From Strigamia acuminata (taxonomy: Eukaryota; Arthropoda; Chilopoda; Geophilomorpha; Linotaeniidae): a stretch of 64,000 nt of DNA. The stretch spans positions 2,359,087 to 2,423,086 of the forward strand of contig OX442314.1 of assembly GCA_949358305.1 (NCBI GenBank), written 5' to 3'. Position 1 is the first letter of the stretch, and each line of letters opens with the position of its first letter. Below the pieces are notes generated by a model. The model was not told where the DNA came from. It made no database searches and saw only the letters and a list, made by a program, of their open reading frames with translations. This document shows, piece after piece, positions 1 to 64,000 of this stretch. Position numbers and translations under genes: made by a program.

Positions 1-1084
1 CTTTGTAGACAAGGAGTTGGACGCCGATGAGCGTTGGACGCGGGCACCGTCCACGCACGCCCGTGCACGCGCGATGTACTTTTTGCAATATCTGACAAAA
101 CTTGCCCGACGCTTAAGAAAGAACCGCGCATGAATCGAGCAAAATTCCCACATAATTTGTATAAAAAGCGGTCCAACTCATAAATTGAAGCTCTCGTGCA
201 GCGCAGTGAATTCAAACAATGGCGACAGAGAAATTAAAAACAAGTCTAATTTATTCGACATAGGAACACTGGTGTACAATAGAAAATGCGTGTGTGGTGC
301 AACAATTGAAATTGCACGCGCTCAAAACAATTAGCAAAATAAAATCATACAAAACATCGAGACTGACGAGAGAGACGAGAGTCCACGCGATATACTCGCG
401 TGGGCGCGTGTTGAACGTGCGCACGACGCGCAAGAACCGCACAAACTGAGTCGAGGAACCACTAAAATTAAACACATGTCCGATGCAAAAACAATTATCA
501 ATAAATACATCATTATCGTTGCTGTTTGCAAGGAAATTGCCAAAAGTCGGTGACTGGCGGCGGGGCGAGTCCCGGGCGGAGGGGCGAGCATTGGCGGCCG
601 AGAGGGAGAGAGAGGACGGCCGGGGCTCCCGCCGACGGTCGTAGGGGCGAGCCTTGGCGGGTTGGACGTGCGCATCGTCCACGCACGTGGGCGCGTGATT
701 TACTGGCGCGTTGGACGAGTTCTAAAAAAATTCTCCAAAATCTGACAAAACTGGCAACGATTTTTGATAAATTTCCACGGAATTTCAGCAATATTTTGCG
801 AGACATTTCTGCCCGATTGGACGGGCTTCTGTAAAACAGTGTTCTTAAAATCTGTGGAAATCAATTAAATGTCGTTAAAAATCGTTGCAAGTTTTGTCAG
901 ATTTTGGAGAATTTTTTTAAAACTCGTCCAACGCGCCAGTAAATCGAGCTCCCACACGCGCCCACATGCACGTCCAATCCGCATGGGCACTGTCACATCG
1001 GACGTTTGTTGCGTGCAAAACTTGCACCGACTTTTGGCCATTTTTGGTTAAACTTCCGCACAATTTCTGCCCGATTGGACACTG

Positions 1085-1184
1085 AGGTTCGGTTTCCGAC
1101 CGGGTCGTTTCTTGTCCGACCCGCGGCGCGTCGCGGCGCGGCCGGAGGACGGCCCTCGTCCCCAAAAACCACACTCCGAGTCAC
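1085..1184. repeat. left arm of an inverted repeat
   Basis: The segment beginning GAGGTTCGGTTTCCGACCGG and ending near CACTCCGAGTCACG reappears as an imperfect reverse complement at 2185-2290. Together the two arms enclose the 53-bp GC-rich array. Confidence 0.75.
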
Positions 1185-1199
1185 GGGTCGCACGGCCAA

Positions 1200-2130
1200 C
1201 AGGCCGTGACGGGCCGTAGCGGGTCGAAAACGGGCCGTTAACGGCCCGTTGACGGCCCGTTAGCGGCCCGCATGAGGTCGCACGGGCCGTCGGCGAGCCG
1301 AAGTCCGGGAACGAAGGCCGTTACGGGACCGTGACGGGACCGTCGGCGGCCCGTTAACGGCCCGTGCGAGCCGTTACGGGACCGTGACGGGACCGTCGGC
1401 GGCCCGTTAACGGCCCGTGCGGGCCGTTACGGGATCGTGACGGGACCGTCGGCGGCCCGTTAACGGCCCGTGCGGGCCGTTACGGGATCGTAACGGGCCG
1501 TTAACGGGCCGTTAACGGGCCGTTAACGGGCCGTGACGGTGTAAATCGAAAAAATCAACAACCGACAACACGTACATGAAAACGCGTACAACATTCATAG
1601 ACATTAATCTCGAATCCTGTTTTTGGTTTTACGCCGTTAACGGGCCGTTAACGGCCCGTTAACGGCCCGTTAACGGCCCGTTAACGGCCCGCACAGGCCG
1701 TGACGGGATCGTGACGGGACCGTCGGCGGCCCGTTAACGGCCCGCACGGGCCGTGACGGGATCGTGACGGGACCGTTGGCGGCCCGTTAACGGCCCGCAC
1801 GGGCCGTGACGGGATCGTGACGGGACCGTCGGCGGCCCGTTAACGGCCCGCACGGGCCGTGACGGGATCGTGACGGGACCGTCGGCGGCCCGTTAACGGC
1901 CCGCACGGGCCGTGACGGGATCGTGACGGGACCGTTGGCGGCCCGTTAACGGCCCGCACGCGCCGTGACGGGACCGTGACGGGACCGTCGGCGGCCCGTT
2001 AACGGCCCGTGCGAGCCGTTACGGGATTGTGACGGGACCGTCGGCGGCCCGTTAACGGCCCGTGCGGGCCGTTTTCGACCCGTTGCGGCCGTTTTCGACC
2101 CGTTGCGGCCCGTTTTCGACCCGTTACGGT
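1200..2130. repeat. 53-bp GC-rich tandem repeat array
   Basis: Tandem copies of a roughly 53-bp unit contain the palindromic pieces CCGTTAACGG and GGCCCGTTAACGGCCC and the phrase GTGACGGGACCGTCGGCGGC. The clearest run is 1681-2060. A roughly 85-bp AT-rich spacer at 1545-1632 interrupts the array, and shorter CCGTTAACGGG repeats lie on both sides of it. Nothing here looks protein-coding. Confidence 0.85.
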
Positions 2131-2184
2131 CCTTGGCCGTAACGGGCCGAAAACGGGAAAACTGAAAAAGTCGAGTGCGAGACC

Positions 2185-2290
2185 ACGTGACCCGGAGTGT
2201 GGTTTTTGGGGGCGAGGGCCGTCCTCCGACCGCGCCGTGACGCGCCCCGAGTCGGATCAAGAGGCGACCCGGTCGGAAACCGAACCTCGG
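2185..2290. repeat. right arm of an inverted repeat
   Basis: This is the reverse complement, with a few mismatches, of 1085-1184, including GTGTGGTTTTTGGGGGCGAG and GGTCGGAAACCGAACCTC. It marks the other side of the GC-rich array. Confidence 0.75.
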
Positions 2291-2644
2291 GGTTCCTCGA
2301 GGCGTGGTTTTTTGGGGACGGGGGGAGGGGGGGGGGGGGGGGATCGGGTCGCGTGCTCCGACCGCGCCGCAACGCGATGTGGGTCGGTCACCAACTTTTG
2401 TCAATTTTTGACAAATTTCCACGGAATTTCAGCAACATTTTACGAGACGTTTCTGCCCGACTAGACACGTTTCCGCAGGTTTTAGCAAAACAACGTTAAA
2501 TTCTGTGGAAATTTATCAAATGTTGACAAAATTCTGTGCAAGTTTTGTCAGATACTTACTTACTTACGATATAAACTCGAACGTCGTCCATCGACACTCT
2601 CAACATTCCACCGGACATTTTCCGGAAGAGTTTGTCCCGATCGG

Positions 2645-2890
2645 GACCACGCCTCGACGAAGCCCGGGACCCGGTTTCCGACCGGGTCGTTTTTGGCCCA
2701 AGTCACGGCGCGTCGCGGCGCTTTCGGAGCACGCGACCCGATCCCCCCCTCCCCCCGTTCTCAAAAACCACGCCTCGACGAAGCCCGGGACCCGGTTTCC
2801 GACCGGGTCGTTTTTGGCCCAAGTCACGGCGCGTCGCGGCGCGTTCGGAGCACATGAACCGATCCCCCCTCCCTCCCGTCACAAAAACCA
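2645..2890. repeat. two-copy tandem repeat of about 121 bp
   Basis: The phrase ACCACGCCTCGACGAAGCCC followed by GGGACCCGGTTTCCGACCGG occurs twice, about 121 bp apart. Each copy continues into GGCCCAAGTCACGGCGCGTC and a C-rich tract. The same pieces also appear in the inverted arms, so the whole GC-rich region seems built from one repeat family. Confidence 0.75.
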
Positions 2891-3470
2891 CGTTTTAGCG
2901 AAACCCTTGACCGGTCACAAAACCCACCGAACACCGAAAAGCAACGAACAAAACGCGCTCGGTCGCACGAACTACTCGGCCAAAACAACATCCGCAAATT
3001 CCGCATCACAGTCGCGATCAACGAAACAACGTATAGGCCGCCGTAATGTTAAAAAGCGGGACCCTTTCGCCCCCGACAAAATCCGCACACATACCCCAAG
3101 GATATCCATCTACTACGCAAGAATTTAACAATTTCATTTTCAACAAGACAAAAGAAGCTAAAAACAAAGATCAATGTTGGCGTGCTCTAATGCACCCAGC
3201 ATATTCAAAATTTAATGTCAGTGATATTCTACAATATTCTACTACACTTAGTTACATAACTGATGCCTACTTCAAAACAGTAAATCTTTTTCATTTTTTC
3301 TCCATACCAAACTAGAAAAGATTAATCAAATTTAGAAAAAAAAATATTTGCAGCCTAAAATGCGCATTAACCTTACAATTGCAAATTATGAGAATGTGGA
3401 TTCGACCCCTGCACAAGTTTCCAGTCGTAAGTCAACAATAATTCCTGTATTCTTTATTTTTACAAGTTCC

Positions 3471-3685
3471 TGTAGTTTTTGTTCTAATATGTTGGAGGCA
3501 TAAAAATGGAGACGCTTGGCTTTTTGGTGAAATATTAACAGTGATGGTTTTAATCTAAAACAGATGTTTAAAAGTGCGCGGAGCACTAAATACAAAACAG
3601 GGCACTGATTGGTCAGTGCCAAATACAGGTGCACAGGTGGTAAAGACACCTGGCGGACAGGAATATAACATTCAATAAAACAACA
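3471..3685 (-). repeat. copia 3' LTR (215 bp)
   Basis: It starts TGTAGTTTTTGTTC and ends AATAAAACAACA on the plus strand. It matches 8030-8244 base for base as far as I can read. Confidence 0.93.
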
Positions 3686-3807
3686 CTTCCCCTGAATGGC
3701 AATATTCCTACATTTCAAAATTCAAAACATTTTTCTTAAGCAATTTAGACATTTAAACATTAAAGTATTCATTCACAAACAATTCAAAATATTAAAAACA
3801 ATATTTC

Positions 3808-6800
3808 TTAAACAATTTCCTTCAATCCAAATTGGGCGATCAATTCTTCGTGTTTTGGCTTAAAAAGCCCCTTGGTCAACACATCGGCGACCATCTTCTC
3901 ACTCTCCAGGAATTCTATGTCGATATCTCCCCGCTCACATGTTTCTCGAACAAAATGGTGGCGAATGTCGATGTGCTTGGTTCTGGAATGAAAAATTGGG
4001 TTTCGCACCAATTTGTGTGCCCCCTGATTATCGCTATAAATGAGGGTCGTTTCTTTCTTCTTGTTGATGTATTTAATTTCGTCTAGGAAGTTTCGCAAGT
4101 AGATTGCTTCTTTTGACGCGTCGGCCAACGCCATATATTCTGCTTCGGTCGACGAGGTTGCGACGGTCTTCTGCTTTCTTGCTTCCCAGCATATTGTCGC
4201 GTTCGCGAGTTTAAAGCAGTAGCCGGTGTACGAGCGACGGTCGTCCAAGTTTGCTCCCCAATCTGCATCCGTGTAGCCGACTAAGTCTTTTCCGGTCTTT
4301 TCGAATTTTAGCCCGAGATTCGATGAGTGCTTCAAATATCTTAGGACGCGTTTTGCTGCTGTCCAATGAGTTCCGGTGAAGCACGTATTATATTGACTTA
4401 ATGCGCTGACGGTGTAGGAAATATCGGGTCGAGTGCAAACGGCGAGGTACATGAGTGATCCGATTAAACTTTGGTACGGGAACTTCTCTGGATCCAGTAG
4501 CTCTTCGTCGGTCCCATCCTCCTTTTTCTTGTTTTTCTGCAATTTCTGATTTGCGTCGAGTGGAGTTGTGTTTTTCGAGCAGTCTTGCATTCCGAAACGA
4601 TTCAGTATGTCCTTAACGTATTTTTTCTGCGCCATCGTGATTGATTTCGTCTTTTCGTCCTGTTTAAACTCGATTCCCAAGCAGTAGTGAATTTGTCCTA
4701 AATCCTTCATTTTGAACTCGCTCTTCAGGTTCGATTTTAATTTCTCCAAGTTTCTTTTGCAGTTCGTTGCGATGATAAAATCATCCACGTAGATTGCGAC
4801 GAGCGTGATGACTTCTCCATTCATTTGGTAATACACGCATGGGTCTGCGTTTGTTGGCTTCAGTCCGTGCTTTTGCAACTTCTCGTCCAGTTTTTTGTAC
4901 CACTGGCGACCCGACTGCTTCAATCCGTATAACGCCTTTTTCATCCGGCAGACTTTTCCTTTCTTGATTTTTATTCCAGCAATAAATTCCAAATATTCGG
5001 GGAATTCCATAAAAATTTCCTCTTCGATTTCGCCGTTCAAATATGCCGTTATCGCGTCCATTTGGTGTACGGTCAATCCCAACTCGGCTGCGATTGCCAT
5101 CATCATTCGAATTGATCCCGGTCGTGCGACGGGCGCGTAGGTTTCAAAGTAATCGATGCCTGGCTGCTGTGCATATCCTTTGGCGACCAGTCTGGCCTTT
5201 CTGCGTTCGATTGACCCGTCTGCTTCAAATTTCGTGCGGAGGACCCATCTACATCCGATTACGTTTCTATTTTTTGGTCGGTCGCACTCCTCCCACGTTT
5301 CGTTTTCGATTAAAGCGTCGTACTCTTCCTTCATCGCTTTCATCCATTCTTGTGGGTCGTTTCCATTCAAAGCTTCGGCCGCTGTCGTTGGATCGTCGAG
5401 AATTGCTATCTGTGCAATTTCGTCCAAAACTTCATTAGTTGTTGTCGGATTCTTTCTGGTGTATTTCTTTCTGGGTGGGTCCCCATTTCGATTTGGGTAA
5501 GGTTTTGGCGTTCTCGAGGATCGTCGTGGAATTATTTGCGCGTTTTCATTCTGACGAGGTTCGGCTTCTTCGTGTTGCGTCTCTCTCTCGTCCTCATTAT
5601 CGGGCTCGTTCTCGCCTGCGCTCTCGACTTCGTCCTCGGAAATTTCGGTTCCATTCTCGATTTGATCTGTTCTGCAATCGGTGAGAATGTCATTAAAATT
5701 ATTGTTATTATCGTTTTCTTCACATTCTTCATTCGTTTCATTTTCCGATTTTTCGACAAATTTCACATCGCGACTTTTTATAATTTTGTTTTCGCTTTTT
5801 GACCACAAGCGATACGCCTTCGATCCGTCCCAATATCCGATGAGAATACATTCTTTTGACTTCGGTTCGAACTTCCCCTTGTTCGGTTTCTTGTCCAACG
5901 CGAAGACTCTGCTTCCAAAAACTCGAAAATAGTCGACATTCGGTTTTCTTCCGGTCCAGACTTGATGCGGGATTTCATTTTCCAAACTTCTAGTCGGGCA
6001 TTTATTTCGGATGTGGCATGCAGTGTTGATTGCTTCCGCCCAATATGAGTTAGGCAATTTTGCTTGCAGTAACATGCATCGTGCCATCTCGATCAAAGTT
6101 CTATTCATTCTTTCCGAGACGCCATTTTGTTCCGGGGTTCGTTCGACGCTGGTTTGGCGCTTTATGCCGTTTTCTTGTAAATATGCGTCGAATTTCTTAT
6201 TTACATATTCCTTCCCGTTGTCCGATCGTAAAACTTTTAGTGCGCAACCAGTTTCCCTCTCGCAAAACGTTTTAAATGACTTGAATGCCTCGAAAACTTC
6301 GCTTTTGTGCTTCAGAAAATACACCTTGCACCACCTCGATTTGTCGTCGGTGAAGGTCACGAAGTATCTTGATCCGTTCATGGACTTTGTTGGCATTGGT
6401 CCGCAAACGTCCGAGTGTACAAGTTCCAGCAGTTTTTCGCTTTTTGACGTGGAGTCAGGAAATTTCGTACTTGCGTGCTTCCCCTCGATGCAAGTTTCAC
6501 AAGTTGGCAGCTTGGCGTCCTTTTCCAAATTCATTCCGTCCGCCTTTTCGTTTAGTATTTTCAGACTTGACTCGTTCAGGTGCCCAAGTCTTTTGTGCCA
6601 TTCTTGTATTTTCGTACTTGCGGGTTTTGCAGGTTTTGATCCGGTTCCGACTTCGATTTCCGCTGCAGTCGCAGCATCCTCGGTCTCGTCGACGATGTAA
6701 TACAGTCCGTTCCTTTTTTCGGCGGTGAATACGATTTCTCCCTTCGGATTTATCACTTCTGCTGACTTATCATCGAAAATCACCTTGTGTCCCCGTTCTG

Positions 6801-7908
6801 TGATCTTCCCGACCGACATCAAATTCGTTCGTAGATCTCGCACCAAAAGAGTTTCCGCCAAATCCAGCTTCACATTTCCGTTCCCGGTGTTGACGACAAT
6901 TTTCGCGGTTCCTTTTCCGTCGATTTTTGTACTCGCTTTGCTGGCCAAATTCAGTTTTTGGTTTTTCAGGAATTCGATCGTCGAAAATGTTGAATCGTTC
7001 GAGCACATGTGGGAGCTGGCGCCGCTGTCCAAACACCAATTTTTCGGTCGTGACGTCTCGCTTATCAGCGCTGTCTCGATTTGCTCGCAGAAAAATAATT
7101 CGTACTTGGATTTCTCGGCTCTTGATGCGCTTTCCTTCTTGCTTTTACTTCGGCAATCGGCGATTTTGTGGCCAATTTTTCCGCAACCGTGACACTTGTA
7201 TTTGAAAACTGGCTTCTCGGTCGAATTCGAATTTTCGTCGCCGTATTTCTTTGGTTGCTTACGTTTTTGGAACGTTTTTCTGGCCATCATGGCGTCCGAC
7301 ACGTCTTCTTTTCCTTTTCCGCGGGCGATCGACTCGTCTTTGATTTTTCCCTCCAAAACTTCCAGCGATGGCAATTTATCTTGGGATTCTATTGCGCATC
7401 GAAAGTTGTCGTAGGAATTTGGCAAACTCAGTAGCAGTAGAATCGTTGTGAAATCTTCGGGCATTTTAAAATCCATGTCTAGCAATTTGTCTACTAGTTC
7501 GAAGAATTCTTTTAGGTGACTCTCCACGTTTTCTCCGTCCGCCATCTTGTGTGTCGCGAGTCGTTTTAACAACGTGATTTTTCTTGCCGGTCCTTTCGAT
7601 TGGTACACACTATGCAACTTCCTCCACAATTCATTTGCGGTGCTGCAATTTTTGGCCATTCGAAGTTCAGATTGCTTTATGTTTAGCAAAATGTCATTTT
7701 TGGCTGTTCGATCACTTTTCTCCCACGTCTCGATCTCCTTCATACGTTTCGCGTTGCCTTCAATGGTCTCTGGTCGTTTCGACGTACCTTCCGCGTGCAC
7801 GAGTAGGTCCCGTTGATCCAAAATTGCTTCCATCTGGATCTTCCATGTGTCGAAGTTTTCCTTTCCCAACGCCTCGATTCGAGCTGAATTTCCGCCGCCG
7901 TTCGCCAT
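3808..7908 (-). CDS. copia Gag-Pol polyprotein, 1366 aa, intact
   Basis: This is a single-frame polyprotein starting at ATG 7908, shortly after the primer site. Domains in order: a Gag region with a CCHC zinc knuckle (CHGCGKIGHKIADC, about residue 240); an aspartic protease (LDSGASSHMC, about 290); a pre-integrase zinc finger (WHKRLGHL ... CETCIEGKH); and an integrase core with D, D and E positions (HSDVCGPM, RSDNGKEY, and the E in TPEQNGVSERMNRT). The reverse transcriptase carries YVDDFIIAT, and the RNase H carries YTDADWG, SSTEAEYMAL and SDNQGAHKL. All catalytic signatures I can check are present, and the length suits a full copia polyprotein. The order protease-integrase-RT-RNase H is diagnostic of Ty1/copia rather than Ty3. 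Confidence 0.96.
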   Translation of the reverse strand: MANGGGNSARIEALGKENFDTWKIQMEAILDQRDLLVHAEGTSKRPETIEGNAKRMKEIETWEKSDRTAKNDILLNIKQSELRMAKNCSTANELWRKLHSVYQSKGPARKITLLKRLATHKMADGENVESHLKEFFELVDKLLDMDFKMPEDFTTILLLLSLPNSYDNFRCAIESQDKLPSLEVLEGKIKDESIARGKGKEDVSDAMMARKTFQKRKQPKKYGDENSNSTEKPVFKYKCHGCGKIGHKIADCRSKSKKESASRAEKSKYELFFCEQIETALISETSRPKNWCLDSGASSHMCSNDSTFSTIEFLKNQKLNLASKASTKIDGKGTAKIVVNTGNGNVKLDLAETLLVRDLRTNLMSVGKITERGHKVIFDDKSAEVINPKGEIVFTAEKRNGLYYIVDETEDAATAAEIEVGTGSKPAKPASTKIQEWHKRLGHLNESSLKILNEKADGMNLEKDAKLPTCETCIEGKHASTKFPDSTSKSEKLLELVHSDVCGPMPTKSMNGSRYFVTFTDDKSRWCKVYFLKHKSEVFEAFKSFKTFCERETGCALKVLRSDNGKEYVNKKFDAYLQENGIKRQTSVERTPEQNGVSERMNRTLIEMARCMLLQAKLPNSYWAEAINTACHIRNKCPTRSLENEIPHQVWTGRKPNVDYFRVFGSRVFALDKKPNKGKFEPKSKECILIGYWDGSKAYRLWSKSENKIIKSRDVKFVEKSENETNEECEENDNNNNFNDILTDCRTDQIENGTEISEDEVESAGENEPDNEDERETQHEEAEPRQNENAQIIPRRSSRTPKPYPNRNGDPPRKKYTRKNPTTTNEVLDEIAQIAILDDPTTAAEALNGNDPQEWMKAMKEEYDALIENETWEECDRPKNRNVIGCRWVLRTKFEADGSIERRKARLVAKGYAQQPGIDYFETYAPVARPGSIRMMMAIAAELGLTVHQMDAITAYLNGEIEEEIFMEFPEYLEFIAGIKIKKGKVCRMKKALYGLKQSGRQWYKKLDEKLQKHGLKPTNADPCVYYQMNGEVITLVAIYVDDFIIATNCKRNLEKLKSNLKSEFKMKDLGQIHYCLGIEFKQDEKTKSITMAQKKYVKDILNRFGMQDCSKNTTPLDANQKLQKNKKKEDGTDEELLDPEKFPYQSLIGSLMYLAVCTRPDISYTVSALSQYNTCFTGTHWTAAKRVLRYLKHSSNLGLKFEKTGKDLVGYTDADWGANLDDRRSYTGYCFKLANATICWEARKQKTVATSSTEAEYMALADASKEAIYLRNFLDEIKYINKKKETTLIYSDNQGAHKLVRNPIFHSRTKHIDIRHHFVRETCERGDIDIEFLESEKMVADVLTKGLFKPKHEELIAQFGLKEIV

Positions 7909-7999
7909 CGTTTCTTAGTTCTGTTTCTTGTGGAATGTTCGTGTTAAATTCGTTTTTAACTTCCTCGAATGTTCCGGTACAAAACTTGATGATTTTTAA

Positions 8000-8029
8000 G
8001 CGCAGTGGAAGCGTGCTGGGCCCATAACC
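8000..8029 (-). other. primer-binding site complementary to the 5' half of initiator tRNA-Met
   Basis: The plus-strand bases GCGCAGTGGAAGCGTGCTGG and GCCCATAACC directly abut the LTR. They read as the D-arm through anticodon-arm segment of eukaryotic initiator tRNA-Met, including CAT as anticodon. The element's sense strand is therefore complementary to an internal stretch of that tRNA, not to its CCA end. Drosophila copia is known to prime with a cleaved half of initiator tRNA-Met. Confidence 0.85.
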
Positions 8030-8244
8030 TGTAGTTTTTGTTCTAATATGTTGGAGGCATAAAAATGGAGACGCTTGGCTTTTTGGTGAAATATTAACAG
8101 TGATGGTTTTAATCTAAAACAGATGTTTAAAAGTGCGCGGAGCACTAAATACAAAACAGGGCACTGATTGGTCAGTGCCAAATACAGGTGCACAGGTGGT
8201 AAAGACACCTGGCGGACAGGAATATAACATTCAATAAAACAACA
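8030..8244 (-). repeat. copia 5' LTR (215 bp)
   Basis: This is the second LTR copy. Because the polyprotein is on the minus strand, it is the upstream LTR and should hold the promoter. It is followed by the target duplication GTTCC. Confidence 0.93.
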
Positions 8245-8605
8245 GTTCCTTTCTCCCTTAGCAATTTTGTTCCCATATGGGAATGCTGCTCATAAGATGG
8301 TCGTAAATCTTAATTTTCCCAAGGAATGTGAAAGGGTTCTCGTGAGTATTTAATTTCATCGACAATTCTCACAATTTATTTTGCATTTCTCACAACCACA
8401 AAGTTACACACCACATTTCTAAAAGAATGAGCTGTCAAAATTGTGAAATATTTCATAATAAAATTTAATAATCATTCTTGAAACCATTGCATTCAAATTC
8501 AAGGTGATAATAGATCCATCAGCAGTCGTTTATGATTCATACGCGAGTCCAAAAACTTCCTTAAGAAACCATGGCAAACATACCGTTGGAATTAGGGTGC
8601 AAGAA

Positions 8606-9180
8606 GTAAGGATCAAATTAATAATTAATTTAAACAGAAAAGTGAATTATTTTCTAGCCATTAATCGGAAGCATTTCTTCAATTAATCAGTTTTATTTAA
8701 GCACAACTGCTAATTATTTCCTAATCGGTAATAAGGGCTGTCAGTAATTTACGTGATGCTGTGTTTTGGTTGACTAGAATTAACATGAACACTTAACATC
8801 AAATCTCTGTAACAAGGTCGTAACAAATTCCTTCCCTCCCTCTAGGAAGGAAGGGAATTTGATAATAAGATAATAAATAGAACCGCCCTAAGACGCTACG
8901 TAATTTAGGGAAGGCCCCATAATAATACAAGTATTTGAAAATTGTATTTTAGTATCATTATATCAACACTAAGAAAAATCCATGTAATAATAATTTACCT
9001 GATTGCGTACGCCCATGTCTCGTCAAACAAATGAAATGCAAGTAAGCCTTTTAATTCGACTCAATAACAGAAATCAATGAAAAAATATTTATTTCTGTGC
9101 ATAAATCACACATCAACACATTTCAAAAATATTTTTTTATCTGACTGTTATTAATAAAAATTACAAGTTAACTTTAATAG
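8606..9180 (+). other. intronic interval containing one short channel exon
   Basis: Most of this interval is AT-rich intron. At 8953-9041, between acceptor TTGTATTTTAG and donor GTAAGC, an 89-bp open exon encodes INTKKNPC and a cysteine-rich tail ending KQMKC. It matches the exon at 11133-11242 in the second half, with the same entry phase 0 and exit phase 2. Confidence 0.7.
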
Positions 9181-9979
9181 AAATTGTCACATTAGACATC
9201 CATTTTATGAAGCAAAAAATCTCCCGGAATGCAATGACAAAGACACTTCGATTCAGTACAAACAAATAGAACAACTTCTCAGAACTAAAGATACAGCATC
9301 ACTGTGTAGATGTGGTAATGTATGTGATGAGACGAGGTTCAGCCAAACAATCGACAGAACACCTGGTGATGGAGATGAAATAGAAATTTATGTTGTCAAT
9401 TCTTTTGTTCAAACATTAGTCGAACGCTTTTCTTATGACATCATCAATTTGCTATGCGACATTGGAGGAAACATCGGCCTCTATTTCGGCATGTCTTGCT
9501 TGACACTGGTCGAAATATTCATTCACTTATGCAAAATATGCATCACCAAACCAGCAACAGCAAATTTCAAGTTGACAGATAAAATTGAAATGACACTTGA
9601 AAAAATGCAGAGTAGCCGAAAACCAACTTTCGTCAAAAAAGTGATCAAAATCACAACATCACTATTCTTTGGTTTGATATCAGTCTACTACATTTACCAT
9701 TTGATTGATTCTTATTTTCAATTTCAACTCTTGAAAACTGTTCAACTCGTTAGAGATGAAAAAATTCATTTTCCACTCATTATTGCATGTTCAGATAGTG
9801 CAATCATATCAGCTGCTAAAAAGGACTTAGCCCAAAAACTCAACACAACTGATTGTGATCATTTACAACTGTTGGATTTACTCCATCCACTATCTAAATT
9901 CGCAAATCAACCACTACAATTGTGGAATGTCTCGTCTCGTCTCGATTTATACGACAAATATCGGAGACTTTTACTCAAG
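9181..9979 (+). CDS. fusion exon of gene A: TM2 of subunit 1 joined to TM1 of subunit 2
   Basis: This is one open exon of 266 codons between acceptor AATAG and donor GTAAAA. In order it encodes the cysteine-rich end of an extracellular domain (LPEC, then CRCGNVCDETRF), a pre-TM2 segment, the TM2 core LLCDIGGNIGLYFGMSCLTL with the G-x-S motif GMS, and a basic, lysine-rich linker of about 50 residues. It continues with a second hydrophobic helix followed by YFQFQLLKTVQLV and the FPLIIAC strand that follows TM1 in this family. It ends in LHPLSKFANQPLQLWN-type extracellular sequence. A normal family member ends shortly after TM2. Here the frame runs straight into the next subunit. Gene B has the same arrangement. 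Confidence 0.9.
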
Positions 9980-10455
9980 GTAAAAAAATCAGAATATTTA
10001 AATATCAATTCAAACGTGTAAAAATTTAACAAACTTGTAGGATGGGGTAAGCGCAGAGTACATTGCATATTATTATGCCAACTTATCATTGAAACCAACT
10101 GTGTATGGAATGTGTACTGCATTTAATAAAGGTAACAAAAAAAAGTCTCTTTTAATTCTGACTAAAATATTTGTACACAGTTGACCGGCCGTTCGCTCGA
10201 AAGGGAAACTTTTTATCCATTATTGATATGCCCAGTCGTGGCCACTGTCCTATTAAACGAAAAGTGAGATAGAAGTTCATCATTCGCACTGTTAATTGCA
10301 ACAGTTACTAATTTGACTTTATGTATTCCAGCACTTCATTTTGCCAACAAATCAATTTTTTCATCTGAAATATCGTTTTGATGTACCCAGAAATTTAGCT
10401 GCTTTAGTCAACTTCGCCCCTCAAACGGTGAATTCAAAAAATGCTAAATCCACTA

Positions 10456-10837
10456 TACTCTGGCTCACTATAAGGTTGCCCTTTCTCCCATTGGTCGAGT
10501 CTCACTGCTTCTAACTGTAGACTGTACTTGTACTACCACCAGGAAAAGTAGTTTTTTTTTTTCTTTTCATTTTTTGGATTATTATAATGATTAAAATAAT
10601 ATAATTTTAATTTTATTTTATAGTAAAATGTTATTTCCAATTATAAAATACAGTTTTATGCCGTTTTTTTTTCAACAAACAAGTTTGTTTTAGTTTATTG
10701 GTTATGCTTTGTCTGGAAAGCATAATGTCTGTACATGGATTGCAATTCTGGTGTTTTGGTCTATTTTTTTGTATCACTACACGAGTAAAATGGCTCGGCC
10801 AATGGGAGAAAAACCAACCTTATAGTGAGCCAGAGTA
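10456..10837. mobile_element. MITE family A, full copy in an intron of gene A
   Basis: Terminal inverted repeats TACTCTGGCTCACTATAAGG and its complement CCTTATAGTGAGCCAGAGTA bound a 382-bp AT-rich element. The interior contains TACTACCACCAGGAAAA and CATGGATTGCAATTCTGGTG. No coding capacity is seen. Related copies lie at 26027-26363, 29674-29871 and 61390-61744. Confidence 0.88.
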
Positions 10838-11132
10838 AACGCGCATTCGAAAAGCCATTGCAACATTTTAAGTAGAGTGATTAGACTTCAAAAATGGCAC
10901 CCAATTTAATCTGCATAGGTTGTCATTTAAATCTCTTAATTAAAAAAAAAAAATGTGTACCGAGTTCTTTTGAATGCGCCGACCGTCATTTGACGCATTT
11001 ATCAAATTTGAGAAATTGTCGTCACTTCTGAGAAGTTATCAACAGTTTTGAGAAAATCAAATTTTTCTTTGATTTGGGGCCCCAATTTGTTCAATTTGTT
11101 CAAATTGCCACTTAGTTGATTAATCTTTCCAG
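10838..11132. other. intron sequence
   Basis: AT-rich intron of channel gene A between the MITE and the exon at 11133. I see no gene or repeat here. Confidence 0.5.
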
Positions 11133-11615
11133 CTTGTTCGATTAAATACCCCGAGAAGTCCTTGCAGACCAAATGATGAAGTTTTAAGATGTGAAGAAAA
11201 CTGCTTTGAAAAGAAACTTGAGCAACAACCTTTCAATTGCAGGTAACTTGTAATTCATCCACTAATTACCGTGCATCCCATATTGCAATTTACAAATCAT
11301 ACACACATTGTTTGAGCATATATTTCTAACAATCGAGTGGAGCAAATTTATTGGTAACAGCAGGTGTATTCAAGGATTCCGTTTCTGTGATTATTGGTGT
11401 TTATAAACAACAAAAACAGCAAAAATGTTGTATAGCACCATTTATTAAAGTTTCTGAAGAATTTTTAAACTAAAAAATTTTTTTTAATAACTGGAAAGAA
11501 TCATGTGTCATGGCACACTGTATATTTCTATTAAATATTGTTGTATTACTAGACTTCCATCCATGGATAAGACTAAATTTCCCCTTTGCCTATCTCAAGA
11601 GACGGCTAAAACAAC

Positions 11616-12213
11616 TGTGACTGGTATGGTCTCGCCAATGTAACTAGGGGACTAATCACACTGGGTAGGGACGCATACATCACGTAATAATAACAGAGAT
11701 TCCCACAATATTGGTTGGTTGGCCTTTATTGTCGTTGTCTAGGGGTATGGGGAATCCCGTTACCCGTTGCAGGGGCGCCACGAAGGCGCGCCGCACCGGC
11801 AACCGACCCGTCACACACTGGGCAGAAGTCCAATGTGTGACGTGGTCGGTTCGACTTAACATTCATGTCGCGCTTACCTGCGACCCGCGTATCCGCTCAT
11901 GGAGGCTGCACTACGGACTCCGCCATAGCACTGAGGATCAACGTGGTGAATGGTGAGGAGGGTGGGGTTCAACCTGGGACACTTCTCGTCCCTCTCGATG
12001 ACTACTTCTCCTCTCTGGGAGCTGCTGCAGACACGTCCTTCTCAGGCCGTGTCCAACACTCAACTCTCCTCTCACACTCCACTCCCTCCTCACCACACCA
12101 CTCCACTCCCTCCTCCCCGGGCTAGGTCAATCACCCACAGAGGGGTTGACCTTTGGGGCCGTATGGTGGTGTGTGGCAGTGCCGCAGGTCACCCAGGTGG
12201 CCTGACGGTCACA
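11616..12213 (-). repeat. 3' LTR of the 12.6-kb element (598 bp)
   Basis: This is a TG...CA repeat with the short terminal inversion TGTGAC/GTCACA. It matches 23598-24195 throughout as far as I can compare by eye. Confidence 0.93.
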
Positions 12214-12228
12214 TCTCCCCCCCCCTCG
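12214..12228 (-). other. polypurine tract
   Basis: On the minus strand a run GAGGGGGGGGGAGA directly precedes the 3' LTR. This is the expected plus-strand primer of reverse transcription, and it fixes the element's orientation. Confidence 0.8.
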
Positions 12229-12941
12229 AAAAAGGTAGGTTCCAAGGGGCCACACACAACACCAACGGGGACACGCAAGTCGAGGCAAGCACAGCAATAG
12301 TGTCGGTCAAAGACCACACACTGTCGGGCTACCGGCGCTGACTTCCGGTGCCGGTTGTCCAAAGGATCACCGCACCGTCGGTCCACGATGTTCGAGCAAC
12401 GTTGGGCAACGGAAAACACCCAACCCTAGACTGGCCGAAAACAAAACAAACGATTGATGGTATTACAATGCAAATAATAATTCACCGAGCCTGAACGTAA
12501 CAAGCCCGGGAGCAAACCATAAAACAAAACAAAAGGAAAAACATTGACATAAAATAACAATAAACGAATTAAATTAAAAGGTAAAACAAGGATGGGAGAG
12601 GTTGGTCAAGCCTCTCAAGAATGTTTTAAAATAATTACGTTAAACAAACGAGGAAAAGAAAAAAAAAGAAAGAAAAAAAATAAATAACTATGTACATCAA
12701 CCGGGATCTGACCAAGACCCACGGTTGGGAGGTTCCAGGAACATTGGAAACCTCCGACGTCTTCTTTCGTCGGGCATCTGAGCGCGTGGCGCGGCGTCAC
12801 CGTCTCGTCACTCGCACTGGCTCGGCGTCCATGTCTTGGGACAGGCATCTCATGGAATCCTGTTTAGGGAAAAAATATTATCGGGACCAGAGGTCCGTCG
12901 TTTGTACAATTCCGGCGTCTAAGGACGACGGTCAGGGCTTT
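12229..12941. other. 3' untranslated part of the 12.6-kb element
   Basis: This lies between the polypurine tract and the stop of the 3' open frame. It includes an A-rich stretch near 12540-12690. No gene recognised. Confidence 0.5.
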
Positions 12942-15030
12942 TCACGGCTCCGGCGCATCCTCGGACGGCGGCTGCGGTCGAGAGGGGCCATGGGGCTCCT
13001 CTTCAGACGCAGCCGCGACCTCCGGTGCGATCTCTCGTGCGGGCCTTGCTGGGGCTGGAGAAGTTCTCGCTGCCTCCAGCACGGACCGTATGGATGGTGG
13101 TGGTGGCATCAGTCGCCTGTCCTCCGCTTCAGCTGCTGACGTTGATGGGGAAGGATGTGATCGAACCTTCTCCACCATTGGTGCAGCAGCCGTCGACACT
13201 GGCGAAAGTGGTGCGCAGCGCGCTCCCTTCTCGCCCTTCGTTGGGGTGGAACCGGACGCGGCCTTGCGGGACTTCTTCCCCTTTCCCTTCCTCTTCCGCT
13301 CGCGTTCCACCTCCTTCTTGCGCGCATCATACTCGGCCTCCACCGGGTCCCAAACTTCGGCGCTGAAGTCGTCCTTGTAGGCCTTCCGCCTATGCACCCG
13401 CTTGACGATTACCTCCTCGTAAGTAGGTGGGGGTGGCGGCGATAGTGTTGCCAGCTCCGGAGGCATCTCGATCGGGACGGGCATGTGGGATGCCGGTCTG
13501 AACACCCGCTGATGGCCATGGTTGTCCACCAGCTTAGGCAAACTCGCCAGCGTCTCCACGTAGCCGCGACAGACCGATGGATCGATGTCGGCGAAATCCG
13601 CCCCGACAGTCTCCTCCAGCGTCCATTCCTGAACCGCAAACGGTGACGGCAGATGGAGGTACCAGGCGTTCATGGCCGCCCCGACCGTCCACGCGACGAT
13701 CCGGACAGTCTCGAACCACCTGAGCCTCCTTGCTGCTGCTGACGCGACAGAGGGGATGCTGAGAATGATCCACATTCTCTGTCTTATCAGTGCCACCGCT
13801 CGGGTCATTCGGATGTCACTCCCCCTGGCATCCTCGAAGCGTAAATGGAGTTCTCTCCAACGTTTCGCTTCCGCAACCCAGAGCGCCAATGTTTGCTCGT
13901 GCGCGTGCTCAAGACGGGGAACACCCTGTATGAGCAGCTCAGCACAAACAACTGGGGCTCCGGGCGGCAATTCGGCGATCTCGAGCGGCGTCGGGCCCCC
14001 TACGGGCTCGAGGAACTCCGCTCCTTCCCGCTGCTCAGGGGGGTGTGGTACCTGGGCAGGTTCCTCACTCCCCGTCGCCGTTTCTACTTCCATGCCGACC
14101 GTCTCGGGGTCGGCGAGTCGCAGAAGCTGCGCCTCGAGAGACAAGCCCTCCAAGACGGACAACTCCAGCACGTCGTCCTCCGAAACAGCCAACTGGAACT
14201 CTTCCTCCACCGAGGCAGATGACTCGCACTGCTCCATTGGCAGCTCAGCGCAAGCGCCTTGCATCTCCTGGGGAACCGAGCACTCGTCTCGCGGCGTGGA
14301 CTGAGTCGACCATCCTGCCAGCAATGCGAGGCTACCCCAGGTACGGTGCAGAAGGCCGCCTGTTTCGTTGAACGAGTCCACCGGAAGGCCGAGAGCAAAC
14401 GACGCGCAAGCAATCGCTTCCTCCGAGCACGCTCCGATCACCGGTTCGTCGGAAACCACAGGAAGGCCCAAAGCGAGTGGCATAGCTGCAATAGCCTGCT
14501 CCTCGACTCCGGGTTCCCCCGCTGGCAGCTCGATGACGTTGTCGGGGCGATCCAGAGCAACGGACACGGCCTGTGCGGCCTGTTCGCTGACTCCAGGTTC
14601 CCCGACCGGTTGGGCTACTGCCGGTACGGCAGCAGCTTCGGCCTCTTCCAACGCCTTTGCTCGTATGGCGTCGGCACGCGCCTTTCTCGCCGCCTCCTTG
14701 AAGCGGCGACGCAGACGCTTCTCTTCGCACTCCACCTGGAACGGCGTGGCCTTGAGGTGAGTGGCACGCCAGTCCACCATCGCGGCCGCGTGCCGCACGG
14801 TCATCTCCTCCGTCCAAGTGGAGGGCGGTGGCTCCTGCCTTTGGCGCTTCGGGCTCGGCTGGGCTGGTGCCTCTGCAGACGCTGCTCGTCCAGCCTGAGC
14901 TTGGCGCCCTGGTTGCGGGATGCTCGACGGGGCAGGCTGCTGGTCCCGAATCCTCACCGCTTCAACCGTCAGCCAACGCGGGAGAAGCGCGAAACCGTTC
15001 CGCACCAACGTCTGCGTCCTGGACTCCTAG
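12942..15030 (-). CDS. 3' open frame of the 12.6-kb element, about 690 codons, function unknown
   Basis: This long GC-rich frame lies downstream of pol, where an env-like or accessory gene would be. I do not recognise the family. Its N-terminal part is Pro/Ala/Gln-rich, followed by an Arg/Lys/Glu-rich helix-like stretch. Then come three diverged repeats around EQA..A...ALGLPV, an acidic region, and a segment with W and R clusters (residues about 390-470). A PPxY-type motif lies within PPPPPTYEEV (about 535), followed by a basic RKKEVERERKRKGKGKKSRK patch and a Ser/Pro-rich tail. PPxY motifs bind WW domains and serve as late domains in retroviral Gag proteins. The first ATG in frame is only near 14804, although the frame is open back to a TAG at about 15030. 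Another short open frame continues in the same phase upstream of that TAG. Confidence 0.6.
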
Positions 15031-15259
15031 GAATCCACCTGCATCCACGTCGTTGTCGGGCGGGTGTGATGGCGATCTCCACCCTGCCTCGACAAATGTC
15101 GCACGAACCATCTTTGTCTGGGCACGGAGAAGTGGACTAGTCCGTGTCCCAAACAATTCCCGCAAGGGGACTCCCAGCCGCTGGCCGCAATCTGACACCG
15201 TTCGCCGAGGCAAACGGGACAGATGCGCCACTGGTCCGCTCCATCATCACCCGAATCTC
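15031..15259 (-). CDS. short zinc-finger-like frame directly upstream, separated by one TAG
   Basis: About 75 codons are in the same reading frame as the downstream 690-codon frame, separated from it by a single TAG. They encode a cysteine cluster CPVCLGERC and, about 14 residues later, CGNCLGHG. This is a possible zinc-binding module of a kind I cannot assign. There is no early ATG, but a plausible splice acceptor (AAATCAG/GA) lies at its 5' edge. The phase of that acceptor fits the donor at 16843, which ends a small frame starting at ATG 16946. A spliced message with TAG readthrough is one model. An eroded frame is the simpler alternative. Confidence 0.4.
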
Positions 15260-17766
15260 CTGATTTCTAAAGAATAAACAGGAAATAAATCAATTAATAA
15301 AACCGTCAAAACCACTGAAAAACGCATGGGATTGAAAAAGAACAATTGAAAAATAGCGTAGAGTAAAGAATGAGAATTGAGGAAATAATGGGGACAAAAC
15401 TTGGCACGCGGGGGCGACCAACTCGGCCTCGCAGCGCCAAGTGCCTGATTATGCGCAGAGCGCGTGACGTAACCGGACGTTACACAATCGTTGAGGGTAC
15501 CGAGCTGGCGGAAGCCTAGCCTCGGCGCTCCGACGACGTGAGCGAAAGTCCTTCCTGGGTTCAAGAAAATTGAACCGGGATTATGATGGAATCCTGACCG
15601 AAGCGTAGAGCTCGGTTAACGGTACGATGGTTGCTCGAGTTCCAAACACGACAAGGCAAGGGATGGTGACTCCAACGTAAATCGCAACCAACATGGCGGA
15701 CCGTTCTGCACAACGGCCCGGCATGCCGGTAGTCCTTGGCGTCGGCACCAAAACCCAGTCAAGTCGCGAGCACACGAGCAGAACATCGATGATGACAAAG
15801 AGGATTACATTAATGAAAGCACGCGAGCGGGTGAAAAAGTAAAAAGACACCTTTTCAACCCGGAGCGAGCGAAAAGAGAAAAGAAATAATAAAACTCCAA
15901 TTTAAACGTGAACAAAAAAAACAAAACCAAACCGAACGAGAGCGAAAAACTCGAGTTCGGGGCAAAATAAGCAAAGAAGGGGTCGAAGAATAAAGAAAAG
16001 AACGAAAAGCTCCAAACAGATGCGGACTTTGATTTCTTCGAGTCGCGCCGCAGTGACGAGTGAGTCGGAAAGCGAACTTCCCGGCTCCTTTTACCGCGGC
16101 GTCGACCCCTCGCCACATGCTATTGTTCCCCTAGACTGACAGTCTCTGATCAAGCCGCCGATGACTCAAGTGACCAGCTGCGGGTCTTTGACCTCAATTA
16201 GGGACAATAGAAATGGGGATGCACAGATTCCGAGGGATTAGGCGCAGGCCAAAAAAAAATTAACCTCTGCCACTCTACTCGTGAATCTGTCGCCGATACC
16301 CACCTGTTTCACAGAAAAAACCGGGGACACGGCGAATGGAGGCAAAAAACAAAAAAAAAGATAAGAGCAAAAAAAAAATTAAGCGCAAAAAAAAAAAATT
16401 AGAAATGATTAATTAAAAAATCTAAAAAAAAACTTTTACAGGAACATTGGAAGAAAACGAAGCAAGAAAATGAAACGGAAGTGATAGAAAATCAGGGAAA
16501 CAATGGAATGGTAAATCGAAACCGATGCAAAAGAAATTGTTACGAAGTGTTTTGTGAGAGGAAACAGCAAAAAATTTTCGGGTTTCCTCACACAAAAGTT
16601 GCTTTGAAATACTCGCCGAACACATGTTGATCGTAATCAACCGTGTTTCAGTGAAGATATTTGGATGCGGCGAGTCGAAAAACCATTCAATTCGCCAGCA
16701 TCTCTAGCGGTGAGCGGCGGCCAAAGGCTGCCAGCCCGCGCGCTAGTTTATACAAGATCGGGGTCCGGGTGTAAGAAAACAATCGGTCACGGGCGTAGAT
16801 CGAGGGAAGAGCACAGCAAATGATGTAAAAAATTGCAGCTTACCTTCATCGATCAGAAAACATACGAAAAAACGCCTTGAAAGAAAAACGCAGACAAAAA
16901 CAGTAAACTGATGTTGTCGGCTCGCTCTCACGAAAACAAGTGACACACGGGGTGATGTCCAGAAACAAGAACCTTTGTCTAAACATAGAACAATCCCCGA
17001 CCCGTGACCTGTGATTGGGTCTCACGACACCCTCACCCCTCTAATTGGTGAAATAAACAATCCCCTAGTTGAAAGACGATCCTTTGCAACAGATGTGGAG
17101 AAAAACACCATAAAAGTTCATAAAAAAAAATTGTTTCACAACCACAGCATTTTCTCGAATTTTTTAGTGAAAAAAAATATCCACAATTTTCGGGCAGTGA
17201 AAGAAAACACGCTCAAAAATTGCGGCTGTGCTGTGTAAGACCGTTGCCATGGCTACGATCCGCCGTGATATTCGTGACGTCATAAGAGCGTCGCGAGCTC
17301 ATCGGTGAAGATTGCACGTGACTGCTGAAACTGGCCTCGGGAAGTCGGTCATTAAACCAACTTTTCCGACCAATTTTAGCAATTTTTTCTACCTATTTTG
17401 GCAGCATCACATGCTTGTGACTGGTACCGATCGATCGGCGGCCACTGCGACTAGCCACGGACCTCCCGATCGACGCACCGATTTCGCCGAGCAACAGGTG
17501 GCGTGTTTGAACATGGGTGAGTGTGATTTAAAAAAAAAACATACAACCATTACAAATTAGTCACCGTTCCAGGGCAATTTATTACTCCAAAATTATGTTC
17601 GCCGGCGTGACAGTAACGAGAGCATCGTCGTGTCTACGCCTGATAAACGTTTCATTAGTTTTGAGTCCGACCGGAACAAGGAAAACTACTTTCCTGGCCA
17701 GAAAAACATTCGTCGCAACCTTTTCACCATGTCGGCCGCGTTATCCTGCGCATAACGAGGATGCAG
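15260..17766 (-). other. non-pol interval of the 12.6-kb element
   Basis: About 2.5 kb separates pol from the 3' open frame. At its upstream edge, shortly after the pol stop, a short piece in another frame ends RLRRMFFWPGK. This resembles the end of the integrase zinc region before a stop, so the integrase core appears to be missing. The rest contains A-rich tracts, the possible leader exon at 16844-16946 and no other credible gene. Confidence 0.5.
16844..16946 (-). CDS. possible leader exon of the 3' gene in the 12.6-kb element
   Basis: From ATG 16946, 34 codons rich in Phe, Val and Cys run to a canonical donor (GAAG/GTAAGC) in phase 1. That phase is compatible with the acceptor at 15260. 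The hydrophobic stretch could act as a signal or membrane segment if translated. The assignment rests only on the splice sites and phase. Confidence 0.3.
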
Positions 17767-20595
17767 TCAAATGACGTCAAGGCAGCAATCAAGCAGTGGT
17801 GCAGGCATCAAGATTTTTACATCCGAGCCGTGCTCCGCTCTGCTTAGCGGCGTGTCGGGTGAGAACGGGGTATTTAAGCACAATTCTCCGCACCCACCGA
17901 ACACAAAATCTGGTTTGTATTGCGCCATGGATGGTGGGAGTTGGGACAAAAGATGGTCGTCTCTTTGCCCTTCATCTAACCATTTCATGACAGCGCTACA
18001 GTCCGGGTCATCTCGCTGGACCTGTCTAACCTCGTCGTAAGACATGATCGTACCAGCGAGACTCTCCGTAACGAGCGTGTGGGCCAGCATGATCGCAGCT
18101 TCTTCCTCGGGCGTAGCCGCCGATGTCGTTTCCACGTCATCTAGGCCAACCTTTGAAAGAGCGACCGCGATCCTGTCGTCCGCACGCTTGTTAAACTTAA
18201 TCGAAAATCTCACCTGTTGCAGTTGCATCGCCCATCGCACCAGGCGACCTGACGCGCTCGTCGATGACAAGAGCCAGAGCAACGCCATACAACCTGTTTC
18301 GATGACGAACTTCGAGTACGCGATGAATGGTCGAAAGGAAGCGACTGCCTGCAGAACCGCCAGACATTCCAACTCTGACAGGCTGAACGCTGTCTCGGCG
18401 CCTTGCAGCGCACGACTCGCGTAGGCAACGGGCCTTTTGACTCCTTGATGATCCATCTGTGTGAGGACTGCTCCAAGCCCAACTCTACTTGCGGCAGCCT
18501 GGATGACAAAAGTTCTGTTGAACTCAGGCATAGGAAGCACGCTCCCACGCGCAAGATGATCCTTGAAGAGCTGGAACACACCCTGACACTCATTAGACCA
18601 ATTCCACGCAGCGCCGTCATTAAGCAGCGCTTCCAGTGGATTCGAGGGATGTTCGAGACCCTCGATCGCCGGTATGTCTCCGCCGAACATGCCAAGGAAA
18701 CGTCGCAGCTGAGCAACATTCCTCGGTTGCGGATAATCCACAATCGCCTGAACGCGGCGTTCGTTCGGTCGGAAACCGTACCGAGTTATCGAATAGCCCA
18801 GAAAATCCCAAGAGGTCGATAAAATACACGAACCAGACGGGCTGGCGGTCAAACAATGCTTGTTCAACCTGCCTAACACATCTGACAAGTGCGTTAAATG
18901 TTCTTCGAATGTTTTACTGAACACGACGATCGAGTCCAGGTAGGGCAATGCCCACTTAAACTTCGCATCGCCGAGTACTTTGTCCATCAGTCGTTGAAAC
19001 GCCATAGGAGTATTCAACAAACCGTAAGGTAACTTCACAAATTGAAAAGTACCAAGGGGTGTATAAAATGCTGTTTTAGGTCTGTCGAGCGGCGCAATCC
19101 GTAATTGGAAACACCCCATCGCCAGATCTAGCGTCGAGAAAAATATACTCCCTTCCAGACAAGCCAAAATCATGGGGATCGACGGGACCTGATACCCATC
19201 CCTCTCCGTGATAGCATTCAGCCGTCTGAAATCTATACAAGCATCAAAGGTTCCATCAGGTAACATACTTATGACTGGCTGGCTCCTATAAACACTGACG
19301 CTTTCTTCTATTTCGCCCCTTTTCAGCGCATTACGCACTAAACGGCGGAGAGCTCTCGCCTCCGCTGGGCATGTGTGTTTGACTTTGCACGAGAAAGGCG
19401 GCGTATCACCCGTGGGAATTAACAACTCTACCGTTGGATGACAACCTCCCGTCTCGCTGAAGGTGTGTCCAAACTCGTCGAGAACACGAGTCAGTCTCAC
19501 TTTCCGCATGTCTTCTATTTTACAGGCTTCCAATAGATCTAATTGATTGGATGACATCGACAGTGCGGCCGCATCAACGCCGTGTTCCAGCGTGACCCTT
19601 GCCCACTTGTCAACATCCGCGCCTTTTTCGTCCAGCTGATCAGGCTGAGGGGCGAAAGGAAACGTTACTCCCGGATTGTCGATATGATACCAATCATTCC
19701 GGGCGATGCGAATTACAATGCCATTCTCGCCGAGCCAACTGCACCCGAGAAGGATGAAGTTAGACGCGGAAGGTAGCACTGCAAACCGTAACCAATCAGC
19801 TCCCGTCTGCCAGCTGACATGCAAGTTCACCGTCCCGACGGGACTGGTGACTCTACCGCCCGTCATAACCCTAACAAAATCATCGCAGGGTTCAATCGAG
19901 GCTGTTAGTCCGTATTCCTCGGCCGCGGCACTACTCATATACTGCCCAGAAGCACCAGAATCCATGAGTGCCACCGCGCTGCGGTCGGAAAAATGAATGT
20001 CAACGAACGGGAGAGGCAGATCCTTCCCCAGTCCGGCCACGTTCACAGTATCCCAGACTGCACCAACGGCTAAGCCGACAAAACAAACTTGACCGGGCGA
20101 CGAGCCGTCTGTTACGACGCCTTCGTCTGCTTCAGTCGTTCTTAGAGCTTGGAAGGGCGAGATCCGGTCGTAGAGTTCGGCGGGGTCAACCACGTCGTTC
20201 CCCGCGATCAAATCTGGCGCATCTTCCTGCTCACCCTCGACATCCGAGTCGTCCTGAGCAACGGCTTGAGCAACAGCCGCTCTCCTGGACAATTCAAAGA
20301 TGCGTTTTGAAAAATCGTTCCGGAGTGAAACGGTGGATCTTGCCCAAGCTTCCACCATTTCGGTAACTTCCTTCTGAGCGCGAGCAGCTGCTTTACGCGC
20401 CCGCTTTGCTGCAAAGTTGGACCAACGCGCGCTGCTACGGGCAGCGGCGGCGCCAAGCACTGCCTGCCGCCTGTCGCGTTGATATTCTTTAATGATTCTC
20501 ACGACGTCATCCTGCGTCTTCATCTCGCATGGATAAACATTGCACAGAATGGCCAGTTCTCTGGCCCAAGCCGGGTCAAGTTCCGTGCTTGCCAT
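17767..20595 (-). CDS. Ty3-like protease/RT/RNase H frame with lost catalytic residues
   Basis: Translation likely starts at ATG 20595; the frame is open a little further up but without an ATG. A charged N-terminal region (residues 1-180) is followed by a retropepsin motif LMDSGASGQYMS. RT blocks follow (INDFRRLNAIT-like CIDFRRLNAIT, LDLAMGCFQLRIA, KLPYGLLNTPMAFQRLM), then an RNase H-like part. At the RT active site the usual YxDD reads YLDS. In RNase H the TDAS position reads AAAS, the TDH position TGC, and the ADALS position AVALS. Several separate catalytic acidic residues are therefore replaced, yet the frame stays open for more than 940 codons. No Gag zinc knuckle and no integrase core are present. 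Either this copy lineage is defective and mobilised in trans, or the protein is kept for another role. Confidence 0.8.
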   Translation of the reverse strand: MASTELDPAWARELAILCNVYPCEMKTQDDVVRIIKEYQRDRRQAVLGAAAARSSARWSNFAAKRARKAAARAQKEVTEMVEAWARSTVSLRNDFSKRIFELSRRAAVAQAVAQDDSDVEGEQEDAPDLIAGNDVVDPAELYDRISPFQALRTTEADEGVVTDGSSPGQVCFVGLAVGAVWDTVNVAGLGKDLPLPFVDIHFSDRSAVALMDSGASGQYMSSAAAEEYGLTASIEPCDDFVRVMTGGRVTSPVGTVNLHVSWQTGADWLRFAVLPSASNFILLGCSWLGENGIVIRIARNDWYHIDNPGVTFPFAPQPDQLDEKGADVDKWARVTLEHGVDAAALSMSSNQLDLLEACKIEDMRKVRLTRVLDEFGHTFSETGGCHPTVELLIPTGDTPPFSCKVKHTCPAEARALRRLVRNALKRGEIEESVSVYRSQPVISMLPDGTFDACIDFRRLNAITERDGYQVPSIPMILACLEGSIFFSTLDLAMGCFQLRIAPLDRPKTAFYTPLGTFQFVKLPYGLLNTPMAFQRLMDKVLGDAKFKWALPYLDSIVVFSKTFEEHLTHLSDVLGRLNKHCLTASPSGSCILSTSWDFLGYSITRYGFRPNERRVQAIVDYPQPRNVAQLRRFLGMFGGDIPAIEGLEHPSNPLEALLNDGAAWNWSNECQGVFQLFKDHLARGSVLPMPEFNRTFVIQAAASRVGLGAVLTQMDHQGVKRPVAYASRALQGAETAFSLSELECLAVLQAVASFRPFIAYSKFVIETGCMALLWLLSSTSASGRLVRWAMQLQQVRFSIKFNKRADDRIAVALSKVGLDDVETTSAATPEEEAAIMLAHTLVTESLAGTIMSYDEVRQVQRDDPDCSAVMKWLDEGQRDDHLLSQLPPSMAQYKPDFVFGGCGELCLNTPFSPDTPLSRAEHGSDVKILMPAPLLDCCLDVI

Positions 20596-21159
20596 TCTTT
20601 TTCCGATTCTTGTCAGTGGTATCTCGTGAGTGTGATCAAGACCACGCACAAGCCAGGAGTGGGGAATTATTCGAAAACTTCTCCACTTCCTATAAACAAA
20701 CTAACGTCGGGGTCACCTTAACCAATCACCGCCGCCTACAACTAGGTCAACCGTAATTTGCAAAAAGGCTCCAGTTCCCCTTCAGATGGAATGTCCAACC
20801 ACCGGCCATGTGTTGGACCTTCGGGCGCCTTTACGGTGCTTCAAAGATCTACAAGGCTATTTTTAGTAATTTGGCAATGAAGCATCTGGCGAAGACAAAA
20901 GGTATGCACCAGGGGTGTCATCCTGTTCTTTCATCAGAGTTCATGCTTTTAGGGTTAAAAGTCGATTAAGCAGAAGAACTGCGAGGTCAATGGTTCAATA
21001 CCCTGACTGCGTCATGCAAATCTGCTACTGATTTAAAATGTACTATAAAGAATAAAACATAATAAATTATTACAAGATAGTTTTAATTATCGAACAACAA
21101 TAAAAACAACAACAAATTTTGGCTCTTCTCTGCGCCCCAAAATATAAAATTAGCGGTTA

Positions 21160-21350
21160 AACTTTGGTATTTTTAATCCACGCCCCAAAATAAAAAATTA
21201 GCGAACACTTTTTGGCATTTTTAATCCACGCCCCAAAAAATAAAAAATTAGCGAACACCTTTCTGGTATTTATCCACGCCCCAGAAGATAGAAACTGGCG
21301 AACACCTTTCCGGCATTTATCCACGCCCCAGAAGATAGAAATGGGCGACT
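21160..21350. repeat. tandem repeat of about 50 bp in the leader
   Basis: About four imperfect copies carry the phrases ATCCACGCCCCA and GGCGAACACCTTTC or TTAGCGAACA. Confidence 0.75.
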
Positions 21351-23564
21351 GGAAGTTTACTGACACTCCCAAACTAACAAACACAATGCACGGTTTGTCT
21401 TTCCCTTCGTGTTCTAAATTATTCGCGCCAGAACCAAGTAGAAAAAACTGCGTATATCGATTTTTCGTGGCATTTTCTCATCGCGCCCCACAGCTTCGAT
21501 GCTAAGGTCGTACGTTTTCCTTTGCGCTGGTGTATACATCTGCCACCAGTTTTAACCCCTGCTGAAAACGCTAAAATCGCGTATTTTAGGCTTCCTTCGG
21601 CATAGCTAGCTCAAGCACCAAATTCACACCCAAAACACCATCAAGGTCGCGATAACCCTGATGAGGCAAAAATCGACTCAGTCACCTCAGACAAAGAGTG
21701 AAGAGAAATCGACGACTGAATCTGGATTAGACCGGGCAGAGTACTGTTGAACACGGCCCAACGCCGGGATGTGTTAGGTCCACACCCCAGGAGTGTCACG
21801 TTCCCAATCCAATCCGGATATGAAAATAGAGTAGAAATAGTATAAGAGAAAGGTTAGGAGAAAAATGTGGCGTGTATCACAAAATGATCTACACACAGCA
21901 CATTGAAAACAAAGATAAAAAAGATGTTGGGCTGGATTCACGGTCTCTTTTCAAAGCCGTTAGCCACCCAATTCGTGTTTGCAAACATCCCACGCGCGGT
22001 CGGAGAGCAAACACCGTTAGGCTCGACACCCAAGCAGTCCCCTGCAAGGGCCGCCTTCCCCGCTATCCGAGACCCAATTTCGACAGAACGGCAGCGAAAT
22101 TGACAAAAATGTGCCATAAGTGGCCACAAAAACACAAAAAAGCCAAAATCATGCCAAACTGCTTCCACCAGTGCCCGGGACAGGGTTGGAAACCCAGTCT
22201 CCGTGTGCTCCAAGGAAGTACGTGCGCCTGTGATTCAAAAGATTACTCAAACCGCTGAAACCAGGAATGTACCTCTGGCCAGTAATGAACAGAGCTCCCC
22301 TAAATATACCGCATTAGTTTATCATCGTCCGGGCGAGGCACAGGGCTGAACTGGGATATACTGCACCCAGCAGCATGCCCGCCCACCACAACAACACCAC
22401 AACCACGTTTCCCGCCAAAAAAAACACACTCGGAAAAGGCACCAAATCGCCCGACCCTGAGAGAGGAATCAAAGAACCAAATCCACCAATTGTTCGGTGT
22501 GGTGCCGACCCTCTAAGACACTCAACAGCCACTCTCAATTGCCCTTGAGATGATGAAACAGATCTATTCCAACACCCCAAACCACAAAAACTGAGCACCC
22601 CCAACTGGTTCCTCCCTCTATAGGTTGCACACCAAGAAATGAAAAATCATAAAATAATAAAAAATGGTATCAAGCTCATGTGTTGGTCAGCTGTTGTCGC
22701 CCCAAGATGATTAAAGGAAACATCCAGGTCGACTCTAGCCAAAGCCAAGCACAGATACAAAACATACCTGCAAAAAAAAATAAAAATGGCATTAGACCAA
22801 TGTGTTGGTTGGCTACTGTCATTGTAAAGTGGACCTCAATTAGAACACAAAAAAAAAAAAACAAGCCAAACAAATTCCAGCCAGACCAACAAAAAGAAAA
22901 ATTACCATAAAACAAAAGAAAATTGCACAAATCTCCCAAAAATCTGAGCAATACCCAGCTCAAACCAATGAAAAAAAATGTGGCAGAAGAAAAACAAATG
23001 TTTCCCAACCCGGCACCAAAATAGACACACAGTGCAATTGAAAAATAAAGACAAAAGCACTGCGAGGTCAAGTCAGTACAAGGGGAGAAAAACACAAAAG
23101 ATAAGACACCGTGACATGCACCCCTGTGACTGACCGAGGGGTGAGCAAATCTCCCAAAGCCAATTAGAGAAACACATATCACAATGTTTTGGTTGGTTGC
23201 AGTGCGTCTGAAAAAATTAATTTCAGAGCCCCAACCACACCAGCACTGAGAAAAATACAATTTAACAACCTTCAAATGAAAAAGCACCCCGCCTCCCACA
23301 ACTAAACCCACCAGGACCCAAAGTGGTAAACAGAACACCCCTTCAATTCCGGTCATAAAAAAGCAATTAACCCAAGTCCAAAACAAAGAAAAATGGAAAA
23401 CAATACAATTGACCCCCGCCAAAAAATAAAGCAAAATGCAACAAAACCTGAAACAAATAGTAAAACAATACGTGACAACGATAAAATTGAGACAAAAAGC
23501 TAACCACAATGAAACAAAGGGTTGAGCACAAGGCAAAACAAAATGGCGGATCAAAAAAAAAACT

Positions 23565-23597
23565 TTCCAAGTTCAAATCTCGGACAGGGCCCTCAAT
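23565..23597 (-). other. tRNA-like primer-binding region
   Basis: On the plus strand CCAAGTTCAAATCTCGGACA continues into GGGCCCTCAAT next to the LTR. It looks like the T-arm and acceptor end of a tRNA (GTTCAAATC loop). The complementary minus strand is thus a plausible primer site with a longer-than-usual tRNA match. The terminal CCA complement is imperfect. Confidence 0.5.
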
Positions 23598-24195
23598 TGT
23601 GACTGGTATGGTCTCGCCAATGTAACTAGGGGACTAATCACACTGGGTAGGGACGCATACATCACGTAATAATAACAGAGATTCCCACAATATTGGTTGG
23701 TTGGCCTTTATTGTCGTTGTCTAGGGGTATGGGGAATCCCGTTACCCGTTGCAGGGGCGCCACGAAGGCGCGCCGCACCGGCAACCGACCCGTCACACAC
23801 TGGGCAGAAGTCCAATGTGTGACGTGGTCGGTTCGACTTAACATTCATGTCGCGCTTACCTGCGACCCGCGTATCCGCTCATGGAGGCTGCACTACGGAC
23901 TCCGCCATAGCACTGAGGATCAACGTGGTGAATGGTGAGGAGGGTGGGGTTCAACCTGGGACACTTCTCGTCCCTCTCGATGACTACTTCTCCTCTCTGG
24001 GAGCTGCTGCAGACACGTCCTTCTCAGGCCGTGTCCAACACTCAACTCTCCTCTCACACTCCACTCCCTCCTCACCACACCACTCCACTCCCTCCTCCCC
24101 GGGCTAGGTCAATCACCCACAGAGGGGTTGACCTTTGGGGCCGTATGGTGGTGTGTGGCAGTGCCGCAGGTCACCCAGGTGGCCTGACGGTCACA
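23598..24195 (-). repeat. 5' LTR of the 12.6-kb element (598 bp)
   Basis: Second copy of the LTR. It is followed on the plus strand by the CAAC duplication, after which the interrupted channel exon resumes. Confidence 0.93.
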
Positions 24196-24199
24196 CAAC

Positions 24200-24479
24200 T
24201 TACAAGACATATTTGAAAATTCAGTTGAAGACAAACCCCCAAAAAGACTGTTTCTGCAAACCATCCTGTAACGAAACCATCTTCAATCCTGCAATTACCA
24301 ACACCTTAGACTCAAACTGGACGGTCTACGGAAAATCTGTTCGGTATAGCTTTGAAAATAACATCAGAGAAATAATTGAAGAACAGCAAGACATTACCAT
24401 TACAAAGTTATTCTGTCAGTTCGGATCTATTATTGGTATTCTCACTGGTTTCTCCTTCTTTTCTCTTCTTCAATTTTGA
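24200..24479 (+). CDS. 3' half of the split last exon of channel gene A
   Basis: It restarts in frame with 11553-11615 once one CAAC copy is removed. The codons before the insert (LCLSQETAKT) and after it (TYKTYLKIQLKTNPQKDC) line up with the uninterrupted homologous exon of gene B at 29272-29614. It encodes CFCKPSC, the pre-TM2 segment IREIIEEQQDITITKLFCQF, and the final TM2 with GFS. It stops right after the helix, so the C-terminal tail is nearly absent, as in gene B. Confidence 0.88.
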
Positions 24480-25689
24480 TTGTCCTTAATTCCACGGGTT
24501 TAAAATAATAAAACACTGCTTAGCTTACAAGTGGATGCATTAAATTTATACCGTAAATGCACTAATGGAATGCAACGTGTCGTTTACAACGCAGGTCTAA
24601 ATCGAATTAAATTGAACAAAACGACAAATAAATGTCTAAATTGATCAAAAACACTAAAAAATTATGGGGGGAATTACATTCTGACGACAAAACACCCGCG
24701 TTCTACAGTATTTAAAGCATTTAGAGTTAGTGCTTGAGCCACTTGTGCCACTTGTGCAGTGTGAAGTTTTGCCCCCTTTATTGCAATCTTGAAGACCCTC
24801 TTTTATTATCCTCCTCCTTGCTGCTAAACATCTCAACGTCTACAGAATACAACAAATTCATTTCTTTCTTGCACAACAGTCACTTTTTAATAAATACACT
24901 TTTCACAAGGGGCAGAGCTGCTAAATAGCTGTGAAGCAGCAAAACAAGCGTTTAACAAGTAACATAGTCTGAACAATAATTTAAGTCACACATTTTCTCA
25001 AAAAGAGTCTCTTGAAATAAATTTTTAATTATCCGTAGCAGGATGAGTGATTGTCTAGACAATTAGGTCAACATGAATCTTCTTGCATGATAAGATGAGA
25101 GGTGACTTAATCGCAACAATCAATCGAGTGCAGGCTGTGTTTTATACGAGAATTTACCAATTCAAAGTCAATCATACCACCATGTGGAAGTAAATTTGAA
25201 TGCAACATTTTTGAAACACTCATAACAGATGGCAGCACCAGCAAAATAAAACCAATCAGTTATCATATGCGGATTGTTACGTGCTTTGGGATTGGTCATT
25301 GGTTGTTAGTTTATGACATAGATAAGTTAGTGGTAAATTCTAGATATATTGTGCAACATAGAAATATTTTATCTTGTAAGCACAATTAAAATCTCACAGC
25401 ACTCGTAACTTCATTCCCAAACCCAACTTATTACGTATTCCATATTAATTTATTAAGATAACAGTTAGTTGCCATGTGCAATTTCAATTTCGAATAATTA
25501 ATGCAACGTTGTGGACAGAAGGCGCACTCATAGTGGAATTTAAACTTGTTTTTAGTATATTTTTAAACCAGTCTAAACGTAAAAGTTTGCACGTTAAATG
25601 TGTAGTATAATTCATTAAAGCAATTTAATTTGAGTCAAACACGTGTGAGTAATTGATTTTAATTTAAACACTATTTTCAATTCAGCAAG
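24480..25689. other. intergenic sequence, nothing recognised
   Basis: AT-rich sequence downstream of gene A, with no coding or repeat signal that I can support. Confidence 0.5.
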
Positions 25690-26020
25690 AAAAAAAATTC
25701 TCTCACAATTTGAAGTATTCTGTCACATTTTAAAATATTCTGTTACATTTTGAAATATTCTTTCGCATTTTGAAATATTCTGTCAGATTTTGAAATATTC
25801 TGTCAGATTTTGAAATATCCTGTCACATTTTGAAATATTCTGTTACATTTAGAAATATTCTGTCACATTTAGAAATATTCTGTCACATTTAGAAATATTC
25901 TGTCACATTTAGAAATATTCTGTCACATTTTGAAATATTCTGTCACAGTTTGAAATATTCTGTCACAGTTTGAAATATTCTGTCACAGTTTGAAATATTC
26001 TGTCACTATTTGAAATATGT
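25690..26020. repeat. 20-bp minisatellite
   Basis: About 16 tandem copies of TGAAATATTCTGTCACATTT with single-base variants, ending at the left edge of a MITE family A fragment. Confidence 0.93.
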
Positions 26021-26026
26021 TGCCTT

Positions 26027-26363
26027 TGTACTACCACCAGGAAAAATGGTTTTGTTCTGTTTTAAATTTGTTTGATTATTGTAATAGTTGAAATGATGTA
26101 AATTGATTCGTTTTTTATAATAAAATGTTTTTTAAATTCTTAAAACAATGTTTTATGCTGTTTTTATTTCAATATTCATGTTTATTCAGTTTATTACTTG
26201 GTTTGTCAGGAATTCAAACAATTTTATAATTTTTTTATTGGTTGTTTTGTCTGGAAAGCAGTCAAAATGTCAGGCAGTGTTTTGATCTATTTTTTGGTAT
26301 CACTAAAGAGTGAAATGGCTCGGACAATAGGAAAAAGGTACACTTTTATGATGAACCAGAGTA
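26027..26363. mobile_element. MITE family A, left-truncated copy
   Basis: It shares TACTACCACCAGGAAAA, TTTTGTCTGGAAAGCA and GAAATGGCTCGG with the copy at 10456-10837 and ends in ATGAACCAGAGTA. The left terminal repeat is missing where it meets the 20-bp array. Confidence 0.75.
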
Positions 26364-26884
26364 TAGTAAATCTTTAATCTTACCCTGAAAAGTACAACAG
26401 TTGACTAATACTTAACTTGTGTGCGGTTTGTATCTCTAAAAGGTGTATGTAAATGGAACACCCCCAACGCTGTAGCTTCACTAACTAGTCTTACCACTTG
26501 AAAATGTGCAATAAAAAGAAGAGATGATAGATTCGTTTTAAAATTTTATTCTACATTCATAAACGAGAAAATTACTACACTGATAGTTTGTTAGAATTAC
26601 TAGACAGATTTGTTTGTACAATATTAAGGAACATTACAAATAATGCGCTAATGTCTTCCACTTAAGACATTGACAATACAAGGTCCCAGACATGCGCTGT
26701 TGGGGTCCGAAGATACTTCCCAATGTACGCACTAAACTCACATGACGCTTGAATGAATTTAAAACAACATTTATTGATATCGGTATTGTACCATAAAAAT
26801 CCGAAAAAAAACAATTAGTTAAAGACAATTTCAGAATTTTGTGGCCGAAAATAAATTTAGTAAAGACAACAAAAAGTACTCTAT

Positions 26885-27065
26885 AGTAATGGCAACAATA
26901 AACCTAGTAAAGGCAACAATAAACCTAGTAAAGGCAACAATAAACCTTGTAAAGTCAACAATAAGCATGGTAAAGTGAACAATCAGTGTGGTAAAGTGAA
27001 CAATCAGTGTGGTAAAGTGAACAATAAGTGTGGTAAAGGTAACATTAAGTATAGTAAAGGGTTAG
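26885..27065. repeat. 21-bp minisatellite
   Basis: Repeats of AACAATAAACCTAGTAAAGGC grade into AACAATCAGTGTGGTAAAGTG. Confidence 0.85.
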
Positions 27066-27179
27066 TTAGTTCTACTAAATTCTTTAGTAGATCATTTTTG
27101 TAATTACTTGTGGGTACCTATTGTGTGGCTCAAATAAAACCGGCCCAATGATACAGCGTGACTCAATAAAATGTAAACA

Positions 27180-27680
27180 CTGTGGAGAGTGGATGGATGC
27201 CATTTGGGCACGGGAATGCCCAACACCGCCGGACACACGACACGTTCATAGAATTGAGCACAAGATACTGTGTTTATGGTTTTAAGGACTTTATTCAGTG
27301 TCTAGCGTTCGGAATCTCATGCCTCTCCTATTGCTACCGCTGCATTGCTGCAGCAGACCTGCGACCACACGCGGCACATGTGGTTAGTGTTAACCGGCTG
27401 TGCAGCGTGGTCAGACAGCTGTTCATTTGGCCCATGGATCGCTCACGATACTGGGACTGGCAGACCGGCCAAGTCCCTAAGCATCTCCATGGTGAACAAG
27501 AGTGGAGAACAGCTAGTTGTGAACCAGAGATGTTCCTGTGTAACTCTGGGTTCTCAACACAATGTTGGCCCTTTTATAGTCCACTCTTGCACCATGAGTA
27601 CGAGAGTACATATTCCCATTGGTGGTGGGATTAGTAACTAGGATGTGATGTCATCAGGATTACTACTCCTCTACCATCGG
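27180..27680. other. unassigned GC-richer segment
   Basis: About 500 bp begin TGTGGAGAGTGGATGG. The segment has open frames on the plus strand but no recognisable domain. It could be a solo LTR or an insertion within the foldback element. I could not find a target duplication. Confidence 0.3.
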
Positions 27681-27689
27681 ATGTACTTC

Positions 27690-27976
27690 ATTTTAGCGAT
27701 TTCATTTTAGCGATTTCATTTTAGCGACACACCATTTTAGCGAACATGTCATTTTAGCGACACAAAAACCTAGGTTTAATTCCTAAGAAGGGCTAACAAC
27801 CCCCCGCGAACCTAACCTTACTGGTTTTTTGATGAAAACCACTTTTTTGAGCCAGCTTGTCGCGGTAAATCGTGTCGCGTCGCTAAAACCTAGGTTTTTG
27901 TGTTGCTAAAATGACATGTTTGCTAAAATGGAACTTTTTTGGTAAAAATTGCTAAAATGAGCGTCGCTAAAATGAC
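27690..27976. mobile_element. small inverted-repeat element with TTTTAGCGA motifs
   Basis: CATTTTAGCGA is repeated several times on the left side and its complement (CGCTAAAATG, GCTAAAATGACATGTTTGC) on the right. An inner inverted pair AAAAACCTAGGTTT / AAACCTAGGTTTTT is present. Likely a MITE. Confidence 0.65.
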
Positions 27977-28917
27977 TATAACCGCTACCATCAACTCCAC
28001 CTTGTGGGGTGGGATTGGACTGGGCCATGCGGCTTACGTGTTGCAGTGGCCGAGTATCAGTCACAACTGTTCAATTAAATATACCGTATATTTAATCATT
28101 CGCTGTGGGCAGTGTTATTTAACTAGCGTGAGACTTTTTCAGATTTTGTTAGATTTTACCTAAACTAAAGTGGTATGATACCAAAAAAAGTGTTACTGGT
28201 ACCCTACCACTAACACAAGATGCGTTACTTTGTGAAAATTACTGTATACCTCTACTGGTACCGCTGAAGAAATCCATAAAGGTACCACAAAATCTGAAAT
28301 TTAGAAATGACTACATAGTGCAATCAAACTTGTCAAATTTAGACAAAAATTGAATAAAAACGCAAATATCTCGAGAACGAAAGCTCAGATCGTCAAAAAC
28401 TAAACACCAAATAAAAGAGCGACAAAAACTGTATCTAACCATTAAGCAACAACACTGCCCACAATTAATAATAAATGCATATCTAATTTCAATATGTATA
28501 CATTTATTTTTAGATACCCTTAATAACCTTCCTTGTATTTTCAGGCCGGTTTTATTTGTGCCACCTGGCAATATAAAGGTTAATCATTGTCAAAAAACAT
28601 GAGTCACGACGGCATGCATTATATTTTTCTTCATGAAACTAGAGATGTCAATGAATGTACTAATGCTAACCTGAATTAATAAAGTGGTACAAGAAAGCTT
28701 AATTACAATTATTATTTCAGAGTAATCAAATTTCCATATTGTGGAGCATACGTTTGTGTTTGTAGTGAATGATCATTTTTTGTGTAAAAAATACATTCAG
28801 ATGTGGTAAATTTGTATTGCACAGTGGAAAAGGGCTCATGTGAAACTGCGTATAAGTGCTAATATATTTTTTCTTAAATACACAGTGAACAAATAGGGTT
28901 AAAGAGCAAGAGTGAAG

Positions 28918-29243
28918 GTACCGTACTGCCTCGATTTAACGCCGGGGCGTTTATTCATTTTTTCTAGTTGACCCCCCCGGCGTTCATTCAAAGCCCGGCG
29001 ATTATTCGCGCCGGGCGTCTACCCGAAAAAAAAAATTGGAAAGCCACTCATTGCTAGCTATTCTTCGATGTTTCGACCAAAAGACCTCTCAAAACGTTTA
29101 AAAAACGTTTCAACCCGGCGTTTAAACAAACCCGGCGTTCATTTAAGGCCGGCGTTTATTGCCATTTCGTCCTCAGTTTGCCCGGCGCTTAATCAGGAGC
29201 CGGCGTTTAGATACGACCGGCGTTAAATCGAGGCAGTACGGTA
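28918..29243. mobile_element. MITE with CCGGCGTT repeats
   Basis: Terminal inverted repeats TACCGTACTGCCTCGATTTA and TAAATCGAGGCAGTACGGTA bound 326 bp whose interior repeats CCGGCGTT and CCCGGCG in both orientations. TA at each end fits a TA-target transposon. Confidence 0.85.
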
Positions 29244-29271
29244 ATAAGAATTGGTTTGTTTACGTTGCAAT

Positions 29272-29614
29272 CTATTGAAAAAGTTGTATTAGAGCAAATA
29301 TTGAGAGACCGGTCCAAATGGAAATAATGGCTCCAATTTGACACAGTAATTTGACAAGGGAAATTATTCTCTCTTCCTTAATTATTTCTCGAATATAGCT
29401 GTCCATTTTAAAGTTATAGAAGTATTTACCTTTGTTAAGATTTCTGTCTATTCTTAATGAAGGTATGAAGATTGTCTCTTGGCAGTGTTTAGGACAGGAA
29501 CAGTCTTTCTGTGGATCCGTTTTAAATTGTGTCTCTAAATACATCTTGTGAGTCAGTTTAGCGGTTTCTTGCGTCAAGCAAAGAGGCAGTTCACTTTTTT
29601 CCATTGATGGCAAT
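29272..29614 (-). CDS. last exon of channel gene B
   Basis: It encodes LPSMEKSELPLCLTQETAKL, the cysteine pair CSCPKHC, a pre-TM2 region and TM2 with GLS, and stops two residues after the helix. It aligns along its full length with the exon that the 12.6-kb element splits in gene A. Confidence 0.88.
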
Positions 29615-32600
29615 CTAACAACAAGACAAGATTTTGAAAAGTTAATGTTTTCTGTATTTAAGGTTAGTATCTATACTCTGACCCATCATAAGAGTATGAC
29701 CTCTTCGAGCCTATTTACTCATCAGTGTTATCTGTATACTTTCACAAGGAGAAGTAGTGTTGTTGACATCCATTGTATTTATGGAATGTTGGCCTACTTT
29801 TATGTAGCCCTACGCCACAGAATAGTCTCGACCAATAAGAAGAGGTCATACTCTTATGATGGGTCAGAGTATATAAGGAATACAATCCAGTCCTGCCCGG
29901 CAACACAGGATAAGATTTTTTAAAATCATTTACAATTGAATCTTATCATAATGAATTGCACAATAACAAATTTCTTATTGTTATAACAAATAGTCAAACT
30001 GCCCAGACTGCTCAGCTGTGAGTACTGTACTCTGCAAAGTCTGTTACATTACTTCTTTTTTTAGTGTGTCGTGTTCGTGAAGTAATTACCACTGATTTTG
30101 ACATTCGAAATAAACACCATTTATTTGCATTTGAACCGTCTTTCACTGGTATCTTTTCAGACACAATTTAATACATGTTTCGTTCGTTTTAATTTCGTTC
30201 GTTGTGTCGATTCTTTTTCTTATAATGGTATATTTTCATCGTGCTAGTGATCATTGTTTTTTTTGAACAAACCGCAACGTTACATTGTTATTCGCGCATA
30301 CATTTTGCCAATTAGCTTAATTAGATTTTACAGAAAATACACGGTGTTTTTATGGATGCGAAATGCGACAGCTCCCCGGAAATCGACGTCAATCTCGATT
30401 TCCCTTCTTTGTCTTGCGGCGCCAGGATGCTGTGGTGGACGCCGGGTATGGTCGGTAAGGTTTAACGCCCAAATGCCTCTTGGATCGACGTACACCATCC
30501 TGCCACGTTGTCCCGTACTGGTCCTGCGCTTCTGGTTGCGCCGCGCTCGCGCCAGGCATCGCATCCACCGGCTGCGTTATCCTTGCTGCCAGTCGATCCA
30601 ACCGCTCAAGTGTCTGTTTCGTGTTCGAAGGCGGTGCCTCGACCATCATCGACGGTGAATGAGGCAAACTTGCTTTGGGTAAAGTGGTCCGGGTCACGAC
30701 GATCGGGAAGTTGTCTGGCCGTTGGCGGATAAAACGTCGTCTCAAATGATTGACGTGTTTAATGTTTTCGACATCGGTCGCCATTATTTTGATCAAATAT
30801 CTGACGTCCCCCAATTTCTCAACCACGACTCCCTCCTCCCACTTCCCAAGTGGCGAAAAGGACCATACTAAATCATCCGGTTCAAATTCCCTCACGGGCT
30901 TGGTCGCCTGCATTACATATGCATGATCCGATCGCTGCGTGGTCAAGTGAGTCTTGACTTCCCAGCTAAACATTCGCTGGGCTGGAGTTAATCCGGTATT
31001 TGCCGATGGTGTGGTATGTTGGTGAAAAAGAAAACGCATCATGCGCGCCAAAGATGTCCCCGACTCATACTTGCGCATGCCATTTTTGAAGGTTTGCACC
31101 GCTCGTTCAACTGGCCCGTTTGATTGGGCATGGTACGGTGGTGAGAACTTCTGGCGGATGCCGTTGGCCTCATAGAATCGCCGGAGTTCGTCTGACCGGA
31201 AAGGCGGGCCGTTGTCGGTGACCACCAGGTCTGGCAGCCCAAAAGTGGCAAACCAGCGCATTGCCTGCAATGTTACTGCCGTTGCGGTGGTTGTGGTCAT
31301 CCTTGCGGCCTCGATCCAGTTTGTGCCGGCATCCACAAGTATCAAAAACTTTTCTTGGTCAAGATCTGCAAAGTCCAGGTGGAGTCGGCTCCAAGGGCGG
31401 ACGGGCGTCGGCCACGGGACCGGCCTCTCTTTGGGTGGCAAGGCCCTGACACGCTGGCAGTTGTCGCAACTCGCCACGTGATGCTCAATGCTAAAGTCGA
31501 TCTTGGGCCACCAATAGGTGACTCTCGCAAGGCGTTTCATTGCCACGACACCTGGATGTCCCAAATGGAGCTGCTGAAGGGCCCGTTGACGAAGGGAAGA
31601 GGGAACTACTATTCGATGTCCCCTCAGCAGTACGCAATCCTGCACAGTCAGTTGATCGGAAATGGTCAGCAGTTTCACTACCTCGCCGTTTTCCATTTCT
31701 GTTGCGGCTCCACTTCTCAACAAGTCAATGGCCCGAGAAATTGCGATGTCGCGACACGATTCGTCGTTTAGTTCTGTCCATGTGATTGGTGACTCTGTCA
31801 AATTCATAAATAATAATTCTTGTCTCTCAAAAACCTCTGACGGGGCACTGGTTGCTGGTTGCAACGGCAACCTACTCAACGCGTCCGCGTTGAGGTGCTC
31901 GACCCCTTTGCGATATTCGATTTGATAATCGAACGAACTCAGGAACAACATCCATCGTAACATCCTGAGTGGGACCACCTCTGGAATGGGCTTTTTGCGA
32001 CCAAAAAGTCCCAACAGCGGCTTGTGGTCCGTTATAATCACGAACGAGAAACCCATCAGGTACATGATGAATCTTTTTACGCCAAAGATCACCGATAAAG
32101 CTTCTCTGTCCAACTGGGAGTAGTTCCGCTCCGTTTGCGTCATGGTCCGAGAGGCGTAGGCCACTGGTCGTTCTTGGCCGTCAACTCGATGCGCCAGGAC
32201 CGCCCCAACTCCCACTGGTGACGCATCCGCTGCCAACGTGATTTGGTGCTTAGGGTTGAAAAGCATCAATAACTTGGGTGAAACAAGTTCACTCTTGACC
32301 AAGGCAAACGCCTTGTCATGGGCGCTACTCCATGTCCATGTCGCGCCCTTTTGTAGCAAGTTATACAACGGCGTCAGAGTGGTCGCCATGTTAGGCAGGA
32401 ACATCGCGTAAAATGTGATAAGGCCCAAGAATGCCCTTAACTCATGCACGTTTGTTGGACTTGGTGCTGCCGTTATGGCCAACACCTTGGTTGGCAACGG
32501 GGCAATGCCCGCACCAGATATGCGGAACCCCAAGAAGTCCAAAATTCCGACCATGAGTATGCACTTTGGCTTATTCAAGCGCAACCCTATGTCGCGAAAA

Positions 32601-35600
32601 CGCTGAAACACCCGCTTCAGTAACACAAGATGATCACGCTGGTTCAATGATGGCACCAACATATCATCTTGGTAAGGGCGTACCTCCTCTACTTCTCTAA
32701 ACTCTTCCTCAATGGTTCTTTGGAATTCTCCTGCAGCGGTGATGATCCCGAAAGGCATGCGTGTAACGCGAAATAGGCCCATGTGTGTATTGATGGCCAC
32801 CAAGTAGGACGACTCCTCGTCCAGCTCGCGTTGCTGATACGCTTGCTGGAGGTCCAGCTTGGAGAACACTACAGCATCGCCAATCGACGCCAAGATGTCA
32901 GGTATCTTTGGCAGCGGGTACGGGTGCGGATACAATGCCAAGTTGATGGTTGACCTGTAGTCCCCGCACAACCGTACTCCGCCGTCCTTCTTGGGAACGA
33001 TCACGAGGGGAGTTGCCCATCGACTGTATTAAATTGGCACTAACATGCCCTGACGTTGCAATTCTAAGATTGCCTCTTCAACTTTGCCTCGCAATGCCAT
33101 TGGCACTACTCTTGGCCTAAAAAATCTAGGTGGCACCGTAGTGTCGACTTCCAAATGAAGTGGAGGTCCGCGATAATGGCCCAAACCAGGCAGAAAAATG
33201 TCGTTGTACTCCAATAATAATTCCTCCAAATGTTTCTGTGTGGGGGGTTTATCCTCCGTCATGTGTACATTTGACTCCAATTGTGACGTTTGCTCACATG
33301 TTCGGCCTAATTTGTCCAACACATTCCTGCCAATCAGATTTGGCCCACCGTTTCCCACAACCAAAATCTTGGCTGGTATCGCCATCTTATTGTCCGTTAA
33401 AACTACGTTAATTCGACCAAAAACATGCACCTTCTGTCCAGTGTAGGTCCTCAAGGTATCATTGGTGGGCAATAACAACGGTGCCACGTCTCGGTCAGGC
33501 CAAATTTGGCCATATGACTCAAGTGTGATGAGAGTCTGCTCACTTCCGGTATCCACCAACATCTTAACCGGTTGACCATCAAGGCGAACTTCAATCTCGA
33601 TCGGTGGGACTTTATTGTCCCCGCTGGCGACCATAAACACATAATAGTCGTCTTCAGGCTGTTGGTATCGTCTGCTTTGATTAACGTGTTGTGTTTGTTG
33701 CTGCTGTTGTTGATGGTTTCCGTATTGCTGCTGTGCAAACTGTTGTCGTTCGAACTGTTGCTGGCGATGGTCCCAGGCCTGGTCAACGTTCTGGTACGGT
33801 TGACCACTGTATCCACCTGGGGCTTGGCTCAGCGGTTGTTGCTGTTGTTGTTGTGCTTGTTGTTGTTGCTGTTGATATGGTTGTTGTTGTTGATATTGTT
33901 GTTGTTGTTGATATTGCTGATATTGGGGCTGCTGTTGTGGAAAAAATTCCGACCTAGCCTCAGCTATCCAGTTCACCGGTACACGTCGTTGACTGAATGG
34001 GGTAAACTCTTCACGAGGGCGTTGTCCTCTCTCTTGTTGCTGGGCATGTTGCTGGGCCCTCATGCAGACCCTCGCCAGGTGTCCCACACCTCCGCATCGG
34101 TAGCATCTTGCCTCGATGAAAGGGCACGCGAGGCCCTTATGATCGCCACCACATCTCTTGCATTTTCCCGCAAGTTGAGCGATGGTCATCGCCGGGCGGC
34201 TCGCTGCGTTTCGCGCGCCCTGTGCAAACGGTTGTGCACGCGATCTTCCGCGTCCAAAATTTGTGGATTGTCGATTTGCAGCACCGGCGGGTTTAAACGG
34301 TTGGTCAGGGGTCTCCACCCTGTAGACATCTGACAACCCTATAGGCTGCACTTTGTCCGACTCAAGTGGGGTCACGTTAAGCGCTGTCTCTTTCTGCTTT
34401 TTGTACACGAGCTGCCCCTGCACAGCCGCTTCGGCGGCCAACGCCAGCTTGATGGCTTTAGCCAAGTCCAACGTCTCCTCTTCTAGAAGGCGCAACCGTA
34501 ATTTGTCGTTGTTTACACCAGTTATAAACTGGGTTAATATGGCCTCGTCATTTATCTCTTTCGACACGAATTTACACAATCGTGCTTGGGCTCGCAGGTC
34601 AGCCACGAACTTTGCTATCGTCTCGCCCGGTTGACGCTTAATTGCTGCCAGTTTAAATTTTTGCACGTGCGGCCTGGTGATCGCCTGGTAGTGCTCGGTT
34701 AGTTTCGCAATTATGTCGTCCAGAGTTGCTTTCTCTATAGTTTCCGGGTAGACGAGATCTTTTATCAAACCGTACATTTCTGTCCCTGCCACGGATGTAA
34801 GTAGCTGTCTCTGCTCTTTGTCCTTCACGTGATTAAGCACGCAGAAGTCTCTAAACTGGTGAATGTACTGCGCCCAAGCTTCCTCGGATTTTCCAGTAAA
34901 GGGAAGAATCGTGCCGAGTTGGTGCGGTGGTCGGTCCGTTTGAGCTTTTACCAAGGACGAGATCGCTGCTATCAAATCGGCTGTAGATACAGACGACGAC
35001 TGCGTTATCGCCGTCGTCGACGTCGTTTTTGTCGGATCCGTCATTCCGATCGCTAGAAACCAAAACACAGTGTCAGTTCCGAATATTAAACCACAAATCA
35101 ACGCCAATGATACATATCTTAACCAGCGTAGCTCATTTTGATGGCCCATGAGTTCGAATCCTCAATCCAATTCGTGTTGCCGTTTACTCGTCGCCAACTT
35201 GTCGTGTTCGTGAAGTAATTACCACTGATTTTGACATTCGAAATAAACACCATTTATTTGCATTTGAACCGTCTTTCACTGGTATCTTTTCAGACACAAT
35301 TTAATACATGTTTCGTTCGTTTTAATTTCGTTCGTTGTGTCGATTCTTTTTCTTATAATGGTATATTTTCATCGTGCTAGTGATCATTGTTTTTTTTGAA
35401 CAAACCGCAACGTTACATTGTTATTCGCGCATACATTTTGCCAATTAGCTTAATTAGATTTTACAGAAAATACACGGTGTTTTTATGGATGTGAAATGCG
35501 ACATAGTGTTCTTCACATTATGGTAAATTAAACCCAGAGTTGATAACCAATGTATTGTGAACACACTTACTTGCATTGGTATGGTTGTTGCTGTAGTTTA

Positions 35601-38600
35601 TTTGTGTAACATTTGTCTTCACATTCCAAAACTACTCGATCATTTGCAGCACATGGGCTTTTTGGAGTATTTACTCGAATCAACTAAAAAGAATAAACAT
35701 GTCAATACCAGTTGGTTTTGTACTTGCTACAAACATTACCGTTTGACGAGAAATGCCGATAACAATATCACGCCAGGTGGATAGGTAAAAAATGTATTTC
35801 GGCTGAAAGGATTGATTCTGCGGTTGAATGAAGCTCTGGAATAAATTTAATTTAATTAATCAACTGCTATGAAAACTGAAAACACAAAAATCCTACTGCT
35901 TGATACACTGTCCATTTTTGTTTGATAGCTCTTTTACGACGAAACCAGGAGGAACCATCAACTTCTGGAAGCTGTATGAAGGAATACTCTATACGAAATC
36001 GGTTAGCTGTAAAAAAATTTAGAAATGAGAGAAAAATAATAATTGTGTTTAGTATATGTCTCTACCTGGTTTATACCGATTGCAGATTCCAAATACTGTT
36101 GAGACACATTTCGTTTTATCCTATAAAAATAGTTCTTGTAAGTGAAAGTACATTGAAAAGCAATTCTAAACTTATCAATCCATCAATGTCTAAAAAGAGT
36201 GGACTAAAATAAAATCAGGATGACTTTTAATTTATCATCATATTGTAATTATGTGATTGCCCACATGGGCTTGGAACAAAACGCAGGGTACACCGAAATT
36301 GGGGTTCGTGGTAAAACCAAGTAACACAAAATTAATTTATTTTTTTAATAAAAAGTTTCACATTTCTATAAGATTTGTTATTATTGGACATTATTTAACA
36401 CATTTATATCCATGATAACATTGATTGTGAATCATTTTTTCCAAAAATATAATTTCTTTGTTTTTTTTAGATAAATCATTTCTCCTTTTTGGTTTTACAA
36501 AACCAGGAAGAGTTAAATAATCCGAAAAAAGAAGAGTCGCTTGGGTTTGAGAAACCCAACACTGATTTTTGTGCGCAGGGGGATTCAGAAGGAGAATGAA
36601 TTCCATTACTTGAAATATATGGATCAAATTGACTTAAAATTTTACTTGCACTTACTTTTGAAAATCTCTGCTTACACGCTGAAGAAGCATTCCATAATTT
36701 GAGTGGTTCGTTTGCAAATTTAGTTGACGAATGGAGTAAATCAACAAGCTGGTAACGACGAGGATGAATTTGCTGCTGCTTAGCTAACTTCTCTTTGGCT
36801 ATTCTTATTTCATTAGTATCTTCACAAAAGATAACGAATGGAAAATTAATTTTTTTGTCTCTCACGAGAATAATCGTTTTGACGAGTGGATAATCGAAAT
36901 AAGAATTAATCGAAATGTAAACTTGGTGAATTGAGATGAAAATGAGAATTAGTAACACTGCGTTTTCCAATTTATTCCTTTTCTCTGTCAGTTTCTGCTT
37001 TTTTGCTAGCATTGTTTCAATTTTCTCTCGCAACTTGGAATCTTTGTTTTTCATGTTTTTGTACTTGATGAAAGGCATTTTGCAGTAGTGGACAAATAAT
37101 TCAATGAGCGTTAAACAAGACATTCCGAAATAGAGTCCGATGTTTCCGCCAATGTCACACAGCAGAGAAATAATGTCGTAAGAAAGTCGTTCTTGCAAAG
37201 TACGAACGTAATTATTTGAAATAGAAATGTCGATAACACCCTCAGAATCAGATGATTGATAACTGTAAACGCTGAGTTGTGTTTCCTCACATACGTCATG
37301 ACATTTGCACTTCTTCGAACCAAAATACCATCTGCTTCGTTGTTTCAGCAGATAAGTGTTATTGCATTCTGGTAGGCTTCTTGCATCATAAAATGGATAC
37401 CTGAAATCGAAATGAAGATTCACTGCAGTGCTTTAATTAACTATTGTGATAAAAGAATAAAGCTGTTTTGACGTAGAATTACGTTCCAAGAGGAAATATA
37501 AACCAGCGCAAGTATTGGAAATTGAACTCCAATTGTTGGCAAATCTCACAACCCAAACCTATAACCACAAGCTTACAAGCAAATCTCACAAACATTTCCC
37601 ATCAAGAGATGGTGCTTAAACAACAATTTATCAACAACATAACCAATGTGCACTGGCTATTTCTTACTTCTTTTACCAGAGACTGATACTAACAACAAAC
37701 ACACCAACCAACTGTAGTGTTTGTTTAGATATGGTTTGTTCTGTTATTGACACTAGTCAGCGCTAGTGGTCTGTAGAGTTGTAATTGGATGATGAGATAT
37801 CGAGAGGGATTAAGATGGCGACCAAATGAAATGTTAATGTGTTTCAACATTTAATACTGTGGTAGACACAACATCAAAGGATATACAACACCAACGGCAG
37901 CAACAACTCCTAGAGCCACTCCTGCCGGGATGTAGTTCTACGTTGTGGCATAGTAACCACTATGCCCCTCTGTAATTTTTTTTTAGCTTTATCAATGCCT
38001 AAATAAACAGTCATTGTGCATCTTTTTATAAATTAAGAGCAATAAAATAATTGTGATTTTTTTTTAAAAATTAAAACTGTACCGGCAATTAATTTTTTTC
38101 AGCATACAAGGAAGCAAACAGCCATGTAAATTGTTATCGCAAGGATTTTGCTTAGTATTGATGAAACGATACTGCAAGACAAGTGCTAAAATTAAATAAT
38201 CGCAGATGCGTAGACTATTACATGTTAGATTTAATTTAATTCAATTTAATTTGACAAAAATTTGACAAAAATTTGTCACAAATTTGACAAAAATTTGTCA
38301 CAAATTTGACAAAAATTTGTCACAAATTTGACAAAAATTTGTCACAAATTTGACAAAAATTTGTCACAAATTTGACAAAAATTTGTCACAAATTTGACAA
38401 AGATTTGTCAAAAATTTGACAAAAATTTGTCAGAATAACTTGGAATAGACACGTTCAAAGTTTCAGTTTTTTACCGTTTCTATCATCCAAAACTCGCAAA
38501 ATCAAAAACCATGCTGGAGTTGTTTTAAAAAGGTTTACGCAAGGTTTTGGTTTTTACAAATTCAAAATGGCCGTTCTGATAGTTAGGTCGAAAGGTCAAA

Positions 38601-40745
38601 CTTTCAAGTGTCATAAATAAATACGTTCATGCGAAGCATCCATCTCTCAAAATGAGATGAAATGCTAAATTGTGTTCAAATAAGGGGCCCACAACCGCAA
38701 TTTGTCAGTTGAATGGAAAAAAGAGAATTTTTTCTGCACCATGTTCTCGTACGACCAAGATGCAAAAACGACACAACAAAAGCGCTTGAAAATGAACTTA
38801 TTCATAGTTAGGACCGTTTTTGCATACGTACTGCTTTGGCTGTTTATGTAAACGGTTAAACGGTATAAACAGAAACATAGGTGCATTCAAATTTGAACAC
38901 ACCTATTGTGATATTTGCTAAAAGTCTTGAAAATCTTTACTTGTTGAACATAAACGTTAAATATTTGTTTTAATTTCAGATACAATTGAATGTCAGGAGC
39001 GCTGAATGCATCGTGATAAGTTACTGGTAAAGGATGTATCAATATCTGAAATATAAGAGAACATGTGGACCAATTATTTAAACTAAGCTGAATTTATAAA
39101 CATTTAACGTAGCAGTTGCTTTGGAAATGGTTTGAAAGAGATGCAATTATCCACAGCCAACACATCCTCAAATCCCGTCCACAGGCCAGGATTTTTTGTG
39201 GGCCTAACGTTTGCACACAGCCGAGCGTGCTCACTACTGTAAATTTCTGTTTCAGTTTTTGGACAGAAAATTCAGTTTTGAACCAAAAATTCATTTTTGA
39301 ACCGTAAATTCATTTTTTGAATCGAAAATTCATTTTTTAAACCGAAAATTCATTTTTTTGAACTAAAAATTCATTTTTTGAACCGAAAATTCATTTTTTG
39401 AACTAAAATTTCAGTTTTTGATCCAAAAACTTGAAATTTTATGCTGTGTCAAATTTAGCACGAATCTTGGGCCCAATTAGGTCTAGGTTCCCAGGCTAGA
39501 GCCCTTACATGCCACTTTGCCAGCTCTCTTCTTGTGGGGACCATGCATTTATCCAGGGATCAATGCAGAATAAGAAATGAGCTTATGTCAGCCACAAGCA
39601 TTGTGGCTGCTCAAAGTGAGTCAATTGTTAGTTGGAGCACTCTAATGTCATTAGCGCCTTAAAATGAACAAGGTACTGTGATTTTTTTCTATTTACTTGA
39701 GTATAGCTGTAGTAAATTGCCAAATGACCAATGAGAATCAGCAGATCCTCTTGGCGATGGCGAATAGTTTACAGAGTACTAGCTACTAGACTAAAATTGT
39801 GGAATTTTAACGTAGGTGCATTCAGTTAAACATATTTTGTTGTTTAAATGTCGTGCATGTGTGCACTGCAACTCAACCGACTAAATCGACAATTAATGTT
39901 TGAGTTAAATCAACACAAGCAATTTTAACAGTTTATGTTGTTTAAAATGTTGTTTAGTCAAGATTACTTTAAGAATGCAACAGTTATAAACATACCGGTA
40001 GAAAATATTTTTTGCATATTTCTGGTAATTTTATTTTGATAACCATTTTGTACTTAGAATTTCCATATGGGAACCGCAATGCTAAACAAAAATGAATTCT
40101 CAAATAATGAATGTGTCGTTTTTGTTGATGTTTTTTACTTACGGCTTGAAACTTGAGCACCAGGACGCCAAATATGATCGTAATTTTGAATTGTCAGGTT
40201 AATGCGTAATTTTCCCTGAAAAAAATTGCTTATTAATTGTAATAAATTATGTAGCGCAGCTTTACCATTGCATAGTGCGCCTCAGTTATGTAGCTGGGTA
40301 CACTCAGATATTTTATAATGTCAGTGAAGTTATAATGTTCTCGGTTGTAGCGATTTGAACCATCACAAATTTTGATTTTCTCTTTACTGCCACGCATTTT
40401 TGCATCAAAATTGAACATCTCTTGTGTATTTGTTGGGTAAATATAAACATATGGGAAAACACTGTGAGCTGTTTCAATGAAGTGTGCATCAACTGCTGTT
40501 GGTTCATCCAGGTAATGCAATATTCGATCCGTAGTTTGGTAAACGCACATTGCCAAATTGACAGCAAGTAATATGACAAACAGATACATAGTTTTCTTTT
40601 TCTTTTTTGAAACGTTTTTCAGAGATTTGATGAATTCTGGTATCTCCGATTGCTCCGCCATGAGAGTGCCAACAATGTGTTGCATTTTTCTTTTTCTGAG
40701 TTGTTGAAGTACTCCAAACCTTTGATATGGTTTGTGGTTGTCCAT
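29272..40745 (-). CDS. tandem (two-subunit) DEG/ENaC-like channel gene B
   Basis: Paralogue of gene A, in inverted tail-to-tail orientation. Exons placed: 40745-40266 (ATG, TM1, start of extracellular domain), 40215-40143, 40081-39996, 37400-36656 (TM2 plus second TM1), 36121-36067, one from 36006 (end uncertain), 35802-35740, 35683-35571 and 29614-29272 (last TM2, stop). Sizes and phases mirror gene A; for example, the second exon is 73 nt in both. The first exon shows the TM1 helix, then YQTTDRILHYLDEPT and FPYVYIYPTN as in the family. The counterparts of gene A exons 8504-8605 and 8953-9041 should lie between 39995 and 37401 and were not found. The last intron contains the Ty3 element. The gene could be functional, but that depends on the missing exons. 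Confidence 0.85.
29674..29871. mobile_element. MITE family A-like short copy
   Basis: Long terminal inverted repeats (TACTCTGACCCATCATAAGA and its complement TCTTATGATGGGTCAGAGTA) bound 198 bp in the last intron of gene B. Confidence 0.82.
30067..30370 (-). repeat. Ty3 element 3' LTR (304 bp)
   Basis: Starts TGTCGTGTTCGTGAAG and ends GAAATGCGACA. Near-identical to 35200-35503. Confidence 0.93.
30389..33028 (-). CDS. Ty3 RT-RNase H-integrase part, in frame after a TAA
   Basis: It continues in the same frame immediately after the TAA at 33029-33031, starting YSRWATPLV. The RT has KKDGGVRLCGDYRSTIN, the active-site YQDDMLV and LDLQQAYQQ. RNase H has LAADASPVGVGAVLAH and ITDHKPLLG. Integrase has the HHCC region (HPGVVAMKRLARVTYWWPKI, CDNCQ) and D, D, E positions (HLDFADL, VTDNGPPF, VERAVQTFK). 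All sites appear intact, so the single stop is the only visible defect in the polyprotein. Confidence 0.92.
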   Translation of the reverse strand, partial: YSRWATPLVIVPKKDGGVRLCGDYRSTINLALYPHPYPLPKIPDILASIGDAVVFSKLDLQQAYQQRELDEESSYLVAINTHMGLFRVTRMPFGIITAAGEFQRTIEEEFREVEEVRPYQDDMLVPSLNQRDHLVLLKRVFQRFRDIGLRLNKPKCILMVGILDFLGFRISGAGIAPLPTKVLAITAAPSPTNVHELRAFLGLITFYAMFLPNMATTLTPLYNLLQKGATWTWSSAHDKAFALVKSELVSPKLLMLFNPKHQITLAADASPVGVGAVLAHRVDGQERPVAYASRTMTQTERNYSQLDREALSVIFGVKRFIMYLMGFSFVIITDHKPLLGLFGRKKPIPEVVPLRMLRWMLFLSSFDYQIEYRKGVEHLNADALSRLPLQPATSAPSEVFERQELLFMNLTESPITWTELNDESCRDIAISRAIDLLRSGAATEMENGEVVKLLTISDQLTVQDCVLLRGHRIVVPSSLRQRALQQLHLGHPGVVAMKRLARVTYWWPKIDFSIEHHVASCDNCQRVRALPPKERPVPWPTPVRPWSRLHLDFADLDQEKFLILVDAGTNWIEAARMTTTTATAVTLQAMRWFATFGLPDLVVTDNGPPFRSDELRRFYEANGIRQKFSPPYHAQSNGPVERAVQTFKNGMRKYESGTSLARMMRFLFHQHTTPSANTGLTPAQRMFSWEVKTHLTTQRSDHAYVMQATKPVREFEPDDLVWSFSPLGKWEEGVVVEKLGDVRYLIKIMATDVENIKHVNHLRRRFIRQRPDNFPIVVTRTTLPKASLPHSPSMMVEAPPSNTKQTLERLDRLAARITQPVDAMPGASAAQPEAQDQYGTTWQDGVRRSKRHLGVKPYRPYPASTTASWRRKTKKGNRD
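33029..35044 (-). CDS. Ty3 Gag-protease part
   Basis: I choose ATG 35044 as the likely start; the frame is open to another ATG at 35149. A capsid-like Gag region (about residues 40-210, with the AWAQYIHQFRDFC-type helix) is followed by two zinc knuckles (CKRCGGDHKGLAC and CYRCGGVGHLARVC). A long Gln-rich, low-complexity stretch comes next (CAA/CAG and TTG/CTG runs on the other strand), then an aspartic protease with LVDTGSEQTLIT. It ends at a TAA in the linker just before RT. Confidence 0.92.
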   Translation of the reverse strand: MTDPTKTTSTTAITQSSSVSTADLIAAISSLVKAQTDRPPHQLGTILPFTGKSEEAWAQYIHQFRDFCVLNHVKDKEQRQLLTSVAGTEMYGLIKDLVYPETIEKATLDDIIAKLTEHYQAITRPHVQKFKLAAIKRQPGETIAKFVADLRAQARLCKFVSKEINDEAILTQFITGVNNDKLRLRLLEEETLDLAKAIKLALAAEAAVQGQLVYKKQKETALNVTPLESDKVQPIGLSDVYRVETPDQPFKPAGAANRQSTNFGRGRSRAQPFAQGARNAASRPAMTIAQLAGKCKRCGGDHKGLACPFIEARCYRCGGVGHLARVCMRAQQHAQQQERGQRPREEFTPFSQRRVPVNWIAEARSEFFPQQQPQYQQYQQQQQYQQQQPYQQQQQQAQQQQQQPLSQAPGGYSGQPYQNVDQAWDHRQQQFERQQFAQQQYGNHQQQQQQTQHVNQSRRYQQPEDDYYVFMVASGDNKVPPIEIEVRLDGQPVKMLVDTGSEQTLITLESYGQIWPDRDVAPLLLPTNDTLRTYTGQKVHVFGRINVVLTDNKMAIPAKILVVGNGGPNLIGRNVLDKLGRTCEQTSQLESNVHMTEDKPPTQKHLEELLLEYNDIFLPGLGHYRGPPLHLEVDTTVPPRFFRPRVVPMALRGKVEEAILELQRQGMLVPI
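35200..35503 (-). repeat. Ty3 element 5' LTR (304 bp)
   Basis: Upstream LTR of the minus-strand element, followed by the duplication TAGTG. Confidence 0.93.
36656..37400 (-). CDS. fusion exon of gene B: TM2 of subunit 1 joined to TM1 of subunit 2
   Basis: This open exon of 248 codons runs from acceptor ATTTCAG to donor GTAAGT. It encodes YPFYDARSLPECNN, CKCHDVCEETQLS, the TM2 core LLCDIGGNIGLYFGMSCLTL (identical over this stretch to gene A) and a basic, charged linker (KLREKIETMLAKKQ...). A second TM1 follows, with YFDYPLVKTIILVRDKKINF and PFVIFC. It ends in SSTKFANEPLKLWNAS, matching gene A. The independent conservation of this arrangement in two diverged genes argues against a mis-spliced or artefactual fusion. 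Confidence 0.9.
38255..38430. repeat. 22-bp palindromic minisatellite
   Basis: Tandem copies of AATTTGACAAAAATTTGTCA plus two bases. Each unit contains the near-palindrome TTTGACAAAAATTTGTCA. Confidence 0.92.
38440..38900. mobile_element. MITE-like element family C
   Basis: Left end CACGTTCAAAGTTTCAG and right end GTGCATTCAAATTTGAAC are inverted. The interior (AACTTTCAAG..., GCTAAATTGTGTTCAAATAA, CACAACCGCAATTTG) is shared with 51955-52282. Confidence 0.65.
39240..39420. repeat. 20/21-bp minisatellite
   Basis: Copies of AACCGAAAATTCATTTTTTG with variants. Confidence 0.85.
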
Positions 40746-41130
40746 TTTGTATGGATATTGTTAACTAAAATAGAACAATTGTATACTATTAAATCCAATA
40801 TCCAGTTTTCAAAGTCAGTTTTGTAAAATTCGAGTATTAAGAACGTTGCAACCGCAACACTAAATGAAATATTGTTATTACTACCGTACTATCACAGCTA
40901 AGATCTAAATGTTTGTTCAATATCTGGCAAAATTGGAAAACGTCTGAGTCACTAATACTTGATATTTGCATTATTTATTGATAAACTTAAACAAACTCAC
41001 AACCTTTTCCTACTAAATGTAATAGAAAAAGCAATTGCCACAATGCAAATATGTGACTAACAGATGTTTTATCAATCACGCGAGGAAAGAAATTAAATTA
41101 GAGGTGTAGTTGACAGATTCAATAATTTAT
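40746..41130. other. upstream of gene B, nothing recognised
   Basis: AT-rich sequence 5' of the gene B start codon. The promoter is presumably here, but I see no clear motif. Confidence 0.4.
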
Positions 41131-42572
41131 CTAAACACGATTAAAAATAAAAAGCTTGTTCAAAGAGAAACGGTAACTACAACATTCATAACTCAAACTA
41201 TTCTTTAGACATAGCTCGAACTGACAGTACAGTACAAGACTTTGTGGTACATCCTCGCTCCACTTAACTTCATATGCAATGGATGTACAAAATTGCGTCA
41301 AACGTTTGGCTGAATTGGACAACTTCGGAGAAGAAAACTACAAAACATTGTTGGCACGGTCATAATTAAATTAACAAAATATATTTTTTATAAGTCATAA
41401 CATAGTCAATAGTATTGTTTTCTTAGGCAATTTTATCTACATCATAACTCAATTCATAACTCAATTCTGATAAGATCTCATAAGATTTTTCTAACTGTTA
41501 AAACGCGTGGTGGATGGAAGCAAAGTGATGAGAAAACGTGATGCTGCCGGGTGTTACTAAAACCCGATATAACATTTAATTTCGCGCCATCTGTTGGTAG
41601 AAATAGATGGGGCAATGAGATGACCGTTTGGCCGACGGAAGTGGAAACCGAGCGGATTGCACGCTGGGAAATATTGGTGGCAGCGCCATCGTGCGATAAA
41701 ATGCACACTCAACTTTCAATAACAAACACGCTACCGTACTGTTAAAAATAATAGAAAAATAATATCGTTTCAAGAAATGACAAATTCTACATGTCAATCC
41801 AATCAATGTTTTTATGGTGACATAAAAATGCGGTTAGCGTCATTTCAATTAACATTCCTGCACTTTCCTCCACTTAATAAATGCGCACGACTTTGCATTA
41901 ACGAATTGCCAGAAATTTCGTTCTGGTTTTCGTTTTTCGCGTCGTTTTGCGCGCACAGCAGCAGTCAAAATCTTCGTGGTCCAGCCGAATCCCACTTCCG
42001 TGACCCCTCCATCGCCAATCGCGGCACCTTTAATTCCATCCCATTCGAGCGCCGAATAAACTCTTTCTTCCGCGATCATTTGAGCCAGAAAACCACCCGA
42101 TTTCTTCCTCTCGTCGTAGTCTTTGCACATCGATTTCCACTTACTTACGAATCTCTTCTGGACAAACCTTGCCACCATCATCTCACAGCTTCGTTTAACT
42201 GCCGAGAGGTGGCGCGCCACTCAAATCGAGGCTTAAACGTTGAAAACGATGATAGTTTGGTGGAAAGTTCGTCGTTTGTTGCTATTCACCGTCCCGTACA
42301 TTGCCTCCAGACCACCACTGGATCGTATCAGTCATTTTAAAATATCGCAATATGACCCGTTTTGTGCAATCATATCTATGCCGGCATATTCTCATGGCCA
42401 AACATGTTAGCAATCCAATGAAAACTATTGTCTGCGCACTTGGTCTGCGCATGTGCAGCAGCAACACCAGCACCGAACTGATGACGTAGTCATCCAGCCA
42501 ACAATCATCAATATTATTATTTTCTTCTAAAAATTTCCAATTCGTTAATGGATTCACAAAATTTGTTAGCAA
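41131..42572 (-). other. unrecognised minus-strand open frames
   Basis: Three minus-strand frames (42572-42282, 42220-41849, 41322-41131) are longer than chance suggests. The first includes a hydrophobic helix-like stretch (VISSVLVLLLHM, TIVFIGLLTCLA) and ends near a GT donor. The second starts near a CAG acceptor and is rich in Lys, Arg and Trp. They could be exons of a small membrane protein gene divergent from the FAM194-domain gene. I do not recognise a family and cannot confirm the splicing. Confidence 0.3.
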
Positions 42573-42623
42573 ACAAACAGTAATTAATTAATGGATGAAA
42601 ATTAATCAATTCTTACTGCTACA

Positions 42624-45600
42624 GAACACGTGCAATCATCGACGAGTTACCCAAAATTACAAAATTTACGCTTTCATCTAAAGAATATTTCAATAAAGGT
42701 TCAATTTTACATTTTAAATTTACAGATAACGCATTTAAATTAATTCTCCTAAACTATAACATTAGGTTGGATTCCTTCGACCGACGGCAGGTTGCAGAAA
42801 AGAGCTGATGTTGTTGTATCCGCGCTTCAAACGAGCATAGCCGACTGCCGAAGAATTTTTAAATCCCTGTAAGTACAGTACAGTAATCTACGACAATAAC
42901 CAATACAGTAATGACTTCAATTTGATCTTGTGCTAAAGTGCCGCTGCTCGATTAAAAACTCCGCCTGCGGATTACGTGGTATGGCGATTTGGAGACAGCA
43001 AGCGAATAATTGGTGCCAAGTACACTGCATACGCGAATGCCGAAATAAACGACCAGGAACCAGTGACATTACGAAATAGATTTGTAAATACATCTCTATC
43101 GGAAACCATAGGTACATGTTTGTTTATTTCACTTGGTTTGTTCATTTATCTTTGAATTTGTACCCAAAGCAGGCCCAACAACAGGTGGAACAACAGGAGT
43201 AGCGAGCCCAGGATCGATCTCCCAAACTAGTTCCAGATCCAGGCTAAATGTTGGCTGGAAAATGCCAATTTTGGCTGCACCACATTTGTTAAGACATTTG
43301 AAATCGAGCAGCAACATACGGCAGAAGCCAGAAAGCTTACCGGGATCCGAGTCCAAACTCACCAAGTTGTTGTCCGGTGCTTGGGCAGAGAAAATAAATC
43401 CTTTGAGAGTGTGCACGACTACTGGTCTCGACTGTATATAGTATCCATTTTTCCTTATTTGATCGACTTAAAGTTAATCAAGTTATTGGCCTTTAACGAT
43501 ATTCAGCTATTCGTCCGGCCAATTAGCATTGTTATGGGTCAGAGATGTAATAACGGATGAATTAATAATTGGAATCGTCTTTGACTTAGATGGGTTCTTT
43601 ATCGGAAGTTGCATTAGAGATGAATACGTCACAGGCTACCTACCGAATGGGGAAATATTGTAAGTGATTTGGTTGTTAAATTCTGTACATATTATGGCGC
43701 AGTTTGAAGGGATTTTTAATTTTACACCACCTCGACCCATTTTTACACACTTTTACCATTCTGGACCAAAATTTAGACATTTTTACACTTACTGGGCCCA
43801 TTTTAGATTTTTTTGGTTCAGTATAGACTATGTACTAGTGAGAAAAAATTTGCCGGAGCAGATAGGGGTGTGCAATCAGCCCCTGGATTAATGAAAGACA
43901 TAAAGATTAAATTTTTCAGGTTTCGTTCTACCCCTGAAGGTGGAATGATAATTACTGATCGCACTAAGAGTGAATATATGATTTGGAAAGGACTGCCTCC
44001 CTGGAACGAAAAAAACGTGCTCGAGATGAAAGTAAATAATAAAAAGTTTCAATTTAACTCGTTCTGCATTGTTCGGAATTATCAACAATTTCAGCTAAGC
44101 GAGAATATAGCGTTTCGGTATATGGGAATCACAAGCCGCACTGTAGTGTACACATCTAAAGTAGACAATTTTTGCTTCAATGTGAGGACAACTGAAAGAG
44201 ATCCAGAAGAGAGTCAAGTCGCAGGCTTTTCTAGCAAACCAGTCAAATGCGAAGAAACCAGCAAAAGAACACCGAGCTTCGCAATGAATACGCAAGGAAT
44301 AATACCACCCGCCTTAGAAGACAACTTTGATTTGAAAAATAAATATAGCGAATTAAAGACAATAAAGAAAAACATACAGTATTACAACACTTGAAATCAT
44401 TTGATTTTGATTTTTTATATCAAAGTTAGAAAGATTTTATTCTTTTCTTTTATTCATATTAGTTTGTTGTTCCAAAAGATGGAAACATTGTTTTCGCTGT
44501 TTTTTCATCTGCAGGCGATTAAAGGTAACAATAATTATGGTAATCTCTCATAGATAGATTATTAAATTCCTCTTCTCCCCGAATTCAGATGCTGGCTCAA
44601 AAAGAGAAATTGCGTAAGATATTACTAGCAACTCTTTAAAATTTAACAACTTGATTTAACAAAATTCACGTACAATTACAGCAAGGCTTCTCCCAAGTTG
44701 GGGCACCCAACTCTTGCACCCAAAATCCGCGAGGCAGTAATTTGTCCACTTATACTCAGGCAGCAGATAATTTATGAGAAAGCTCGTTTGGAAGCAGCAG
44801 CAGCTCAAGGACTCGGTAGTAAACAGTCAAATAATAGCGTAATGGGATATGAAAAATATGTTTATATTTGTTATTAGAAGCTAAACGTTCCGTTACGACC
44901 AAAACATGGCTGCAATGTAATTGTAGCGGTAGTGAAATCCCCATTTTGTCCGATATTGAAGTTAAAGAATTCGTGGAAACCAGAGCACCATCTAAACAAA
45001 TGCTAATCATTTGCATCATGAATTCCAAGTAATGTTAGATATTACTATCCACATTCATAAAGTAATGTTTAACTTGCAATTAAACTTACGGCGACTGAAA
45101 AACCGACTAAATCGGCCGCCATTTTTGAAGTTGGATCAAGAGAAGCAGTTTTAAAAGCAATTTAAATATATTGTTTAAAATGCTGTTTAGCGTAAATTAC
45201 TTTTTCTCTTTTCTCTTTTCTTCGAACAAAGAACTCCAGTTTCTGAAGTCGAGGAAATGCTCGGTGAAATGTATCATGCTCAGCGTAAAAAGCACAAGAG
45301 GCCTTGTATTCAGGTGCATAAGATTGATTTTTTTTGTGCGAAATGAAAAAAGGAAAATAAACTTTTCAATGTGAAATTTTTAGTTGCCGTTGGACAGTTT
45401 CCGACTGCTCAAGTACGATGTTGCTTCTGCTGTCAAAGGTACGGAGAGGACAGTGCCGTGGCTCGTTGAAAAATACCAAGTTGTCGAGAACATGGTTATG
45501 GTACGGTTACTATATCGACAGAAAAAATATATATTTAAATGGTTTTGATTGGCAGATGTTTATGAAAAGTAAACTTTTATTCTGCAATTTTAATTTCAAT

Positions 45601-45749
45601 GGATACGGATTAGATCAGCACAACTTTCTCAAAGAAATTAGTCGTTCTTTTGATTCGGCTAAAAAAGGAAACTATTTGCCGTCAGATTTTAAATTTGGGT
45701 CAAGTTTTGTATATTCAGGAATTCAACAACCAACGCAAGACACCGATTG
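42624..45749 (+). CDS. FAM194-domain protein, C3orf20/ERICH6-like
   Basis: Multi-exon gene. Exons I can support: about 42624-42700, 42766-42871, 42942-43111, 43490-43661, 43920 to before 44394, about 44588-44612, 44683-44814, 44879-45028, 45231-45325, 45385-45479 and 45556-45749, with good donors and acceptors. The central exons encode YSSGQLALLW, a G-rich strand region, GYLPNGEILFRSTPEGG and an ENIAFRYMG...NFCFNVR ending, which I match to the FAM194 domain. Downstream exons encode GHPTLAPKIREAV, TWLQCNC and MYHAQRKKHKRPCIQ. The last exon contains LLFCNFNFNGYG and ends near YLPSDFKFGS, resembling the C-terminus of C3orf20. The vertebrate proteins are poorly characterised and linked to cilia or sperm. 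Exons upstream of 42624 and the start codon are uncertain. Confidence 0.6.
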
Positions 45750-47130
45750 AAGTTTTAATTTGTAAACAAAAAATAAATGTCTGCAATAAAAAATCTAGGA
45801 CGTTCGTTTTGTCGCGTCCTACTTGGTATAGGTTTAAATGCTAACGTGTAATACTTTACCTGTGATCTGTTTAATGTAAATACCCAGAATGAATACCAAA
45901 TGTATGTAAATGAACAAATAGGTTTTATTCACTAGGCGTTATGCCTTAAAATACACTTAGTATAATACTAGGGTTGACTTGGTCAGAGTCGAACAAAGGG
46001 TTTCTCAAGATGGCGTTGTCGGTTTCGCGTGATCGGCGGAACAAAGGCGTTGTCTCGAGTTATCGTTAATTCGTCACGTATTCGTCGTTCACGGACGCGG
46101 TGGAATGCTTTTTCGAGTCTTCTATCCGTGCCTGTTGTCTAGGGGTTGGTTTTAGCGTCTCAAGGCTCTGACCAGAAACGTGGAGTTTCTTACAGGGCGC
46201 TCGGGCACTTCGGTGGCGGAATAACCGGGGGGCGGTTATTCGATGTGAATTCACAAGAGCTATTTTCCTGCTTTCGCGGGGAATAGCACTCAGGTAAATT
46301 CGTGAGAGTTACAGTTGCACTTGATTCAGCGGTCCTCAATCAATCCTAACTTATTCTTGAAGTTGGCCTGACGTTGAGGTAGTTGCTGTGTTCTTGGTGT
46401 CGTTTGTATAAATTCTGACTTTTGGCGGGAATTTCTCCCTTTTATGGGTCAGTGTGAAGGGCCGGCGCAGCCAATGGGGGCTTGCCACCCGACACCTCAC
46501 TCCCCTCGGGGCACACACCTGCTCAGGGAGAGGCGGAGCCAACACGAGGGGAACGACCCGTCTATTGCAGTGAGTCAAAGGGCAAATATCCGCTTGGGGG
46601 GAAACATTTATCCCCTTTGCTCACCACAGTTTACTATAATAAATATATTGGAAAAAATAATTTTCTGTGTTTTAATCTTCTCTGAAAATCCACATTAATC
46701 TTGATTCTCAGTTCTCCGTAAGGGAAAAGTTTCTCCAAATGTTTTTATCTTTCTGAATTTCACAAAAGTTATTTTGTGATGTATTCTGTGGTGGCCGGTG
46801 GTCACCAGAAAGGGTTGAAAATAAAAGTCATATTTTCCCCTGTCAGAAATGGTTCTCTTTTTAGTTTATTTCATCAGAAATGTTTCTGGAAGATTTAAGT
46901 TCATTTTTTGTAGAAATATAAAAAATAAAGAACACAGTGAAATGGGAGTTGCTATGGCAACCAAGCAGCAGCTTGGGGGTGGCAGAAAATGCTTCCTGCC
47001 AACCAGTAAGAAATCAGGAAGAGCTGCGGCAAAAGAATTTGGCGGAGGCCGAAGCCGAAGCGAAAAATGTAGAAAAATGAGATTTATTACAGCAAAATGT
47101 ACAGAAAAATATATGTATAGGTTTAGTCGA
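45750..47130. other. intergenic sequence with a possible solo LTR
   Basis: Between about 45908 and 46620 a GC-richer block starts TGAACAAATAGGTTTTATTC, which as reverse complement has the AATAAAACC signal typical of an LTR end. It ends near CTCACCACA. No target duplication was found, so the solo-LTR reading is weak. The rest shows no gene. Confidence 0.3.
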
Positions 47131-49470
47131 TCACACTTTAGTCTCGTTTTGCTCGATTTGTTGTTTGGCTAAGAGCCGCCGCTCCATCTCGCGCAGAAGT
47201 CCCAAGCGATAACCTTCGTAGCTCATCACTATGTCTTCCAGTTCCTGTTTGTACAGTCGCTGCAACATGGCTTGAAACGACTCCAGTTCCGGCAATCTGA
47301 AGAGTTCCCACTAAAAAATAGATTTGGAGATTAAGTTTAATTTTTTTAAATTTGTATTATTATGCCCGAAAATTGAATTTTTTTTCCATTCAAATTACAA
47401 AATTCTGCTTTAGAAATGTATTTTTTAGACAAAAATTGCAATATTTTGTTTAAAATTTGTATTTTTTCAACCGAAACTGCAATATTCTACTTAAAAATTA
47501 CATTTTCTGATCTGAAATTGCTTTTTTTTGGTCTAAAATTGAATTTTGTGTGTAAAATTGCATTTTTTTGTCTAAAATTGAATTTTTTTTGGTCTAAAAT
47601 TGAATTTTTTTGGTCTAAAGTTGCATTTTTTGGTCTAAAAATGCACTTTTGGTCTAAAATTACATTTTTTTAAATCTAAAATTACATTTTATGGATCCAA
47701 AGTTGTACATCTTGGTCTAAAATTACAATTTTGAGATCTAAAACACAATTTGTAATCCAAAATTGCAATATTTTGTTTAAAAATTATATTTTTCCTTCTA
47801 AAATTGCATTTCCTGCATAACGCATTGCATTATTTCGAGTAAAAGCATACTTTGAGCTTGTGGTCGATTCCTTGGCGCGCTTTTGAATAAACCGTCAACC
47901 AATGCGGGATCTCCTCGTTGAGGTACGGATTCGGCGGCACCAACACGTTGGGTTGATGAAACTCCGTGTGCAACGGCGCCGGCCGTCTGTCGTGCTGCAC
48001 GTACTGCGGGTACAACGGCCGCTGCATGTACCGCGGCGCGCACGGATGCTCGTACTGCGATTGACGCGTGATGTGACTACAAAAGACACAAACAATTCAA
48101 TTTCTCGTCCAATTCGACCATCAATTCAATCATTTCATCACTTGACGTAATAAATGCCGAAATCAGGATGCTCGACGCGCTCCCAGCCGGTCGGGAGTCC
48201 CTCCTTCTCCAACGGGTGGCTCCAATGCGTCGTTTTCGTGTTGTGGTCGATGAAGTATTTGCGTCCGCGCAACGTGTAGTCGACGGACCAGCCGGGCGGC
48301 AACGGCAATTCCTCCTCGCTCTCGGCGCTCGTGTACATTCGTTCGCGCTGCGCGTAGTGGCTGCGGATCTGTTGGTGGTACATGTGGATTTGATCGTTTT
48401 CGTCCAATTGGTAGAGGGGGTCGTGAGGAGGGTCGAATGTCTGCGAGTGCTCTTCGTTTTCATTCGGATAATAATCTGAAAATATTAATTCGATTCATCA
48501 AATTGTATTTTCCAACATCATTATGTGAATTTTTCATTAAAAATTTCATTTTTCCAACATTAATGTGCTGTTTTTTCCATCTGAAATTACATTTTCCAAC
48601 ATAAATATACCAACTTTTCGTTTTCCTGCATAAATATACGAATTTTTCACGAAAAATTGAATTTTCCAACAAAAATTCAGATTTTTAAACAAAAATTGCG
48701 TTTTCCAAAATCAATGTGTGAATTTGTCACAGGAAATTGCAGTTTCCAGCATAAATATGCGAATTAATCAGAAAATTGCTTTATTTCCATCTGAAATTGC
48801 ATTTTTTCATCTAATATTGCATTTTTTTTCGTCTGAAATGACATTTTTTCGTCTGAAATGACATTTTTTCGTCTGAAATGACATTTTTTCGTCTGAAATG
48901 ACATTTTTCCGTCTAAAACTGCATTTTTTTTCATCATTTTCAATGTAAATAAATAATTTTGAGTATAAAATTGCATTTTTTCCATCGTAAACTGCATCTC
49001 TTCCGCCGTAAATTGCATTACCGGGGTTGTATCGTTCTGCCGTGTACGGATTAGCAAAAGTGTCCTCATTCGTCAACTGTCGACGAGTTGCGAATCTACT
49101 CTTCCTTAAAAACCGATCAAATTTAAAGAATTAATTTCTCCCGTTGCATTTCGTACTATTTTATTCTGTTCACCGTGGTGTTCTCGGCTCGGATTTGGGC
49201 AAATTCGAGACCTGTTGCAGAGTTGCTTTTGTGTTTGCGTATTTTTGCGCGATGCTCGTCGGGTGAGTCGCCGCTTCCGTCCGATGATTGCGAACATTTT
49301 TATTCTCGTTCGACCAAACGCTCAAACCTAAGCGAAAATAACAATTTAGATAAATTACGCACGGTAAAACATTCGTATTTACTTGGGATTTCGGGCGGCG
49401 TGTCTTTCTTCACGTATTTACCCGCAACTCCTTCGTTAATGCCCTTCGTGTCCTTCTTGCGAGACAACAT
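47131..49470 (-). CDS. SAV1: Salvador homologue (WW and SARAH domains)
   Basis: Hippo-pathway scaffold that binds the Hippo/MST kinase through SARAH-SARAH pairing. Exons: 49470-49383 (ATG; MLSRKK and GKYVKKDT, typical of the family's N-terminus), about 49325-49178, 49103-49022, about 48476-48148, about 48072-47852 and about 47311-47131. The first WW domain starts [20 protein letters not shown] and contains [12 protein letters not shown]. The second starts [18 protein letters not shown] and continues across an intron to QYEHPCAP. The last exon encodes the helical SARAH domain ([20 protein letters not shown] onward) and stops a few residues later. Splice phases connect. Introns carry 20-bp arrays. 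The gene looks complete and functional. Confidence 0.94.
47400..47800. repeat. about 20-bp AT-rich minisatellite in a SAV1 intron
   Basis: Degenerate copies of TTTTTTGGTCTAAAATTGAA. Confidence 0.8.
48810..48905. repeat. 20-bp minisatellite in a SAV1 intron
   Basis: Near-perfect copies of ACATTTTTTCGTCTGAAATG, with diverged copies on both sides. Confidence 0.9.
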
Positions 49471-49814
49471 CGCTGACTCTCCCGAGCGACAACTGGCGAC
49501 GGCAACGCCAACTAAACAGCAAATAAACTCAAATTCCTCTTTCTTTCAATAGAATAAACCGTTTCTCATTTTATTAGTAATTCTTTTCGATATATATCAA
49601 TGGTACATTTTGATTCTCTGTTCATTATACACTTTATACACATATTTTGGCTGCTGCTGTTCCGAATCGATAATCGATTCGCACATCCAAATTCACACGT
49701 GACTTTTCTTGCTTTCAGGCACATGAGAGTTCAATTGCGAACGGTGGGTTTGTCCCCGGCTCCCTAGCGACAAAATTCATCATTAATTTGTGTCTCAATT
49801 TTATTTTTATTTTT

Positions 49815-52800
49815 TCATACTTTTGCTTTGATCGTTTCGAGGACGTTTCGGATGTTTCTTATCACATTGGGTTGCACCGTTCGCTGAAGGACGGACTCAA
49901 ATTGAGGTTGAAATATTAGCATATGAAATAACAAACGACCGTAATAACTGAAAGGAGGAGAAAAACGATAGATTAATGGAAATGTAGAGGAGTTTTGCAA
50001 GATTTGGCCAAATGTTTTCCTATTTGATGAGAAATTTTGACTGAAATTGGCAAATTTTAACGGATATTTGCTAATTATTTATAAAAATTGCCAAATTTTG
50101 ACGGATACAGTATTTGCAAAATATTATAAAAATTGCACAATTTTGGCAGAAATTGGCAAATTTTGTTGTATTTTTGTAAGAAATTGGCAAATTTTGATGA
50201 ATTTTCGCAAGAAATTAGCAACTTTTAACCAAATAATTGCGAATTTTGGCAGAATTTAGCAAATTTAGATGCATTTTTGCAAATTTAGATGCATTTTTGC
50301 AAATTTAGATGCATTTTTGCAAATTTAGATGCATTTTTGCAAATTTAGATGCATTTTTGCAAATTTAGATGCGGTTTTGCAAATTTAGATGCATTTTTGT
50401 ACATTTAAATGCATTTTTGCAAATTTTGATGAATTTTTGTAACAAATTGGCAAACTTTGATAAATTTTTGTAACAAATTGGCAAATTTTGATGAATTTTT
50501 GCAGGAAATTGGTAACTTTTAACCAAATAATTGCGAATTTTGGCACAATTTAGCAAATTTAGATGCATTTTGCAAATTTAGATGCGGTTTTGCAAATTTA
50601 GATGCACTTTTGCAAATTTAGATGCGGTTTTGCAAATTTAGATGCACTTTTGCAAATTTAGATGCATTTTGCAAATTTAGATGCATTTTGCAAATTTAGA
50701 TGCATTTTTGCAAATTTAGATGCACTTTTGCAAATTTAGATGCGGTTTTGCAAATTTAGATGCACTTTTGCAAATTTAGATGCATTTTTGCAAATTTAGA
50801 TGCACTTTTGCAAATTTAGATGCGGTTTTGCAAATTTAGATGCACTTTTGCAAATTTAGATGCATTTTGCAAATTTAGATGCATTTTTGCAAATTTAGAT
50901 GCACTTTTGCAAATTTAGATGCGGTTTTGCAAATTTAGATGCACTTTTGCAAATTTAGATGCATTTTGCAAATTTAGATGCATTTTGCAAATTTAGATGC
51001 ACTTTTGCAAATTTAGATGCATTTTTGCAAATTTAGATGCACTTTTGCAAATTTAGATGCGGTTTTGCAAATTTAGATGCACTTTTGCAAATTTAGATGC
51101 ATTTTGCAAATTTAGATGCATTCTTGCAAATTTAGATGCACTTTTGCAAATTTAGATGCGGTTTTGCAAATTTAGATGCACTTTTGCAAATTTAGATGCA
51201 TTTTGCAAATTTAGATGCATTTTGCAAATTTAGATGCATTTTGCAAATTTAGATGCATTCTTGCAAATTTAGATGCAGTTTTGCAAATTTAGATTTTCTT
51301 CAAATTTGCGCCCAAAGCAAAGCAAATTTGTTTGCCTTGATTTCATATTTGACGACCGTACCGAGTAAACGGAGAAGAATCCGTCGCGAAGTGTGCTGCT
51401 GTGGGCAGAATTTTGTCAGTCAAATCCTTGGCACCCAGCAGTTTAGCCGGCCCCAGTTTGGCGGCAACCTCGGCCAACAATTGAGACGTCAGCTTGCGCA
51501 CGCTGGCGTTCTTGTGACTGGCGCCGCCCTGAATAATCGCCGTGGCCGCTCGCTGTGGATTGATCCACTCCACCATGCTCATCAGAGCCTTCTCCACATC
51601 TTCCTGGATAAATTTGTTACTTTCACCCGACTTGTGCAACAAACCCTTACAAACATTATCTAAATCTTGCTGCAATAATACAAAAACAAAAATTAAAAAC
51701 AAATTAATTTCATTTTCTCTCACTCACCGTTTCCATGTTCCTCTTTAATCCGCTAAACAGGTCGGCAAAACTCAAAATGGCCGCTCTAGACACGCTGGAA
51801 CGAAGATTCCGCACCTCCCTCAACACGACCACGGTCAAATTGTGCAAATCGCCCATTAATACTTCGGGGTGATGAAGTGCCAGACGCGACACCAGGACGG
51901 CACCTTCGCATTTCGTAGACCTAATATCACAATATTAAGTCTTGTGCTAATTAGTGTTTTCAAAATACTAGGCGCGTTCAAACTTCCACGGTTTTTACCA
52001 TTTCTGTAAACGGAATGGACGCACAAACAGCCAAAAACAATCAAACCAAATTCAAAATGGCCGCCTTCGATAGATCAGACTTTCAAGCGTCGTAGCCACT
52101 TTGAGTGGCCAAAATGTGAGTAAAAGCTAAATTATGTTTAAATAAGAAAGCCACAACCACAATTCGTTGTTTAAATGAAAGGAAAGGAAAAAACGACGCA
52201 AAAAACGAAACACATTCACTGTTAAGCACGTTTTCGTCTACTATTTTGGCATAAACCGAAGCTTTGAATGCACCTACTATCGTATTTTACCAAATAAGAG
52301 CCGCGGCTCGTGTATAAAACGGGCACTCTGAGCCACGGCTCTTAATTGAAGGTGGCTCTTCCAATAAAATTTCACTTTTTCCATTGAAATTTCACTTTTA
52401 TGGTTAAAATTTCACTTTTTTCATTAAAATTTTACTTTTTTTAAAAAAAAATTACCATATTTTGATTGAAATTTCAATTTTTTCATTGAAATTTCACTTT
52501 TTTCCATTTGTATTTCACTTTTTTTCCAATAAAATTTTACTTTTTCCATTGAAATTTCACTTTTTCCATTGAAATTTCACTTTTTCCATTGAAATTTCAC
52601 TTTTATGGTTAAAATTTCATTTTTTTCATTAAATTTACAGTAAAATTTTAATTTTTTCATTAAAATTTCACTTTTTTTAAAAAAAATTTCTATCTACATA
52701 ACCATCATCATCGATGAATGTTTCATTAACCTCTAATAGTAGCCGCGGCTACTATTCGAGGGGGACTCTTAATCGGTAAAATACGGTATTTTATTTTTAA

Positions 52801-55800
52801 AAAATATTAATCATTTTCACCATTCCGAACTGTTGAGGCAGTTGATGGCAGTACGAATTCCGTCTTCGGGATCGGCCAAGGGACTTCGGTCAGTGGCGGA
52901 AGCGGGCGTGCACGCTTGTTTCATTGACGAACTCACGCTATATTTCCTGCTGCCGGGTGACGATTTCATTTTCGACGAAGCAGCTTCAAATCAAATGAAA
53001 AATTTGCAAATTTCCAATTAATTTCCGACTTCTCTCGCGCTTACCGGATTTCTTGGGCGTCGTGATGATTTCCTCGACGTCTTCGTCGGTCGGCAGAACC
53101 AGATCGTCGATCAGGTGGTCGTTGAGGTCGTTGTTGTTGTTGATGTTTCTTTTCTGGTCGACGCGTTTCCGCTCGGCCTCGCGGTACAGTTGCTGCTTCT
53201 TAAAAAGGATGCGATCGCGCGTCGTCTGCGACATCACGTGTGGATCTTCCTGAGAATTTTTATGGAATTGGTTAATTTGTTTGGTTTTTGTTTTGTTTTT
53301 GGTAATTTGCCTCGTCGTCGCTGGGAGTTGCGGGCGCGAAATCGCTGCTGAACTGATCCGGGCCCAATGATTTCGTGTCGGCGGCCGATTGGAGTCGCAC
53401 GTCGGCGATCCCGACCGGCGAATCGTGCGATGGAAGCGAGCTCTGTTTATTGGAATTAAAACTGGAGCGAGTCGACGCCAAACCGCCTGCAAATTCACAT
53501 AAAATTCCCAAGAATTAGTAAAAAATTAGTGAAAAATGAGTAAAAATTCGTATAAATTTCATCAAAATTCGTGTAAATTCGCATAAATTTCATCAAAATT
53601 CGTGTAAATTCGTATAAATTTGATCACATTTTGTGTAAATTCGTATAAACTTCATCAAATTTCGTGTAATTCAAATATATTTCATCAAATTTCGTGTAAA
53701 TTCAAATATATTTCATCAAATTTCGTGTAAATTCAAATATATTATTTCATCAAATTTCATCAAATTTCGTGTAAATTTCGTAAAAATTCATATAAAACTC
53801 CTAAAAATTCATATGAATTCACAAATATTTAAGAAAAAAATCGCACAGATTTCATAAAAATATCTTTAAAAAATCGGTAAAAAAAATCGTTAAAAATTGT
53901 CAAAAATCGCAACCATTAAAAAAAACTTGATTCCAATTTAAAATGTAACAAAAAACCTAGTAAAGTAGTAAAATTTTGCAATATTTATTGTATTTTCTCA
54001 TTAATTTTACTTTTGCCGTTCGGATTGATTTCATCTTCAAAACTGCTGTTGTTGTCATTGGTGCTGCTTGCGCTGGTCGAGCGCAGTTTGCTCAAGGAAG
54101 GCGAGCGCACCAGCACCGGCTTGCTCTTAAACGGAACGTCATTCCCATAAGTAAACCTAGAACGGACACAATAAAAATCTCCATCAGTGCAACCCAAACC
54201 CCACAAATACTCACTCGTCGTCGCGTAACGAAACGACGGGAGTCTGGAATCGTTTCGCGATAAAATTACCCATGCAAAACGTTAAACATCAACAAAACCA
54301 GAAACCATAGCGACTGACCACAATGACGTCATCTCTCAAACTCACCTTTTGCTGCGACCGGAATTCGAATCGATCAGTATTTCATTCAGCGCCTGAAATC
54401 AAAATTGAGCAAAATTGAGCAAAATCGAGCAAACTTGACCACAATCGAGTAATATTCAGCACAAACTATGCAAAACTCAGCAAAACTTTTCAAAACTCAT
54501 CAACATTGACCACAATTTTGCTAAATTGACCACAATTTTGCTAATTGATTGACCGCAATTTTGCTAATTGATTGACCGCAATTTTGCTAAATTGACCACA
54601 ATTTTGCTAAATTGACCACAATTTTGCTAAATTGACCACAATTTTGCTAAATTGACCACAATTTTGCTAAATTGACCACAATTTTGCTAAATTGACCACA
54701 ATTTTGCTAAATTCTCCAAATTATTCCTAAATTGACCACAATTTTGCTAAATTGACCAAAATTTTGCTAATTGATTGACCGCAATTTTGCTAATTGATTG
54801 ACCGCAATTTTGCTAAATTGACCACAATTTTGCTAAATTGACCACAATTTTGCTAAATTGACCACAATTTTGCTAAATTGACCACAATTTTGCTAAATTC
54901 ACCAAAATTTTCCTAAATTCACCAAAATTTTCCTAAATTCACCAAAAGTTTCCTAAATCTGTCAAAATCTACAAAAATCTACAAAAATTTACCAAAAATC
55001 TACAAAAATTTACCAAAAATCTACAAAAATTTACCAAAAATCTACAAAAATTTACCAAAAATCTACAAAAATTTACCAAAAATCTACAAAATTTTACCAA
55101 AAATCTACAAAAATTAAAACCTTTCAAAATGTCTCAAAATTTCACAAAATATCTACAAAATTCTAAAAATGTCTAAAAATTTCTAAAAATATGTAAAAAT
55201 TTCTCAAAATTTCAAAAATAAAATAAAAAATAAAAAATATAAAATTTCAAAATCTCAAAATTTTAAATTTCTCAAAATTTCCATCAAATTAAAAAATATA
55301 TATATTTATCAATTTTTTAAAAAACAAATTTACGGCATCGGCTCGTCGTGTCCAGTTGACATCCACCGTGTTCTGCGAGCTGCTACGCGAACTTGCCGAA
55401 CTTGTCTTCTCCCCATTCTCCTTCGCATCGGCATGTCCGATGGGCGGCACTTTCCGGTGTTTGTGCGCAGAACTAGTGCGAATAATAGTCGGTTTAGTCG
55501 GCACGGGCGCATCCTCATCAAACGAATTCCCTTCAAAAAGACAAAACCAAAAATGTTATTCATCATCCTAAACCGTCTCCTCCCCAGTCCGATGTCACTA
55601 CCTTGGGCCCGGGACCCGTGAATCGGGTCGAGGACTTTTCTGCGCCTGCGTGACGGGGGAGGAGCCGGAACGGGCGCGGGCGCTTGAATCGTCGTACTCG
55701 ACATTTCGCTCGACAGCGAATTCACGTCGCCGAGCGGCAAATTCCTAGACCGACGTCCGGTGCCGCGGTATTCGTCCTCCGTGCTCGGCAAGAGCGATTT

Positions 55801-58260
55801 AGGCTTATCGGGTAGTATGGCCACGTTGAATGAATTGTAAACTGAAATTAACGAGCCGATGCCGTGTTTAGACACAAATCGATCGCATCAATTATTCAAA
55901 AGCGGCCTAATTTGCACCTTTCTCTCCGTGTTTGTCGGATCTGCGGCGCAGTTTCTGCAAATACATCTGTTTCTGCATCGAACCTTCGGAGAAAAACAAA
56001 GAAAAATCGATGAGGAAGTGTTTTAGGTTTATTAAGAGGTCGTCGACCTCGATTAATGCGCAATTTCGGTTTTAAAAATCGATTTCCCGCTCAAGGTCGA
56101 GTGGAAATCGATTCTCCGTATGACAATGACGTGCGCTACCTTGGGCATCGTAATGAATTTGATTCAACGAAGTCTCCATTTCCGTTCTTCGTGTGTAATT
56201 ATTGGCACTGATTGTCGATCGACCCACTTTGTGCGTTTCCGTCTGAAATAATGCAAATAAATAATAAATTATTCAAAAAAATATTTCAAAACACTCACCG
56301 TTGGACTCGTTTTGCCTTTAACGTACACGTTGTCGTCCGATAACGTTCGACCGCGCGCCGGCCGCTCTTTAACTTCGTCCCACGGCAACCGGGTTTTACC
56401 ACGACCCGGACTAACAATTCTTTAAAAACAAAAAAACGAATAATAAATTTCAAAATATTCAATTTAATTTAATCTTTACCTTCGAACCATCGGAGGACTA
56501 TCTGGATATGAAGATGTCTTGGAAGTGCCGCTACTCACGTCGCGATCGGTACTATTCGTCCTCGAGTTAGCCGAGCCGACCCACACCGATCCGCCGCCCG
56601 CCAAAATCCAATCCACGTCCGCGCCGCGTGCGTTGAAAATCACCGGCTTGCGGCTAGCGGCAGGCGGCACGTGCACGCCGTACTCGAGCAACCCGTCCTG
56701 GTTAACCCTCGGCAGCATCTTCCTCGCCAAGCGCGCGTGAAGCGCCGCAACGATCGGCTGCGAACGGTGTTCCCGCTGCAGATTCTCGACGATCTCGACG
56801 AGCAGCGCCGAGCGCGTCGGCCCGAGCGCCTGCGCCAACGTGGCCATGCACTCGAGCACGCACTGCCGGATCTTGCGCTTCGAATCGAGCATCATGGGCG
56901 CCACGGCGCTGCACAATGCCGCCATGTCGAACTCGTAGCTCGGGAAAGTGAGCAGCGCGGCCGTGATCAAATTGATGGTCTCCTCGCGCAACCGCGAGTT
57001 CTTATGTTGCAAATTGCCCAACAGGATCGTCACGATCGGCATGGGCGACACGCACTGCATGAGCTGCATTAGCGCGCGGGTACACCCCGACCGTATCGGC
57101 AATTTAGCGTCGGCCAAATGCCGCGACAGCGAGTTCAACACCGGACTCAGGTGCGGCCGGATCCTATACTTGACTTTGTCGATGAAAAGCCTGTACATGT
57201 CGAGCGCGAGCGCCGCGATTTTGAAGTTGGCGTCGGCCGCGAGCCGGTTGAGCAGCGCCACGAAGTTGGGCAAATGCGGCACTACGAGCGCGACGTCGCC
57301 GAGGCCCGCGACGATCACCCGCAGCTGCTCCACGCCGTGACATCGCACCTCCCAGTCCTCCTGTTCGTTCAGCTTGTTCCACAGCCCGATCGGGATGACC
57401 CCGAGCTCGCAGGCGCTCGTCGGGAACAAAAACGACACGTCGCCGTCCCGGTCGTCGTCGTCCGCCTCTGCTTCCTCGTCGTCGTCGCCTTCGTCCTCCA
57501 CGTCGCCGTCGCCTTCCTCTTCGGCCTCCTCGCCGTCGTCCTCCTCGCTCGCGCTCGCCAGCCTCTCCGAGCGCAGTTCCTTAGCCATACGCGGGTGCAG
57601 CCGGTCCAAATACTGCTCGAATCGCGTCTTGCCGACCAGCTGGCGCACCTTCTGCAGCGCGAGGAGCGCCGCCTCCCGCCGCTCGGCCGTCGTGGCCTGC
57701 AGGATGTTGGCGAGCGCCTGCACGAGCACGAAGAAGTTGTGCCCGTCGAACTCGGACGTGAGGAGCATGGGCAGACAAAACATGGTGTACTCCTGCCCGC
57801 TCTGGTCGTCCGCGCACGAATTGACGAGCCCGTGCGCGACGACGGCGTCCAAAACGCGCTGGAGGTCGCCCGACTGCTTGGCGTAGGCGTGCAGGGTGTG
57901 CACGGTGGAGCGGCGCACGAGGATCTTGTCGTGGCCGAGGTTGCGCACTAAACGGACGAGCACTAGGTCGAGGCAGGCGTCGAGGTCGGCGCCGCAGAGA
58001 CGGATGAGCTGGCCGATGAGCTGCGTGCACTCGTGGCGCACCTGCCAGGCGTCGTCGCCGAGGATGTGGTGCAGTTCCTTGAACAGCGTGAGTTTGTTCG
58101 GGAAGTGGATGAAGTCGCCGTTCTCGCGCACCGTGCTACGCAGGTAGGCTAGTAGTTCGCTGCGCCGGCTGGTTTTGCCGCTGCGCTTGGACGACGAGGA
58201 CGACGAGGACGTCGACATGTCGTCCAGGCTGGGCGCGTCAGACGTCGTCACTCCCGCCAT
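49815..58260 (-). CDS. TOGARAM1: TOGARAM/crescerin-type TOG-array protein
   Basis: Cilia-associated protein with tubulin-binding TOG domains. The first exon, 58260-56480, encodes MAGVTTSD and then two HEAT-repeat TOG arrays (about residues 40-250 and 310-540), separated by a long acidic Asp/Glu tract. The frame is open further upstream but without an ATG. Many small exons follow for a Ser-rich linker (for example near 56420-56310, 55850-55600, 55530-55335, 54260-53990, 53487-53045 and 53007-52831). The C-terminal TOG pair is in exons 52980-52831 (LADPEDGIRTAINCLNSSEW), 51920-51728 (RLALHHPEVLMGDLHNLTVV), 51669-51362 and the last exon 49947-49815 (YYGRLLFHML, stop). This N-pair/linker/C-pair layout fits TOGARAM; paralogue 1 rather than 2 is a guess. 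The intron at 51361-49948 holds a 1-kb minisatellite. Confidence 0.88.
50240..51300. repeat. 1-kb 20-bp minisatellite in the last TOGARAM intron
   Basis: About 50 copies of GCATTTTTGCAAATTTAGAT with 19- and 20-bp variants (GCACTT, GCGGTT, GCATTT). The variants recur in blocks, giving a higher-order pattern. Confidence 0.95.
51955..52282. mobile_element. MITE-like element family C, second copy
   Basis: Ends GCGCGTTCAAACTTCCACGG and GCTTTGAATGCACCTAC are inverted relative to each other. The interior (CACAACCACAATTCGTTG, GCTAAATTATGTTTAAATAA) matches 38440-38900. Confidence 0.65.
52281..52792. mobile_element. inverted-repeat element ending in GTATTTTACC
   Basis: Left end ATCGTATTTTACCAAATAAG and right end TTAATCGGTAAAATACGGTA are inverted. 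The GC-rich cores AGCCGCGGCT and TAGCCGCGGCTA lie inside the two ends. The interior is filled by a 20-bp array of TTTTTCCATTGAAATTTCAC. Confidence 0.65.
53520..53800. repeat. about 30-bp AT-rich tandem repeat in a TOGARAM intron
   Basis: Copies of ATTTCATCAAATTTCGTGTA followed by AATTCAAATAT or AATTCGTATAA. Confidence 0.8.
54490..54960. repeat. 20-bp minisatellite in a TOGARAM intron
   Basis: About 20 copies of ATTTTGCTAAATTGACCACA. The region includes a duplicated segment with a 22-bp variant (GCTAATTGATTGACCGCAAT). Confidence 0.93.
54960..55110. repeat. 21-bp minisatellite in a TOGARAM intron
   Basis: About six copies of CTACAAAAATTTACCAAAAA plus T. Confidence 0.9.
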
Positions 58261-58662
58261 CGGTGCTCGTGGCTTCGGCTTCGGCTGATGTTTCGGCCTG
58301 GCCCGACAAAGGTTTAGACATGACTGCGGGTAATTACGCTGGCCTTGTACGAATTCCGTGCGCCGATTAGAACCGACGACACAATGGGGACGATCTGATG
58401 GACTCGCTGGCTGCACGGAACATTTTTTTCTGACGAAATATGGACGGTTTATGAGCCGATCGATGGGTGAATTTTCCGGCGGAGAAGCCTACAGCCTCTC
58501 GCCGCCCATTGCCGCCGACAGAGGGCTCGAGCTGCTCACTTTTCAAAATGGCCACCGCGCGCATTCGACAATTAGAAAATTTTAGAAAATTTTAATTTTT
58601 AATTTTAATTTTATTCAATAAAATATGATCGTATAAAAATACATTCATTTTTATTTTTATTT

Positions 58663-60851
58663 TTATAAAACTTCTTCCTCTTCCTCGCCACCTTCGGCGA
58701 TCGATCCCTCGGCGGTTTGTTTGAACACGGCTTTCTTCTTCGTCGACGGGATATTCGGCCATGACGGGCGGGTGTTGCGTGGGGCAGTACGGCGAGGCCG
58801 TGTACTTGATTCCGTAGCCGATGTACACGTTGGCCAGTTCCTTTTCTCGCGTTATCGCAAAATTAAAATTAAAATTACTTGAGGTAGTAAATATGCGGAA
58901 TGGTGGACCCAATTGTTGATGTGCTCGTCCACGAGAGTGGGGACCGGAACTCGATCGTAATTGAAGTTTTCGGCGATCGCAGCTGGGTGGAAAATAAAAA
59001 TTGAATTTTGATGTTTTTTGGTTTGGATTTGATGGTTTTGCGTACTGGGGTCTTCGGGGACGACGTCGTAGTAGCCGGTCGGCGAAATGTGCGTGGATGC
59101 GGAGATTCGTGCGATTTGAGCGCGGAGTAAATGGATTTCTCGTCCGGGGAACGGCGGGTATGATAAAACCTGGGAAAATAATTTTAAATATTTTTTAGGA
59201 TATTAGAATTTTGTTTTAAAAGTATTAAAATCTTACGACCGACAAAATATTTGCGAATCATTCGAGCTGTGCTGATTTGAGCCGGAGTGACGAGTGGCAA
59301 CTTGACCCAACTAAATTCGGCTACAAATAAATAAAGAAAATTCAGTAATATTCAGGAATATTCAACAAAATTGAATAAGATTCAACAAAATTGAATAAGA
59401 TTCAACAAAATTGAATAAGATTCAACAAAATTGAATAAGATTCAACAAAATTGAATAAGATTCAACAAAATTGAATAAGATTCAACAAAATTGAATAAGA
59501 TTCAACAAAATTGAATAAGATTCAACAAAATTGAATAAGATTCAACAAAATTGAATAAGATTCAACAAAATTGAATAAGATTCAACAAAATTGAATAAGA
59601 TTCAACAAAATTGAATAAGATTCAACAAAATTGAATAAGATTCAACAAAATTGAATAAGATTCAACAAAATTGAATAAGATTCAACAAAATTGAATAAGA
59701 TTCAACAAAATTGAATAAGATTCAACAAAATTGAATAAGATTCAACAAAATTGAATAAGATTCAACAAAATTGAATAAGATTCAACAAAATTGAATAAGA
59801 TTCAACAAAATTGAATAAGATTCAACAAAATTGAATAAGATTCAACAAAATTGAATAAGATTCAACAAAATCGAATAAGATTCAACAAAATTGAATAAGA
59901 TTCAACAAAATCGAATAAGATTCAACAAAATCGAATAAGATTCAACAAAATTGAATAAGATTCAACAAAATTGAATGAGATTCAACAAAATAGAATTAGA
60001 TTCAGCAAAATTGAATAAGATTCAACAAAATTGAATAAGATTCAATAAAATCCAATAAAATTCAATAAAATCCAATAAAATTCAACAAAATTCTCTAAAA
60101 TTCCATAAAAGAGAATATAAAAAATTTAATAAACAAAAAAAAAATAGTTTAACGGACGTGCGAGAGCGGCAAAGTAAACTTTCTGATTCCCAGATCGGAA
60201 CGGCTCCGACGGCACAACGAGCGTCGGGATCGGTTTCGGCTTCGGCGTGGGCATCTCTTCCTCCTCGTCGTCGAACACCCGCTCCGTTTGAATCGCCAGC
60301 GAATCAATCACCGACCGCGGCGTTTCGAAATAATTCTCGCTTTCCTCATCGTCGCTCTCCCCCTAACACCAAAAAAAAGAAAAAAAAATTAAATAAACAA
60401 AAATTTCAAATCAGTAAATCACCAGTAAATCCCACCTTGCTGCCCGCGAAATCATCTCTTTCGTGGAACTCCGTCTCCAGCACAACATAATTCCGTTCAA
60501 TCCCGATTATTCCAATACTTGGAATAATCGCTTGTCCTTGAACGCTTGGAGATATTTGGAGGAAGTTTTGACCGAATCGTACAACGTATTCTCGCGATAC
60601 TGCAGCCGACTCTTCTTCAACCAAATGCTCAACTCCACGTTTTCCGGGCGCCCTTCGAGTATTTTCCTGATTAACTCTTTCAGGTGGTCGTACACATTGG
60701 CCGATGTGACACTACTGGCTTTCATCAAAAACGCTTTGGCCTTGTAGAATTCGTCGGACGAGTCGGTGTTGAGGCCGCTCAGTTGCGACGATTTGATTTT
60801 CGAGCATTCTTTGCTCCTACTGCGGCTTCCCGACGCGTTTTCCGAATCCAT
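58663..60851 (-). pseudogene. radial-spoke head protein RSPH4/6-like, apparently degraded
   Basis: The family forms the head of axonemal radial spokes. From ATG 60851 a typical start (KAKAFLMKASSVTSANVYDH, ILEGRPENVE) runs to KDKRLFQ. The frame then changes and the sequence jumps to GIERNYVVLETEF, a much later part of the family. Further exons: 60362-60158; 59320-59237 (WVKLPLVTPAQISTARMIRK); about 59170-59055 (YPPFPGREIHLLRAQIARIS); and 58982-58881 (INNWVHHSAYLLPQ). The last exon has NVYIGYGIKY and MAEYP, and an acidic end GGEEEEEVL in another frame. Compared with the family, two internal blocks of roughly 90 residues are missing, and frames disagree at several joins. The gene is either decayed or damaged in assembly. 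Confidence 0.7.
59340..60070. repeat. 0.7-kb 20-bp minisatellite in the RSPH4/6 locus
   Basis: About 35 copies of TTCAACAAAATTGAATAAGA, nearly perfect from 59381 to 59870 and more diverged to the right. Confidence 0.96.
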
Positions 60852-61026
60852 TTTGGTTAAAAATTCAAACCGTCGCCATGGTAACGATAATAAAAACTAA
60901 CCGATACGTTTTTATTCTTGTGATTTTTAAAGGAATGCGTGATTTGACATGTACAAATACAAATAAAAAATAAAAATCGAACGACTAGAGTTTTATTTTC
61001 AGCAGTGTTTTTTTTTCTTCTTCGTT

Positions 61027-62216
61027 TTAGGCTTGATCCGGGTATGTGGGGAAATCGGCCACTTGCACCTTATTGGTCGCTTTGAACGATGGGTAGAGGC
61101 CTTGCTGCTTGGTGCGCCGGTTGACGCCTTTCGAGTAGCCGTCCCAGTGGTTGCCGGCGATTCCGATCACGTCGCCGGCGATAAGTTCGAGTTCGTTCGA
61201 CGATTGCGACTCGTGCGAGTAGATCACTTGATGGTTGTGAGCATTCTGTCCGCCGAAGTAATAAATATCGTCCAGAGAGCGGAAATTGGACGCCGCGTCG
61301 GGGTTTACGGTTTGCATGATCTCGTAAGCGATGCGGCACACCTGGCAATTTAACATATTAATAATGGGGATTTTTGAACAAAATGGTGATACTCTGGCTC
61401 CCTACAAGGTGGGCCTTTCTCCCATTGGCCGAATCTCATTACTCCTAACTGTGTACTACCACCAGAAAAAGTAGTTTTTTTTTATTTTTGTGATTATTGT
61501 AATGATTAAAATGATACAATTTTAATTGTATTTTATAATAATTTTTTTTTAATTCAACACATATGTTTGTTCAGTTTATCGATTGCTTTGTCTGTAAAGC
61601 ACACAATTTTGAATTTTCTGCTGTTACTTAGGCAATCGATTACAATGTCTGTACATCAATTGCAATTCTGGTGTTTTGGTCTATTTTTTTGTATCATTAC
61701 ACAAGTGAAATGGCTCGGCCAATGGAAGAAAGACCCACCTTGAACATATCATTTTCATGACGTGCTGTGATTGGTTGAAAGATGCATTGAGATACATTGA
61801 TGAAAATACTCGGTTCAGTCATGTTGCTAAAAATTAGACTTTGACCGATATCGATATTTTGAATCGGCAACCGAATATCGGCCGATACCGATACCGATAC
61901 CTGCGCCGATATTAAAATTAAAATGTCCGACCCCCCCCCCCTACCCCCCAAACAATAGATCTCAACCAATCAAAGTGCATCATTAAAATAATACGTTTAT
62001 GTCATTTTAGAAAGGTAGAAATTGAAATTTGAATTGCAGTTTGATTTACCTGGGATGAGAAAGTGCAGACTAAGTAATCGCTCATAGATAAGAAGTGAAC
62101 GTCTAAAATGATTCCGCGCAAGGAGGAATCGGTGTAGCGTGTTGCCATGGCAGCACTTTTGGATATGTTTGGATCACCCACAAATTCAAAACCGGGGAAA
62201 CTGTTTTCGAAACAAT
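61027..62216 (-). CDS. FUT8: 3' part of alpha-1,6-fucosyltransferase
   Basis: Golgi enzyme that adds core fucose to N-glycans. Two final exons are visible. Exon 62216-62050 encodes FEFVGDPN, ATRYTDSSLRGIILDVHFLS and YLVCTFSSQ (end of the GT23 catalytic domain). Exon 61341-61027 encodes VCRIAYEIMQTVNPDAASNF, DDIYYFGGQNAHN and the C-terminal SH3 domain (LELIAGDVIGIAGNHWDGYS, then GLYPSFK) before the stop. The two exons join in phase 0. The intron holds a MITE family A copy. The 5' exons must lie beyond the right end of the window, past the foldback element. Confidence 0.93.
61390..61744. mobile_element. MITE family A copy in a FUT8 intron
   Basis: It starts TACTCTGGCTCCCTACAAGG and ends CCCACCTTG. 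It shares TACTACCACCAGAAAAAGTA and TGCAATTCTGGTGTTTTGGT with 10456-10837. Confidence 0.85.
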
Positions 62217-62308
62217 CTTTCATTAATATTAACAAAGGATGTAGCAATTTTTCATGCTCCAATAAACTTAATATCATTTTTTTCTAAGACAGACTTTGGT
62301 GTGGCCCT

Positions 62309-62946
62309 TATAAAACCGGCCGGACAATACAAGGAGGGTTACTAAGGGTTTCTCAATTAAATATAGATTAATCATTAGTTGTGGGTAATGTTGTTTAATT
62401 AACGTTTCTGGTGCAATTTTTTCCACTCTTTCGTTCTCGAGATATTTGCGATTTCAGTAAATTTTTGTCCCAATTTAATTTGCCAAGTTTGATTCCGCTA
62501 GTCATTCCTGAATTTCAATTTTTGTGGAACTTTTGTGGATTTGTTTAGCGGTACCAGTACAGGTAAACAGAACTTTTCAAAAAGTACCACATCTCCTGGT
62601 ATTGGTACTTTAGGTAAAACTTCACAAAATTTCAGAAAGTCTAGCAAAATCTCGCAAAATCTCACAAGATCTGAAGAAATTCTAAAAGTAGCAGAAAATC
62701 TGAATGACTACCGGTAGTGCAATCAAACTTGGCAAATTCGGTCAGAAATTGATTACAGTCGCAAATATCTCGAGAACAAAAGCTCCGATCGTCAAAAACT
62801 AAACACGAAACGAAAGAGCAGAAAAAACTGCACTAGAAACGATAATTAAACAACACTGCCCATAACTAGTAATTGATGTATATTTAATTTAACAGTGTAT
62901 TCATTCTTTTAAACACCCTGTATTGTCAGGCTGGGTTTATTTTGAG
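62309..62946. mobile_element. foldback element family B
   Basis: Long inverted arms. ATAAAACCGGCCGGACAATA on the left pairs with TATTGTCAGGCTGGGTTTAT on the right. Inside, TCTCGAGATATTTGCGATTT pairs with CGCAAATATCTCGAGAACAA. No coding capacity. Related to 27124-28572. Confidence 0.82.
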
Positions 62947-62954
62947 AAGCTGGT

Positions 62955-63237
62955 CAAAATTAAATACAAATGTGTGAAATTTGGTTGAAATTCATTAAAA
63001 ATTTGTGAAATTTGGTTGAAATTCATTAAAAATTTGTGAAATTTGGTTGAAATTCATTGAAAATTTGTGAAATTTGGTTGAAATTCATTAAAAATTTGTG
63101 AAATTTGGTTGAAATTCATTAAAAATTTGTGAAATTTGGTTGAAATTCATTAAAAATTTGTGAAATTTGATCAAAAATCAGCAAATATTTGTGAAATTTA
63201 GACGAAATTCAACTACATTTTGTGAAATTTAAACAAA
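62955..63237. repeat. 30-bp minisatellite
   Basis: Copies of AAATTTGTGAAATTTGGTTG followed by AAATTCATTA. The same array resumes at 63968 after an inserted element. Confidence 0.93.
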
Positions 63238-63967
63238 CGAGGTGTCTATTTCCCCAACGTTGGGGGAAATAGTCGGCCCTCACTGGCCAGACTATTTTCC
63301 CCAACAATCTGTTTGTGTACGGTATGGGGAAATAACATTTACCTTATTTTCCCTAACGTTGGGGGAAATAGTCGGCCTTCTTGGGGCCGGCTATTTCCCC
63401 ACACAATATGATTATGTCCACTCAACATTGATTGGTCGAGTGAGTCCATGTTCAGATTATTTCGTTCAGATTTGCCACGTTAATAATAATAGGCCGTGGA
63501 TATTCCCACAAACGTTTGTGGGAATAGACATGTGTCTATTCCCACAAACGTTTGTGGGAATAGACAATGCGATAATAATAACCATTGGAATGTTGTTTCC
63601 GGCAAAATTGGGGAAAGTGCTATCGTTATAAACGTGTACGATTCACTTCTGAGTGATGTACAAGATAAAAACATTTCTGTTGTTAGTAGTTTGGTTCGGT
63701 TATGTAATGACTCATTGAAATTGAATGTACAGGTACAAAGTTGTATAAAGCAAAAAAAATTCATGATTGTGGGTCATTTGCAATTGCAAATGCTTTGTTT
63801 CTCTGTGATAATAAGAATCCCAAATATTCGGTATACGGCATATTCGGCAAAACATTATAATCATATTGTGTGGGGAAATAGCCGGCCCCAAGAAGGCCGA
63901 CTATTTCCCCCAACGTAGGGGGAAATAAAGTACATGTTATTTCCCCCAATGTTAGGGGAAATAGCCT
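63238..63967. mobile_element. palindrome-rich element inserted in the 30-bp array
   Basis: Its ends carry TCTATTTCCCCAACGTTGGG and a complementary TTTCCCCCAATGTTAGGGGA. The motif TTTCCCCCAACGTTGGGGAAA and variants recur at about 63247, 63345, 63900 and 63938. A second palindrome, CCCACAAACGTTTGTGGG, occurs twice at 63507-63560 in a nested pair. Open frames reading FPQTFVGID or PTLGEIVG are translations of these palindromes. Confidence 0.75.
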
Positions 63968-64000
63968 CACAAAATTCATCAAAAATTTGTGAAATTTGGT

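What the first reader, a model, noticed from the sequence alone, without database searches (positions are those of the whole stretch)
9181..9979. A covalently tandem DEG/ENaC channel: TM2 of one subunit runs into TM1 of the next within one exon
The sequence shows a single open exon coding for the end of an extracellular domain, TM2 with the GMS selectivity-type motif, a short basic linker, and then TM1 and the start of a second extracellular domain. DEG/ENaC subunits are normally two-helix proteins that assemble as trimers. A built-in dimer poses a stoichiometry puzzle: two fused chains give four subunits, so one half may be silent, or a single-subunit partner may complete the trimer. I know of no described natural concatemer in this superfamily, but I could not search.
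Basis: partly seen in the sequence, partly recalled or inferred. Interest (0 to 1): 0.93.

Follow-up and report, generated by a model that had tools for sequence, protein, structure and literature searches.

The report
Naturally fused double sodium-channel subunit genes
Two neighbouring genes in this probable centipede genome each join two sodium-channel subunits head to tail in one reading frame, an arrangement otherwise familiar from laboratory constructs; it poses a puzzle because such channels normally assemble from three separate subunits.

Summary
Exon 9181-9979 (+) runs without a stop from the end of one DEG/ENaC ectodomain through TM2 (GMS), a basic linker, TM1 and the start of a second ectodomain, inside a ten-exon open frame. 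The flagged gene looks recently broken: an LTR retrotransposon with identical LTRs lies in its last exon, and its start and first TM1 were not found in the window. The stronger evidence is a paralogue on the minus strand (40745-29272), intact from ATG to stop: 11 exons, 760 aa, two ASC domains fused in the same way. Seven Strigamia maritima (centipede) proteins are relatives; five carry the junction. Both halves repeat one intron-phase series (0,1,0,0,2), so a six-exon gene was probably duplicated in tandem and fused last exon to first. First and second domains form separate groups spanning both species. Ten literature searches of one open-access library listed no natural DEG/ENaC concatemer. 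Assembly is untested, both structure predictions failed, and there is no RNA evidence. New variant of a known kind.

The parts
9181..9979 (+). Gene 1 exon 6 (the finding): end of ectodomain 1, TM2, linker, TM1 of domain 2, start of ectodomain 2
9431..9520 (+). Gene 1 domain-1 TM2 region (SYDIINLLCDIGGNIGLYFGMSCLTLVEIF; GMS at 9488-9496)
9530..9655 (+). Gene 1 basic linker between TM2 of domain 1 and TM1 of domain 2 (edges chosen by eye)
9656..9727 (+). Gene 1 TM1 of domain 2 (approximate; below the hydropathy threshold in this copy), followed by FPLIIAC at 9770-9790
3101..3279 (+). Gene 1 exon 1, 3' part only (upstream part with ATG and TM1 not found in the window; left edge uncertain)
3354..3426 (+). 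Gene 1 exon 2
8262..8341 (+). Gene 1 exon 3
8504..8605 (+). Gene 1 exon 4
8953..9041 (+). Gene 1 exon 5
10041..10131 (+). Gene 1 exon 7
10181..10263 (+). Gene 1 exon 8
10332..10427 (+). Gene 1 exon 9
11133..11242 (+). Gene 1 exon 10
11553..11616 (+). Gene 1 exon 11, first fragment (acceptor AG at 11551-11552), cut by the LTR element
24198..24479 (+). Gene 1 exon 11, second fragment with TM2 of domain 2 (GFS) and stop TGA
11617..24194 (-). LTR retrotransposon inside gene 1 exon 11 (596 of 596 LTR bases identical, 11617-12212 and 23599-24194; flanking duplication ACAACT; its reverse transcriptase ORF lies on the minus strand)
3471..8244 (-). Ty1/copia element in gene 1 intron 2 (215 of 215 LTR bases identical; flanking duplication GTTCC), 17 bases upstream of exon 3
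36656..37400 (-). Gene 2 exon 6: same TM2-linker-TM1 fusion; GMS at 37126-37118, linker 37084-36965
40266..40745 (-). Gene 2 exon 1 with ATG and TM1 of domain 1 (about 40592-40536)
40143..40215 (-). Gene 2 exon 2
39996..40081 (-). Gene 2 exon 3
38941..39045 (-). Gene 2 exon 4
38083..38171 (-). Gene 2 exon 5
36066..36120 (-). Gene 2 exon 7
35909..36006 (-). Gene 2 exon 8
35740..35835 (-). Gene 2 exon 9
35571..35683 (-). Gene 2 exon 10
29272..29614 (-). Gene 2 exon 11: end of ectodomain 2, TM2 of domain 2 (GLS), stop TAG

Best explanation
The exon belongs to a family of natural tandem DEG/ENaC subunits, so far seen in Strigamia maritima and the window species, which is probably also a centipede. 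One chain crosses the membrane four times: TM1, ectodomain 1, TM2, a cytoplasmic basic linker of about 40 residues, TM1', ectodomain 2, TM2', and then it ends. It arose when a six-exon single-domain gene was duplicated in tandem and the last exon of the first copy was fused to the first exon of the second, before the two species split. Shown: the continuous frame in two genes, the ASC match of both halves, the conservation of the junction, and the repeated intron phases. Inferred: it is translated as one chain, with this topology, and works as a cation channel whose pore is carried mainly by domain 1, because domain-1 TM2 is almost invariant while domain-2 TM2 has diverged and lacks the two acidic residues of domain 1. 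My most likely assembly, about 0.4, is a trimer in which the two domains of one chain fill neighbouring places and the third place is filled by domain 1 of another chain or by a single-domain partner. A pore of three domain 1s with domain 2 as a tethered companion is nearly as likely, about 0.3.
For: Two genes in the window have the fused exon. Gene 2 runs from ATG to stop in 11 exons with GT-AG introns. Each half of gene 2 alone matches PF00858 (3.7e-16 and 3.2e-13). The phases after exons 1-5 and after exons 6-10 are both 0,1,0,0,2, in gene 2 and gene 1. Of 7 Strigamia proteins retrieved, 5 run from domain 1 into domain 2. Linkers are 38-43 residues with 9-13 K/R against 2-5 D/E in the 5 measured of 6 that contain one. 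Domain-1 and domain-2 profiles are homologous (97.6%, E 3.2e-12) and form separate groups spanning both species (97/95 and 100/100). Genes 1 and 2 differ with dN 0.42-0.45 and dS 1.13-1.24 over 432 codons of five exons. Domain-1 TM2 is 27-29 of 30 identical in three pairs, domain-2 TM2 15 of 28 in each. An engineered head-to-tail ASIC1a dimer gives functional channels (PMC4529235, passages).
Against: There is no RNA or protein evidence. Gene models were made by hand. Gene 1 is interrupted in its last exon and its first TM1 was not found in the window. None of the 7 Strigamia entries covers a whole two-domain protein. Gene 2 has one AATAAA in the linker. A methionine occupies the same linker column in 3 of 6 sequences at one place, and each of six linkers has a methionine somewhere. 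Structure predictions were too poor to use (pLDDT 45.3 and 38.0). No HG dipeptide precedes TM1 in either half of gene 2, and channel activity is not shown. The second half of gene 1 alone does not reach the Pfam cut-off.
Confidence: 0.82

Rival explanations
1. Two overlapping transcription units: each half is made as a separate single-domain subunit through a poly(A) site and an internal promoter or start inside the fused exon, so that no fused protein exists.
For: One AATAAA lies in the linker of gene 2, and each of six linkers holds a methionine somewhere.
Against: No stop codon separates the halves in either window gene or in the five Strigamia proteins. Gene 1 has no AATAAA or ATTAAA in the exon. 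No methionine column is shared by more than 3 of 6 linkers. The linker keeps its length and charge.
Confidence: 0.07
2. Decaying remnants: the fused genes are dying copies and the fusion has no function.
For: Gene 1 has an LTR element in its last exon and an incomplete exon 1. A third fragment at 41290-41364 is decayed.
Against: Gene 2 is intact over 760 codons. The dN/dS ratio between genes 1 and 2 is about 0.34-0.40. Domain-1 TM2 is nearly invariant across 7 sequences.
Confidence: 0.1
3. Domain-1 homotrimer with companions: three chains meet through domain 1 to make one pore, and the three second domains sit beside it as tethered auxiliary or regulatory domains, or form a second, poorly conducting pore.
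For: Domain-1 TM2 is almost invariant, while domain-2 TM2 has N or Q where domain 1 has the D of DIGG, Q where domain 1 has E, and diverges more freely.
Against: Domain 2 keeps GxS in 3 of 3 sequences and its cysteine-rich ectodomain, as expected if it faces other subunits or a pore.
Confidence: 0.3
4. Two chains make a four-domain channel, a natural tetramer.
For: Two fused pairs give four domains without a remainder. One study argued for ASIC1a tetramers at the cell surface and found a two-subunit fusion functional (PMC4529235, passages).
Against: PDPNaC1, the nearest solved relative, is stated to be a homotrimer (PMC12714832, abstract), and its entry and those of Broad-range thermal receptor 1 hold three chains each.
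Confidence: 0.1

Closest known systems
PDPNaC1 (Scolopendra subspinipes mutilans, PDB 9jf7)
   Same: Best sequence match among solved structures, over thumb, palm and TM2 of domain 1 (4.5e-12)
   Different: Single chain of 421 aa encoded by nine exons, assembling as a homotrimer (PMC12714832, abstract and sections 7 and 13)
Broad-range thermal receptor 1, BRTNaC1 (PDB 8ymw, 8ymr)
   Same: Second match over the same region (2.7e-11); a second stretch around TM1 of domain 1 aligns in place but is not significant alone (8.7 bits)
   Different: Single-domain chain of 431 residues in the solved entries
Strigamia maritima T1IVW1, T1IZ33, T1JC02, T1JF29, T1JFH9, T1J6S2, T1IWL3
   Same: Members of the same family; the first five carry the domain-1 to domain-2 junction
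   Different: Uncharacterised partial gene models; none covers the whole two-domain chain
Engineered ASIC concatemers
   Same: Subunits joined C-terminus to N-terminus through a cytoplasmic linker; functional in oocytes (dimer, PMC4529235; trimers, PMC10329638, and PMC8871370; passages only)
   Different: Made in the laboratory from identical or chosen subunits; here the two halves have diverged, and domain 2 ends right after TM2
K2P (tandem-pore) potassium channels
   Same: Same evolutionary idea: two two-helix subunits fused into one chain (recalled, not tested)
   Different: K2P chains pair to complete a four-part pore; a pair does not divide into the three-part DEG/ENaC pore (recalled)

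Membership tests
DEG/ENaC (ASC, PF00858) | Match to the family profile | tested here: met
   Gene 2 domain 1 3.7e-16 and domain 2 3.2e-13; P0003 6.6e-21, best stretch its domain 2 over profile 27-451 of 455. Gene 1 domain 2 alone is below the cut-off (17.7 against 23.6 bits)
DEG/ENaC (ASC, PF00858) | GxS selectivity motif in TM2 | tested here: met
   GMS in domain 1 of 7 of 7 sequences; GLS, GLS and GFS in domain 2 of gene 2, P0003 and gene 1. The role of GxS is recalled
DEG/ENaC (ASC, PF00858) | Cysteine-rich ectodomain | tested here: met
   By eye: thumb cysteines in both halves. The cysteine after FP and the one in YGxC are present in domain 2 and both absent in domain 1; that these two pair in ASIC1 is recalled
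DEG/ENaC (ASC, PF00858) | HG motif before TM1 | tested here: not met
   No HG in residues 1-60 or 376-445 of gene 2; P0006 and P0007 read AEQSEIP(A/E)F there. That HG is typical and serves gating is recalled. This weakens ordinary gating, not homology
DEG/ENaC (ASC, PF00858) | Two transmembrane helices per chain | tested here: not met
   Four by homology, two per domain. Hydropathy alone passes three of four in gene 2 (misses TM2 of domain 1), finds TM2 of domain 1 but not TM1 of domain 2 in gene 1, both in P0002 and P0004, and only TM1 of domain 2 in P0005. The doubled count is the novelty
DEG/ENaC (ASC, PF00858) | Trimeric assembly | not testable with these tools
   Both single-chain models were too poor; no multimer prediction was available
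DEG/ENaC (ASC, PF00858) | Cation current, amiloride block | not testable with these tools
   Needs electrophysiology

The most novel reading that the evidence does not exclude
Centipedes have natural DEG/ENaC concatemers that do not assemble as plain trimers. Two-domain chains build a fixed-order or higher-order complex, such as a four-domain channel or a twin-pore assembly of three chains, with domain 1 as the conducting half and domain 2 as a built-in modulatory half.
Probability: 0.2. Interest if true: 0.92.

Novelty: new variant of a known kind. Interest (0 to 1): 0.77.

Why it matters
DEG/ENaC channels are two-helix, three-subunit channels, and fused subunits are used in the laboratory to fix their stoichiometry. 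A natural, conserved two-domain version gives an evolutionary test of how a two-part chain fits a three-part pore, and of whether the subunit count can change. It also gives a family with a built-in split between a strictly conserved pore half and a diverging half.

Tried and rejected
Own-genome search for single-domain relatives and further copies was asked 11 times and never answered. Structure prediction of Strigamia P0003 (12 aligned rows, pLDDT 45.3, pTM 0.30) and of gene 1 exon 6 (7 rows, pLDDT 38.0, pTM 0.23) gave models too poor to use, probably for want of related sequences.

A three-domain gene, which would make a whole trimer in one chain, was considered and rejected for gene 2: it starts at an ATG with TM1 of domain 1 and ends after TM2 of domain 2. 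For gene 1 it cannot be excluded, since its 5' end was not found. The third protein search, made with domain 1, found no relative outside Strigamia at E up to 1 (7 of 4407 candidates); the search reaches only proteins sharing exact words, so other lineages are not excluded. The profile of domain 2 (4 rows) found only weak solved-structure matches (stathmin-like domain 0.0034, taken as chance; ASIC5 0.015 and 0.019 around TM1).

Literature: ten searches were answered; three of them returned no paper at all because their terms were narrow, and the others showed titles and starts of abstracts of at most 20 papers each. None listed a natural tandem DEG/ENaC. The library lacks most subscription papers, and domain-database lists of two-ASC architectures could not be checked, so a prior record is possible. 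The Strigamia genome paper and a paper on six further myriapod genomes hold none of six channel terms in the main text. Passages found in PMC9822975, PMC7738191 and PMC3866589 did not bear on the fusion.

Full report
What is there. The stretch 9181-9979 (+) is one exon. Its frame has no stop from 9158 to 10018. It encodes the end of a DEG/ENaC ectodomain, TM2 with GMS, a basic linker, TM1 and the start of a second ectodomain with FPLIIAC. With nine further exons between 3101 and 11242 it forms one open frame, every intron between them GT-AG and every phase compatible; the left edge of the first of these exons is uncertain. By base shuffling the linker alone would stay open 4.5% of the time, the whole exon 0 times in 20,000.

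The flagged copy is damaged. The last exon of gene 1 is split into 11553-11616 and 24198-24479. Between them lies an LTR retrotransposon of about 12.6 kb with identical LTRs (596 of 596 bases) and the flanking duplication ACAACT; an ORF on its minus strand carries reverse transcriptase domains. Reading into the element gives eight more residues and then a stop, so domain 2 would lose its last helix. A copia element, LTRs identical over 215 bases and flanking duplication GTTCC, sits in intron 2. The upstream part of exon 1, with the start codon and TM1, was not found in the window. Identical LTRs suggest that both insertions are recent.

The intact copy. On the minus strand, gene 2 runs from an ATG at 40745 to a TAG at 29272 in 11 exons and encodes 760 residues. 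Each half alone matches PF00858 above the curated cut-off: 59.6 and 50.0 bits against 23.6. Exon 6 (37400-36656) has the same fusion. A gypsy element lies in intron 10 (LTRs 30067-30370 and 35200-35503; domains) and leaves the coding exons alone.

Relatives. Three searches of 5.8 billion proteins returned relatives only from the centipede Strigamia maritima: 3 (E up to 0.01), 6 (E up to 1e-5; only the 7996 candidates sharing most words were scored), 7 (E up to 1), seven different proteins in all. Five of the seven (P0002, P0003, P0004, P0005, P0008) run from domain-1 TM2 into domain 2; four of these contain the whole linker and TM1, while the gene model of P0003 lacks the linker and the start of TM1. 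P0006 and P0007 are N-terminal pieces with TM1 of domain 1. That the window comes from a centipede is an inference from these matches.

Origin. The intron phases after exons 1 to 5 are 0, 1, 0, 0, 2, and after exons 6 to 10 again 0, 1, 0, 0, 2, in gene 2 and in gene 1. The simplest reading is a six-exon single-domain gene duplicated in tandem, with last exon and first exon fused. Domain-1 and domain-2 profiles align with 97.6% probability. In a tree of nine partial sequences over 149 columns (four first domains, three second domains, two single-domain centipede channels; the other first domains at hand were not put in), first domains form one group (97/95) and second domains another (100/100), each with members from both species, so the duplication is older than their split. 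The tree is unrooted and does not show by itself that the two domains are sisters.

Signs of function. Genes 1 and 2 differ by dN 0.42-0.45 and dS 1.13-1.24 over 432 aligned codons from five exons (5, 6, 9, 10 and the second part of 11; the others were not used), a ratio of about 0.34-0.40. Domain-1 TM2 is 27 to 29 of 30 identical in the three pairs compared, domain-2 TM2 15 of 28 in each. Domain 1 keeps the first acid of DIGG and the E of LVEIF in 7 of 7 sequences; domain 2 has N or Q and Q in those places in 3 of 3 sequences but keeps GxS. Linkers measure 38 to 43 residues with 9 to 13 basic and 2 to 5 acidic residues in the five measured, in keeping with a cytoplasmic position. Neither half of gene 2 has HG before TM1. 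Domain 1 lacks both the cysteine after FP and the one in YGxC, and domain 2 has both.

How it may work. Shown: one continuous coding frame for two channel domains in gene 2, the same junction in gene 1 and in five Strigamia proteins. Inferred: one chain with both ectodomains outside and the linker inside; a cation channel; domain 1 as the main pore half. Fusing subunits tail to head is compatible with channel function: an engineered two-subunit ASIC1a fusion gave currents in oocytes, although its authors argued for tetramers (PMC4529235, passages), and three-subunit fusions also work (PMC10329638 and PMC8871370, passages). The nearest solved relative, PDPNaC1, is a homotrimer of 421-residue chains from a nine-exon gene (PMC12714832, abstract and sections 7 and 13). 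I therefore favour a trimer that takes its third place from another chain or a partner, with a pore of three domain 1s close behind and a tetramer as the boldest option.

Against. There is no transcript or protein evidence. Both structure predictions were too poor to use. Gene 2 has one AATAAA in the linker. A methionine shares a linker column in 3 of 6 sequences at one place, 2 of 6 at another, and 1 of 6 elsewhere, so an internal start is not conserved but not excluded in single genes. Own-genome searches did not complete, so single-domain partners could not be sought. Hydropathy alone does not flag every helix (see the membership table).

Novelty. Ten answered literature searches, three of them empty, listed no natural tandem DEG/ENaC. 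That is a limited library, and architecture lists of domain databases were out of reach. I rate it a new variant of a known kind.

Noticed in passing
window 41290-41364 (+): Decayed fragment resembling the start of exon 1 of this family (QLRRRKLQNIVGTVI, E 0.006, a stop inside the match), pointing away from gene 2: perhaps the remnant of a third copy.
   Followed up: partly
window 10455-10821, with copies at 61389-61741 and 26026-26336: Short repeat family (69-74% alike) with inverted ends (CTCTGGCTCACTATAAGGTTG seen at both ends of the first copy), probably a MITE; one copy sits in gene 1 intron 9.
   Followed up: partly
window 30067-35503 (-): Gypsy element with LTRs 99.7% identical in intron 10 of gene 2, with two long ORFs (protease; reverse transcriptase, RNase H and integrase domains).
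   Followed up: partly
window 56476-58488 (-): 670-codon open stretch with TOG/HEAT repeat matches (XMAP215_CLASP_TOG 2.7e-11).
   Followed up: partly
window 1-3060: GC-rich array of imperfect palindromic repeats (variants of ACGGGCCGTTAACGGCCCGT) next to the truncated first exon of gene 1.
   Followed up: no
window 59334-60117 and 50023-51307: Tandem repeat arrays; self-matches in the first are offset mostly in steps of 60 bases.
   Followed up: no
Strigamia maritima P0006 and P0007; gene 2 exon 1: A conserved N-terminal motif AEQSEIP(A/E)F(I/L)KS(L/V)K stands before TM1, where DEG/ENaC subunits usually have HG (recalled).
   Followed up: partly
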